From IMG/VR virus record IMGVR_UViG_3300031236_000988, positions 1 through 43,866 of that record: DNA of 43,866 bases; one strand, 5' to 3'. The notes under the pieces are model-generated. The model saw only the letters and a program-made list of their open reading frames with translations. It had not been told where the DNA came from and searched no databases. Made by a program: the position numbers and the translations under genes. Positions 1-43,866 of the stretch are shown here, piece by piece (the first letter of the stretch is position 1; the number at the start of each line of letters is the position of its first letter). The stretch comes from a virus.

Positions 1-522
1 CTCAAAGTAGAGTTTGCAACCCGAACTCTATCCGAGTTCGGGTCGAGAGCCGCTGCTTTCTCTTTCAGATTTCAACTAAAGGCGGGACAACTTCTTGAAT
101 ATAACAGGCAGACCTTTAAGTGGATGCTCGATAAAATGTCACAGCAGACAGCCAGGGTCAGTATTAGCCAAGTTATGTTTGCCGTCACGCTGGACACGTT
201 TGTATCCGACAATAAAGAAACCATAATCGCATACTTGAAATCTCTGCCGCTCGATCCTGATGGTAGGGTCGGTCGTGCATTAAAATGGATGTCAGAATAT
301 GAGGGCTATATGCTACGTAGCCTGGCGTCGGATTGGAAAAGTTTTATTAACTCTATTGAGGAAGGTGCTGAAGATGCTGACTTTTCCCGAGAGGCGGCTC
401 TTATTCATGATTTCCTTGCAACTCTTCCAATAGTCCCGGACTTTATGCTGCGCGACGGATGGAAAGGTTCAGCCGACGTGGTTGTTGTCCCTACTAGATT
501 GGGCGCTCTCTGGATGAAATAA
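1..522 (+). CDS. Hypothetical protein, 5' end outside the window
   Basis: The reading frame is open from the first base to the stop at 520-522, so the gene very probably starts upstream of the window. The first internal ATG (124) has no ribosome binding site before it, which also argues against a start there. At least 173 residues are visible: mixed alpha-helical composition, no signal peptide or membrane span, and no motif I recognise. It belongs to the left flank outside the phage, probably to a neighbouring integrated element. Function unknown. Confidence 0.6.
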   Translation, partial: LKVEFATRTLSEFGSRAAAFSFRFQLKAGQLLEYNRQTFKWMLDKMSQQTARVSISQVMFAVTLDTFVSDNKETIIAYLKSLPLDPDGRVGRALKWMSEYEGYMLRSLASDWKSFINSIEEGAEDADFSREAALIHDFLATLPIVPDFMLRDGWKGSADVVVVPTRLGALWMK

Positions 523-931
523 AAAACAGCCACACGAAGAGTTTAGGGTCGAACTGAACCGAGCACTGACCCGCCTGAAAAACGGTCTGCTTTCAGAGCA
601 ATATATTTGCTTTTTTGGCGCGCGTTCCGTCTGTTTTCTTCCGCTCATCTCGCCTGAACCAATTTCTCCGCACAAAAACCGTTCCAAGGATCTCTTATTC
701 ACCTAATGTTCGCCTTTTAGCCCCTAAACGACTGAGGGATATAAAGTTGCTGGGTGGAATTGCCGCTTGGGGTTTAGAGAAAGGCTTCGTGCCAAAATTG
801 TGCCCGACCTGGAGCTCCTCCGATTTTGCGCGGCAAGTAAGACAACGCAAGTCGCGCCGGGATCTCTACGTCCATCGCCTGCATCCGGCAGCAGGATGCT
901 TGAAAGTTCGGGTGCAAAGGAATAGCGCAAA
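523..931. other. Gene-poor stretch without a confident gene
   Basis: About 400 bases. One frame is open on the plus strand from a TTG at 615 to a TGA at 933-935 that overlaps the next ATG, and another is open on the minus strand. Neither has a convincing ribosome binding site or recognisable protein features. I see no tRNA, clear terminator or repeat. Confidence 0.4.
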
Positions 932-1384
932 ATGAACGAGATTGTTTACGAGATCTGCCTCAGGCACAGCCTCGGCGAGTTCAAAAATATACGTCAGCGG
1001 GATCGTTATTTTCTAGGTCAATGTGTCTACTGTGGGGCACCTAGACCTGCCAATCTGCTGGGACCGGCTTGCGAAAAGACTGAGTGTAAGGGAAAGCGGT
1101 GGGCTGACCTGAAGCTAACTGAAAGGCAAATGATCGTTTTCCGTGGAATATACGATGGCAAACGATACACAGAAATTGCCCGTGAAATGAATATCAGCCC
1201 CGACCGTGTCAAGGAACACTCTCGCGCAATTGCGAGGAGGTTGGACATAGATTACAACCACGCTCTTCTGGTGCGCTGCTACATTGAATGGCAGGCTCAC
1301 CGCCCTCCCCAAACAGCTGGCCCCTCCCCCCAAAGGAGACCCCCTCTCAGGAGCACACCACGAAAGCGGACCATTCGTAAATGA
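932..1384 (+). CDS. Zinc-ribbon plus LuxR/GerE-type HTH protein
   Basis: 150 residues. Residues about 31-54 contain two cysteine pairs (CVYC, then CEKTEC), a likely structural zinc site. Residues about 62-120 read as a LuxR/GerE-type helix-turn-helix: the LTERQ opening, a YTEIAREMNIS core and a VKEHSRAIARRL recognition-helix region. The C-terminal 25 residues are Pro/Arg-rich and probably disordered. There is no receiver or autoinducer domain, so it is a stand-alone DNA-binding protein whose signal, if any, might come through the zinc ribbon. An AAAGGA sequence precedes the ATG. The regulator call is well supported; its targets are unknown. Confidence 0.7.
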   Translation: MNEIVYEICLRHSLGEFKNIRQRDRYFLGQCVYCGAPRPANLLGPACEKTECKGKRWADLKLTERQMIVFRGIYDGKRYTEIAREMNISPDRVKEHSRAIARRLDIDYNHALLVRCYIEWQAHRPPQTAGPSPQRRPPLRSTPRKRTIRK

Positions 1385-1527
1385 ACCTCTCCAAAAGCGT
1401 CTGTTCGCGGTTTTCAAGTCTTTGTAGGCTCGAAGCTGACCGATGGCCTGCACTTCATCGGCATGTCTTCAGCTTGGGAACAACGGGATTCTTCGTGTCT
1501 CAAGTTGAGATTCGGAAGGTACAGCAG

Positions 1528-2181
1528 ATGTTGCGATTACAGAGCATTATCGTTTCACAGGACGAAAAAGTGCGCCGACAAATACGCACCAAACTTGCGA
1601 GCCGCGAACGAGAGGTGAAGAAACTTCTCGTGAAGGGCGCGCAACAGATGGCGGCGCTCCGATCAACGATCTATCAGATCGGCAAGGAACTAGCATCCAT
1701 CCAGAAGGTTGTCGTCGATGGGGGCTATCCTGGCGGATTTGATAAATATCTACGGGATGCCTACGAAAATATACGCATTCCCCGCTCATCAGTGATGCGC
1801 TATGTCCAGAACTTTCAAGAGGTCGATCGATTGGAATTGCCTCCGTCGTTCCTAACGGCGGCCGATTCTGCGCACATCGACTTGGCGGCGACCAGGAGTC
1901 TGAAAATCCTCGCAATTCAAAAGATTTCAGACATGAAGAAAATGGCCGCTGACAAATTCGTCGAATTATTCATCCGAAGAAGCAATACCTCAACTGAAAA
2001 GCGTTCATCCACACCGGTTGATGATCTCAAGGGCTGGGCGGAAAAAGCTGCTGGAGAAGCGCTTGAGGTCGTAGCAACCTTCCAAGAAAAGGACGGCGTG
2101 ACTCCCGAGAAAGCGGCCGAGGTCGCTGCGGCAGCTGGGGAAGCGCTCCTGACCAGAGCTCTGGAAATCAAGCATTCCTGA
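1528..2181 (+). CDS. DUF3102-like protein
   Basis: 217 residues from the ATG at 1528, chosen because GGAAGG lies 9 bases upstream. The frame extends back to 1381, but that part looks non-coding. Residues about 45-100 show an IGKELASIQ helix, a GGYPGGFDKYL segment and a SSVMRYVQNF helix. This resembles DUF3102, a family common on phages and plasmids in which a glycine-rich 'F..(W/Y)L' segment precedes an HTH-like helix pair. The last 60 residues are an Ala/Glu-rich amphipathic helix. A role in DNA binding or partitioning is possible but inferred. A terminator-like hairpin follows directly. Confidence 0.55.
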   Translation: MLRLQSIIVSQDEKVRRQIRTKLASREREVKKLLVKGAQQMAALRSTIYQIGKELASIQKVVVDGGYPGGFDKYLRDAYENIRIPRSSVMRYVQNFQEVDRLELPPSFLTAADSAHIDLAATRSLKILAIQKISDMKKMAADKFVELFIRRSNTSTEKRSSTPVDDLKGWAEKAAGEALEVVATFQEKDGVTPEKAAEVAAAAGEALLTRALEIKHS

Positions 2182-2202
2182 GCCTTAGCTCAAAAATCAA
2201 CG

Positions 2203-2229
2203 GGAGGCATTACGATTCTGCCTCCTTTT
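2203..2229 (+). terminator. Rho-independent terminator
   Basis: A 7-bp perfect stem (GGAGGCA at 2203-2209 with TGCCTCC at 2219-2225) and a 9-base loop are followed by TTTTCC, 20 bases after the stop of the preceding gene. Confidence 0.6.
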
Positions 2230-2265
2230 CCAAGCATGACGAATACGACAGGGGGGAACAGCAGC

Positions 2266-2607
2266 ATGAGCAAAGAGTGGATGAACTTGCGGCAATTCAC
2301 GGATCGGCATGGGCTTCAAGTGGAGCACAACGCTATTCGGGGACCGCCCGGACAAATCCACCAAGCTTATGCGGGGTGGTCCTATTTCCAGCCCGGCACT
2401 GGATATCACAAGTTTAGTCCCGTCACTCAGGCTAAACAGGCCATCGAGGCAATTGGCCTCCAATACAAGGCTCCACCAAAAAAGGATCGCAGGGCGTTTC
2501 TGATCGTGAAGAGACCAGACGGCTGGTATGTAGCTGACAAAGCCGGGCCATTCAAAACACGTGACCTTGCACGAACTGCAAGAGAGAAACTCAAGAACAA
2601 CCAGTAG
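2266..2607 (+). CDS. Hypothetical protein
   Basis: 113 residues. The ATG at 2266 is preferred over 2236 because AGGGGGGAA precedes it at usual spacing, while 2236 has no ribosome binding site. The C-terminal half reads as two short beta strands and a helix (FLIVKRPDGWYVADKAGPF, then RTAREKLKN), a compact alpha/beta fold seen in many small mobile-element proteins. I do not recognise the family. It ends 26 bases before the integrase gene and may be its excision or control partner, but nothing proves this. Confidence 0.55.
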   Translation: MSKEWMNLRQFTDRHGLQVEHNAIRGPPGQIHQAYAGWSYFQPGTGYHKFSPVTQAKQAIEAIGLQYKAPPKKDRRAFLIVKRPDGWYVADKAGPFKTRDLARTAREKLKNNQ

Positions 2608-2633
2608 GAAACGACAAACAAAAATAATTAATC

Positions 2634-4076
2634 ATGTCTGATACATGCACAAACACGCTGGGCCGTTTCGAAGAGGAAAACTCTTCAGATCGGCCGACAG
2701 GTGCGCGCACGGATTCGACGAGGCAACAACTGCAGCTCCCATTCGCGATTTCGCAAATTGAGGTCGAGGACGATATTTCCGCCCGCGGATCGCGAGGGGA
2801 CAGACACGTCCCCGCACCAGCCAAAGAATTGCAATCCAAAGCGGTTACCGGTACCCTTCTCGACGCAACGGCGATAAGGCGGAGAGGACCATCTTTGTCC
2901 CGCCGAATCGGTCAGAAAGGCAGCGTGTTTCAACATTCACAGAAATGGGACCCTGCAGGAAAAACATACGGGCGCTTTTGGGTTGACGTGCCGGGCCGCA
3001 GACGCCAGCGCAGAACAATTGCGCTTGGAGTTTGCCGCACGCCTAGCATTGCCAAACAAAAGCTCCGTGACTACATCGAAACCACGGAGGTCAATAGCAA
3101 GCAGACCTTTACCTCAACCACAGCACCGGCGACAACATTTCGCGTTCAGGCGGAAAAGTGGATCGCCTCACTTTCCACGCGGCGCCGCAAGCCGGTCAAA
3201 CCCGCCACGATTTCGGGATGGCAACACTCATTGAATAAATGGGCTTTGCCGAATCTTGGCGACTTACTTCTCGCGGACGTGGGTAATGCCGCTCTAAAAG
3301 GGCTGATTGACAAGATGTCTTGCGCTGGGCTTTCCCCGCAAACCATCGTTACGCATTCGAAGGTTGTAAAGATGGTGGTGGCCAGTGCCGTCAACGCCGA
3401 GGGCGAAGAGGTTTACCCGCGCAAATGGAATCACAACTTCGTCGGTATGCCAATTGTGGATCCGACGAAGCAACATCGTCCGACTGTAACCCAAGCGAAG
3501 CTTCAGGAGATCCGTGCCGCCATCAATCCGCGGTACGCGGTCCTTGTGGATTTGCTCGCAGGCACAGGGCTTCGAATTGGAGAGGCCTTAGGCTTGAAGA
3601 CGGACGACTTGACCTCGGAGTGCAGGGTCCTCCATGTTCGGCGGAGCATTTGGCACGGCCGAGAGCAAAAACCGAAGACAGAGAATGCTATTCGCGTGAT
3701 CGACATCCCAGAACAACTCGCACAAATCCTACGCGAGTACGTCGCTGGGAAGAAGGGTTACTTGTTTTCCACGCGAAACGGCACTCCTCTGTCATCAAGA
3801 AATGTGCATCGGGCCTTACACGCCGCGGGTGCGACATGCGGATTCCATTCGTTCAGACGGTATAGGGCGGCAGTGCTGCGCAAAGCCCAGGTGCCTGAAG
3901 ATCTGATTGGATTATGGCTCGGGCACTCTCGAAGCCTTACGGACAGGTATGCCACACAGTTGAGAGAAGACGTTGCATTCCGATCCGAGTGGTGCGAGCG
4001 TGCAGGTTTGGGCTTTCATTTGGGCTACGTTGGGCTACAAAATGTTGTGTCGATTGATTCCGAGAAAGTAGCGTAA
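2634..4076 (+). CDS. Tyrosine recombinase/integrase of the left-flank element
   Basis: 480 residues with all catalytic landmarks of phage-type tyrosine recombinases: Arg314 in TGLRIGEAL, His405 and Arg408 in HSFRRYR, His431 in LGHS and Tyr439 in DRYA. Residues about 90-150 form an arm-binding-like region (RIGQKGSVF through a WDP..K.YGRFWV strand), and residues about 165-290 the SAM-like core-binding domain. The first 85 residues are poorly ordered and unusually long. The gene points at the tRNA-derived att copy and stops 25 bp before it, but lies outside the phage. It therefore probably belongs to another element sharing the tRNA-Arg site. Function is secure; ownership is inferred. Confidence 0.9.
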   Translation: MSDTCTNTLGRFEEENSSDRPTGARTDSTRQQLQLPFAISQIEVEDDISARGSRGDRHVPAPAKELQSKAVTGTLLDATAIRRRGPSLSRRIGQKGSVFQHSQKWDPAGKTYGRFWVDVPGRRRQRRTIALGVCRTPSIAKQKLRDYIETTEVNSKQTFTSTTAPATTFRVQAEKWIASLSTRRRKPVKPATISGWQHSLNKWALPNLGDLLLADVGNAALKGLIDKMSCAGLSPQTIVTHSKVVKMVVASAVNAEGEEVYPRKWNHNFVGMPIVDPTKQHRPTVTQAKLQEIRAAINPRYAVLVDLLAGTGLRIGEALGLKTDDLTSECRVLHVRRSIWHGREQKPKTENAIRVIDIPEQLAQILREYVAGKKGYLFSTRNGTPLSSRNVHRALHAAGATCGFHSFRRYRAAVLRKAQVPEDLIGLWLGHSRSLTDRYATQLREDVAFRSEWCERAGLGFHLGYVGLQNVVSIDSEKVA

Positions 4077-4101
4077 ACCAATGTGGGGATAGGTTTTAGA
4101 A

Positions 4102-4146
4102 TGGCGCGCCCGGAGAGATTCGAACTCCCGACCCTCTGCTTCGAAG
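4102..4146 (-). repeat. attL: partial copy of the tRNA-Arg(TCG) 3' half
   Basis: Read on the minus strand this is the anticodon-loop, T-arm, acceptor and CCA part of tRNA-Arg(TCG). It matches 42286-42330 at 41 of 45 positions: one mismatch at 4105 and a block of three at 4134-4136. It has no 5' half, so it is not a functional tRNA. It lies between two converging integrase genes. Confidence 0.9.
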
Positions 4147-4154
4147 AAAGACGG

Positions 4155-5183
4155 TCAGGCGACCGCCTTCTGCTTCTTGAGACGTTCAACTCTCCCGCTC
4201 ATGACGCGCCATGTCGGGCGCACTTCTTTGCCCGTTCGGCGATCCACCAGCGAGAATCCTTCCTTCACTACGAAACCCAGCCCGACGCGTTCTGCTTCCG
4301 CAAGACGAAATTCCAAGTTCCGAGAAATTTTTGAGTACACCTCGGTCATTGAACTCGGCTTGTGCCCCATCCAGTAAAGCAACAGGTCTGGCTGGGCATT
4401 CACTTCCCGCAGATGCGAGTTGCGGAACCTGCGGAATTGGTGGAAACTTCCGGTCACGAAATCCCGCAGTCGGCGCTTCTCGATATTTCCGGCCAAGAAC
4501 GGCGAGCCGTTGCTTGTCGAAAACATCAAGCCTGACTTGGAGCCGGGGCAATCCGCGAGCAGAACCTTCGTCACGTCGGGATGCAAATCAATTTCTCTTT
4601 TCCCCGATTTCGTCTTGAGGGTTTGCACGACCACGCCGAACCTGTTGACCTGTTTCGTGACGGAAAGCGTTCTTCCGTCGTTCCGCAGGTCAGACCATTC
4701 GAGCGCGAGCGCTTCGTCAATTCTCAAACCTGTGGAAGGCAGGAGCAAAAACAACCTGCGCTCCCAGCTTCCCCGGCATGTCTGACTCAGCATCTTTTCG
4801 ATGAGCGCTGCACTGGGGCACGGCGTCTTGGAATGCTCGACGACGGCTAAATCCAAGAACGTCGAGTTCCAATGCCGTGCGTGAACGGGTTCGCCGGTGA
4901 CCGGGTTGATGATGCTTTTCATCACGGATTTGACGATGTTGCAATATCCGTTCTGCGTGGCGCTCGACAGCCCGGCCGCCTTCATCTTGTCCACGCAGAG
5001 CTTGAGGCTGCCGTTGTGGACTTCGCTTAAAGGCAGGGAACCGAGCACCGGATAGATGTACAGCCTCAACGCGCTTTCGAGCGTCGGGACCGAGGTCAAC
5101 CGCATTCTCTTTCTGGATCGGGTCGTTGCGGACTTGATCCACGCTTCCGCAGCTTCCTTGAAACACACTTCGCTCCCAATCAT
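4155..5183 (-). CDS. int: Phage tyrosine integrase
   Basis: 342 residues from the ATG at 5183, preceded by AAGGAG with 7 bases spacing. An upstream in-frame ATG at 5231 lacks a site. Catalytic set: Arg154 (TGLRIDEAL), His248 and Arg251 (HQFRR), His274 (MGHK) and the nucleophile Tyr283 (TEVYSK). The N-terminal 130 residues form the core-binding domain; no large arm-binding extension is present, so it is shorter than the neighbouring integrase. Its stop lies 8 bp from the att repeat, the classic place for an integrase, so it most probably integrates and excises this phage at tRNA-Arg. The C-terminus is lysine-rich (LKKQK). Confidence 0.92.
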   Translation of the reverse strand: MIGSEVCFKEAAEAWIKSATTRSRKRMRLTSVPTLESALRLYIYPVLGSLPLSEVHNGSLKLCVDKMKAAGLSSATQNGYCNIVKSVMKSIINPVTGEPVHARHWNSTFLDLAVVEHSKTPCPSAALIEKMLSQTCRGSWERRLFLLLPSTGLRIDEALALEWSDLRNDGRTLSVTKQVNRFGVVVQTLKTKSGKREIDLHPDVTKVLLADCPGSKSGLMFSTSNGSPFLAGNIEKRRLRDFVTGSFHQFRRFRNSHLREVNAQPDLLLYWMGHKPSSMTEVYSKISRNLEFRLAEAERVGLGFVVKEGFSLVDRRTGKEVRPTWRVMSGRVERLKKQKAVA

Positions 5184-5379
5184 GATTTTCTCCTTTCGAT
5201 GCTTGGGAGCCGCCATGAATCGAGGATACAAGCTGACCGTCTTCTGTGCAATGGTACTTTGGTTTTAGGCCATTGATTCCGGGCCGCTTACGCCCAAACT
5301 AGACGATTTTCGAAGGTGGCCTGTATACCTATGGCAGGGACGGGGATCAACCCCGACCCGCAAAAGGAGAAAGACAAAT

Positions 5380-5598
5380 ATGGCTACAGCGGCAAAAGCA
5401 AAGGCAAAGCTGGACATGATGGCGCTCGACCGTGATCTGGTTGCGGGCTTGATGCAGGAACACCGCCTGCGTCTCACTATCCGCCCCGACGGGCAGATTA
5501 TCGGTTTTCTAGACGACCGTGCGAAGCTGCGCTCGCTAGTCGAAGCGCACTACAACCACAAGCCCGGCGCAAGGAAAAGGAGGGCGGCAGCCGCATAG
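5380..5598 (+). CDS. Small basic phage protein
   Basis: 72 residues with AAAAGGAG before the ATG. The ends are Ala/Lys and Arg/Ala-rich. The middle (HRLRLTIRPDGQIIGFLDDR) has the look of a short beta hairpin and may bind nucleic acid. It is the first plus-strand gene after the divergently oriented integrase, where excisionase or early control genes often lie. It has no MerR-type wing-helix signature that would support an excisionase call. Unknown function. Confidence 0.6.
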   Translation: MATAAKAKAKLDMMALDRDLVAGLMQEHRLRLTIRPDGQIIGFLDDRAKLRSLVEAHYNHKPGARKRRAAAA

Positions 5599-5688
5599 GT
5601 CGAAACGTCGCGGCAGCGGCGTACATCCGTCACGCGGATGCTGACGAGACCGAAGGAGTAACAACCCGGTACTTGGGAGCCGCTATTC

Positions 5689-5844
5689 TCACTTAGACTT
5701 GGAAACGGTCCTGGGCTTTTTGCCAGTCACTTTTTCAAAGAGTTCATCTTTGTGGGCTTCGCAGTAGTAGTGCAAACCTGTGCCGAAACCGAAGCTCAGA
5801 TTGGTGGGGTTCTTGCATATTTCACACTTGGCGGGGATCGACAT
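5689..5844 (-). CDS. Small zinc-binding protein behind a phage tRNA
   Basis: 51 residues with a C-x2-C...C-x2-H pattern (Cys7, Cys10, Cys28, His31), a probable zinc knuckle, and a Lys-rich C-terminus (GKKPRTVSKSK). The ATG at 5844 follows GGAGG. The frame is open further upstream, but that part is a translation through the tRNA gene and is rejected. It starts 17 bases from the tRNA 3' end on the same strand and probably shares its transcript. Function unknown; nucleic-acid binding is plausible. Confidence 0.6.
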   Translation of the reverse strand: MSIPAKCEICKNPTNLSFGFGTGLHYYCEAHKDELFEKVTGKKPRTVSKSK

Positions 5845-5861
5845 CTGACCTCCAGAAATGG

Positions 5862-5937
5862 TGGCGACCCCGGTCGGACTTGAACCGACAACCATCAGCT
5901 TAGAAGGCTGGCGCTCTATCCGTTGAGCTACGGGGTC
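5862..5937 (-). tRNA. tRNA-Arg(TCT), phage-borne
   Basis: It folds as a full cloverleaf on the minus strand: acceptor GACCCCG with CGGGGTC, D-arm GCTC/GAGC, anticodon loop CTTCTAA (anticodon TCT, plus-strand 5902-5904), T-arm GTCGG/CCGAC and an encoded CCA (5862-5864). The outermost anticodon-stem pair is a C-A mismatch. It reads AGA/AGG codons. It is complete and lies inside the phage, separate from the attachment-site tRNA. Confidence 0.88.
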
Positions 5938-6093
5938 CGAGGCGATTGTATCACTGAGCCTGCTCGATTGGCGTTCAACGCCGAGTATTTGAGAGCGGCT
6001 CACGGCGATCCGTAATTGGCGAGGCGAAAAAATAGCGAATAAGGTCTTGCGTCCCGAAAAATAGTTGCTATCATTAAAGGGCAGGAGTTGAAC

Positions 6094-6486
6094 ATGGAAA
6101 AAGTCCACAAAGAGTTCCAAGACCTTGTCCTTGCGGTCGCCAAGCTGCGGGAGCATCTGGCAGCGGATTCAGTCGGTACCGCTCTCTCGGAAGACGCGCT
6201 CAACAAGCTGTGCAGGTACTACAACTCTGATCCTGTCGCTCGTGCCGGACAGTATGCGATTCGAAACATTCTCGGACAGCATCCACATCTTCATCACGCC
6301 GAGACCCGCGTTGCGGAATGGGGTTTTGAGGTTGTCGTGTCTTGCGACAACTGCGGGCAGGAAGAGAAACATGAAGTCGTGAACAGTGCTGTTGACATAG
6401 CAGCGGCTCTCATGCTCGGTAAGCACGAGGGGTGTAAACCGAAGCCGCGCATCCAAGAGAACAAGCACTACTCTTCTGTCAACTGA
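6094..6486 (+). CDS. Hypothetical phage protein with CxxC pair
   Basis: 130 residues. The ATG at 6094 has GGAG 6 bases upstream; a TTG two codons earlier overlaps that site and is unlikely. The protein opens with an amphipathic helix, ends with one CxxC pair (SCDNCGQEE, about residue 90) and a late C/H (KHEGC), which could make one zinc site. No known family recognised. It lies in the early/accessory arm, plus strand, after the tRNA block. Confidence 0.6.
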   Translation: MEKVHKEFQDLVLAVAKLREHLAADSVGTALSEDALNKLCRYYNSDPVARAGQYAIRNILGQHPHLHHAETRVAEWGFEVVVSCDNCGQEEKHEVVNSAVDIAAALMLGKHEGCKPKPRIQENKHYSSVN

Positions 6487-6525
6487 TCTACGGGGTCGTC
6501 CTTCTATTGTATATCAGTTGCGAAT

Positions 6526-6540
6526 CGCGAATATATCGCG
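6526..6540. promoter_or_regulatory. Short palindrome upstream of a small gene
   Basis: CGCGA-ATATA-TCGCG is a perfect 5-bp inverted repeat with an AT-rich centre, 93 bases upstream of the ATG at 6633. It is preceded by a further GCGAA half-site copy. It could be an operator, but arms this short can occur by chance. Confidence 0.25.
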
Positions 6541-6632
6541 TCAGATAGCATGACTGATTGAGCGTAAACTTTAAGGCGCGACGATCTAGGCGAGAAGCAT
6601 AGCTAGCGCTAAATTCGATTCAGGAGGTCCAA

Positions 6633-6995
6633 ATGAGCGATAATTTTTTAACTATTCTGATCGCGCTGAGGCGAGCCAAAGGTGTCTCCGGTCGTGAAAC
6701 AAAAACCAGCGGCTACCGGACTCTTGCCCGCCAAGATGCACAAGGTTTTGGGAGACCATGGCTAGGAGAATCCCCTGATGAGGTGCTGTTTCGCCCCCTG
6801 ATACCTCTCTGGAACATGTCTTGCCTAGAACTCAGGAAATTCGAGCCATCTCGTTCCCTGTGGTGGGATTTTTCCGAGATCGGGGATTTTTGGCAGTTTA
6901 TTTCAGGGAATGGGTTCACGATGAGATTAACGCCGAGAGGTGAGGCTCTGCTCTCGGAAATGGAATCCCGACTAGCAACAGCCCGGATTCAGTAG
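6633..6995 (+). CDS. Hypothetical phage protein
   Basis: 120 residues with a strong ribosome binding site (CAGGAGGTCC) before the ATG. Tryptophan-rich in the middle (LWWDFSEIGDFWQF) and ending in a helix that resembles the tail of small winged-helix proteins (MRLTPRGEALLSEM). The 'LT..GEALL' shape at the C-terminus is common in PadR/MarR-like wings, but no complete HTH is visible. Unknown function in the accessory arm. Confidence 0.6.
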   Translation: MSDNFLTILIALRRAKGVSGRETKTSGYRTLARQDAQGFGRPWLGESPDEVLFRPLIPLWNMSCLELRKFEPSRSLWWDFSEIGDFWQFISGNGFTMRLTPRGEALLSEMESRLATARIQ

Positions 6996-7004
6996 GTTGT
7001 AGCT

Positions 7005-7199
7005 TTAGCTGATTTGCGTGACGCGAGCCATTTTCACGACCGGGGATTTCTTCTGCCGCTCCGCAAATGAAGCGGCTTTGGCATGAACCGTGTAGACGCG
7101 GGCGAACCGCTCGCCGTCCTTGTAAAACAGAGTCACCTGCCAATGATGGTGGATTCGCCGCCTGTCTTTTTTGAAAGATGTGCGTTTGCGAAGTTTCAT
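7005..7199 (-). CDS. Small basic protein
   Basis: 64 residues, strongly basic (KLRKRTSFKKDRRRIHHHW opening), followed by a beta hairpin-like stretch (WQVTLFYKDGERFARVYTVHA). The composition looks like a real nucleic-acid-binding protein, but no Shine-Dalgarno sequence lies before the ATG, so the start or the gene itself is uncertain. It runs against its neighbours. Confidence 0.45.
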   Translation of the reverse strand: MKLRKRTSFKKDRRRIHHHWQVTLFYKDGERFARVYTVHAKAASFAERQKKSPVVKMARVTQIS

Positions 7200-7232
7200 G
7201 CGAAGGAATATATCACGTTAAATATGTTGGTG

Positions 7233-7265
7233 AGAGCCGCTTTTAGCCGGGCGGCTCTTTTCTTT
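7233..7265 (+). terminator. Rho-independent terminator
   Basis: AGAGCCGC (7233-7240) pairs perfectly with GCGGCTCT (7251-7258) across a 10-base loop and is followed by a T-rich run (TTTCTTT). It would stop plus-strand transcription before the methylase gene, giving that gene its own transcript. Confidence 0.6.
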
Positions 7266-7409
7266 GGACATGACAGTCATTCATGAACGACTATAATCCT
7301 CGTGTCGGACTGGGTCGGGGTGCCGTTTCCGACATGGGTCAAGCTCGTCCGCCGAAATCAAGGCTTGCGTGTTCCGTTCGTTTAGCTTCAACTGGCTCCG
7401 CAAAAGTTT

Positions 7410-10358
7410 ATGGCTAGAACCGAGCACACCATTAACGACGCACTTGCCGAGCTTCTGCGTGGCACCCGCCGTGCGTGGCGTGATGACAAGGTGGTCACGT
7501 CCGAGGACACGGGCCAGCTAAAAGACACCGCTGGACGCCCCGACATACTTGTTATCGAACCCAACGTCTGCCCCGTCGTGATCGAAACGGAGGTCTTTCC
7601 GGCGACGACCGTGGAGGCTGAAGCATTGTCGCGCCTCGGCGTCCAGATGCGCACCACAGGTCGGAAGATTTTGTCCTCGGTAGCCGTGAGGCTGCCGGAT
7701 CGGCTGCGGAAGAAGTATGGCGACGCCCTCCAAAAGGACTTGGCTTCGGCTGTCGATCTGGAAATGGCGCTCTACACCGGAAGCAGCGCATCAGCCGCAG
7801 TACGATGGCCAACCTCGGGCTGGATGGTTGGCACGGTGCCCGACCTTTCGATCCTCACGCAGGCGGCGTCCGTTCCCCCGGATGTCATCGAAGAAGCCGT
7901 TGCGAATTTGGTAAGCGGCGTCAGCGAGGCTGCGGGGATGCTGATCGAAATCGCCAAAGAGAACGACGAAGCCGTCCAACTGATCGCCAAGGAACTCTTT
8001 CAAGAAGACGGCGAACAGACTCGCCGAATGGCGACAACGATCTTAGCCAACGCATTCGTCTTCCACGAGAATTTGGCTGGAAAGTTTCCGAACATAAACT
8101 CGGTTGACGAGCTTCGCGGCAACAAGAATTTCAACAAATCATCTGTACTCAGCGAGTGGCGCAAGATTCTCAAAATCAACTACTGGCCCATCTTCGACAT
8201 TGCCCGCCGCATCCTCGAACACGTTCCGGTTGGCGAGAGCAAGCGTCTCATCGAGCGCCTCGCCGAGACTGCGGACAGGCTGCTTGAGAATCAACTGATG
8301 CGGTCGCACGATCTGACCGGAGCCGTTTTCCAGCGAATGATCGTGGACCGCAAGTTCTTGGCGGCTTACTACACGACCCCTGCTTCCGCTGCGTTGTTGA
8401 TCGGCTTGGCGGTCGTGCCTGAGAAAACGCCTGCGGGTACGTCTTGGGCTAACCCGGACAATGTTAAGGCTCTGCGGATCGCAGATTTCGCATGTGGCAC
8501 AGGCACGCTGCTCACCACGGCGTACCAGCGAGTCGGACAACTGCACGAGTTTGCAGGGGGAGATTCCGAGGCGGTCCATTCCGACATGATGGCGCACGCG
8601 ATCATCGGCTGCGACGTGCTTCCGGCTGCTGCGCACCTGACTGCTTCGATGGTTTCAGGTGCGCATCCCACCACTAAGTACGAGCAAAGCTCAATCATGA
8701 CCGTCGCGTATGGCAAACAACCTGACGGTGGACTTGCATTAGGCTCTCTTGACTTACTTGACCCGCAGCGAAAATTTGAGATTTTGGCGATCACCGCTAA
8801 GGCAGCCGAGAGCATGGGAGAAAAAGAGCGTGAAATATGGGCTGCTCTTCCTCATGCGTCGTTTGATTTGGTAGTGATGAACCCGCCGTTCACTCGCGCA
8901 ACTGTTCACGAAGCGGACAGGCTCAACGTTCCCAATCCGATGTTCGCTGCCTTTACCTCTTCCGCTGACGAGCAACGGATGATGGCTGACGCCACCAAAC
9001 GCTTAACGGCTGGCACCAGCGCACATGGCAATGCCGGAGAGGCTTCGATTTTCTTGGTTCTTGCTGACCGGAAACTGAAAGATGGTGGTGTGCTGGCGCT
9101 AGTCATGCCGCTGAGCTTGATGGTGGGCGAATCGTGGGAAGACTCGCGCCTGTTACTAAGAAAAAGCTACAGCGACCTCGTGGTAATTTCAATCGCGGGA
9201 GACACCGACAAGGATTCGTCCTTCTCTGCGGATACGAACATGGCGGAATGCCTCGTGGTCGGCCGTAGGTCGAAGACGGACAGCAAACGGGCAACGTTTG
9301 TAATCCTCAATGAGCGTCCGGCGTACCCGATGCTAGGAGCGGGTGCGGCACAGCAGATTCACAGGTTGATGGCGGAAAAGAATATTCGCCGCCTTGAGGA
9401 TGGGCCGATGGGCGGCACTCCCTTGTACTTTGGTGACGATGTCATCGGTCAAGCGATGGACGCGCCGTTACCCTTGCACGGTGGATGGAACTTGGGACGC
9501 ATCGCTGATCTTTCATTGGCACAAGCGGCATATCAACTCGCTCAGCAAAAGCGCGTGTGGCTTCCGATGATGAACCAGACAGACGCCATTGAGATTGCGA
9601 TCACAACAGTTGAAAAGATAGGAGACATCGGGCCAATCCACAGGGACATCAACGGCACTAATGCTGATGGCAGCCTTAGAGGCCCCTTCGAGATCACTCC
9701 AGTGAACTCGGATCAAGTCCCGACATACCCCGCACTCTGGTCGCATGACGCCGACCGCGAGCGAACGATGTCGTTCAACGAGGATTGCCAAGGGATTCCG
9801 CGCCGAGGAGGGAGCGCAGACGAGAAGACAGCACTCGCCAAGAAGGTGGAGGGCGTTTGGGCCACCGCTTCGCACTGCCACTTCAACTGCGACTTCCGAT
9901 TCAACAGCCAATCGACGGGTATGCAGTTGACACCTCGGAAATCCATTGGGGGGCGTGCGTGGCTGTCAATTCAAATGTCTTCGCTTGAACTGGAGAAAGC
10001 TCTTGTTCTTTGGGCGAACACATCATTGGGGATTCTCTTGCGCTGGTGGCATTCCAATAAGCAGCAGTCCGGGAGAGGCAACATTGGCAAAACCGCATTG
10101 CAAAGTATGCCGATCATGGATGTAACCGCATTCACTCCAAGGCAGGTTCATGAAGCGGTCAGACTGTTTGACGAGATGAGCGATAAATCTCTGCCACCTA
10201 TACATGAGATCGACAAAGATGCCGTCCGCCACGAATTGGACGAACGCTTCGCCCGTGAAGTCTTGGGCTTGGGTGAATCAATCATTCAGCCCGCCGGCCC
10301 TCTTGAACTGCTGCGCATGAAACTGGCGAAAGAACCGTCGATTCGCGGGAACAAGTAG
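7410..10358 (+). CDS. Single-chain N6-adenine DNA methylase with nuclease-like N-terminus
   Basis: 982 residues. Motif I is DFACGTGTLL (about residues 357-366) and motif IV is NPPF (about 491-494), the order of type I/IIG gamma-class N6-adenine methylases. Residues about 43-61 read GRPDILV...VVIETE: Asp45, Glu59 and Glu61 match a PD-(D/E)xK nuclease with Glu in place of the usual Lys, as known for BamHI (E-x-E). Residues about 700-900 probably recognise target DNA. No separate specificity or helicase gene is adjacent. The best call is a type IIG-like restriction-modification enzyme, or a methylase with a dead nuclease-like domain. It lies behind its own terminator, as accessory cargo often does. 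Methylase call firm; nuclease call inferred. Confidence 0.8.
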   Translation: MARTEHTINDALAELLRGTRRAWRDDKVVTSEDTGQLKDTAGRPDILVIEPNVCPVVIETEVFPATTVEAEALSRLGVQMRTTGRKILSSVAVRLPDRLRKKYGDALQKDLASAVDLEMALYTGSSASAAVRWPTSGWMVGTVPDLSILTQAASVPPDVIEEAVANLVSGVSEAAGMLIEIAKENDEAVQLIAKELFQEDGEQTRRMATTILANAFVFHENLAGKFPNINSVDELRGNKNFNKSSVLSEWRKILKINYWPIFDIARRILEHVPVGESKRLIERLAETADRLLENQLMRSHDLTGAVFQRMIVDRKFLAAYYTTPASAALLIGLAVVPEKTPAGTSWANPDNVKALRIADFACGTGTLLTTAYQRVGQLHEFAGGDSEAVHSDMMAHAIIGCDVLPAAAHLTASMVSGAHPTTKYEQSSIMTVAYGKQPDGGLALGSLDLLDPQRKFEILAITAKAAESMGEKEREIWAALPHASFDLVVMNPPFTRATVHEADRLNVPNPMFAAFTSSADEQRMMADATKRLTAGTSAHGNAGEASIFLVLADRKLKDGGVLALVMPLSLMVGESWEDSRLLLRKSYSDLVVISIAGDTDKDSSFSADTNMAECLVVGRRSKTDSKRATFVILNERPAYPMLGAGAAQQIHRLMAEKNIRRLEDGPMGGTPLYFGDDVIGQAMDAPLPLHGGWNLGRIADLSLAQAAYQLAQQKRVWLPMMNQTDAIEIAITTVEKIGDIGPIHRDINGTNADGSLRGPFEITPVNSDQVPTYPALWSHDADRERTMSFNEDCQGIPRRGGSADEKTALAKKVEGVWATASHCHFNCDFRFNSQSTGMQLTPRKSIGGRAWLSIQMSSLELEKALVLWANTSLGILLRWWHSNKQQSGRGNIGKTALQSMPIMDVTAFTPRQVHEAVRLFDEMSDKSLPPIHEIDKDAVRHELDERFAREVLGLGESIIQPAGPLELLRMKLAKEPSIRGNK

Positions 10359-10393
10359 TGGTCACGGCCTTCTCCAGACCAGACACATCCAGA

Positions 10394-10567
10394 TTAGAAA
10401 TCTGGCGCACAGAACACTGTTCCCATCTTCGCCTTCCGTGCAGGGGCACGGGGCACCGTAGATGTCGTGGTTGGGATCGCCGCAGGGCGGCCGGGGTTCG
10501 GCTGGAGCGGACCCTTCGCGGATGCGCTCCAGCCCAAAGCCTGATCCTTGCTGTCCGGGTTGCTCAC
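10394..10567 (-). CDS. Possible small protein, GTG start coupled to upstream gene
   Basis: 57 residues. The GTG at 10567 overlaps the TGA of the upstream minus-strand gene (GTGA), the usual sign of translational coupling. Third codon positions are mostly G or C, as in real genes here. Pro/Thr/Ala-rich with a basic patch (RAPARKAKM), probably unstructured. No family recognised and no independent support. Confidence 0.35.
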   Translation of the reverse strand: MSNPDSKDQALGWSASAKGPLQPNPGRPAAIPTTTSTVPRAPARKAKMGTVFCAPDF

Positions 10568-11013
10568 TGCTTGCCTTTGCCTTCCAGCGCCTCGATGCGG
10601 GACTCAAGGGAGTTGGCAAACGCCACAAGCTGGTTGTAAGCCCCCTTCATCCGCTGTACTCGGGCTTCCAGCGCGGCGATGCGGTCCTTGTCGGTCATGA
10701 TTTCCGTTTCCATGTTTAGTCTCCTTGATGCAGCTATCTCTTTCGCGAACGCTCCGTTGATGGAGTCGATTGCTCGATTCGACAAACCTTCGGACTTGAG
10801 TCTGCGGCGATTCTCACGAAGCATTGCAAACGTGTTCTGTACTTCGTTTGTATCCTGCACTTCGTCGCCGAGCAGGTGCAGCAGCGGGCTTGGATTTGTC
10901 CTCGGACATTTCACCCAGCGGTAGTCCCCGGCGTTGCCCGCGAGGTAGCGGACCCCGTTGCATACATTCCCAGCGTGCACGTGTTCCTCAGTATTAGCTT
11001 TTACAGCGTTCAT
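10564..11013 (-). CDS. Hypothetical coiled-coil phage protein
   Basis: 149 residues from the ATG at 11013, preceded by GGGGAA. Residues 65-95 are helical and basic (MLRENRRRLKSEG). Residues about 101-149 form a coiled coil of clear heptad character (DRIAALEARVQRMKGAY...LESRIEALEGK). It is transcribed away from the HTH gene across a palindrome. An internal AAGGAG-ATG in the same frame at 10713 could yield the last 49 residues alone. Function unknown; coiled coils of this kind are common in phage control and structural partners. Confidence 0.6.
   Translation of the reverse strand: MNAVKANTEEHVHAGNVCNGVRYLAGNAGDYRWVKCPRTNPSPLLHLLGDEVQDTNEVQNTFAMLRENRRRLKSEGLSNRAIDSINGAFAKEIAASRRLNMETEIMTDKDRIAALEARVQRMKGAYNQLVAFANSLESRIEALEGKGKQ
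10711..10726 (-). promoter_or_regulatory. Internal ribosome binding site and start
   Basis: Within the preceding gene, AAGGAG (10721-10726, minus strand) lies 7 bases before an in-frame ATG (10711-10713). It would start a 49-residue product consisting only of the coiled coil. The match to the consensus is as good as that of the main starts in this phage. Confidence 0.45.
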
Positions 11014-11089
11014 ATGTTTTCCCCGACCTTCCGTTCAAGCGGAGGGTCTTTTATTTGAGTTCCTAACCTAGCACCCCATATCCATAATA

Positions 11090-11117
11090 TTTTGCCAATT
11101 AGCGTTAGTTGGCAAAA
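11090..11117. promoter_or_regulatory. 28-bp operator-like palindrome between divergent genes
   Basis: TTTTGCCAA (11090-11098) and TTGGCAAAA (11109-11117) are perfect 9-bp inverted arms around a 10-base centre. The site lies between the minus-strand gene starting at 11013 and the plus-strand HTH gene starting at 11168. Flanking T runs come first and A runs last, the reverse of a plus-strand terminator, so a protein-binding operator is the better reading. Confidence 0.5.
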
Positions 11118-11167
11118 AAATAAACTACGCGTCCGTATCTATAGAAGTCGCCGGAGGCGGCTAACAG

Positions 11168-11371
11168 ATGGCAATCATTAAAATAGACAAGGCTCCAATA
11201 GAAGAAGTGGCGAGGCTGCTGCGGGCGGGCGTGCTCTACAGGGACATTTCTGCGGCTACCGGATCATCGACAGCGGAGGTCAGCGTGATAGCCCGCGTAT
11301 TGGGACTGACCCGCAAGCGTGGACCCAAGCCGGGCAGCAAGCGCAAGCCGAAGGCGGCGTCAAATGAATGA
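11168..11371 (+). CDS. Small HTH DNA-binding protein
   Basis: 67 residues. Residues about 8-45 form a helix-turn-helix of the homeodomain-like/resolvase type (IEEVARLLRAGVLYRDIS..TGSSTAEV). The basic tail (RKRGPKPGSKRKPK) recalls an AT-hook-like GRP/KPGSKRKP motif that grips the minor groove. GGAGG precedes the ATG. It overlaps the next gene by 8 bases, so it is co-translated with the ATPase. Being next to a palindrome, it may control its own operon or act at the nearby candidate origin; both are inferences. Confidence 0.65.
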   Translation: MAIIKIDKAPIEEVARLLRAGVLYRDISAATGSSTAEVSVIARVLGLTRKRGPKPGSKRKPKAASNE

Positions 11372-12689
11372 CAAGCAGGCAAAAAATCTAGAGGCGCTCA
11401 GGGCAAAGAAGGAAATGGAAGCCGAGCGTGCCCGCAACGCGAAGGAAGCTGCCGTAGCCGTGGAAGCTGAGCGTTACTCGAAGAAGCTTGAGGCGTTCAA
11501 GCCGCAGGCTGGACGCATCAACCTCGGGCACTGGCTTGAGGAAATCGAGGGAATCTCCTTCGTCACGAAAATAACATCCATCAACGCCGCGACGGTGAAG
11601 CCCGCGCCGCAGCACTGGCTGTGGCAGGATCGCATACCAGCGGGTGCTATCACTTGGGGCGTGGGCAAGCCGGGCAACGCGAAGAGCCTGTGGGCTACCG
11701 ACCTCGCCGCGAGGGTGTCAAGCGGGATGGATTTCCCAGACGGCGCGAAGAACGAGAACGGTCCCAAGAAGGTGCTGATGTATTGTGGCGAGGACGACAT
11801 CAAGCGCACAGTCATTCCCCGCCTGATGGCTGCTGGTGCTAACCTCGCCAACATCGAGCTATTGGACAACCAGTCGTTTGAAGTCTACGACAGGGAATAC
11901 ACCCGCATAGACCGCCGCGAGATTGATTTGAGCCAAGACTGCCCGATGCTGAACCATATCGTGGCGAAGTACCCAGATGTCTCGCTGCTCATCATTGATC
12001 CCACCACGGGCGTCTACGGAAGCAAGAACACCAATCACGACAAAGACATGCGCCCGGTGATGAACCAGCTTCGCGACGTTTGTGAAAAACGTAACCTCAC
12101 GCTGGTCGGTGTAACGCACACCAACAAGCGCGGTGACGCGGCGGCGATAGACCAGATACAGGGCGCGTCGAGCATCGCCGGGGCTTGCCGCGCCGCGTGG
12201 CTGTTCACACGAGACCCAGAGTCGGACGACGAGCACGCGCACATGATGACGTGCATCAAGAGCAACCTCAGCGACAAGCATGACGGTCTCAAGCTGCTGA
12301 CCGTGGCAAGAGAAGTCAACAGCGAAGTCGGCAAGCATCCCATGATTGTCTGGGGCGACGGAACCAAGATGCAGGCGGACGACGCCAACCAAGCCATCAA
12401 AGAGAAGCGCGAAACCAAAGGCGGCAAGCGCGAAGTCGTCAGGTTGGCGATCACCGCGATGCTCGCCGACGGTCCCAAGCTGTCAATGGACGTGTATGCG
12501 GCGCTTGAGAAGCAGGGGCATTCGTCCGACACCGCGAAGCGTGCGGCGGACGATCTCACACAGGAAAGGGAAATCCTTCGCCGCAAGAAAGGCGAACGCT
12601 GGTATATGGTGCTCCCAGAGCATCTCTACGAGTTTGAGCAGCCCGCGAAGCCAGAGGTTCTCATCGTTATGTCGGGAGGGGAACTGTGA
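11364..12689 (+). CDS. RepA-like AAA ATPase (replication helicase or loader)
   Basis: 441 residues from the ATG at 11364, which overlaps the upstream stop; an ATG at 11319 lies deep in the upstream gene. After a charged N-terminal helix comes a RecA-fold ATPase: Walker A-like GVGKPGNAKSLWATDLA (about residues 98-114), with Ala before the catalytic Lys where Gly is usual; Walker B-like VSLLIIDPTTG (about 210-220); and VGVTHTNK, the sensor strand seen in RepA/AAA_25 proteins. The last 90 residues form a winged helix (LSMDVYAALEKQGHS). This is the layout of plasmid RSF1010 RepA-type and phage replication ATPases. An iteron-like array starts at its stop codon, which strongly suggests a replication role. 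Confidence 0.75.
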   Translation: MNDKQAKNLEALRAKKEMEAERARNAKEAAVAVEAERYSKKLEAFKPQAGRINLGHWLEEIEGISFVTKITSINAATVKPAPQHWLWQDRIPAGAITWGVGKPGNAKSLWATDLAARVSSGMDFPDGAKNENGPKKVLMYCGEDDIKRTVIPRLMAAGANLANIELLDNQSFEVYDREYTRIDRREIDLSQDCPMLNHIVAKYPDVSLLIIDPTTGVYGSKNTNHDKDMRPVMNQLRDVCEKRNLTLVGVTHTNKRGDAAAIDQIQGASSIAGACRAAWLFTRDPESDDEHAHMMTCIKSNLSDKHDGLKLLTVAREVNSEVGKHPMIVWGDGTKMQADDANQAIKEKRETKGGKREVVRLAITAMLADGPKLSMDVYAALEKQGHSSDTAKRAADDLTQEREILRRKKGERWYMVLPEHLYEFEQPAKPEVLIVMSGGEL

Positions 12690-12847
12690 GCAAGAATGCA
12701 CATCCCTGTGTGCTGCATCGTTGCATTCTTGCATCCTTGATTATAATTTTACTACATTATTATTATAACAAAGGACTTAGCTCAACAAAGCAAGAATGCA
12801 AGGGTGCAAGAAAGCAAGGATGCACGGTACAGAGTTCTGCATTCTTG
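12690..12847. other. Candidate replication origin: iterons around an AT-rich island
   Basis: Repeats of GCAAGAATGCA occur directly at 12690-12700 and 12790-12800 and inverted at 12722-12732 and 12838-12847. From 12790 to 12821 there are four tandem 8-bp units (GCAAG plus three purine/T bases). An AT-rich stretch (about 12738-12772) lies between the inverted and direct repeats and would melt easily. Iterons plus an AT-rich unwinding site directly behind a RepA-like ATPase is the standard plan of theta origins. It could alternatively be a repressor array. Confidence 0.55.
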
Positions 12848-13565
12848 ATCACGCTTCCGTGATGAGCATCCGCATTGTGGCTTTTCGGCGAAGCCGACGC
12901 GCCGCCCGGTTTTGGCGGCGCGGGAGTAATCACAATTCCCGCCCCTTATTCAGAGGCGGATTGGGGCGTAGGGAGAACCTACGACTTGGTCGCATGCCAA
13001 CGTACTCCAGTACGTTGAGTGAAAGCCAACATGGAACACCGCCTCAAAGTTTCGGGCGGGCGTGGTGCGCGGAGAAGTTCCGCGACAGAGTAAACCCCAC
13101 CTAACAGTGAGAGGCGCTCCTGAATCACCGCTCGGATTAAAGTTTGCGGCGCATGGTCCGTTGCGAGATGCGTGGCTATCAAGCCGGGGCTGAACGACAC
13201 GATGGCGTCACCGAGTTTCGGAGAACAGGAAACACCGCCGCAATGATTCGCTGTTTTCACGAACCGAGCACCGGAATCGACGTTTCCACGCTCTGAATCC
13301 CACCCCATGCGTTAGTTGACCCTCTTTGTTGAAAGAAGACGTTCAAGCGTCGCGCATCACAAGTAACTAAGTCTTTTGTTTTCAACTCCAAGCCAGTCCA
13401 GCCGCGCCGAGCCTTCCGATTTTTTTCCGGGAAGCCGGTGGCACTGCCCCCCACGCCCGCCGCTTGCCAGCTTAGCGGTTGATTAGAAAATAATCGAAGA
13501 GTAAACCATTCCGTTTTCCGACTATGAAGTATTAGACAGAAGCAGAACAGCAATCAGGAGACAGC
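12848..13565. other. Gene-free tract with a row of perfect hairpins
   Basis: About 720 bases without a credible gene. The first 240 hold six perfect inverted repeats: 12848-12863 (6-bp stem), 12879-12895 (5), 12898-12922 (9), 12967-12983 (6), 12999-13016 (8) and 13068-13084 (6), with loops of 2 to 7 bases. This may be a structured RNA or the single-strand part of the origin. The rest, to 13565, shows only weaker pairing, a T-run at about 13420 and presumably the promoter of the downstream operon, which I cannot place. Confidence 0.45.
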
Positions 13566-13997
13566 ATGGCACCACTTGTGACACCGAAGCTCCACGGCAA
13601 CACTAGCACGATCCTCATCCGCCACGGCGTGTCCATCACGCCCGAGCATATCTTCGGAGTCCCCGTGGACTTTCCCAAGGGAGAACTCCTGTCCGTGTCC
13701 CTCGTCCGCCGCGTGGAGCTTGCGCTCCTCGGCTTGGGCGTGAACCGATTCGAGGATTCCAACTGGCACGCCGATGTCCATCCCTACGGTATGTATGACC
13801 TGCTGTCCGGGCTATCGGAGGCGCAGGCTGCCGAGCACAACGTCCGAAAACTTTCCACCAAGCTGCCCGACGCCGCCGTCATCTTCGCGTTCGGCGTCCG
13901 CTGGGATGTCTCTGTGCGCCACCGCGACGCCAGAATCTACGGCCCCAAGTCCGACCCCAACAACGTCCTGCTGGTCGATCTGACGGAGAAGGCATGA
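13566..13997 (+). CDS. Hypothetical phage protein
   Basis: 143 residues; CAGGAG precedes the ATG. Alpha/beta composition (hydrophobic strands STILIRHGV and AAVIFAFGVRWDVSV, the latter near residue 105), no membrane span or signal. It opens the long plus-strand operon after the gene-free tract. I do not recognise the family; a DNA-metabolism or head-morphogenesis role would both fit the position. Confidence 0.6.
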   Translation: MAPLVTPKLHGNTSTILIRHGVSITPEHIFGVPVDFPKGELLSVSLVRRVELALLGLGVNRFEDSNWHADVHPYGMYDLLSGLSEAQAAEHNVRKLSTKLPDAAVIFAFGVRWDVSVRHRDARIYGPKSDPNNVLLVDLTEKA

Positions 13998-14060
13998 GAA
14001 GTCAACCTTTCGCCTATTGTTCGCTGGCGAGCCTTCTATTAGCAGCAAAGGCATAACCTG

Positions 14061-14264
14061 ATGATGGAAGGAAAGTACAGGGACTACGTGGTTCGCAAGT
14101 ACATCAGGGCTAGGAGCGTGCAGGAAGCCTTGAATTTGGAGTCGGATTACCCGGTCATAGAAGTCAACGACATGAAAGAGAAGCCCGAAGTCCAGAACGA
14201 CGAGGTCGTCAACGCCGTAGGGTTCTCGGTCCCCCTCCCGGTGGACGACGAGGAACGCGAATGA
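14061..14264 (+). CDS. Small hypothetical phage protein
   Basis: 67 residues. The N-terminal YRDYVVRKYIRARSVQEALNLE segment alternates strand and helix and resembles small phage proteins that wrap a beta-alpha unit. The C-terminus is acidic. The ATG may be 14061 or the adjacent 14064; only a distant AAAGG lies upstream. Its stop overlaps the next start (ATGA), so the two are coupled. Confidence 0.55.
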   Translation: MMEGKYRDYVVRKYIRARSVQEALNLESDYPVIEVNDMKEKPEVQNDEVVNAVGFSVPLPVDDEERE

Positions 14265-14491
14265 TCGAGATCAGGCCCGACCCGCAGAACCCCGAGCGCC
14301 TGATCCTCACGGCGACTGTCACGCTGTTTCTTGAGAAGACGCTTCTCGCGTCCCTCGGCAAGGAGCTTGAGGAAGCGATCACGGAGCAAGCCAAGAAAGA
14401 TTTGCAGTCCAAGGCTCTGAGGAAAGAGATTCGGCAACTGGCTACGAAAAAACTCGTGGCGATGCTTGAGATTAAGGGAGAAAAAGAATGA
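14261..14491 (+). CDS. Small helical phage protein
   Basis: 76 residues: a short beta start (IEIRPDPQNPERLILTATVTLFL) followed by one long charged helix (ASLGKELEEAITEQAKKDLQSKALRKEIR). Coupled to both neighbours through ATGA overlaps at 14261 and 14488. No family recognised; probably a small partner protein in the pre-packaging cluster. Confidence 0.6.
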   Translation: MIEIRPDPQNPERLILTATVTLFLEKTLLASLGKELEEAITEQAKKDLQSKALRKEIRQLATKKLVAMLEIKGEKE

Positions 14492-14892
14492 GCACTCTGA
14501 GGCATGGCATGACGGGGAGCGTAGAGTATTCCGCTTACCGCAACGCCAAGCACCGTTGCAGCCCCGGATGGCATGATCACGAGAACTACTACGACAGGGG
14601 CATCCGTTTCCTGTTCGTATCTTTTGAGGAGTTCTTCGCCGAAGTAGGTCCGCGACCTGAGGGCAAGTTCTCCAGCGGGAAACCTCATTACCTACTGGAT
14701 CGCAAGGACAACAACGGCAACTACGAGCCGGGCAACATCCGCTGGCTGCGTGCAAGGGCGTCCGCCAATAATCGTCGCCAGACCACGGGCACAACTTACA
14801 CAGGCGAGGCGAAGGCAAAGATGAAAGCCGCTTGGGTTTTGAGGAAGGCACGCGGCGAGCAGCCGTGGAACAAAAGGAGAAAAAATGGCTAA
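14488..14892 (+). CDS. Phage HNH-like nuclease-related protein
   Basis: 134 residues. It carries the signature of the phage/bacterial family whose core reads 'LDR.DNNGNYEPGN.RW' (here LLDRKDNNGNYEPGNIRW at about residues 70-87), a degenerate HNH/beta-beta-alpha-metal fold. A preceding ENYYDRGIRF...FEEFFAEVGPRP segment is also typical. The C-terminal Lys/Arg-rich part probably binds DNA. The ATG has GGAG upstream and overlaps the preceding stop. HNH proteins next to terminases assist DNA packaging in HK97-type phages, and here a terminase follows within 1.4 kb. It could also be a homing endonuclease. Confidence 0.7.
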   Translation: MSTLRHGMTGSVEYSAYRNAKHRCSPGWHDHENYYDRGIRFLFVSFEEFFAEVGPRPEGKFSSGKPHYLLDRKDNNGNYEPGNIRWLRARASANNRRQTTGTTYTGEAKAKMKAAWVLRKARGEQPWNKRRKNG

Positions 14893-15145
14893 CGAATTTA
14901 GCAACGGATCGACTGGGGAATACTGGTCAGGTTTGATCACACGGAAAGAAGCACAAGATGTTTTTGACCAATATTCCGTAGTGCTGGTCGGTCTCAAGGA
15001 GAGCCAACTCAAATTTGAGTTCGTTGTCGGGTACATCCTTGACCGCTTTGAGGTTACACCCGCACAAATCCAAGAGTACATGGATCGCAAGATGCAGGAG
15101 CACCTCGCCGCGCAGAAGTCGGAGGATAGCACCATTGTTAGTTGA
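14885..15145 (+). CDS. Small hypothetical phage protein
   Basis: 86 residues; AAAAGGAG precedes the ATG, and it overlaps the HNH-like gene by 8 bases. All-helical composition with a long hydrophobic-charged stretch (LKESQLKFEFVVGYILDRF) and a helical end (QIQEYMDRKMQEHL). No motif recognised. It overlaps the following gene, whose ribosome binding site lies within its last codons. Confidence 0.6.
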   Translation: MANEFSNGSTGEYWSGLITRKEAQDVFDQYSVVLVGLKESQLKFEFVVGYILDRFEVTPAQIQEYMDRKMQEHLAAQKSEDSTIVS

Positions 15146-15578
15146 TCGTTTGGCGACACCCGAGGACATCGAGAAGATACGCGCCGGGAGATACCGCGAG
15201 CTTTACGGCGAGGACTGGGAGAAGGACTTCGTCCGCGTGTTCGGCCCGGACTGGCGCTCTCTCTCCACGAAACAACGCGCCGCCCTGCGCCGCGCTGAGG
15301 AACGCCGCCTCCGCAAGGAAGCTAAGGAGAGTGACGCATACGTGACTCCTTTTATAGAAGGCACGGTTCCAGCCTATATCGGCAAAAAAGAATTTGCCCG
15401 GATGATCGTCACCCGGCTTAGGGATTCCGAGCTTAACGACACCGCGTTCGTGACGCTCGCCCAGATGTACATGAGCGTTCGCGGCTGGAAGCTCAAGCCC
15501 GGCAAGAAGGAACAGCCCCCCGAACCCGAGACTGACTTCAACGAGAAGATCAGGGAGCTTGAGGCGAGGGAAAGCTAA
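15135..15578 (+). CDS. Possible small terminase subunit
   Basis: 147 residues from a TTG at 15135 with GGAGG nine bases upstream (15121-15125). The frame has an ATG at 15015, but the sequence before 15135 is Ser/Arg-rich and out of phase with the real upstream gene. The chain is helical and basic: DIEKIRAGRYRELYGEDW, then a KQRAALRRAEERRLRKEAKE helix, then an EFARMIVTRLR...FVTLAQMYMSVRGW segment. Position two genes before the large terminase, with a DNA-binding-like N-terminal helical half, suggests TerS, but I see no diagnostic motif. Confidence 0.5.
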   Translation: MLVDRLATPEDIEKIRAGRYRELYGEDWEKDFVRVFGPDWRSLSTKQRAALRRAEERRLRKEAKESDAYVTPFIEGTVPAYIGKKEFARMIVTRLRDSELNDTAFVTLAQMYMSVRGWKLKPGKKEQPPEPETDFNEKIRELEARES

Positions 15579-15586
15579 GGAGACTT

Positions 15587-15808
15587 ATGGACAATTCTAT
15601 ACTTAACGGAAAAAAGAGCGGCAAGAAAGTCAAGCTCGTGCCCGCGTCCAAGGGCCACAAGCCCAAGGGTGCGCACGGCCGCGCAGCGGTGAAGGAACTC
15701 GGTCGGACAAAAACGACTGGCAACTTCAAGCGCATCGAAGCCGCGAAGGGCAAGGGCGCTGCGATTGCCGCGTTCCAGAACGCCAAGAAAGCGCACGAAG
15801 GGAAGTAA
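15587..15808 (+). CDS. Small lysine-rich phage protein
   Basis: 73 residues, very basic (about a quarter Lys) with glycine, beginning NGKKSGKKVKLVPASKGHKPKG. AAGGAG precedes the ATG. No fold is evident; such proteins often bind DNA or occur in the capsid interior. It lies between the possible small terminase and the large terminase. Confidence 0.6.
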   Translation: MDNSILNGKKSGKKVKLVPASKGHKPKGAHGRAAVKELGRTKTTGNFKRIEAAKGKGAAIAAFQNAKKAHEGK

Positions 15809-15889
15809 TTTTTCCACGGGAAGAACTGGCGAACGGGTCTGGCCAGCGCACATCTTCCTACACCCCGTGAACGCGGGTGAGACGGCACC

Positions 15890-17503
15890 GTGGAAAAAGA
15901 CCCTCAGCAACACAGGAACCCAGTGACAAGCATCACCCCCCAGATGGCAGAACGTCTTGAGGTACGCAGGCGCTGCCGCACAGACCTCCAATTCCTTTCC
16001 GAGATGATGGGCTATGATTTCGTCCCCGAAGTCCACGACCTCTTGTGGGCGCAGTTCTTCAAACCCGATCCCTCGAAGCCTTGGGCGCAGCAAACCTACA
16101 TAGTCAAGCGTTTGATCCTCTGGGCACGCGGCCATTATAAGACCACCGCGATCATGGTTTTTATCGTCTGCCTAATTTTGAATTTCAGTGACATCAGAAT
16201 TTTAATAATGCAGGGTTCCGTCCCGACTACCAAGACGCTCCTGCACCAGATCAAGTGCCACTTCAACGGGGAGAACCCCAATTCCCGCATCCCCGAACTC
16301 TTCCCCGAATTTTGCGTCCTGAACAAGCGGCTGGGCACAGCCATGAACTTCACCGTGCCGTGCCGCGTCAACAAAGGTCTCGCGCAGGCGACCGTCACCG
16401 TCGCGTCTTCCAAGAGCATAAAAACCGGACAGCACTACGACATCGGATTTTTTGACGACCTCGTGAACGAGTCGAACTACAAGTCCGCCCCGCAGCTCGC
16501 CAAGGTCAAGACGGATTTCATGCTGTGCATGCCGCTTCTTGACAATCCCTACTTCGCCGTGGTCAGCGGCACCCGCTATGCCTTTGGGGACTTGTACGAG
16601 GAAATACAGCGCCACAACAAGGGCGAATGGCAGATTTCGATCACCGACTGCTGGAAGGACGGAGACCCCGAGAAGGGGCCGCGCTTCCCGCAGCAGCCTT
16701 CGCGCCTCGATCCGAACAGGCTCGTGGGATTCACCACGGACAGCCTTCTCAACATGCGGGATGCAGACCCCGAAATGTTTTGCTGCCAGATGCTCAATAG
16801 GCCCGCGCAGCGCGGCGGACAGAAGCTCACCAAGGCGTTGCTGGAGTCCGCGCTCATAAATCCCGAAGACGCACCACCGCTCTCGGCGGCGATATTTTTC
16901 ATCGACACGGCAAGCACCACGAACGAGTGGAGCAACGAGTCCGTGGTCATCGTCGGCAAGCACGACCAGATGATGACACAGTACGTTGTGGACTGCGCCG
17001 GGGGCAAGTGGGGAAGCCCCGAGCTTGCGCAGTCCATCATCGAGATGGCGCTGCGGCACAGACCGGAACGGATTTTCATCGAGAAGACGCCCACATCCGT
17101 GGTGTTCACGGAGTTCCTTAAGCTGATGTGCAAGTACCGGGGCATCTACCTCCCCATCGAGCTTCTGAAGCGCGACGGGCAGCTCGACGCGAAAGACATC
17201 CGCATCGCGTCCATCGAGCCGATGATCAAGATCAAGAAGCTCCGCATCTTCCGGGGCATCCGCCACTGGGACAAGATCGTGGAGGAGTGCGGCAGGTGGC
17301 CGGGCGGGAAGAACACGCTCGACGACTTCCCTGACACCATCGCGCTGATGGTCAAGACGCTCGGCGGCGAGACGCTGATGCAGACGATCACGAGAGCGCC
17401 GAGCAACACGATACTCGCGATAGCCGCGCAGGTGCAGGCGGAGGAAGACTCAATCGCGAAAGACCCGCTGCCTGACGACGGGATGGACGGGTTCTACTTC
17501 TAA
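15890..17503 (+). CDS. terL: Terminase large subunit
   Basis: 537 residues, GTG start. The ATPase half has a Walker A-like ARGHYKTT (about residues 79-86, lacking the classic GxxGxGK) and a Walker B FFDD (about 187-190). The nuclease half has Asp339 (FFIDTAST), Glu398 (FIEKT) and Asp478/Asp479/Asp482 (DDFPD), the RNaseH-like acidic set. It packages DNA into proheads at the portal. The length is normal for the family. A Gly-rich upstream segment with a small stem-loop supplies only a weak ribosome binding site. Strongly supported. Confidence 0.92.
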   Translation: MEKDPQQHRNPVTSITPQMAERLEVRRRCRTDLQFLSEMMGYDFVPEVHDLLWAQFFKPDPSKPWAQQTYIVKRLILWARGHYKTTAIMVFIVCLILNFSDIRILIMQGSVPTTKTLLHQIKCHFNGENPNSRIPELFPEFCVLNKRLGTAMNFTVPCRVNKGLAQATVTVASSKSIKTGQHYDIGFFDDLVNESNYKSAPQLAKVKTDFMLCMPLLDNPYFAVVSGTRYAFGDLYEEIQRHNKGEWQISITDCWKDGDPEKGPRFPQQPSRLDPNRLVGFTTDSLLNMRDADPEMFCCQMLNRPAQRGGQKLTKALLESALINPEDAPPLSAAIFFIDTASTTNEWSNESVVIVGKHDQMMTQYVVDCAGGKWGSPELAQSIIEMALRHRPERIFIEKTPTSVVFTEFLKLMCKYRGIYLPIELLKRDGQLDAKDIRIASIEPMIKIKKLRIFRGIRHWDKIVEECGRWPGGKNTLDDFPDTIALMVKTLGGETLMQTITRAPSNTILAIAAQVQAEEDSIAKDPLPDDGMDGFYF

Positions 17504-17529
17504 CCTACCCAAACCTATAGAGAGACCTT

Positions 17530-19566
17530 ATGGCAGACTCAAAGTACAACCCGGACAACGAATCCAGCGTGAGCAGCTTCCGCAGCCTGCCTCAGGCTAT
17601 TGATCCCTCGCTTGCCCAAGACCCCATCATCGCACCCGAAGACTTGGCCTTTTCGGAGGAAGAGTTCGACGACCAGACCGCGCTCGGCATCGTCCTCGCG
17701 GACGTGCAGACTACGGTGGCATACCTGCAATCCAAAGCTTTGATGCCCACAGGCATCGACCTCGCGGACGACCTCATTCGTGCATATACAAAACCCCGCA
17801 TCTGGCCCGACGGAAAGCCGAAGGCCAACCTGCCTATGCACGTCGTCTTGGAGGCAATCGAGAAAATCCTGCCCGTGCTTTACATGTCACTGTTCGGGTC
17901 AGGGCGCAAGGTTCCGTTCATCCTTGAGCCGCTCGGCAACACCACGCCGGAGGCCGCACGCGCCAAATCCGATGTCCTCTGGTGGGCGGTGAAGCAGGCG
18001 AACCTCAAGGAGGAGATGCGCCTCACGATGAAGACCTGCCTGTCCTACGGCTTCTGCGTCGGATGGAGCGGCTGGGAGTCCAAGGAAATCCGCAAGAAGG
18101 TTTACACGAACACGAACGGCAAGGTTACGGGCAAGTGGAAGGAAGTCCCGATGAACCTCCCCACGTATTCAAACATGCCGCTGAAGAACATCGGCTTCGA
18201 CTCCGCGTGCTACCAACAGAACGTTTATACCGGAGCAAAATTTGTTTTCAAGCAACTGATGATTGATGCGAACGACCTGCACGACATGCGTGCGGATACT
18301 GAGCACTACAAGAACATTCCCGACGACGACCAGCTTCGCGAGATACTTTCCCACAAGAACGAACCTACCGAAGATTCTCTCGCGGCAGACAAAAGAGCGA
18401 CTTGGCGCGAGTTCCAAGCCTCCATTGACGCGGACGCCACGAGCAAAGACCCGCTGATGCAGCCGCTTGAATATATCGAGTACCACTCGAACGACCACGT
18501 GTTCGGCGTGCTCCAGCGGAAGATCGTGATCAGGAACCAAGCGAACGAGAAACGGCACCTGCCTGCACGTAGTTGCGCGTTCATCGACATCCTCGGGAGC
18601 GCATGGGGTTTTGGTATAGCGCGTCTTTTGGCCGGGGAGCAGAGATTACAAGTCGGCGTCGCATGCAACTGGGTTGACTCTCTCGCCCTCGTCTTGAATC
18701 CCGTCTACCAACTTATGAAAGGTTTAGGACCCGGAACTCAAAATGTTCCAGTGTCGCCCGGCAAGGTCATCAACCTCAACGGAGAACTGAAGCCGCTGCT
18801 CACGCCGGACATTTCCATGCCCGCGATGGGTGCTATCGAGTCCTCTGAATCCCGCGCAGCGAAGAGAGTCGGCGCGAACGGCGGGGACATGATGCCCAAG
18901 CAGGCATTGCGCACCGGAGCCGGGGTGAACGCCTTGACAGGCGACGTGGTCCAGCGCCTCCAGTATTTCTTGGAAATATTTGTCAACAACATCTACATCC
19001 CCGTCCTTGAGGAGTTTCTGGAGGATTGCTTCGACCAGCTTCAGCCCGAGCAGATCAACCACATCCTCACCGAGGAGCAGGGGAAGGCTTGGGAAGGCGA
19101 CATCGCCGACGTTTACAACGCGCAGTGCTCGGTCGATGTCATCGCCGGGGCGAACCTCATGGCACGCCAAGCCGCCGCGCAGCTCCTGCCCATGATCCTC
19201 AGCACAATGTCCTCGTCCGCTGTGCAGGATGCGCTACAGGTCAAGGGCGACTACTTCGACTTCGAGGAAGTGTGCAAGGAAGCGTTGGACATATTCGGCT
19301 GGGACTTGGACACGCTGTTCCACAAGATGACCCCCGAAATGCTCCAGCGCATGAACCAAAAGAACCAAGCGATGTCCGCCGGAGTCGCTGCGGCGAACCT
19401 ACAGAATCAAAAACACGATAACAAACTTTCGGAGATAAACGAAAAAGGAACAGTTGAGGCGGGCGTTTCACTCGTAAAAACCGCCGTGAAAGGCAACGCG
19501 GACGCCGCTGGCGCGGAGTTGCAAAGCTTGGGTCAGGGAAGCGGTGAGGAAGAGGGAGGACAGTAA
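17530..19566 (+). CDS. Portal protein
   Basis: 678 residues directly after the terminase, in the size range of podoviral portals (P22-like). Recognisable features are a variable acidic start, a wing rich in beta strands (residues about 170-300), a conserved-looking LPARSCAFIDILGSAWGFGIARLLAGEQ stem region (about 340-366), long helices EIFVNNIYIPVLEEFLEDCF, and an Ala/Gln/Asn-rich helical barrel-like end (about 600-678). It forms the dodecameric ring for DNA entry and exit and binds TerL. The call rests mainly on position, length and architecture. It overlaps the next start by one base. Confidence 0.8.
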   Translation: MADSKYNPDNESSVSSFRSLPQAIDPSLAQDPIIAPEDLAFSEEEFDDQTALGIVLADVQTTVAYLQSKALMPTGIDLADDLIRAYTKPRIWPDGKPKANLPMHVVLEAIEKILPVLYMSLFGSGRKVPFILEPLGNTTPEAARAKSDVLWWAVKQANLKEEMRLTMKTCLSYGFCVGWSGWESKEIRKKVYTNTNGKVTGKWKEVPMNLPTYSNMPLKNIGFDSACYQQNVYTGAKFVFKQLMIDANDLHDMRADTEHYKNIPDDDQLREILSHKNEPTEDSLAADKRATWREFQASIDADATSKDPLMQPLEYIEYHSNDHVFGVLQRKIVIRNQANEKRHLPARSCAFIDILGSAWGFGIARLLAGEQRLQVGVACNWVDSLALVLNPVYQLMKGLGPGTQNVPVSPGKVINLNGELKPLLTPDISMPAMGAIESSESRAAKRVGANGGDMMPKQALRTGAGVNALTGDVVQRLQYFLEIFVNNIYIPVLEEFLEDCFDQLQPEQINHILTEEQGKAWEGDIADVYNAQCSVDVIAGANLMARQAAAQLLPMILSTMSSSAVQDALQVKGDYFDFEEVCKEALDIFGWDLDTLFHKMTPEMLQRMNQKNQAMSAGVAAANLQNQKHDNKLSEINEKGTVEAGVSLVKTAVKGNADAAGAELQSLGQGSGEEEGGQ

Positions 19567-19865
19567 TGCCTACGGAACTTGAACGTATTTCAGCAATCAG
19601 GATCGCGCTCGCCCCCATAGTGGGGACGCCGGGCTGGTTCTACGTGAAGAAGATCGCGGACAACGTCGTGGACGCAGCCAAGGATTCAATTCTTGACGCC
19701 GAGACGCCCGAAGAGCGCGAGGAACTTGCGCTGAAAGCGACCGCCCTCAAGAAGGGCTTCGCGGAACTTTTCAAGGGTATTGAGTCGCTCACGTCTTTCG
19801 AGGAACGCGAGGAAGACGACGATTGGTACGCAAACCTGAATTTTGAAGCTGAACAAGGAGAATAG
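19566..19865 (+). CDS. Small acidic phage head-module protein
   Basis: 99 residues beginning at the stop of the portal gene (TAATG), so coupled. Helical, with a strongly acidic end (FEEREEDDDWYANLNFEAEQGE). It precedes the probable scaffold and may be a portal or scaffold accessory protein. No known family recognised. Confidence 0.6.
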   Translation: MPTELERISAIRIALAPIVGTPGWFYVKKIADNVVDAAKDSILDAETPEEREELALKATALKKGFAELFKGIESLTSFEEREEDDDWYANLNFEAEQGE

Positions 19866-19866
19866 T

Positions 19867-20799
19867 ATGCCAGAGACAAAAGCATTCGATCCAGAGACCG
19901 CACCTCTTGAAGAACTCCGCGCTATGGCGCTGGCGGAATCCGAGAAGGCGGAAGTCGCCGAGCCAGAAGTCCGTCCCGCAGCCAAGGCCGAGGTTGTCAT
20001 CGCCGATGATCCAGACCACCTCGTGATCCCCACCGATGAGGCCGAGGAAGTAGCCGAGGAAGAGGAAGAGACTGAGTACATCGTCCGCCGCGAAATAGAC
20101 CTTGGCGACGGTTCCGGCGTGCAGGTATTTTCCGGCAAAGGCGCGACGCAGGCGGAAGCCTACGAGGCATACATCGACAAGATCAACGCGGCGCAGGCCA
20201 GCGCTACTCGCAAGATTCGCGAACTGAGCAAGCAGGTCAAGACCGAGAAGGTGCTGACCGACCAAGAGAAGGCTGACATTGAGTATGTCACTCGGCAGAG
20301 GTTCCAGAAGGAACCCGAGAAAGTCGTCGAGGAGCTTGTGATCCAGACTTTGAACAAAGCCGCTGCCGGAAAAGCGCGCAGCGACCAAGCGCAGACAGAT
20401 TTTGTTGCTACGCACCCCTTATTTGTAACCGATCCCAAGACGGGAAACGGCGACAAGATGCTGGCGGAGTTCGCAAGACTCTACCCTGATGCCACCGAGT
20501 TCACGGAAGCGGGATTGGAAAAGGCTTACCAAAGCCTGAGTTCCAGCGGATTGCTGGTTCTCAGGAGTGAGGAAGCGGACGCGGCCACGGAAGCGGAAGT
20601 CAAGGCAACTGAGCGTATTGCCCAGCCCAAGACGGAAGCTACGCAGCCACGAGTCAGCCGGAAGGCAAGCACGGTCTCCCCGAGGGGACGCCCTGCACCA
20701 GTCGTGAAAACGGAGCCTACGGAGGACGAGCTTTATGCCATGCCAATGGATAAGCTTCGCCGCCTCGCGATTGACGCCGACAACAAGGCGCAAGAGTAA
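19867..20799 (+). CDS. Probable scaffolding protein
   Basis: 310 residues from the ATG at 19867 (AAGGAG upstream); a start at 19843 would lie inside the previous gene. Highly charged, Glu/Ala/Lys-rich and helical, with a very acidic stretch (about residues 60-80), a long central helix (QASATRKIRELSKQVKTEKVL) and a Pro/Arg-rich end. Acidic, helical, low-complexity proteins directly before the major capsid gene are usually scaffolds that assemble the prohead and leave it. Inferred from position and composition. Confidence 0.65.
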   Translation: MPETKAFDPETAPLEELRAMALAESEKAEVAEPEVRPAAKAEVVIADDPDHLVIPTDEAEEVAEEEEETEYIVRREIDLGDGSGVQVFSGKGATQAEAYEAYIDKINAAQASATRKIRELSKQVKTEKVLTDQEKADIEYVTRQRFQKEPEKVVEELVIQTLNKAAAGKARSDQAQTDFVATHPLFVTDPKTGNGDKMLAEFARLYPDATEFTEAGLEKAYQSLSSSGLLVLRSEEADAATEAEVKATERIAQPKTEATQPRVSRKASTVSPRGRPAPVVKTEPTEDELYAMPMDKLRRLAIDADNKAQE

Positions 20800-20850
20800 G
20801 CCCGAAGCCCGCCGCACGGCAAAAGCCACCCGAACCTCAAGGATGAATTT

Positions 20851-21852
20851 ATGGCTTTGCCAACAGCAGCCTCAGTAGTCTCAAGCGGTCTCGCGGCCTA
20901 TCCGACGATTTTTTACGATAGGACCGCGCTCGACACCCTGTATCACAACTTGTTTTTCTATTCCAGCACCGACCTCAAGGTCATGCCCGATATGTCGGGC
21001 GTCGCCATGCAGCTCTTCGGCTACACCGCGATGGTTGCCAACACCGTCCCAGCGACGGAAGGCACACCCGGCGTGGGTCAGACCGTGACGCAAGTCCCGG
21101 CGGTTTTGAACCTCGCGAACTACGTCGATTACATCAGCTACTCCAACAAGGTGAAGCTCACAGCCATCAGCGACACGGTGGCCGAGGGTTCAGCTTTGCT
21201 CGCTTTTAGGGGCGCATACTCGGTTGACACCGTCATCCAGAACGCCTACATCGCGGCGGCCAATGCGACCCCGGCTGACTACATTAAGGTCGCAGACGGT
21301 TTTTATATGACCGCCTCGCTCTCACGCCAAGCGGTGTGGAAGCTCCGTGCCTTCGACGTGAAGCCCAAGGCCAACGGCCTATTTTTCGGGATCATCCACT
21401 CGCTCAACGCCTATGACCTTGTCAACGACGCTACGGCGGCTGGTTTCACCGACCTCCAGAAGTACACGGAGAGCCTCGCACCGGACAACCCGGCCCTCGC
21501 CGGAATCCGTGGCGCTCGTGTAGGTAACGTAGGCGGATGCGAATTTTTCGAGTCGAACGCCGTCACCGTGACGCCGGGCTACGCGGGATCGCCCCCGAAG
21601 AACGGCTACAACGTCTACGTGATCGGACATCAGGCGTCAATTTCGTCCAGCCTCGGCAAGACGAACCTGTCGCAGAAGAACTTCACAGTTGTGACGCGCA
21701 ACTTCCCAATCGGTTCTAACTCTCTGGACCCCGGCGGATTGATCGCTGCGGCTTCGATCTACAACTTCTTCTTCGGCTGCATCATCGCGCCGCAGACGGT
21801 CGTGGGCACGGACAAGTTCAGAATTATTCAAGTGGAGTCGTCCATAGGCTGA
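20851..21852 (+). CDS. Major capsid protein, N4-gp56 type
   Basis: 333 residues. The N-terminal half matches the pattern of the N4-gp56 capsid family (HK97 fold): a hydrophobic start, KVMPDMSGVAMQLFGYTAM, an ATEGTPGVGQTVTQVPAVLNL segment, NYVDYISYSNKVKLTAISDTV and a LLAFRGAYSVDTVIQ helix. It is the shell subunit, in the usual place behind a scaffold. AAGGATG precedes the ATG. N4-gp56 capsids occur mainly in podovirus-like phages, in agreement with the rest of the operon. Confidence 0.85.
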   Translation: MALPTAASVVSSGLAAYPTIFYDRTALDTLYHNLFFYSSTDLKVMPDMSGVAMQLFGYTAMVANTVPATEGTPGVGQTVTQVPAVLNLANYVDYISYSNKVKLTAISDTVAEGSALLAFRGAYSVDTVIQNAYIAAANATPADYIKVADGFYMTASLSRQAVWKLRAFDVKPKANGLFFGIIHSLNAYDLVNDATAAGFTDLQKYTESLAPDNPALAGIRGARVGNVGGCEFFESNAVTVTPGYAGSPPKNGYNVYVIGHQASISSSLGKTNLSQKNFTVVTRNFPIGSNSLDPGGLIAAASIYNFFFGCIIAPQTVVGTDKFRIIQVESSIG

Positions 21853-21861
21853 AAAAACAAC

Positions 21862-21903
21862 TTTTGTGACTTTCTCAGTATTAGACAGAGAGGTCACAAA
21901 ATG
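21862..21903 (+). promoter_or_regulatory. RNA hairpin over the homing-endonuclease ribosome binding site
   Basis: TTTTGTGAC (21862-21870) pairs perfectly with GTCACAAAA (21893-21901); the inner TTCTC/GAGAG can extend the stem. The 3' arm contains the end of the GAGAGG Shine-Dalgarno sequence and the A of the ATG at 21901. Read-through capsid transcripts would therefore hide the start codon. A comparable arrangement is known for I-TevI and other T4 homing endonucleases. Confidence 0.7.
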
Positions 21904-22692
21904 TTCATCTACAAAATCACGAATGCCGTCAATGGAAAGATTTACATCGGGCAGCACAAGGGCGACAGCTTGCAGAAGTACCTGTGGCAGAAGTTCAGTC
22001 ATGCTCGCAGTAAGAAATCTATGGGGTCGCATCTGTTCAACGCCATGCGGAAGTACCCCAAAGATGCTTGGAGCATAGAGGCTCTCGCCGAGGTTCACGG
22101 CGAGAAGGCAGTGCTTGACAGCCTTGAAACTTTTGTCATCACCGTCTTTGATTCCCGCAACCCCGAACGTGGTTACAACATCTGCCGGGGCGGCGAAGGA
22201 CGAACGGGACCACACACCGCCGAGACAATAAAGCTAATCGGCGAGAATTCAAAGAAGATGTGGACGAACCCCGAGACCGTGGAAAAGATGCGGGTGAGAA
22301 CAACCGCAACCGCAGATAGGCAACGGGGCGTCCCGAAGAGCGAAGAGCACATAGGCGCTATACGGGAAGCGATGCAAGACCCGAAGGTTCGGAAACATCA
22401 AAGCGAGGCAGCGAAACAACGCTTCGCCGAGGGCAGAGGCAACTTGCACGATGCGGAGACCGAAGCCAAGAGATTAGAGGCTTGCAGAACTCCAGAGTTT
22501 CGAGCCGCAGTGGCGGCACGGAGTAAAGGGAACTCGTGGAAGAGAGACTGGTTCGCGAAGCAGGAAAAGAAGCCAGCATCTCCAGTCCTACCGCACGTAA
22601 ACAAAGGTAGGAAGTTTTCTGATGAGCATCGCCGCAAATTGAGCGAAGCCCGAAAACGTGTAGTGGCACAAGGAGCAACAAACATTTTATGA
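21901..22692 (+). CDS. GIY-YIG homing endonuclease with NUMOD3-like motifs
   Basis: 263 residues. The GIY-YIG domain opens at residue 2: FIYKI (the GIY half), then IYIGQ (the YIG half), followed by the Arg/His-containing region and SLETFVITVFDSRNPERGYNICRGG. Downstream are NUMOD3-like DNA-binding repeats (GVPKSEEHIGAIREAM, GRKFSDEHRRKLSEARK), the usual tail of phage free-standing homing endonucleases. It cuts alleles lacking it and spreads by repair. It sits between the capsid and the next virion gene without interrupting either, and its stop overlaps the next ATG. A hairpin covers its ribosome binding site. Confidence 0.88.
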   Translation: MFIYKITNAVNGKIYIGQHKGDSLQKYLWQKFSHARSKKSMGSHLFNAMRKYPKDAWSIEALAEVHGEKAVLDSLETFVITVFDSRNPERGYNICRGGEGRTGPHTAETIKLIGENSKKMWTNPETVEKMRVRTTATADRQRGVPKSEEHIGAIREAMQDPKVRKHQSEAAKQRFAEGRGNLHDAETEAKRLEACRTPEFRAAVAARSKGNSWKRDWFAKQEKKPASPVLPHVNKGRKFSDEHRRKLSEARKRVVAQGATNIL

Positions 22693-23648
22693 GCAGCCCA
22701 ATCTTTATCTACTTTCTCGCCGACGGGGAAATCTGGGTTTCAAATGACATCCAGAAGTATCCGCCCGTCCCGCAGTATCCCGATGTCTCGCCCGGATTGC
22801 CCGGCACGATTGATGCCATCTTCAAGATCAGCGGCGAAGTAAAGTACCAGCAGCTCGGAACCATCGTCGGGCAAATCCTGATCTCCTTCAACGACGCTGT
22901 GGGCACGGAACTCGGCGCGGCTGCGCCGTACGGAATTTTGGCCGCCGCTGGAATCACGAACGCCTCGGCTGCCACCACCATCGTCCCGAATCCGCCCGTC
23001 GTGATAGGTTCTTTCCCAACGACTTCTATCACGGGGTTCAACCCGCCGCTCGCTACCATCGACAACACGGACGCTGCCGCAGCTCAGGCCGCTGCTCTTG
23101 TTGCCTACAACTACTATTCTTCACTGACATTCACTTCCCTTGGCGGATCAATCGACTTGAGCACGTCCAACGGAAGCGGTGGAAACGTCTACACGCCCGG
23201 AAATTACAGTTTCGGCGCTGCTTTGATGTCCACGGGTATCGTCCTCAACGGCGCAGGCACATACATTTTCAAGGGATCGTCCACGATCAACCTTGCGTCA
23301 GGACAGTCGATAATCCTGACGAACGGAGCCACGGCGTCGAACGTCGTCTGGCTGGTCGGTTCGTCACTCACAACGGTCGCTAACAGCAACTTTGTCGGCA
23401 CGATCCTTGCCAACACATCCATCACGCTCGGCGGCGGCACGCTCGTCGGTCGCGCTCTCGCAGGCGTCGTTACGAGTTCCGGCGCGGTCACAATCGCAGC
23501 CAGTACGGCGATCACTTTGCCAGAAGCCACCGGCGCTGCGAACGCAGTCGGGACTCTGCAAAACGTGGGCATCAACAACGCGGCAACCCTTGTCACCCGC
23601 TACGGACTAACGGGCGGCAACGGGCGCAACGGAATTGAAATAGTCTAA
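22689..23648 (+). CDS. Virion-region protein with a DUF3494 ice-binding-like domain
   Basis: 319 residues. Residues about 80-276 follow DUF3494 from end to end: YGILAAAGITN, the TSITGF turn, a TIDNTDAAAAQAAALVAYNYY alpha helix, VYTPGNYSF, an N-V-V-W-L-V-G strand, FVGTILANTSITLGGGT and GRALAGVVTSSGAVTIAASTAIT. DUF3494 is a discontinuous beta-solenoid with a long side helix; members include bacterial and fungal ice-binding proteins and adhesins. The first 70 residues are an unrelated domain, probably the capsid or tail anchor. No signal peptide is present, although secreted members normally have one. It is coupled to the preceding gene (ATGA) and transcribed with the capsid gene. Domain call firm; the role (head fibre, adhesin or ice contact) is open. 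Confidence 0.85.
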   Translation: MSSPIFIYFLADGEIWVSNDIQKYPPVPQYPDVSPGLPGTIDAIFKISGEVKYQQLGTIVGQILISFNDAVGTELGAAAPYGILAAAGITNASAATTIVPNPPVVIGSFPTTSITGFNPPLATIDNTDAAAAQAAALVAYNYYSSLTFTSLGGSIDLSTSNGSGGNVYTPGNYSFGAALMSTGIVLNGAGTYIFKGSSTINLASGQSIILTNGATASNVVWLVGSSLTTVANSNFVGTILANTSITLGGGTLVGRALAGVVTSSGAVTIAASTAITLPEATGAANAVGTLQNVGINNAATLVTRYGLTGGNGRNGIEIV

Positions 23649-23657
23649 GGAGACTCT

Positions 23658-23951
23658 ATGTCAATCGCAGCACCAGCAACATTCACGATCACAGGCGGAG
23701 CGACACTCACGATCAGCGTCACGTGGAGCGTCGCCCCGGTGACCTCAACGATGGTCATCAACGGGCACACGTATCCGCTCAACGCGGTGTTTGACAACCC
23801 GGCGAACGTCATCGCCGACATTGAAATCGCCGCGTCATGCTCGCCGTACTTCGCCGGAAAAGTTCTTCAGGCGTTGCAGACGGTCATCGGCGCATACGAC
23901 ATTCAGGCCAACCAAGCACAGGGCCTGCCGCTCAGTTTCGCAATCGCCTAA
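23658..23951 (+). CDS. Small beta-rich virion-region protein
   Basis: 97 residues, AAGGAG before the ATG. Beta-rich N-terminal half (FTITGGATLTISVTWSVAPVTSTMVINGH) followed by a helical half (ADIEIAASCSPYFAGKVLQALQTVI). It is in the same operon just behind the DUF3494 gene, so it could be its partner, a decoration protein or head cement. No known family recognised. Confidence 0.6.
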   Translation: MSIAAPATFTITGGATLTISVTWSVAPVTSTMVINGHTYPLNAVFDNPANVIADIEIAASCSPYFAGKVLQALQTVIGAYDIQANQAQGLPLSFAIA

Positions 23952-23969
23952 ATCTCTTCGTCAAAAGAG

Positions 23970-23990
23970 GGGGAGTCTCAGGGACTCCCC
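23970..23990 (+). promoter_or_regulatory. Perfect intergenic hairpin in the late operon
   Basis: GGGGAGTC (23970-23977), loop TCAGG, GACTCCCC (23983-23990): an 8-bp GC-rich stem between two virion genes. No T-run follows, so it is not a normal terminator. It may protect or process the upstream capsid-region mRNA or act as a weak attenuator. Confidence 0.5.
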
Positions 23991-24011
23991 AGTAGTCCAG
24001 CAAGAGGGAAC

Positions 24012-24320
24012 ATGGAATTTGTCACGCCGTCAGTCTACATTTTGTCCCGCCTCACAGCACCCGAAAGCACCAACGAAGTAATGCGTGCGCTCGGGATGAC
24101 GCCGCTCCACACGGTTTTCGTGCACGATCTTCTCGACCTTCCTCTGGCCTTGTGCTTCCTGCTGCCCCACGAGGTGCTGAAGACGCACAGCGAAAAAGAT
24201 TCGATCATATTAGCGCAGGAGATATTCCAAGAGACGGACATGCCGTGCCTTGTCATCGGCGATGCCGCGCTCTTGGACTGCCTGTACGTGGACGGGCGAA
24301 GGGAATCGGTGAACGTCTGA
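24012..24320 (+). CDS. Hypothetical phage protein
   Basis: 102 residues; AAGAGGGAA precedes the ATG. The chain alternates strand and helix (MTPLHTVFVHDLLDLPLALCFLLPHEVL), with a hydrophobic stretch that is probably core rather than membrane. The stop overlaps the next start (TGATG). It lies among head-completion candidates; function unknown. Confidence 0.55.
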   Translation: MEFVTPSVYILSRLTAPESTNEVMRALGMTPLHTVFVHDLLDLPLALCFLLPHEVLKTHSEKDSIILAQEIFQETDMPCLVIGDAALLDCLYVDGRRESVNV

Positions 24321-24889
24321 TGGCTAACAGCAGATTGAACAGGCAGCTCGGCGACACATTCTTGGACGAGAAGGAATCCGTCGCTCGCGAGCGCGAAGCC
24401 TTGATGAAGCTGAGGGAGACGCACAAGCCCCACGGCCAAGAAGAGATGACAGCGGAGCGGAGCAAAGGTTCCGCGATGCACTACTCGGAGCTTCTCGTCA
24501 AGCTGAGGAGGCTATGCCCGCGTCTCACGGTTCGTGACGGCATAGAGGGCAACGTCGCCCTGTACAGACCGAAGACCGAGAGCGAGATGATGACGGACGG
24601 CTACGACCTCGCCGTGCCCCAGTGGTACAACGAGGAAAAATACGTGACCGGACTGCCCAAGGCGGGCATCCCCGAGTGGGGACATTTCGTCAATGACACG
24701 GACGGTGTCGCAGCGCGTGAACATAGGGGCTGGCGCTCCGTGCTGATGACGTTCATCAAAACCGGCATTTGCACCTACAAGCAGGCTGTCGCGGAGTTCG
24801 GCGACCCGGCGGAAGACCAGCGCAGCACATTTTGGTTTGAGCAGATGCAGGAATACAAGACAGGCAAGAAGGAGAACAGGAATGTCTGA
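24320..24889 (+). CDS. Hypothetical phage head-module protein
   Basis: 189 residues from the ATG at 24320, coupled to the upstream stop; an ATG at 24152 is in the upstream gene and rejected. Charged helical start (DEKESVAREREALMKLRETH), then an alpha/beta part with Trp-rich segments (WYNEEKYVTGLPKAGIPEWGHF, REHRGWRSVLMTFIK). No signature of a known family. The location between capsid and adaptor-like genes suggests head completion or assembly. Confidence 0.6.
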   Translation: MANSRLNRQLGDTFLDEKESVAREREALMKLRETHKPHGQEEMTAERSKGSAMHYSELLVKLRRLCPRLTVRDGIEGNVALYRPKTESEMMTDGYDLAVPQWYNEEKYVTGLPKAGIPEWGHFVNDTDGVAAREHRGWRSVLMTFIKTGICTYKQAVAEFGDPAEDQRSTFWFEQMQEYKTGKKENRNV

Positions 24890-25346
24890 CGAAAAGGATA
24901 AGAGCACAGGAATCACCAAATCCGACCTGAAGGAAATCCTCGCGGCGGTCGGGGCGCAGAACGCGGAGCAGCTTAAGGAAATCATCGCGGAACTTAAGAA
25001 GCCCACGGTTCTTGAGCAGCAGGAGATTGACAAGCAGGCGGCCTTGCAGCTTTCGCTCAACGCGGAGCGCAAGGACAACGCCGGAGCCGTCCTCGCCCAG
25101 ATGCAACAGAAGCGGGACAACCAGTTGTATTGCAGCCACAAGCATCCGGCGGCGCACGGCGGGCACAGCCACGGCGTGCACATCACGGAGCCTCGGGACC
25201 CCAACGGGTACATCCTGTGCCAGAAGTGCCAAGCCGTCGTCCGCCCCGGCGTCAAGCCGCAGGGCTACACTGGCGGGGACATCTACGACACAAGGCTGTT
25301 CAACACCATGATCCAAGAGTTGCCCTCGAACAGGCTTTTTGAGTGA
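24882..25346 (+). CDS. Phage protein with His/Cys metal-binding cluster
   Basis: 154 residues from the ATG at 24882 (AAGGAG upstream). The N-terminal half is a charged helix (EQLKEIIAELKKPTVLEQQEIDKQ). At about residues 84-100 there is a dense ligand group (CSHKHPAAHGGHSHGVH), followed by a CQKC pair about 20 residues later. Together these suggest one or two zinc sites in a virion or assembly protein. It overlaps the previous gene by 8 bases. Function unknown. Confidence 0.6.
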   Translation: MSDEKDKSTGITKSDLKEILAAVGAQNAEQLKEIIAELKKPTVLEQQEIDKQAALQLSLNAERKDNAGAVLAQMQQKRDNQLYCSHKHPAAHGGHSHGVHITEPRDPNGYILCQKCQAVVRPGVKPQGYTGGDIYDTRLFNTMIQELPSNRLFE

Positions 25347-25350
25347 TTTT

Positions 25351-25372
25351 GGAACCCTTTAATGAGGGTTCC
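25351..25372 (+). promoter_or_regulatory. Hairpin over the ribosome binding site of the next gene
   Basis: GGAACCCT (25351-25358), loop TTAATG, AGGGTTCC (25365-25372): a perfect 8-bp stem whose 3' arm contains the AGGG ribosome binding site of the ATG at 25375. It could lower or time translation of the adaptor-like gene. There is no T-run. Confidence 0.6.
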
Positions 25373-25374
25373 AG

Positions 25375-26403
25375 ATGCCTTTCACCAAGACGCTTCAGTC
25401 GGTCTCTAATTTCTGTTCAACGCACGCCGATCTGCTCCCCCTGAGTGGGATCGGCGGGTTCAGTAATGAACCGTTTTTGACAATCGTCAATCTGGCGTTG
25501 TCCGACCTCATCACCGAGGAGAACAACTGGAAAATCAACAGGGCCGAGATGCCCTTCTTCGTGACCTGCCCGCAGAAGCAAGACCAGCTTTTCGCTGGTG
25601 CTTGCGCCTTCAGCCTCGGCTCCACGGCGCAGGGCTGGGGGGTAGGACTCGCTTCCAATTCCGCTGTCACAGTAACAGGCGGAGTCGTGACAGTCACCTT
25701 TCTCGAAAACCACCGCTTCGCAGTCAACGATGTCATCTATCTGAACGGCCTCACGATGACCACGGGCGTCGCATCGTATTACAACTCTGTCTTCACCGAC
25801 ACAGGCAAGCTGTCCACTTGGTCGCAGGGCTACACGATCACCAGCGTCAGCTCAAACTCGGTGACCTTCGCGGCTGGGAATGGCCAGAACAACGGCGACG
25901 CCGGAGGTTCCCCCGGAATCTTCGATTACTTCGCCCTCTCGCAAGGAACCGTGACACAGACCGTGTCGCAGTCTTCGCCGCAGTACGGCTATGGCATCGA
26001 CACGTACCGCGAACTGCTGAAGAGTCCGCATGTACAGAATCCCCAACAGTTCGCTGTCCTGTTCGACTACCAAAACGGAATCCTGAAGATCAGGGCGTAC
26101 CCGTGCCCCGGCTCGACGACTTGGTCGGTCTATCTGGTCTACCAAAGGCAAGCGCCCACGAAGACATCCCTCGCCGACAACTGGTATCCGTTCCCCGACA
26201 ACTACAGCGAGGTCTACATCCAGTCGGTCATCTACAGGATGTACCGCTGGCTGAACTCGCCGCAGCAGCAGGTCGAGTATTTGAAGTTGCAGGACGCGAT
26301 AAAAAAGGCCCAAGGGGCCGACGACACCGAGGAAACCTCCGTGTCGCTGCAACCCGAAGAACCGCTGATGGGCTTGACCGGCGACAACTGGTTTGGGTGG
26401 TGA
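25375..26403 (+). CDS. Virion protein, possible head-tail adaptor
   Basis: 342 residues. N-terminal helices (FNEPFLTIVNLALSDLITEENNWKINR-type stretch, residues about 29-58), a beta-rich insert (residues about 85-190: VTVTGGVVTVTFLENHRFAVNDVIYLNG, an Ig-like or beta-sandwich pattern) and a C-terminal part with QNPQQFAVLFDYQNGILKIRAYPCPG. Position after head genes and before the large tail protein suggests an adaptor, tail-tube A-like or connector protein of a short-tailed virion. The 'ring plus beta insert' layout fits, but no diagnostic motif is present. Confidence 0.6.
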   Translation: MPFTKTLQSVSNFCSTHADLLPLSGIGGFSNEPFLTIVNLALSDLITEENNWKINRAEMPFFVTCPQKQDQLFAGACAFSLGSTAQGWGVGLASNSAVTVTGGVVTVTFLENHRFAVNDVIYLNGLTMTTGVASYYNSVFTDTGKLSTWSQGYTITSVSSNSVTFAAGNGQNNGDAGGSPGIFDYFALSQGTVTQTVSQSSPQYGYGIDTYRELLKSPHVQNPQQFAVLFDYQNGILKIRAYPCPGSTTWSVYLVYQRQAPTKTSLADNWYPFPDNYSEVYIQSVIYRMYRWLNSPQQQVEYLKLQDAIKKAQGADDTEETSVSLQPEEPLMGLTGDNWFGW

Positions 26404-26416
26404 ACAAGGAGAAGAC

Positions 26417-26596
26417 ATGGCTCTGAAACGCAAGGCAAAGAACGACGAACTCGAACCGAAGCCGCCGAAGGAAATCGTCGGCACCGAGTACGAGAACGAA
26501 CACAATTTGGATGGATGGGTTCCCTCGGAAGACCCATTCGAGGGGCGTTGGGTAGACACCGATGATGAATGCGATGAAAAACATGGTTCATCCTAA
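26417..26596 (+). CDS. Small charged phage protein
   Basis: 59 residues from the ATG at 26417 with AAGGAG upstream. Lys-rich start, acidic remainder (PFEGRWVDTDDECDEKHGSS), probably disordered. The next gene starts inside its last 35 bases. No known family recognised. Confidence 0.55.
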   Translation: MALKRKAKNDELEPKPPKEIVGTEYENEHNLDGWVPSEDPFEGRWVDTDDECDEKHGSS

Positions 26597-26885
26597 CTCA
26601 ATCGAAATGGAAGAAGAGCGCGAACCCACTGTCTCCGCTCACGACCATAAGGGCGAAGAGGGCGACCACGATGCCATCGCGGAAGTCGTGCAGGAACACG
26701 GCCCGGCTTTCCGCGTTGAGCACAGGGAACACGACGGCAGCCACGAGGTTCACTCATTTCACGGCAAGGACGGCAAGCTGGAACACAGGCACCACAGCTA
26801 CAACCATCCGACCGTGAAGCACACCCTTGAGCACCACAGTTATACCAAGGACGAGGACGGTCTCGCGGCAAAAATCCAGAAGTAA
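26562..26885 (+). CDS. Histidine-rich phage protein
   Basis: 107 residues, with about one His in five (for example HEVHSFHGKDGKLEHRHHSY at the centre) plus many Glu/Asp. Such strings bind Zn, Ni or Cu, or act as pH-dependent charge switches. Several ATGs (26562, 26574, 26583, 26608) are possible and none has a strong ribosome binding site; 26562 is the longest. It lies directly before the large tail protein. No family recognised. Confidence 0.5.
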   Translation: MMNAMKNMVHPNSIEMEEEREPTVSAHDHKGEEGDHDAIAEVVQEHGPAFRVEHREHDGSHEVHSFHGKDGKLEHRHHSYNHPTVKHTLEHHSYTKDEDGLAAKIQK

Positions 26886-26894
26886 GGACAGACT

Positions 26895-29800
26895 GTGGCA
26901 ACACCAAAGACACCCGAACCGAAAATACTTTCGTTCTTCAGCAAGGGCCTCGTCACCAATCGCCAACCCCTGTTTTCCGCGTTAACAAACATCGGAATCC
27001 AAGTCGCGAAATTCGACGACGCCCTTATTGACGGCGTGAACATGGAGAGCACTGATAGGTACACAGTGCAGCGCCGCCCTGCGTTCACGAAGTATTGCTC
27101 GGAACCCTTGCAGTCCGGCGAAGTTCCCCTCGCGTTCTACTCGGTGAAAAATTTGCAAGGTGTCGTCAGCGTCATCCTCGACACCAACCTCGCTGTGTAC
27201 TGGCTGACTACAACGCCGCAGGGGACTCCGCCGACCTCCTATCACGTCATCCTGAACAAGTCCACATCGAACCAAGCTTTTTTACAAACAGTTGGGAACA
27301 TCACATATATCAGCGACGGTATGGATTTCGTGAAGTGGAACGGCACGACCATGGCTCCGTGGGGCATTGACGCGCCTCCCGTGGCTCCGCCCATCATCTC
27401 CTCCACACTCCGGTACCCCGGATCGTGGATAGCAAGTTTTCCGTATCTCGCGGGCACCACGATTCTGGACGTGAATGGCTCAATCGAATATTGCACCCAG
27501 CCCGGTTTGAGCGGAAAAACCTTTCCTGTCTGGAATACCACGGTAGGAGCATCGACTATTGATGGTCTCGCGACTTGGGAGAACGTAGGCAACGCCCAAT
27601 TGTATTGGATCGCGTCAAACCCTTACACGGTTCCCACCGTCATCACGGACACAAATTCCAATCTCCAGCTTGCGACCGCCGTGACATCGGGTGGAACGTC
27701 GGGCACTGGTGCTCCTGTTTGGAATGAGGTTCGCGGCGGCAGTACAACCGATTCTGGGATCACGTGGCTGAACATCGGCCCCGCGCTGGTCTGGGCTTAC
27801 GTCGGATGGTCCTACGTCTACGCCTACCGCTGTGTGTCCGGCAACTTGAGCACGTCGTCCCCCATCTCCGTGCAGACCGGCCCGATGATGTCATCGCAAA
27901 GCCTGTCACCCATCACCGTCACAGCTTACGTAATCGCGTCGAACGTCATCACCGTCACCGCCGTAAACAATTTCGAGGTAGGGCAGTCGGTCACATTCAA
28001 CGGCTTTCCTAATTCGACGTTCCTGAATGGTCAGACTGTCATCGTGGCTTCGCTGGTTGGAAGCCCCGGCGCGTACACGGGCTTCACTGCTGTTTTCGCG
28101 AATCCAAATGCCGCAGCCTCGGAAGTCGGGCAGGGATACCCTGTCATCCTGACCCTAACTGGAACTGGGAGCAGAGACCCTGAGTGCAACAGCGTCGCGA
28201 ACATCACAGGCGTGACCGTCCTGAACGACGTGGTCACGATAAATGCCATAAATAATTTCGTTCCGGGATTGAGCATCTATTTTTCCGGGTTGGTCAACGC
28301 GACCTTCCTGAACGGGCAGACGCTTTATGTCGCCAGCACGAACGCGATTGCTCCGGGGAGCGCTACGCAGTTCACCGTGAATTTGCAGCAGGCTAACTAC
28401 GACCTTGCGCCGGATACCGGCACGGGGACTTTTTGCGCGGTGGAGATTTATCGAATAGATGACGGCGGCGGCGTATATTACTTCGACAATGCCGTCGTGA
28501 ATCCTACCGGCCCTCCGCTTTCATCCTACGACTCGGGATCGCTGCTCGCTGGCTCCGGCGTTGACTCGGGCATGCCCGGTTCCCACGTGTGGGCTAATCC
28601 CAACAACGTCACGTCGCCGTCGAGCTACGCCACTGTCACGGTGCCGTCATCCGGCTCGGGCGGCGCGTTCAACATCGCCCAAAGCGCCACGGTGGGCGGC
28701 TGCTTCACCTACAATGGTGGTGGCTCGCCCACAGGCCCGGCTCCGTCGAGCGTCACGTTGCTGATGCCCAACGTTGTCGCGGGCGGAAACCAACTGCTGC
28801 TTTACGTGTTTTCGCGCACGCAGGAAGTGCTGACGGTCACCGACACGAACTCAAACGCGTGGACGCTCGTGGACACGTATACTTACACGTACACATACTA
28901 CCCATCTTACAGCGACACCTATACCGTCGCCTGCTACACCTGCCCGGCACCGGGTGCTACCGCCCTGAACATCACGATAGGTTTGACAGCGGACGTGGGG
29001 CCGAGCTACTCCGGCGAGACACAAGCTATTGCGATGGAAATGAACGGCCTGACGGCGTCACCAATCGACGTTTTCAACGCCGTCTGGGGGACCGGAACTT
29101 CCTTGAGCACCGGCACCGTGACCACGACTAACGCACCCGACGCAGTCATGTCCGTGGTTTGGACTCCGGCACTGAGTGCGGTGCAGCCGACAGGATACGC
29201 GCTGGTGGCTTCGGAGTACCTGAACAACGGGTCCTATGTTTCGCAGTTCTCCGCCGCCTACGAAAATCAGACGGCCACGGGGACTTTCACCCCGACATGG
29301 ACGGACAGTGCATCTGCCTTCTTCTACTTGGGCATGACGACGGCGTTGAAATCGAACTTGGTGACATATTCCGACGCACTGAAAGCCACGACTTTCCCCG
29401 AGAGCGTGCCTGCGGGTGTGACGGCTGTCGGAATAAAAGTAACCTTCGACGCTTTGTACACGGGCGCGGCGGGCATAGGCGCGCTATATGTCCAACTCCT
29501 GAAGAACGGCAATCCCTACGGGAGCATCAAGACAGTGACTCCGACTTTGTCGAACGTGAATTATACGCTTGGCGGGACGGGCGACCTCTGGGGAGCTATC
29601 TGGGTCACGGGAGATTTCCCTCCTTCGACATTGTGGGGTGTGCAGTTCACTGCTGGCATGACGAGCGGAGGCCCGTGGACATTTTCCGTCCGCGATGTCC
29701 GCGCGGAAATCTACGGCGAGTACGGCGTCACTACATGGACTTTCAACGATATCTTCCCGGACAGCCAGCTTGACAACGAGGAGGTGGCTCCGCTTGCGCA

Positions 29801-30941
29801 CGCGAACGACCCCCCTCCGGGTTCGCCCGGTTCCCTCGTGCCTATCGGCGGAACGATATCGGCTTTCTGGAGCGGACGCCTATGGCTCGCGGCTGGGAAC
29901 CAGCTCCTGTTTTCTGGGGGCGGCGACGTAATCAACGGTATCGGGAATGAGTGTTTTCCTCCCGGAAATTCGTGGACTTTCCCCGGCCCGATCACGGGAC
30001 TCATGCCTTCGGGAGGAGGACTCGTCGTCACGACTTCTTCGCAGTGGTGGGCAATTTTGGGCGGGCCTGAAACCACGACATTCTATCCCGAGAAAGTCTT
30101 CGACAATTTCGGATGCCTGAACCCGAACTGCTTGCGGATGGACATGGGCGTCATCTACGTCTACACGAGCCAGAAGCAAGTCTTCCAAGTGCAGGGCACC
30201 AACCAAAACGAGGTGAGTTTCTGGATCGCCCCGACTCTGAACGGGCAAGACACGCCGTCCGTGACGGCCAGTGCGTGGAACCCTGCTAACTCCTACCTCG
30301 CAGTTCACCGCGAAGGCGAGGACGCGGGCATGTTCCTTTCCAACGACATCGACTCCATGCTCCGCATGAGCCTGCGCTACGGAAATTGGTCAACGATCTA
30401 TCAGCCGAATCTCGGCACGGCGGCGGGATCTCCGCCCTCAAGCACGCCGCGATGCGGAGCCATTCAAAGCGTCGAGACGCAGCCCGGACAATTCACATTA
30501 CTCGTGGGCGACACGCAGCCGGGCGGGTTCATCTACCAGCGCAACCTCGACGCCTTCGAGGACGACGGCGGAGCCTATCCCGCCAACGCCATCATCGGGA
30601 ACATAGTCTGCGCCGAGATGGGCGAGCCGATGGTGCCGCTGCACTTCTTCAGCGGATATTTCATGAACGTGGGCAACGTCCCGGCGGTCAGTTTTCTGCC
30701 TAACGAGATTTTCACGACAGACACGAGGAAGTTCACGCCGCTCCCCGTCGTCCAGAACGAGCCTGTGTTCCTGATCCCATCGCAATCACTGATGGCGAAG
30801 CGTTGGCCGGTGCTGATGAACCAGAACGCGACGCCGCTGATGGTGAAGCACGTGCAGATCAACGTGGACTTCGGTAGCGACACCGCGAAGAACGAACTGC
30901 TGATCGCAGCCCTTAGATTCAGTCACGAGCAGATGACATAA
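26895..30941 (+). CDS. Large tail protein (stabilisation/tail-tube B-like)
   Basis: 1348 residues, GTG start with AAGGA upstream. N-terminal residues about 1-60 (FFSKGLVTNRQPL..., DGVNMESTDRYTVQRRPAF) and C-terminal residues about 985-1130 (FWSGRLWLAAGNQLLFSG, GLVVTTSSQWWAILGG, FGCLNPNCLRMD, VYTSQKQVFQVQG) look like the beta-propeller body of short-tail stabilisation proteins. The long middle consists of beta-sandwich inserts: two units ending in PVW...TW.N.G (about residues 215-225 and 275-300) and two 'NNF..G.S..F.G..N.TFLNGQT' units (about residues 355-490). It probably forms the distal tail tube or nozzle. Exact homology not certain. Confidence 0.7.
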   Translation: MATPKTPEPKILSFFSKGLVTNRQPLFSALTNIGIQVAKFDDALIDGVNMESTDRYTVQRRPAFTKYCSEPLQSGEVPLAFYSVKNLQGVVSVILDTNLAVYWLTTTPQGTPPTSYHVILNKSTSNQAFLQTVGNITYISDGMDFVKWNGTTMAPWGIDAPPVAPPIISSTLRYPGSWIASFPYLAGTTILDVNGSIEYCTQPGLSGKTFPVWNTTVGASTIDGLATWENVGNAQLYWIASNPYTVPTVITDTNSNLQLATAVTSGGTSGTGAPVWNEVRGGSTTDSGITWLNIGPALVWAYVGWSYVYAYRCVSGNLSTSSPISVQTGPMMSSQSLSPITVTAYVIASNVITVTAVNNFEVGQSVTFNGFPNSTFLNGQTVIVASLVGSPGAYTGFTAVFANPNAAASEVGQGYPVILTLTGTGSRDPECNSVANITGVTVLNDVVTINAINNFVPGLSIYFSGLVNATFLNGQTLYVASTNAIAPGSATQFTVNLQQANYDLAPDTGTGTFCAVEIYRIDDGGGVYYFDNAVVNPTGPPLSSYDSGSLLAGSGVDSGMPGSHVWANPNNVTSPSSYATVTVPSSGSGGAFNIAQSATVGGCFTYNGGGSPTGPAPSSVTLLMPNVVAGGNQLLLYVFSRTQEVLTVTDTNSNAWTLVDTYTYTYTYYPSYSDTYTVACYTCPAPGATALNITIGLTADVGPSYSGETQAIAMEMNGLTASPIDVFNAVWGTGTSLSTGTVTTTNAPDAVMSVVWTPALSAVQPTGYALVASEYLNNGSYVSQFSAAYENQTATGTFTPTWTDSASAFFYLGMTTALKSNLVTYSDALKATTFPESVPAGVTAVGIKVTFDALYTGAAGIGALYVQLLKNGNPYGSIKTVTPTLSNVNYTLGGTGDLWGAIWVTGDFPPSTLWGVQFTAGMTSGGPWTFSVRDVRAEIYGEYGVTTWTFNDIFPDSQLDNEEVAPLAHANDPPPGSPGSLVPIGGTISAFWSGRLWLAAGNQLLFSGGGDVINGIGNECFPPGNSWTFPGPITGLMPSGGGLVVTTSSQWWAILGGPETTTFYPEKVFDNFGCLNPNCLRMDMGVIYVYTSQKQVFQVQGTNQNEVSFWIAPTLNGQDTPSVTASAWNPANSYLAVHREGEDAGMFLSNDIDSMLRMSLRYGNWSTIYQPNLGTAAGSPPSSTPRCGAIQSVETQPGQFTLLVGDTQPGGFIYQRNLDAFEDDGGAYPANAIIGNIVCAEMGEPMVPLHFFSGYFMNVGNVPAVSFLPNEIFTTDTRKFTPLPVVQNEPVFLIPSQSLMAKRWPVLMNQNATPLMVKHVQINVDFGSDTAKNELLIAALRFSHEQMT

Positions 30942-31381
30942 TGATAAACAACCCAGTACCGACGCAGCAGTTCGAGTTTCCGACCTCGCACAGCCAAGGT
31001 ACGCAGAACGCGCAGCTAAAGGCAGCGGGTAAGAGCGCCAACCCGCCGTCCACGAATCCGCAGGCGAAGTCTCCGGCCACTCAGGGGTTGCCGCAGGTGG
31101 TGAGCAACGTCTATGTGACTAAGCTAAACATCAGCGTCACGCAGGTGAAGCTCTCCGTGAGCTTCACTCACAACGCGGGCGACACGTATTTCACTCAGGC
31201 GCAGGTTTTCATGAAGTACGGCAACGCAGCGCCGATGCTCATCACGAGCGGAAGCAAGTCGCCCATCACGTTCAACGTCGCGAGGACAAAGACGGCGGCG
31301 ACAGTGATAGTCACGTCGAACGGTAACTGGGGAAGCACCCCGATCAGCCAGTCGCCGTCGAAATCGGTGCTTTTGGTATGA
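30941..31381 (+). CDS. Small beta-sandwich virion protein
   Basis: 146 residues; the ATG overlaps the stop of the tail protein gene (TAATG). A disordered Gln/Asn/Ser/Pro-rich start is followed by an FN3-like beta-sandwich (residues about 55-146: VTKLNISVTQVKLSVSFTHN, TYFTQAQVFMKYG). Coupled at both ends. Probably a tail decoration or fibre-attachment protein. Confidence 0.6.
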   Translation: MINNPVPTQQFEFPTSHSQGTQNAQLKAAGKSANPPSTNPQAKSPATQGLPQVVSNVYVTKLNISVTQVKLSVSFTHNAGDTYFTQAQVFMKYGNAAPMLITSGSKSPITFNVARTKTAATVIVTSNGNWGSTPISQSPSKSVLLV

Positions 31382-32016
31382 GCAAATTCCAAGCACGCAC
31401 GGCGACCCCCGAGGACGCGGAGAACTACGTCAAGTGGCTGGAGGACGACAGGAAAGTCACGGTCGTGGACAAGGACGTATACGCCTATCCGACGTGCAAT
31501 ACCGTCGTGGTAGAGCGCGATGGGGAGGTGATCCTTATCGACTCGTTCCACATTGTGATGATCGTGGACGACAAGTTCGCGGTTCGCGGAATCCCGATGT
31601 GCGAGGCACTTGCATTGCGCCCCGGCCTGTCCGACGCAGACAAGGTCGAGTCGCTGCGCGAGCTTTACGACGCTCTCTCGAAGATTTGCACCGGCTTAGG
31701 GCTGCACGAGATTTGGTGCCAGACTTCCGACCCACGGTTCGCGGGATTCCTGACATTCAACGGGTTCAAGGTAATGCCGCCCGCGATGAAGCTGAAGATA
31801 ACGGACAACTGGACGGAGAACCCGCTCGCTTTCCTCGTGGCCCAGTGCACCCGCGTGATGGAGATTTTCTGGCATCCCGTTGACGACGAGCACGCCAAGC
31901 ACCTGTCTGGGTACGGCTTCAAGCCGGTCACGATGCCCATTTTCAGCATGGTCTGGGGCAGCGAGGACGACGATGTGACTCGGACGAAGAAACAAGGGGC
32001 ACTTTCCGCCTCATAA
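31378..32016 (+). CDS. GNAT-fold protein in the tail module
   Basis: 212 residues. It begins FQARTATPEDAENYVKWL, the common N-terminal pattern of GNAT acetyltransferases, continues with a strand pair around VVVERDGEVILIDSF and a helix KVESLRELYDALSKI, and closes with FAGFLTFNGFKVM, the 'F...GF' end of that fold. The acetyl-CoA loop (Q/RxxGxG/A) is not obvious, so it may be a structural or inactive relative. GNAT-like proteins of this kind are found beside ejection-protein genes in some short-tailed phages. Overlaps the preceding stop (ATGA). Confidence 0.55.
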   Translation: MSKFQARTATPEDAENYVKWLEDDRKVTVVDKDVYAYPTCNTVVVERDGEVILIDSFHIVMIVDDKFAVRGIPMCEALALRPGLSDADKVESLRELYDALSKICTGLGLHEIWCQTSDPRFAGFLTFNGFKVMPPAMKLKITDNWTENPLAFLVAQCTRVMEIFWHPVDDEHAKHLSGYGFKPVTMPIFSMVWGSEDDDVTRTKKQGALSAS

Positions 32017-32027
32017 GTGAGACTTTG

Positions 32028-32900
32028 ATGACAAGAACCTACACCAGCCTCCCCTATTTCCCTATATCCGGCATCGGGATGCCTATGATTTGTTTCAAAG
32101 GCGATCCGACCGCCGAAGCTTCCGAGGAGGCGCAGTCAACATTCGACACGCAACTGATGGGAATGATGCAGCAGCAATATGCTAAGCAGAGCGCTATCAC
32201 TACTTACCTGACCAACCAGATGACTCCGCAGATTTCGGCTGGCGGCATCGGAATCGCGCCGAACGCCTTGGCGGCGGCGAGGACTCAGGCGACGGACACG
32301 CTCAGCACACAATACCAAGGAGCGATGAAGTCCGCCGCGTCCAGCGAAGACCAGAGCGGATTGCCGTCCGGCGTAAACGCGCAGATTCAGTCAAGCCTCG
32401 GGTCACAGGAGGCGCAGGCCCAAGCCGGGGGGCAGCAGCAGATCACGCTCGCGAACGAACAGCAACGCCAACAGAACTATTGGAACAGTATCAACGTGCT
32501 CAACGGTCAAGCAGCAACCGAGAATCCTCTTGGCTACGCCAACGCTGCGACTGCGGGAAGCGGCGCGGTAGCGGGCTTGTCACAAGCGGTGACAGCCTCG
32601 AACCAGAGCCAGTTGCTCGGCGCGTTGGGCGGCGTGGCTTCCGGCGTCGGCTCTATCATCGGTGGAAAGCTTGCCGGATGCTGGATCGCGAAGGCTCATT
32701 GGAATGGTTGGTTAGACCCCCGCGTCATAAGCGTCAGGCATTTCCTGTTCACCGTATGGGCAAAACACTGGTATGCGAAGCCCGTCCTCAAAGCTTACAC
32801 GAAGTGGGGTCGCTGGATTTCCGAGCAGCGAGTGTTGGTAACTATGCTCAGTCCTTTGTTTGACTTAGCTTTGAAATCTGCAAGAGAGAGCGGATGCTGA
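32028..32900 (+). CDS. Probable DNA-ejection protein with CFI-box-like C-terminus
   Basis: 290 residues from the ATG at 32028 (a TTG just upstream is less likely). Gln/Ala/Ser-rich helical body, then a glycine-zipper hydrophobic segment (LLGALGGVASGVGSIIGGKLAG, about residues 195-216), then a C-terminal block starting CWIAKAHWNGWLDPRVISVRHFL. The block resembles the 'CFI-box' C-terminal domain of bacterial proteins (C-F/Y-I-A...DP.V..LR.FRD). Composition and position fit an internal virion protein that enters the host envelope with the DNA. The ejection call is inferred; the C-terminal resemblance is seen in the sequence. Confidence 0.6.
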   Translation: MTRTYTSLPYFPISGIGMPMICFKGDPTAEASEEAQSTFDTQLMGMMQQQYAKQSAITTYLTNQMTPQISAGGIGIAPNALAAARTQATDTLSTQYQGAMKSAASSEDQSGLPSGVNAQIQSSLGSQEAQAQAGGQQQITLANEQQRQQNYWNSINVLNGQAATENPLGYANAATAGSGAVAGLSQAVTASNQSQLLGALGGVASGVGSIIGGKLAGCWIAKAHWNGWLDPRVISVRHFLFTVWAKHWYAKPVLKAYTKWGRWISEQRVLVTMLSPLFDLALKSARESGC

Positions 32901-32935
32901 TGATTTACTTGGAGTAAGAAAAAGGGGATTTCATA

Positions 32936-34663
32936 ATGGCTGACGTAGCTGTACCAAACGAACAAGACGTTGACACGACGCCGGACACACCCGCAGCGGC
33001 TCCCGTAGCTGCATCTGCCGCCCCAGCGCAGGCTTCGCCTATCGGTGCTACTGCCACTCCAGCAGCACCCGCGCAGGATGCCAACGCATCGTACATCGGC
33101 GCTATCGACCCGCTGACCGCTCCTCAAGCAGCCGCTACCGCTACCGCTCCGCCTGCTGCGGTAGGAGGTGCCTCGACTCCGGCGAAGCCGAACTTCTGGC
33201 TTCAGGTGTTGCAGGGGGCAATGTGGGGCATGGCGGGAGCCTCAGGTTCCAAGCATTTCGGCGGCGGTCTAACGTCCGGCATGGCCGGTGTCGTGGAAGG
33301 CCAGCAGCAGCAACTTCAGAATCACTTCGCGAGCGTCCAAGCAGCGGAATCTTACGCTAAAGCTGCCCGCGACGCACGCACGTCGGACCTCGCCAACGAA
33401 GAGACCAAGGGAAAGATTCTTGTTCAGCATCAGCAAGCCCGCCAGTTTGCGCTCGACAACGGCGAACCCGATCCCTACCCGGCTTCGGGAACTACTCCCG
33501 CAGAGATAAACACGAACGCCATCGGTGCGCAGAACGCGGCGAAAGCAGCGAATGGTGGGATATTGAATCCGGTCACGATCACCAACGATCCAGCAACCAA
33601 GGACGACCCCACGCACAATATTAACGCATACACAGTGACGGTGAACTCTCTTCGGACGAATCCGGCGGGTGTTCTTTCTGTTGTTAACAGAAAGCGAGCC
33701 ATCGATGGCGACGCTCCGTTCGCTACGATACAGGACGCGCTGATGGAAGGTGGCAAGCAAGACCCCGGCAAGAATGCTCAGTGGGTTGTTGGGCAGGCAA
33801 ACGACTCTTATTCCATGACGCACAGGACATTGCCGTTGGACAAAGACCCGGAAGTGAACGATGCCAAGTCCGCGACGCTCGCCACGCAGATCGAGCGGCT
33901 TAAGCAGAACAAAGATTCCGCAGGGAACCTTTCCAAGGAAACATCGCAGGACATCGCACTGCTGGGCGCTCAGAAGGACTCTCTTGACACGGGAAACAAA
34001 GCTATCCGTGGCGCGAAGAATGCCGCCGACGCTGCCGCTATTGCCGCGACGGGATCGGCGAAGGCTGCACAAGCGGGCGCGGTCAAGACTGCTGAATCCG
34101 CCGCCGCTGAGCCTTTCGTTGAGAAGGAACGTGCATCTCAAGCAAAGCTCCAGCAGGGTCTCATTCAAGCGAATCAGGATATTCAGAGAGAATTCCAGAA
34201 CAACAAAGACGCGCTCGACAAGACGCAGTCCACTGTCATTAAACCTTGGCAGGACAAGTATTCCGACATCACGGCAGCGCATGCTGCATTTGCGCAGGCA
34301 GCCGACAATCCTGTTGCGGCTCAAGCAGCCGTGTTCAAGCTTATCGGCGTCGCGCAGCCTATGGGTGCTCACCGTGTTATGCCCGTGGAAGTTTCGGCGT
34401 TCAAGTACCCCGGCGGCATCGGACAGAAGAGTGTGGAAGCTTTCAACGGCTTCCTGCTCGGCAAGCCTTGGACAACAGAAGCCACTGCCGCCGCCAATGC
34501 GTTTATCGACGGTCAAGCTGCTGCCGCAGACCAGAATTTGCGTCATGGTGTTGCAGCGACCAACGGTTTGTACGGTTCAAAAATCAACGCTGACACGATC
34601 TTGGGAACGAAGGCTGCGGGCGGAAGTGATTTCTTCTCCCAGCACGGTGGCAAAAAGGACTAA
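32936..34663 (+). CDS. Probable internal virion/ejection protein
   Basis: 575 residues. Ala/Pro/Thr-rich disordered start (residues 1-80), a hydrophobic helix LQVLQGAMWGMAGASG (about 88-104) flanked by a Gly-rich loop, then long Ala/Gln/Lys-rich helices through most of the chain (SAKAAQAGAVKTAESAAAEP, KLQQGLIQANQDIQREFQNN). No enzymatic motif is seen. Such large, Ala-rich helical proteins downstream of a short tail module are typical ejected internal proteins. Confidence 0.6.
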   Translation: MADVAVPNEQDVDTTPDTPAAAPVAASAAPAQASPIGATATPAAPAQDANASYIGAIDPLTAPQAAATATAPPAAVGGASTPAKPNFWLQVLQGAMWGMAGASGSKHFGGGLTSGMAGVVEGQQQQLQNHFASVQAAESYAKAARDARTSDLANEETKGKILVQHQQARQFALDNGEPDPYPASGTTPAEINTNAIGAQNAAKAANGGILNPVTITNDPATKDDPTHNINAYTVTVNSLRTNPAGVLSVVNRKRAIDGDAPFATIQDALMEGGKQDPGKNAQWVVGQANDSYSMTHRTLPLDKDPEVNDAKSATLATQIERLKQNKDSAGNLSKETSQDIALLGAQKDSLDTGNKAIRGAKNAADAAAIAATGSAKAAQAGAVKTAESAAAEPFVEKERASQAKLQQGLIQANQDIQREFQNNKDALDKTQSTVIKPWQDKYSDITAAHAAFAQAADNPVAAQAAVFKLIGVAQPMGAHRVMPVEVSAFKYPGGIGQKSVEAFNGFLLGKPWTTEATAAANAFIDGQAAAADQNLRHGVAATNGLYGSKINADTILGTKAAGGSDFFSQHGGKKD

Positions 34664-36100
34664 ATGGCCGATTCAACAAATCCGCTCGGAGCCGGAGTTC
34701 CGGCAATGACTCCCCCCTCGCCTACTCAGGTCATGATTGCACCTGACGGATCGAGCGGGGAGGTTCCCGTCGAGAATGTGCAGGCAGCAGTCAACGCTGG
34801 AGGCAAGCTCGGAATGCGTATGACTGCACCCGATGGCAGCACTGGCGTCGTTCCCGTGGATCGTGCTCACGACGCGGTGCAAGCCGGAGGCATGCCGTCC
34901 GGCATTAAGCCTTCCACTACGGGAGTCTTGCCGTCCGACGCCCCTGCTGGCATGGAATACAACACGCCCGCCGCAGCCGCAAGCGAGTTCGGCGTACCGC
35001 AGATGGTCAACTCCGCTAAGCAGAGTTGGGCTGCGGGTCAGGCTCAGCGCGATGCCGAGGCAAAGGTCGTTCAGGACAGCATCGCCTCCATCAAGAAGGG
35101 AGACTACGGCACAGCGGCAGAGAATCTTCTTTCTCATATTGCGTCGGGTGCTATGGACATCACCAAGAATCAGATTCAACAGGGCGGTCAGGATTTGGTC
35201 AATACCGCCAAGGGCGTCTATCACAATGCCGTGACACCTACGCCGAAGGATCAAATGCTCGGCACGCCTATTATGCCGATGCCCGGCATCAGCGGACTCG
35301 CGGAAGATTTCGCCGATGAAGAAGCCGCGAATCCAGCAGCGAAAGGTCCGGGTGTGGTAGCAAGGGTAAAGCAAGCCATCAATCCGAAGGCAGCAACGCA
35401 GCCCGGAACACAGTCCACCCTACGCGCTGGCGCTCAAGCCTCGGCTGCGGACGCTGGCATCACAGGTGCGGTTGATACTACGGGTTCCATCCGTACCCTG
35501 ATGGACAAGCCAATCGCGGACACGGCTAAAATTGAGAAGGGTCTTTACAATACTCTCAACGAATCCGCTGGTACTGACATGAAGGATTTGTTCGATTATC
35601 GGGAACAGCTTCAAGATGCTTTGGACGATCCTACACAAATCTCAAATCACAGAGCCTTGGCAAAGGAACTGAGCATTACCGACCAAGCTATTAAAGTTCA
35701 TTCCGATGAGGCTCTGACTAAGGGTGTCGTGACTCAAGACACTTTGGATCAGGCGAAAGCGGCTACGCAACAGCGGTACGCGATGGAGGAAGGCGCGAAG
35801 AAGCTCTTCAACAATGAGAGCACGGTCAGCGGAAACGTGGCACACGGAGTGCCCGAGGAGAGCAACACAGACGCTCTTATCAAGCAGGCGGAATCTATGG
35901 ACAAACCGTCCAAGTATGCTCCGCAGGGTTCGCCTACACGATTACAGCAGATGTTCGGCAAGGACGGAGCATTCAATTTCAAGCAAGGATTGTACGACGC
36001 GCAGAAAGCGGGTAAGACGGTCTTGGCACGCAACGATGTCCTACGGATGGTGGGCAAGGTTGGTGTGGTAGGCAAGCTGTTCAGCCTTGGCGGACTCTAA
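34664..36100 (+). CDS. Probable internal virion/ejection protein with tandem repeats
   Basis: 478 residues; the ATG directly follows the upstream stop. The N-terminal 80 residues contain two copies of an 'APDGS(S/T)G.VPV...A..AGG' unit (about residues 22-45 and 53-76). The rest is helical and Ala/Lys-rich with a mid-chain region of short helices (about 240-380). With the two preceding genes it forms a three-gene cassette as in podoviruses. The repeat unit may anchor the protein in the core or bind its partner. No lytic transglycosylase motif is visible. Confidence 0.6.
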   Translation: MADSTNPLGAGVPAMTPPSPTQVMIAPDGSSGEVPVENVQAAVNAGGKLGMRMTAPDGSTGVVPVDRAHDAVQAGGMPSGIKPSTTGVLPSDAPAGMEYNTPAAAASEFGVPQMVNSAKQSWAAGQAQRDAEAKVVQDSIASIKKGDYGTAAENLLSHIASGAMDITKNQIQQGGQDLVNTAKGVYHNAVTPTPKDQMLGTPIMPMPGISGLAEDFADEEAANPAAKGPGVVARVKQAINPKAATQPGTQSTLRAGAQASAADAGITGAVDTTGSIRTLMDKPIADTAKIEKGLYNTLNESAGTDMKDLFDYREQLQDALDDPTQISNHRALAKELSITDQAIKVHSDEALTKGVVTQDTLDQAKAATQQRYAMEEGAKKLFNNESTVSGNVAHGVPEESNTDALIKQAESMDKPSKYAPQGSPTRLQQMFGKDGAFNFKQGLYDAQKAGKTVLARNDVLRMVGKVGVVGKLFSLGGL

Positions 36101-36165
36101 CGCTTTTCCGCGAAATCGACTCCGATCCAAATAAGAGCACCGATAAAGGCAAGTATGGTCAACAT
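36097..36165 (-). CDS. Candidate 22-residue membrane peptide, antisense
   Basis: ATG at 36165 preceded by AGGAG with 7-base spacing; 22 codons to TAG at 36097-36099, overlapping the stop of the opposite gene. The sequence is MLTILAFIGALIWIGVDF followed by AEKR: one 18-residue hydrophobic span with a charged tail, the standard form of a small membrane peptide (toxin, holin helper or signalling peptide). It lies in the only real gap of the late operon. Too short for firm proof. Confidence 0.4.
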   Translation of the reverse strand: MLTILAFIGALIWIGVDFAEKR

Positions 36166-36260
36166 GGTGTATCTCCTCTCTATACATACTCAGTATACAG
36201 CGGAGGTTCATGTTTTGGCTACCCCAAAAGGGCTTTTTCGTCTCTTAAGTAGAGGAATAA

Positions 36261-39200
36261 ATGGCGACTCAGACACCGCAAATTACGTTGACGGGCACAT
36301 TGCTCGACTCGGGAAACAACCCCGTGCAGGGCAAAGTTGAGCTGACGCTCGCGAACATCGGCTCCAGCATCCCGCGCATCACGGGGACAGGTATCATCGC
36401 GCCGCTAACCTACGTGGCGCTTTGCAACTCCTCCGGCGTTTGGACTTTGGTTTTCTGGGGCAATTTCCAAATTACGCCTCCGGGCACATTTTACGCGCTT
36501 GGGATTTTCAAGAACCAAAGCGCGACCGCGCCTGACTCAATCTCGAATTACGCATTCAACACAGCGGGGACATTCGACTTTTCGGAAATCAACCCGCTAT
36601 CGGAGCCGCCTGTGCCATTCACATACTTAGACGCCGTCATCACCGACCCTACCGGCGTCCAGACCATCGCGTTCTACCCGCTCAACGCGGCTGGCGGATT
36701 TCTCGCCAACAACCTGAACCCGACCGTGGGGCACGTGCTGCGCTCCAACGGCACGGCTTTCGTCGATGCCCAGCTACAGTTCTCGGACATTGGAGGAGTC
36801 GCGGTGGCAGGTCAAGTGCCCCCTCTTCAGAGTCTCAACGGGGCGGTCACGCCGACGCAGGTTCCGCCGCTTCAGAACTTGCTCGGGGCGGTCACAGCGG
36901 GGCAGGAGCCTTCGACCACAGTCAACGCGGTCACGAACGACACAAACATCACCGGAAGCATCTACGCACAAAACTTGACTCTCGGCTGGGCCGGAACCCT
37001 CGTGGCGGGACGTTTGAACTCCAATGTCGTCCAGTCTGTCACGAACGACACGAACGTGACGGGGAGCATATCCGGGCAAAACCTCACCCTCGGATGGACA
37101 GGAGTTCTTTCCGTCGCACGCGGCGGCTCGGGCACCGGGTCGGCTCCCGTCATCGTGGGCGGGCAGAACATAGCGATCACCGGAGCGTTTCCCAGCCAGA
37201 CGATCTCATTCAGCGGCATCCTGCCCATCGCCAACGGCGGAAACGGGAGCGCGACGCCGGGCATCCAGCAGGGAACCGGCACGACCGTAACGGGAACGTG
37301 GCCGAACCAGACGATCACTGCCACGTCGTTCACGGCAGTCGGATCGCTGACCGCCGTCCAGAACTTGGACGTTTCGACTTTTGCCGGGGCTGACCTCGGG
37401 GCAAAAATCAACTCCGCCATCGCGTCGGCTCCCGCCGCTGGCTGCGTTTTGGATTTGCGCAACTTCGCCTCGCCGCAGACCCTTTCGACGGCTGTCAACT
37501 TGAACGGGCCGTACAAGCTCTTGGCAGCGGGCATGGTCGTCAACCAAAGCGCCGCGATCACGCTGTCCGGCAACAATTCAGGCATCGTCGGTGTCCAAGG
37601 ACGTGCGTTTCAACTCGTCAAGGCCGCGTCGCTCGCGGAACAGGTCGTCATTTCCGGCAACGACTGCGTCCTCGACAACATCGTTTTGAATGGCGAGATA
37701 TCCCTCTCCTACACCGGCAGCGGTGTCGTGATTTCGAGCGGGGCGGCACGCACGATCATCTCTAACTCAAGCATCAACAGCCAGACTTCCTACGGCATCC
37801 AGAACCAAGGCTCGACTGACGCGCTCGTCAGCGGATGCTACTTCAACGCCAACGGCGTCCACGCCTACTACGAAAGCGCCGTCGCCGCGCGCACGCGCTT
37901 CCAGTCCTGCGAATTTGTTGACGCTTCCACAAGCACCGGCGCGACGATATACCCGTACACCGGCTCGACCTACATGGACGATGTCAGCGTGATCTCGTCG
38001 AGCGCGAACATCGCCTTCGACGCCAGCGCGGGCGCTACCGTCAGCATGGTCAACTGCGTCCTCTCGCAAAGCGGAGGCTACAGCGCCTACAAGCACGGTG
38101 CCAACTCTTTCATCACGCAGTGCCAGATTTCCGGCGGCGGAACCTCGGGTGCCGTCGTGCAGGCTTCGGGCGGAAACTTCCAGCTTGTCTCCTCCACGGT
38201 GACGGGCACGGGCGTCTCGGACGGACTCCTGCTCACCAACCCCGACACGGGGCACATCGTTCGCGGAAACTACATCGTGCAGAATTTCACGTCCAGCGGC
38301 AAGGCCGCGATCCACGTGAACGGGGAAATCCTCGGCGTCATCGTAGAGGGCAACTCGATCCTGATGGGCAGCGTGACGGCCACCAACTACGGAATCTGGT
38401 GCCAATATTCCGGCTCGGATCATTTCTCGGGGATGCACATTTCGGGGAACAGCATCAACGCGCAGAACGGCACGAACGCCGTCGGCATTTACTGGGACAA
38501 CACGAACGGCTCGACGAACTCCGTCGGAAACCTCATGGACGGGAACTTCGGCATCGACATCGAGAACGGGATTTTCATCCAAGTGTACGACGCGTTCGGG
38601 TATCTCGAAGGAATCATACAGGACAACAAATCCTACGGCGGCGCGCTCGTCACGAACGGAAACCCCGATGGCATCATCTGGAACCAGCCCGAGGACGATT
38701 TCACGCTCGCCACCGCGCCCATCGCGGCGTCGTACACGATTTTGAATCTGGAAGAAGTGACGCCGACGAATCCCGTGCGTTCCGCGACGAGCGGCACCGG
38801 CGGTCCGGCGGTGCTTCTCTCAGGAAGCTACCGCTCGCTCGTCAACCCCACGGTCGCTCAATACAACAACACAAACGTGACGGGGTTCATCTCGTACGAG
38901 TACATCTACACCACGCAAGCGGCGGGTCAATACCTGCTCAACTGGAACGCCACGCTCTGGGCTGCGGGCGCGTCTTCCTCGATGGGTCCGCTTTACATCA
39001 GCTACGTCGATCAGCAGACGAACACCACGCGCAGCATCCAGTACTGCCCGGCGTACCTTCTACCGGCGTCGGGGACGGTCACCACTCCGGTGTTCGCAAC
39101 CAGCAGCAACGCCAACGCCGTGGGCACCGGCCTGCTCGGAATCCCACTGTTCCTCAACTGCGCGGCGGGTGAGCCAATCGGAATCGAATTCTTCATGTCG

Positions 39201-39272
39201 GGCACCGTGGAGCCGGGGTCACCGCCCGTGACACCCGCATGTAGCCTGAACATCGTCGTGGAGATCAGGTAA
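36261..39272 (+). CDS. Tailspike with right-handed beta-helix
   Basis: 1003 residues; AGAGGAAT precedes the ATG. N-terminal virion-binding part (residues 1-160) with a phage-typical ITLTGTLLDSGNNPVQGKVE opening, a repeat-rich neck (about 195-340: two 'AVTNDTN(I/V)TGSI..QNLTLGW' units), then a parallel beta-helix (about 380-800: VVISSGAARTIISNSSI, ALVSGCYFNANGVH, TVSMVNCVLSQSGG, FITQCQISGGG) and a C-terminal trimer/receptor domain. It should bind and probably cleave a surface polysaccharide; catalytic acids cannot be placed by eye. Well-supported fold; substrate unknown. Confidence 0.8.
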   Translation: MATQTPQITLTGTLLDSGNNPVQGKVELTLANIGSSIPRITGTGIIAPLTYVALCNSSGVWTLVFWGNFQITPPGTFYALGIFKNQSATAPDSISNYAFNTAGTFDFSEINPLSEPPVPFTYLDAVITDPTGVQTIAFYPLNAAGGFLANNLNPTVGHVLRSNGTAFVDAQLQFSDIGGVAVAGQVPPLQSLNGAVTPTQVPPLQNLLGAVTAGQEPSTTVNAVTNDTNITGSIYAQNLTLGWAGTLVAGRLNSNVVQSVTNDTNVTGSISGQNLTLGWTGVLSVARGGSGTGSAPVIVGGQNIAITGAFPSQTISFSGILPIANGGNGSATPGIQQGTGTTVTGTWPNQTITATSFTAVGSLTAVQNLDVSTFAGADLGAKINSAIASAPAAGCVLDLRNFASPQTLSTAVNLNGPYKLLAAGMVVNQSAAITLSGNNSGIVGVQGRAFQLVKAASLAEQVVISGNDCVLDNIVLNGEISLSYTGSGVVISSGAARTIISNSSINSQTSYGIQNQGSTDALVSGCYFNANGVHAYYESAVAARTRFQSCEFVDASTSTGATIYPYTGSTYMDDVSVISSSANIAFDASAGATVSMVNCVLSQSGGYSAYKHGANSFITQCQISGGGTSGAVVQASGGNFQLVSSTVTGTGVSDGLLLTNPDTGHIVRGNYIVQNFTSSGKAAIHVNGEILGVIVEGNSILMGSVTATNYGIWCQYSGSDHFSGMHISGNSINAQNGTNAVGIYWDNTNGSTNSVGNLMDGNFGIDIENGIFIQVYDAFGYLEGIIQDNKSYGGALVTNGNPDGIIWNQPEDDFTLATAPIAASYTILNLEEVTPTNPVRSATSGTGGPAVLLSGSYRSLVNPTVAQYNNTNVTGFISYEYIYTTQAAGQYLLNWNATLWAAGASSSMGPLYISYVDQQTNTTRSIQYCPAYLLPASGTVTTPVFATSSNANAVGTGLLGIPLFLNCAAGEPIGIEFFMSGTVEPGSPPVTPACSLNIVVEIR

Positions 39273-39292
39273 ATAATTTTTAGGAGAAACAA

Positions 39293-40018
39293 ATGCCACA
39301 GTTCGGATCGCCAGTCCCATGCATTCTCGTGAGCGCGAACGGCACGACGTTCGGAAGCCCCGTGCCGATTGTTTTGGTGAGCGCCAACGGAACGCCGCTC
39401 GTCTCTGTTCCTGTCACGCCGCAGGTGACGATAATCACGTCAGGCTCGGGATCGTACTCCGTGCCGGTGGGGGCGCTCTACTTCACCGTCACCATCGTGG
39501 GCGGAGGCGGAGGCGGCGCGTCGGGAAGCAACGGCACTGCGGCGACTGCGGGAGGCAATACCACGTTCGACGTGATGACAGCGGGCGGTGGAGGTGCCGG
39601 GTTCCAAGGATTAAACACGGGACCAGCGTTGGGCGGGTCAGCCTCGGGCGGCGACATCAACATCTCCGGCAATCCAAGCGAAGTTATAGACATCGCGAGC
39701 GGGCCAAGCTCCGCAGGAGCATCCTCTATTTTCGGTGGCGCTGGCGCTGGGGCAGTAGGAGGCAACGCCGCCAACGGTGGAAACGCTTCCGCGAATTCCG
39801 GCTCGGGCGGAGGCGGCGCGGCGGGAGCCATTACCGCTTCTCCGGGAACGGGAGGCGGCTCGGGCGGCTACTCGCAGAAAACCTACGCGGGAACCCTGCT
39901 CTCGTCCTACAGCTACTCGGTCGGGGCAGCGGGCGTAGGCGGCGGCACCGGGATACATTCCGGGATCGGCGGCAACGGCGGCGCGGGGATCGTGCTCATC
40001 CAAGCGTATTTCCAGTAA
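39293..40018 (+). CDS. Glycine-rich tail adhesin-like protein
   Basis: 241 residues; AGGAG precedes the ATG. Residues 1-33 contain two near-identical units 'FGSPVP..LVSANGT'. A beta strand (VPVGALYFTVTIVGGGGGG) leads into long Gly/Ala/Ser-rich loops (about residues 70-240), the pattern of polyglycine-sandwich adhesin tips such as S16 gp38. It probably caps or decorates the tailspike encoded directly upstream, and the glycine loops would be receptor-binding and fast-evolving. Function inferred from composition and neighbours. Confidence 0.7.
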   Translation: MPQFGSPVPCILVSANGTTFGSPVPIVLVSANGTPLVSVPVTPQVTIITSGSGSYSVPVGALYFTVTIVGGGGGGASGSNGTAATAGGNTTFDVMTAGGGGAGFQGLNTGPALGGSASGGDINISGNPSEVIDIASGPSSAGASSIFGGAGAGAVGGNAANGGNASANSGSGGGGAAGAITASPGTGGGSGGYSQKTYAGTLLSSYSYSVGAAGVGGGTGIHSGIGGNGGAGIVLIQAYFQ

Positions 40019-40027
40019 GAAGGTCTA

Positions 40028-40801
40028 ATGGCTGCTGCGTTCTACAGCGACAATTTGAACAGATGGGTCACCACTGGCACCCTCGATGTCAGCGACTCGG
40101 CGTCGGAGGCGAGCCTCGCTTCCATCGCCTCGACCGTTGCCGCGTCGGGGTCGCCAGCCGAGCCGAGTCTACGTGTAATCGGAACTGTCAGCAATTTTCC
40201 GGCAAGCTTCGAGGTCGCCGGGCTGACTTTCACGAACGTCGGAAGCCCCGCTGTGTCCGCGCTCAACGTCTACAACGAGGGCGGCACCGTCGCGGTGTCT
40301 AACTTCCCAGTAACGCAACCCGTGTCAGGAACGGTGACCGCGAACCAAGGCGGAGCACCGTGGTCGGTGATTGGCCCCACGTACATATCAGTCCTACCGC
40401 CGAGTCCGGCTTTGGGCCAATCCTGCAATGTCGTCGTCCCGGCGAACGTCCAATGGAAAATAAAATCCGTTTTCTATTGGCTCACGACTTCAGCCACGGC
40501 GGCGAACAGGATAGCGAGCGTGAGCGCTTCGACGGTCGCGTCGGGGAGTCCTCCTACGCAATGGACGATGGGCACTGCGTTCAGCCAATTCAACCAAATC
40601 GCGTCAACTGTGTGGCTCTACACTTTCGGAAACGCGTTCGCCTCCGCGCAGAGCAACGACGGGTTTGTTGACTCTATTCAGGTATCCATGCCCGACTTCG
40701 TGCTTGGACCGGGGATGACTATCGTGCTCGGGGCGGCGTTCATCCAAAGCGGCGATCAACTCAGTCATATTGCTTTAGCAGTTGAACAAACGGTGCTGTG
40801 A
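40028..40801 (+). CDS. Tail fibre-related virion protein
   Basis: 257 residues. The first part contains the common fibre repeat 'V.NFP....VSGTVTANQGG' (about residues 90-110), and the C-terminal half (about 120-257) is a beta-rich jelly-roll-like domain (VQWKIKSVFYWLTTS..., GFVDSIQVSMPDFVLGPGMTIVLG). Third protein of the host-contact cluster. Its stop overlaps the next start (TGATG). Confidence 0.7.
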   Translation: MAAAFYSDNLNRWVTTGTLDVSDSASEASLASIASTVAASGSPAEPSLRVIGTVSNFPASFEVAGLTFTNVGSPAVSALNVYNEGGTVAVSNFPVTQPVSGTVTANQGGAPWSVIGPTYISVLPPSPALGQSCNVVVPANVQWKIKSVFYWLTTSATAANRIASVSASTVASGSPPTQWTMGTAFSQFNQIASTVWLYTFGNAFASAQSNDGFVDSIQVSMPDFVLGPGMTIVLGAAFIQSGDQLSHIALAVEQTVL

Positions 40802-41022
40802 TGATTAAAGACCCCACACTTCACCTGATCATACTTTTCGTGGGAATGATTGCGGCCAGCGCTGCGCATCAGATCGCGGATCGGCTGGGATTCCGTATCG
40901 CCAACTTGTTCGAGAAAGACGAGAAAATAGCCCGTGCTCGGCTTGACGCTGCTGCCGTTTTGGCACGGGCTAAAGTTGAAGCGGATGCTCTTGTGGCGTC
41001 TGCGAAGCTAAAAAAGCTTTGA
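40801..41022 (+). CDS. Small membrane protein, holin or spanin candidate
   Basis: 73 residues from the ATG at 40801 (coupled to the upstream stop). One hydrophobic span (LHLIILFVGMIAASAAHQIA, residues about 8-27) followed by a charged helix with Ala/Lys heptads (KIARARLDAAAVLARAKVEADALVASAKLKK). This form fits an i-spanin or a class III-like holin. No endolysin is recognised beside it, so lysis is only an inference from position and size. Confidence 0.5.
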   Translation: MIKDPTLHLIILFVGMIAASAAHQIADRLGFRIANLFEKDEKIARARLDAAAVLARAKVEADALVASAKLKKL

Positions 41023-41076
41023 ACATGGCTCTAGCTTAAGACGATTGATCTAAACCCGACTTCTCTCGCCTTATGC

Positions 41077-41934
41077 ATGAGCACCGTCTCTCTGCACCAA
41101 GGCGATTGCCTCGAAATAATGAAGTCCATTCCCGACGCAAGTGTAGACATGATCTTGTGCGACCTTCCCTACGGCACCACACACTGCAAGTGGGACTCCC
41201 TGATTCCCTTTGACAAGCTCTGGGAGCAGTACGAGCGCGTCGTCAAGCCGAAGTCCGCGATAGTGCTGACAGCCTGCCAGCCGTTCACATCCGGTCTCGT
41301 GATGAGCAACCCCGGCTTGTTCCGGTACGAGTGGATATGGCGCAAGAACAATGCGACGGGATTTTTAGACGCCAAGAAACGCCCACTGAACAATTACGAA
41401 TCCATCCTCGTGTTCGGCAAGTCTCTGCCGAACTACTATCCGCAGATGCGGGAGGGCAAAGCGCACAAGCGGGGATCACGCCCCGGAACAGGTGCTACAC
41501 AAATCCATAACAAGTTTTCAAGAGACCGCAAAGAGACAAAGAGCAGCCTATACTACCCGCAGCGGATCATCGACTTTCCCGTCGAGCGAAAGCGGCACGG
41601 GCATCCGACACAGAAGCCCGTGGCGCTCATGGAGTACTTGATGCGGACTTACACTCAAGAGAGCGAGACCGTGCTGGACAACTGCATGGGGTCGGGAACC
41701 ACTGGCGTCGCGTGCGTGAACCTCAACCGCAATTTCATAGGCATCGAGCTTTCTGCCGAATACTTCGGGATCGCTGAAAAACGGATCATGGCGGCTCGGC
41801 TTGCGTCCGTCCGACATGAAGGACGTGGCACGGAGCAACGCAAGCATCAAGGCGAACACCAGGGACATCAGGGACGGGATCATCAAGCTGGTAGACAGGG
41901 AGCGCAAACTATAAGGATAGCGCCGGGCAGTTAG
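41077..41934 (+). CDS. Orphan beta-class DNA methyltransferase
   Basis: 285 residues. Motif IV is DLPYG (about residues 29-33, the DPPY-type catalytic site) and the S-adenosylmethionine motif I is DNCMGSGTTGVAC (about 203-215), so IV precedes I as in beta-class N6-adenine/N4-cytosine methylases. HPTQKP (about 179-184) is the motif commonly found before motif I in this class. No nuclease gene is adjacent, so it is probably an orphan that protects or marks phage DNA. The last 40 residues (His/Gln/Arg/Gly-rich) look foreign to the family and overlap another open frame. Confidence 0.85.
   Translation: MSTVSLHQGDCLEIMKSIPDASVDMILCDLPYGTTHCKWDSLIPFDKLWEQYERVVKPKSAIVLTACQPFTSGLVMSNPGLFRYEWIWRKNNATGFLDAKKRPLNNYESILVFGKSLPNYYPQMREGKAHKRGSRPGTGATQIHNKFSRDRKETKSSLYYPQRIIDFPVERKRHGHPTQKPVALMEYLMRTYTQESETVLDNCMGSGTTGVACVNLNRNFIGIELSAEYFGIAEKRIMAARLASVRHEGRGTEQRKHQGEHQGHQGRDHQAGRQGAQTIRIAPGS
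41816..41914 (+). CDS. Possible small protein overlapping the methyltransferase end
   Basis: A 32-residue frame starting ATG-AAG-GAC, beginning MKDVARSNASIKANTRDIRD and ending GIIKLVDRERKL. It is a normal-looking amphipathic helix, while the methyltransferase frame over the same bases is unusual His/Gln/Arg-rich sequence. No ribosome binding site is visible, so it may be a frameshifted true end of the methyltransferase instead. Confidence 0.25.
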   Translation: MKDVARSNASIKANTRDIRDGIIKLVDRERKL

Positions 41935-41973
41935 AAGGGAATGTCCTCTCTTAACGATCTGGTTTGTCGGACT

Positions 41974-42225
41974 TTACGCCTTGGGCGACCGCCGCTTGCC
42001 CGAGGTTTTCGACTTTGAGGGGCGTCGTCGGGTTGTTGGGTCCACCGACAGGAAATACTCTCCACTCGCGCTGGTCGAATGCGTCCCTCCGGCTGGGCAC
42101 ACACCATATGTATTGTTCCCGTTGTAGAACAATCCCTCGCACTTGTGGCACCATCGCCAGCTATCTTGTTGCCAAATTGCCCCGCCCCGCACGTTCGCGG
42201 GAGCTTTCTGGATGGTTTTGCTCAT
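41974..42225 (-). CDS. Small zinc-ribbon-like protein
   Basis: 83 residues. The core WRWCHKCEGLFYNGNN (about residues 23-38) and GVCPAGGTHSTSASGEYFL (about 41-59) matches a widespread repeat unit ('WRWC.KC.GLFF.GN...GVCPAGG.H..SGSG.Y.L') seen singly or in tandem in many bacterial proteins. Three Cys and one His probably hold a metal. The last 20 residues are basic. No ribosome binding site is seen before the ATG at 42225. It is the last gene before the attachment tRNA and is transcribed against the late operon. Function unknown. Confidence 0.65.
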   Translation of the reverse strand: MSKTIQKAPANVRGGAIWQQDSWRWCHKCEGLFYNGNNTYGVCPAGGTHSTSASGEYFLSVDPTTRRRPSKSKTSGKRRSPKA

Positions 42226-42285
42226 AGACCATGGGTATACGCGTTATGTTTATATGTGTCAAGCATAAGGACGAAAAATGAGGAG

Positions 42286-42330
42286 TGGTGCGCCCGGAGA
42301 GATTCGAACTCCCGACCTAATGCTTCGAAG
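42286..42330 (-). repeat. attR, within the intact tRNA-Arg(TCG)
   Basis: The 3' half of the tRNA, 45 bp, matching 4102-4146 at 41 positions. It is the right boundary of the phage; exact crossover lies in the shared 28-base block (42290-42317) or in the 10-base block at 42321-42330. Confidence 0.85.
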
Positions 42331-42362
42331 GCATCCGCTCTATCCAACTGAGCTACGGGCGC
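42286..42362 (-). tRNA. tRNA-Arg(TCG), phage attachment site
   Basis: Full cloverleaf on the minus strand: acceptor GCGCCCG with CGGGCGC, D-arm GCTC/GAGC, anticodon stem GATGC/GCATT with loop CTTCGAA (anticodon TCG, plus-strand 42326-42328), T-arm GGGAG/CTCTC and encoded CCA (42286-42288). It reads CGA codons. Integration at its 3' end left a partial copy at 4102-4146. Confidence 0.93.
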
Positions 42363-42508
42363 GTGGTTCCGATTCTAGCAGATCATGGCGGCTTCCGGTT
42401 CACTGCATAAGGCGGTGAATGGAGGCTCCCAGCTTTAAGACGTTCTGGAAAGCTTTCCACGGGTTGAAGTGAACGGGACACGGACGAGTATGGTACGATG
42501 CCCGCGCC

Positions 42509-43012
42509 ATGGGGAAGAAACAAAGGAGACATAGGAGGCGCAGACATATAGCTTACGATCAGCGTCCCGACCTTGAGAAGTGTCAGGCTCAGTGGTGGAA
42601 ACTGACCGGGCTACATCACCGCGAGGAGTCATCGGCTGCGATTGTGAGGGCTGTTACCGCTGCCGAGATAGCCTGCAATTATGCAATTCGCACCGAACTC
42701 AAAACGAGCAACCTGCGAAAGGACTTTGTTGACAGACTCCTAATAAAAGCCAACGGGCTGAGGGGCAAGGTCGAGAATTTATTGCAACCCTTGGTAGATG
42801 GTACGCCAAAGCAAGAACCTATCCGCGCCTTGCACAACTCCATGAGGGAGATAAACAGGATACGGAACCTCATCGTCCATGCGGGACACTTTAATGAGCC
42901 GGAGGAAGCGCGGCAGGTCATTGAGACGACTCGCCAATACATTCACGGTCTGGTGCATCTGTACGACCCGAGTTTTGTGCTGGCAGATCAAAAGAAGCGA
43001 CCAACAGAGTAG
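42509..43012 (+). CDS. HEPN-motif protein
   Basis: 167 residues, all helical. The segment RNLIVHAG (about residues 120-127) is an R-x4-H motif, the ribonuclease signature of the HEPN superfamily, located where the family has it, before a helix of the type EEARQVIETTRQYIHGLV. The N-terminus is basic (KKQRRHRRRRH). HEPN proteins act as RNases in toxin-antitoxin and abortive defence systems, but many only bind RNA or partners. No MNT antitoxin gene is beside it. The ATG at 42509 has no clear ribosome binding site. The gene lies just outside the phage on the tRNA side. A perfect terminator follows. Confidence 0.6.
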   Translation: MGKKQRRHRRRRHIAYDQRPDLEKCQAQWWKLTGLHHREESSAAIVRAVTAAEIACNYAIRTELKTSNLRKDFVDRLLIKANGLRGKVENLLQPLVDGTPKQEPIRALHNSMREINRIRNLIVHAGHFNEPEEARQVIETTRQYIHGLVHLYDPSFVLADQKKRPTE

Positions 43013-43060
43013 GCGGGATTATCGGGGTACCGACCGACAGACTCTTACCTCCGTCTAACA

Positions 43061-43094
43061 AAAAAGCCTCCGATTTTTCGGAGGCTTTTTGTTT
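43061..43094. terminator. Strong, bidirectional Rho-independent terminator
   Basis: AAAAAGCCTCCGA (43061-43073) pairs perfectly with TCGGAGGCTTTTT (43078-43090) around a TTTT loop and is followed by GTTTTT. The A/T flanks let it work in both directions, serving the HEPN gene and the convergent membrane-protein gene. Confidence 0.9.
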
Positions 43095-43120
43095 TTGGCG
43101 GCTCCCGCTGAGGAGTCCCA

Positions 43121-43378
43121 TCACGAGTTCCCCTTTCGCACGCCTGCTGCAACAGCGTCCGTGATCAACGACGAGATGCCCCAGCCTAAAAGACCGATGC
43201 CGATGCAGAGGAACACAAACTGCGTGAAGAAGACAAACATAACGATTGCGACGAGGACGGCTAAAATTGCGAGAAGCGTCTTGCCGAACGCCGACCAGAA
43301 CCCTGGAAACTTGTTGTCCGCGAAGACTATGAAACCGAAGAGGGTTACTGCTGTCAGGACTAAGATTGCGGTTAACAT
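43121..43378 (-). CDS. Small membrane protein
   Basis: 85 residues; AAAGGAAA before the ATG. Two hydrophobic spans (MLTAILVLTAVTLFGFIVF and about residues 34-68, LLAILAVLVAIVMFVFFTQFVFLCIGIGLL, long enough for one or two passes) and a small polar end. No family recognised. It converges on the terminator at 43061-43094. Confidence 0.65.
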   Translation of the reverse strand: MLTAILVLTAVTLFGFIVFADNKFPGFWSAFGKTLLAILAVLVAIVMFVFFTQFVFLCIGIGLLGWGISSLITDAVAAGVRKGNS

Positions 43379-43596
43379 TTTCCTTTCCTCCGCTTGCTAC
43401 GGGCTAAGGTATCCTGACCATGACGGGATAAGCACAAACCGCAAGCTTAGGCGTTGATCGGAGTTGCCACAATGGTACCTAAGCACTACTTGTTCCCACG
43501 CGGGACTAGGCTCGGGTTAACCACAACGCAACACTTATCCGATCCGACAACGATTCCCCCTCTTCTAGCTGTAATCTGTTCTTGGGAGACGGAACA

Positions 43597-43866
43597 ATGA
43601 CAAAAATAAACGCTGCAACGCCACACCCTGTGGGCACGGGGGGCGAGTCTCTTCACAACCCGTCAAGCACTTCATCGCTTTACAAACTGTATGACCGGGA
43701 AGGTTCCATACGTGATGAGGAATTGTTCACCGGGGAAACGCTCAAAGTGGGTTCGTCCATAGAAATAAAAGGGCGCAAGTTGCGTGTTGCGGCATTCATT
43801 TGGGGGCCGATAGAATCGGGCAACAACCGAAAGCCGTCTGGGGTTATTTTAGTCGAACCCGTTTAA
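43597..43866 (+). CDS. Hypothetical protein
   Basis: 89 residues from the ATG at 43597, preceded by GGGAGACGGAAC; a TTG five codons earlier overlaps that site. Complete, stop at the window end. Beta-rich (LYKLYDREGSIRDEELFTG, SSIEIKGRKLRVAAFIWG), with a likely small beta-barrel fold. No known family recognised. Confidence 0.6.
   Translation: MTKINAATPHPVGTGGESLHNPSSTSSLYKLYDREGSIRDEELFTGETLKVGSSIEIKGRKLRVAAFIWGPIESGNNRKPSGVILVEPV

Follow-up and report, generated by a model that had tools for sequence, protein, structure and literature searches.

Ice-binding proteins of the DUF3494 family (PF11999), such as AnpIBP (7bwx), FfIBP (4nu2), and SfIBP (6bg8), are the closest described relatives of the protein analyzed here, and the hallmark of the classical secreted microbial members is export by a signal peptide. 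Viral occurrences have been described as well. Arctic sea-surface vOTUs likewise contain PF11999, and three marine viral contigs with PF11999 were published as carrying auxiliary metabolic or cryoprotection genes (PMC11515562). The same work linked viral ice-binding homologs to Synechococcus phage S-SKS1, although the whole record of this phage (HQ633071) gave no PF11999 match. One antifreeze gene is mentioned in Southern Ocean viruses (PMC8407431), and DUF3494 proteins are present in BFVD for Hyperionvirus, which is a giant eukaryotic virus rather than a tailed phage. The first-pass annotation had known of no described phage example. This holds for named phages, in which tblastn with three queries found no DUF3494, and for BFVD phage proteins, with none at E <0.001, but not for viruses at large, given the marine contigs and Hyperionvirus. 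In the open-licence literature exclusive of preprints, no paper was found that treats DUF3494 and phage together or describes the domain as a module of phage structural proteins.

Ig-like accessory domains on phage virion proteins are exchangeable, patchily distributed, and fused to or inserted in capsid-associated, tail, and sheath proteins. The phage DUF3494 domains described below resemble them as a putative surface module that is exchangeable and patchy, while they adopt a β-solenoid rather than an Ig fold and are expected to bind a different ligand. Among named phages, Tunturi_3, which infects the acidobacterium Tunturiibacter, has the most similar capsid protein (25.5% identity); it has no PF11999 match. 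Its gp7 (PP885686) occupies the same post-capsid slot as the gene analyzed here.

The window, a stretch of 43,866 nucleotides comprising the IMG/VR virus record IMGVR_UViG_3300031236_000988, carries a DUF3494 fusion gene at 22689-23648 (+ strand), a single open frame that translates to 319 aa. In a Pfam profile search, PF11999 Ice_binding covers residues 83-271 (22935-23501, +) with profile positions 1-204 of 208, an E-value of 9e-23, and a score of 81.5 bits against a curated cut-off of 28.7, in agreement with the complete domain first proposed at about residues 80-276. By phmmer, the protein matches 25 PDB sequences (best E 3.6e-16), nearly all of which bear ice-binding or antifreeze protein names. 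The domain is preceded by a phage-specific N-terminal domain (residues 1-72; 22689-22904, +) and followed by a C-terminal tail (residues 278-319; 23520-23648, +) that is modeled with low confidence and has no relatives among the fetched loci. No signal-peptide-like N-terminus is seen on inspection of the protein, as had been noted before, and the export hallmark of the secreted family members is thereby missing. Window positions 18138-23757 (5,620 bp) recur with 100% identity in another IMG/VR contig (3300036928_000018), including an identical copy of the gene; therefore, the fusion is not a chimera of a single assembly. A chance or low-complexity match is ruled out by the PF11999 score, the PDB matches, and the predicted fold.

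The genomic setting is that of a head module. On the + strand lie the genes for the terminase large subunit (15890-17503; PHROG 38, E 5.6e-42), an SU10-type portal protein (17530-19566; PF23899, E 4.5e-12), a probable scaffold (19843-20799), the major capsid protein (20851-21852; PHROG 1357, E 6e-18; relatives in L004-L012), and a GIY-YIG homing endonuclease (21901-22692; PHROG 314, E 2e-28). The scaffold is named only for its position between the portal and capsid genes; it has no family match, but L179 encodes a homolog at the corresponding position. The DUF3494 gene starts within the stop of the endonuclease frame (ATGA overlap), so both the coupling to a homing endonuclease behind the capsid gene and the placement in the head/late operon stand as originally described. 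Downstream on the same strand are a 97-aa orphan (23658-23951; no family matches, and none of the fetched loci has a relative), a 102-aa conserved late gene (24012-24320) that forms the right-hand border of a variable post-capsid slot, an SU10-type adaptor protein (25375-26403; PF24175, E 2.5e-8), and a 1348-aa probable tail protein (26895-30941). The location in the head module, adjoining the capsid gene, is the one expected of a decoration or head-fiber protein. Elsewhere in the window, a 1003-aa protein with a right-handed β-helix region (36261-39272; PF13229) is a probable tail spike. An integrase (2634-4076) and two tRNA-Arg genes (5862-5937 and 42286-42362) indicate that the phage is probably temperate.

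Relatives whose capsid proteins are 64-71% identical differ in what lies from the capsid gene to the next conserved gene. L006-L008 have an empty slot, L010-L012 hold three other small genes there, and no GIY-YIG homing endonuclease frame lies directly behind the capsid gene in L004-L012. In L004, L005, and L179, the slot is occupied by a stand-alone gene of 68-76 aa that is homologous to the window N-terminal domain (36% identity to the L004 protein in the alignment; phmmer E 1.9e-5), and no PF11999 match occurs anywhere in these three contigs, the only other ones in which two scans found the N-terminal domain. The L004 protein ends in GTELT*, where the DUF3494 part of the window protein begins (GTELGAAA). 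The ~70-residue N-terminal part is foreign to DUF3494, as first suspected, and most simply a phage protein already present in this slot gained DUF3494 at its C-terminus. A search for homology between the N-terminal domain and a known decoration protein gave no PHROG match, and Foldseek returned no significant PDB fold match (best E 1.9). The fold matches include five Major Tropism Determinant entries, at non-significant E-values of 1.9-5.7. No sequence similarity is seen between this domain and Tunturi_3 gp7.

An alignment scan of IMG/VR for DUF3494 gave 169 matching stretches, the best 80 of which were kept as 79 loci. Among these, the closest viral domains (L101, L102, and L105) are 69-74% identical to that of the window, compared to 44% for the best domain among 80 bacterial loci. 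In a tree of 168 domains, built by a quick search without bootstrap, 46 viral domains including that of the window form one virus-only clade (SH-aLRT 99, branch 0.48). About four changes are required to account for all viral domains in this tree, so some of them stand apart from the clade. Recent acquisition from a bacterium is unsupported for the window domain, which nests in the virus-only clade and has a GC content of 0.59, similar to that of its neighboring genes. A crude hydropathy rule assigns signal-peptide-like starts to 2 of 72 viral DUF3494 proteins and to 55 of the 92 bacterial ones.

The viral domains reside in a variety of proteins. A tail sheath protein in L175 (3829-6645) encloses DUF3494 (PHROG 279, E 9.8e-35; PF11999, E 3.1e-38), with one complete and one partial domain mid-protein; it lies outside the 46-member clade. 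DUF3494 occurs together with DUF2793 in a tail-fiber-type protein of L157, within homologs of the 1348-aa window protein in L117, L128, L129, and L176, and within homologs of Tunturi_3 gp13 in L114 and L118. In L122, L126, and L130, it is located behind the capsid gene. The L126 protein minus its DUF3494 domain matches Tunturi_3 gp7 end to end (E 2.6e-42, with 42% identity over 330 aa). A comparison of 24 gp7-type loci found the domain inserted only in L122 and L126 (seen again as L186). DUF3494 is thus present in unrelated structural proteins, absent from their close homologs, and inserted at points that vary between host proteins. For most DUF3494-bearing viral proteins, DUF3494 is the only family matched, and a structural role can therefore not be assigned to all of them. 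Judged from sequence comparison, DUF3494 is a recurrent, exchangeable module of phage structural proteins, which is broader than the single late-operon case initially put forward.

Several features of these loci deserve separate mention. One 223-kb phage contig (L104, L107, and L119) has six PF11999 domains. In L102 and L106 (~13-20 kb), a look at the sequence places the DUF3494 genes beside a glycosyltransferase- and sugar-nucleotide-like cluster; glycosylated virions are possible in these phages. Of 61 loci, 6 have a homing endonuclease gene within 400 bp of a DUF3494 frame, where 1.2 would be expected; such genes near DUF3494 genes include those of the window (21901-22692), L104 (11968-12732), L128, L134, L157, L174, and L176, and that of L104 sits between two DUF3494 genes. 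A homing endonuclease could act as carrier of the domain, but the enrichment may instead reflect a general preference for late genes.

The predicted fold places the window protein squarely within the family. In the AlphaFold2 model, the core of residues ~70-280 has pLDDT values mostly >90, with poor confidence outside it, and forms a discontinuous triangular β-solenoid with a long helix (129-144) along one face. It superimposes on AnpIBP 7bwx with a Z of 28.9 and an rmsd of 1.7 Å over 192 residues at 36% identity, and Z ranges from 25.7 to 28.9 across 7bwx, 4nu2, and 6bg8; the structure prediction proposed at the outset has thus come out in favor of the domain. The window protein shares with these ice-binding proteins the full domain, the fold, the B-face pattern, and the S153/T156 positions. 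In contrast to them, it has no signal peptide, is fused to a phage late protein, and belongs to a separate virus-only clade, and its ice binding is putative.

The face that binds ice in AnpIBP was mapped onto the window protein by alignment and strand alternation rather than from coordinates. Mutation of S153 and T156 in AnpIBP cuts activity to 17% (PMC7277481), and the equivalent residues are retained in 45 of the 46 viral clade members. The window B-face reads, row by row, T112 S113 T115, A87 G88 T90 A92, G265 A266 T268 A270, T243 S244 T246 G248, S225 S226 T228 V230, S198 T199 N201 A203, and A177 A178 M180 T182, and includes a ladder of five threonines (115, 90, 268, 246, and 228). On this mapping, none of its 27 outward positions is charged, while 86% of the B-face outward residues across the viral clade are A/G/S/T and 2.6% are charged. 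The outward positions of the clade are more conserved on the B-face than on the C-face (mean entropy 0.60 vs 1.10, p 5e-4), and the bacterial contrast is weaker (0.90 vs 1.26, p 0.05). A mixed Ser/Ala/Gly/Thr column 2 is reported for proteins from frozen sediment, rock, and subsurface, as opposed to the all-Ala polar marine type (PMC12337378); the mixed column 2 seen here resembles the former. The Thr ladder is also retained in 92 bacterial sequences, including taxa not tied to ice, and its retention is therefore no proof of an ice ligand. The B-face pattern fits a working surface-binding face and does not by itself name the ligand.

The reading that best accounts for these features, and that we hold to be likely with some room for doubt, is that the gene encodes a phage late protein, very probably of the virion, in which a small anchor displays a DUF3494 module that binds a flat, ordered surface. 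The phage-specific N-terminal domain would serve as the anchor, probably attached to the head or neck, and carry the β-solenoid at its C-terminus. The module would face outward, with its Thr/Ser/Ala-rich B-face in contact with the ligand, and would be dispensable and traded among many phage structural proteins in the manner of Ig-like domains. Sequence context strongly suggests display on virions, a possibility that the first-pass annotation had raised and that is plausible on these data. Ice is the leading candidate for the ligand, at somewhat less than an even chance; its binding would retain the particles at the boundary between ice and water, where microbes are concentrated, or reduce the damage done by freezing and thawing.

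A less probable but serious contender is that the displayed domain is a general adhesion module for polysaccharide, the host envelope or another cell surface, or mineral rather than ice. Soil actinobacteria, acidobacteria, and other groups without a link to ice commonly encode the family, the domain occurs in tail-fiber-type proteins and adjoins the glycosyltransferase-like genes seen in L102 and L106, and PF20597, an adhesive sister family, also matches one member. However, the listed homologs of known structure carry descriptions as ice-binding or antifreeze proteins, and the window B-face is uncharged with its ice-contact positions retained. It is improbable that the solenoid acts only as a passive spacer or decoration, stabilizing the particle and having no external ligand. 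β-Helical folds are common in phage fibers, and variable insertion points between scaffolds would suit such a role, but the exposed B-face is conserved above the exposed C-face, and the patchy presence in otherwise equivalent proteins suggests that the domain is not needed for assembly. Least probable of all is an auxiliary gene product released by the infected or lysogenic cell as a cryoprotectant for the host, a reading published for viral PF11999 genes (PMC11515562) and compatible with lysogenic expression given the integrase, since 70 of 72 viral proteins have no signal peptide, the gene sits in a late structural operon, and related domains are inserted within sheath, tail, and post-capsid proteins.

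The displayed-module reading also sets the phage domains apart from the Arctic vOTUs, which were read as host cryoprotection, while the phage domains here are parts of structural proteins. A bolder version, which we regard as tentative, is that tailed phages own an ice-binding clade, present in multiple copies on heads, tails, and sheaths, by which their virions actively attach to ice and so remain where ice meets water. Provided that virions carry the domain, binding to ice, or adhesion by way of this face, would belong to phages as well as to cells, and the PF11999 genes of viral metagenomes may have been misread as host cryoprotection. This offers a testable hypothesis for virion persistence and host finding in freezing habitats, for which phage pairs with and without the DUF3494 module form a natural comparison set. 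Should virions bind ice, this would represent environmental targeting of a form not described for phages.
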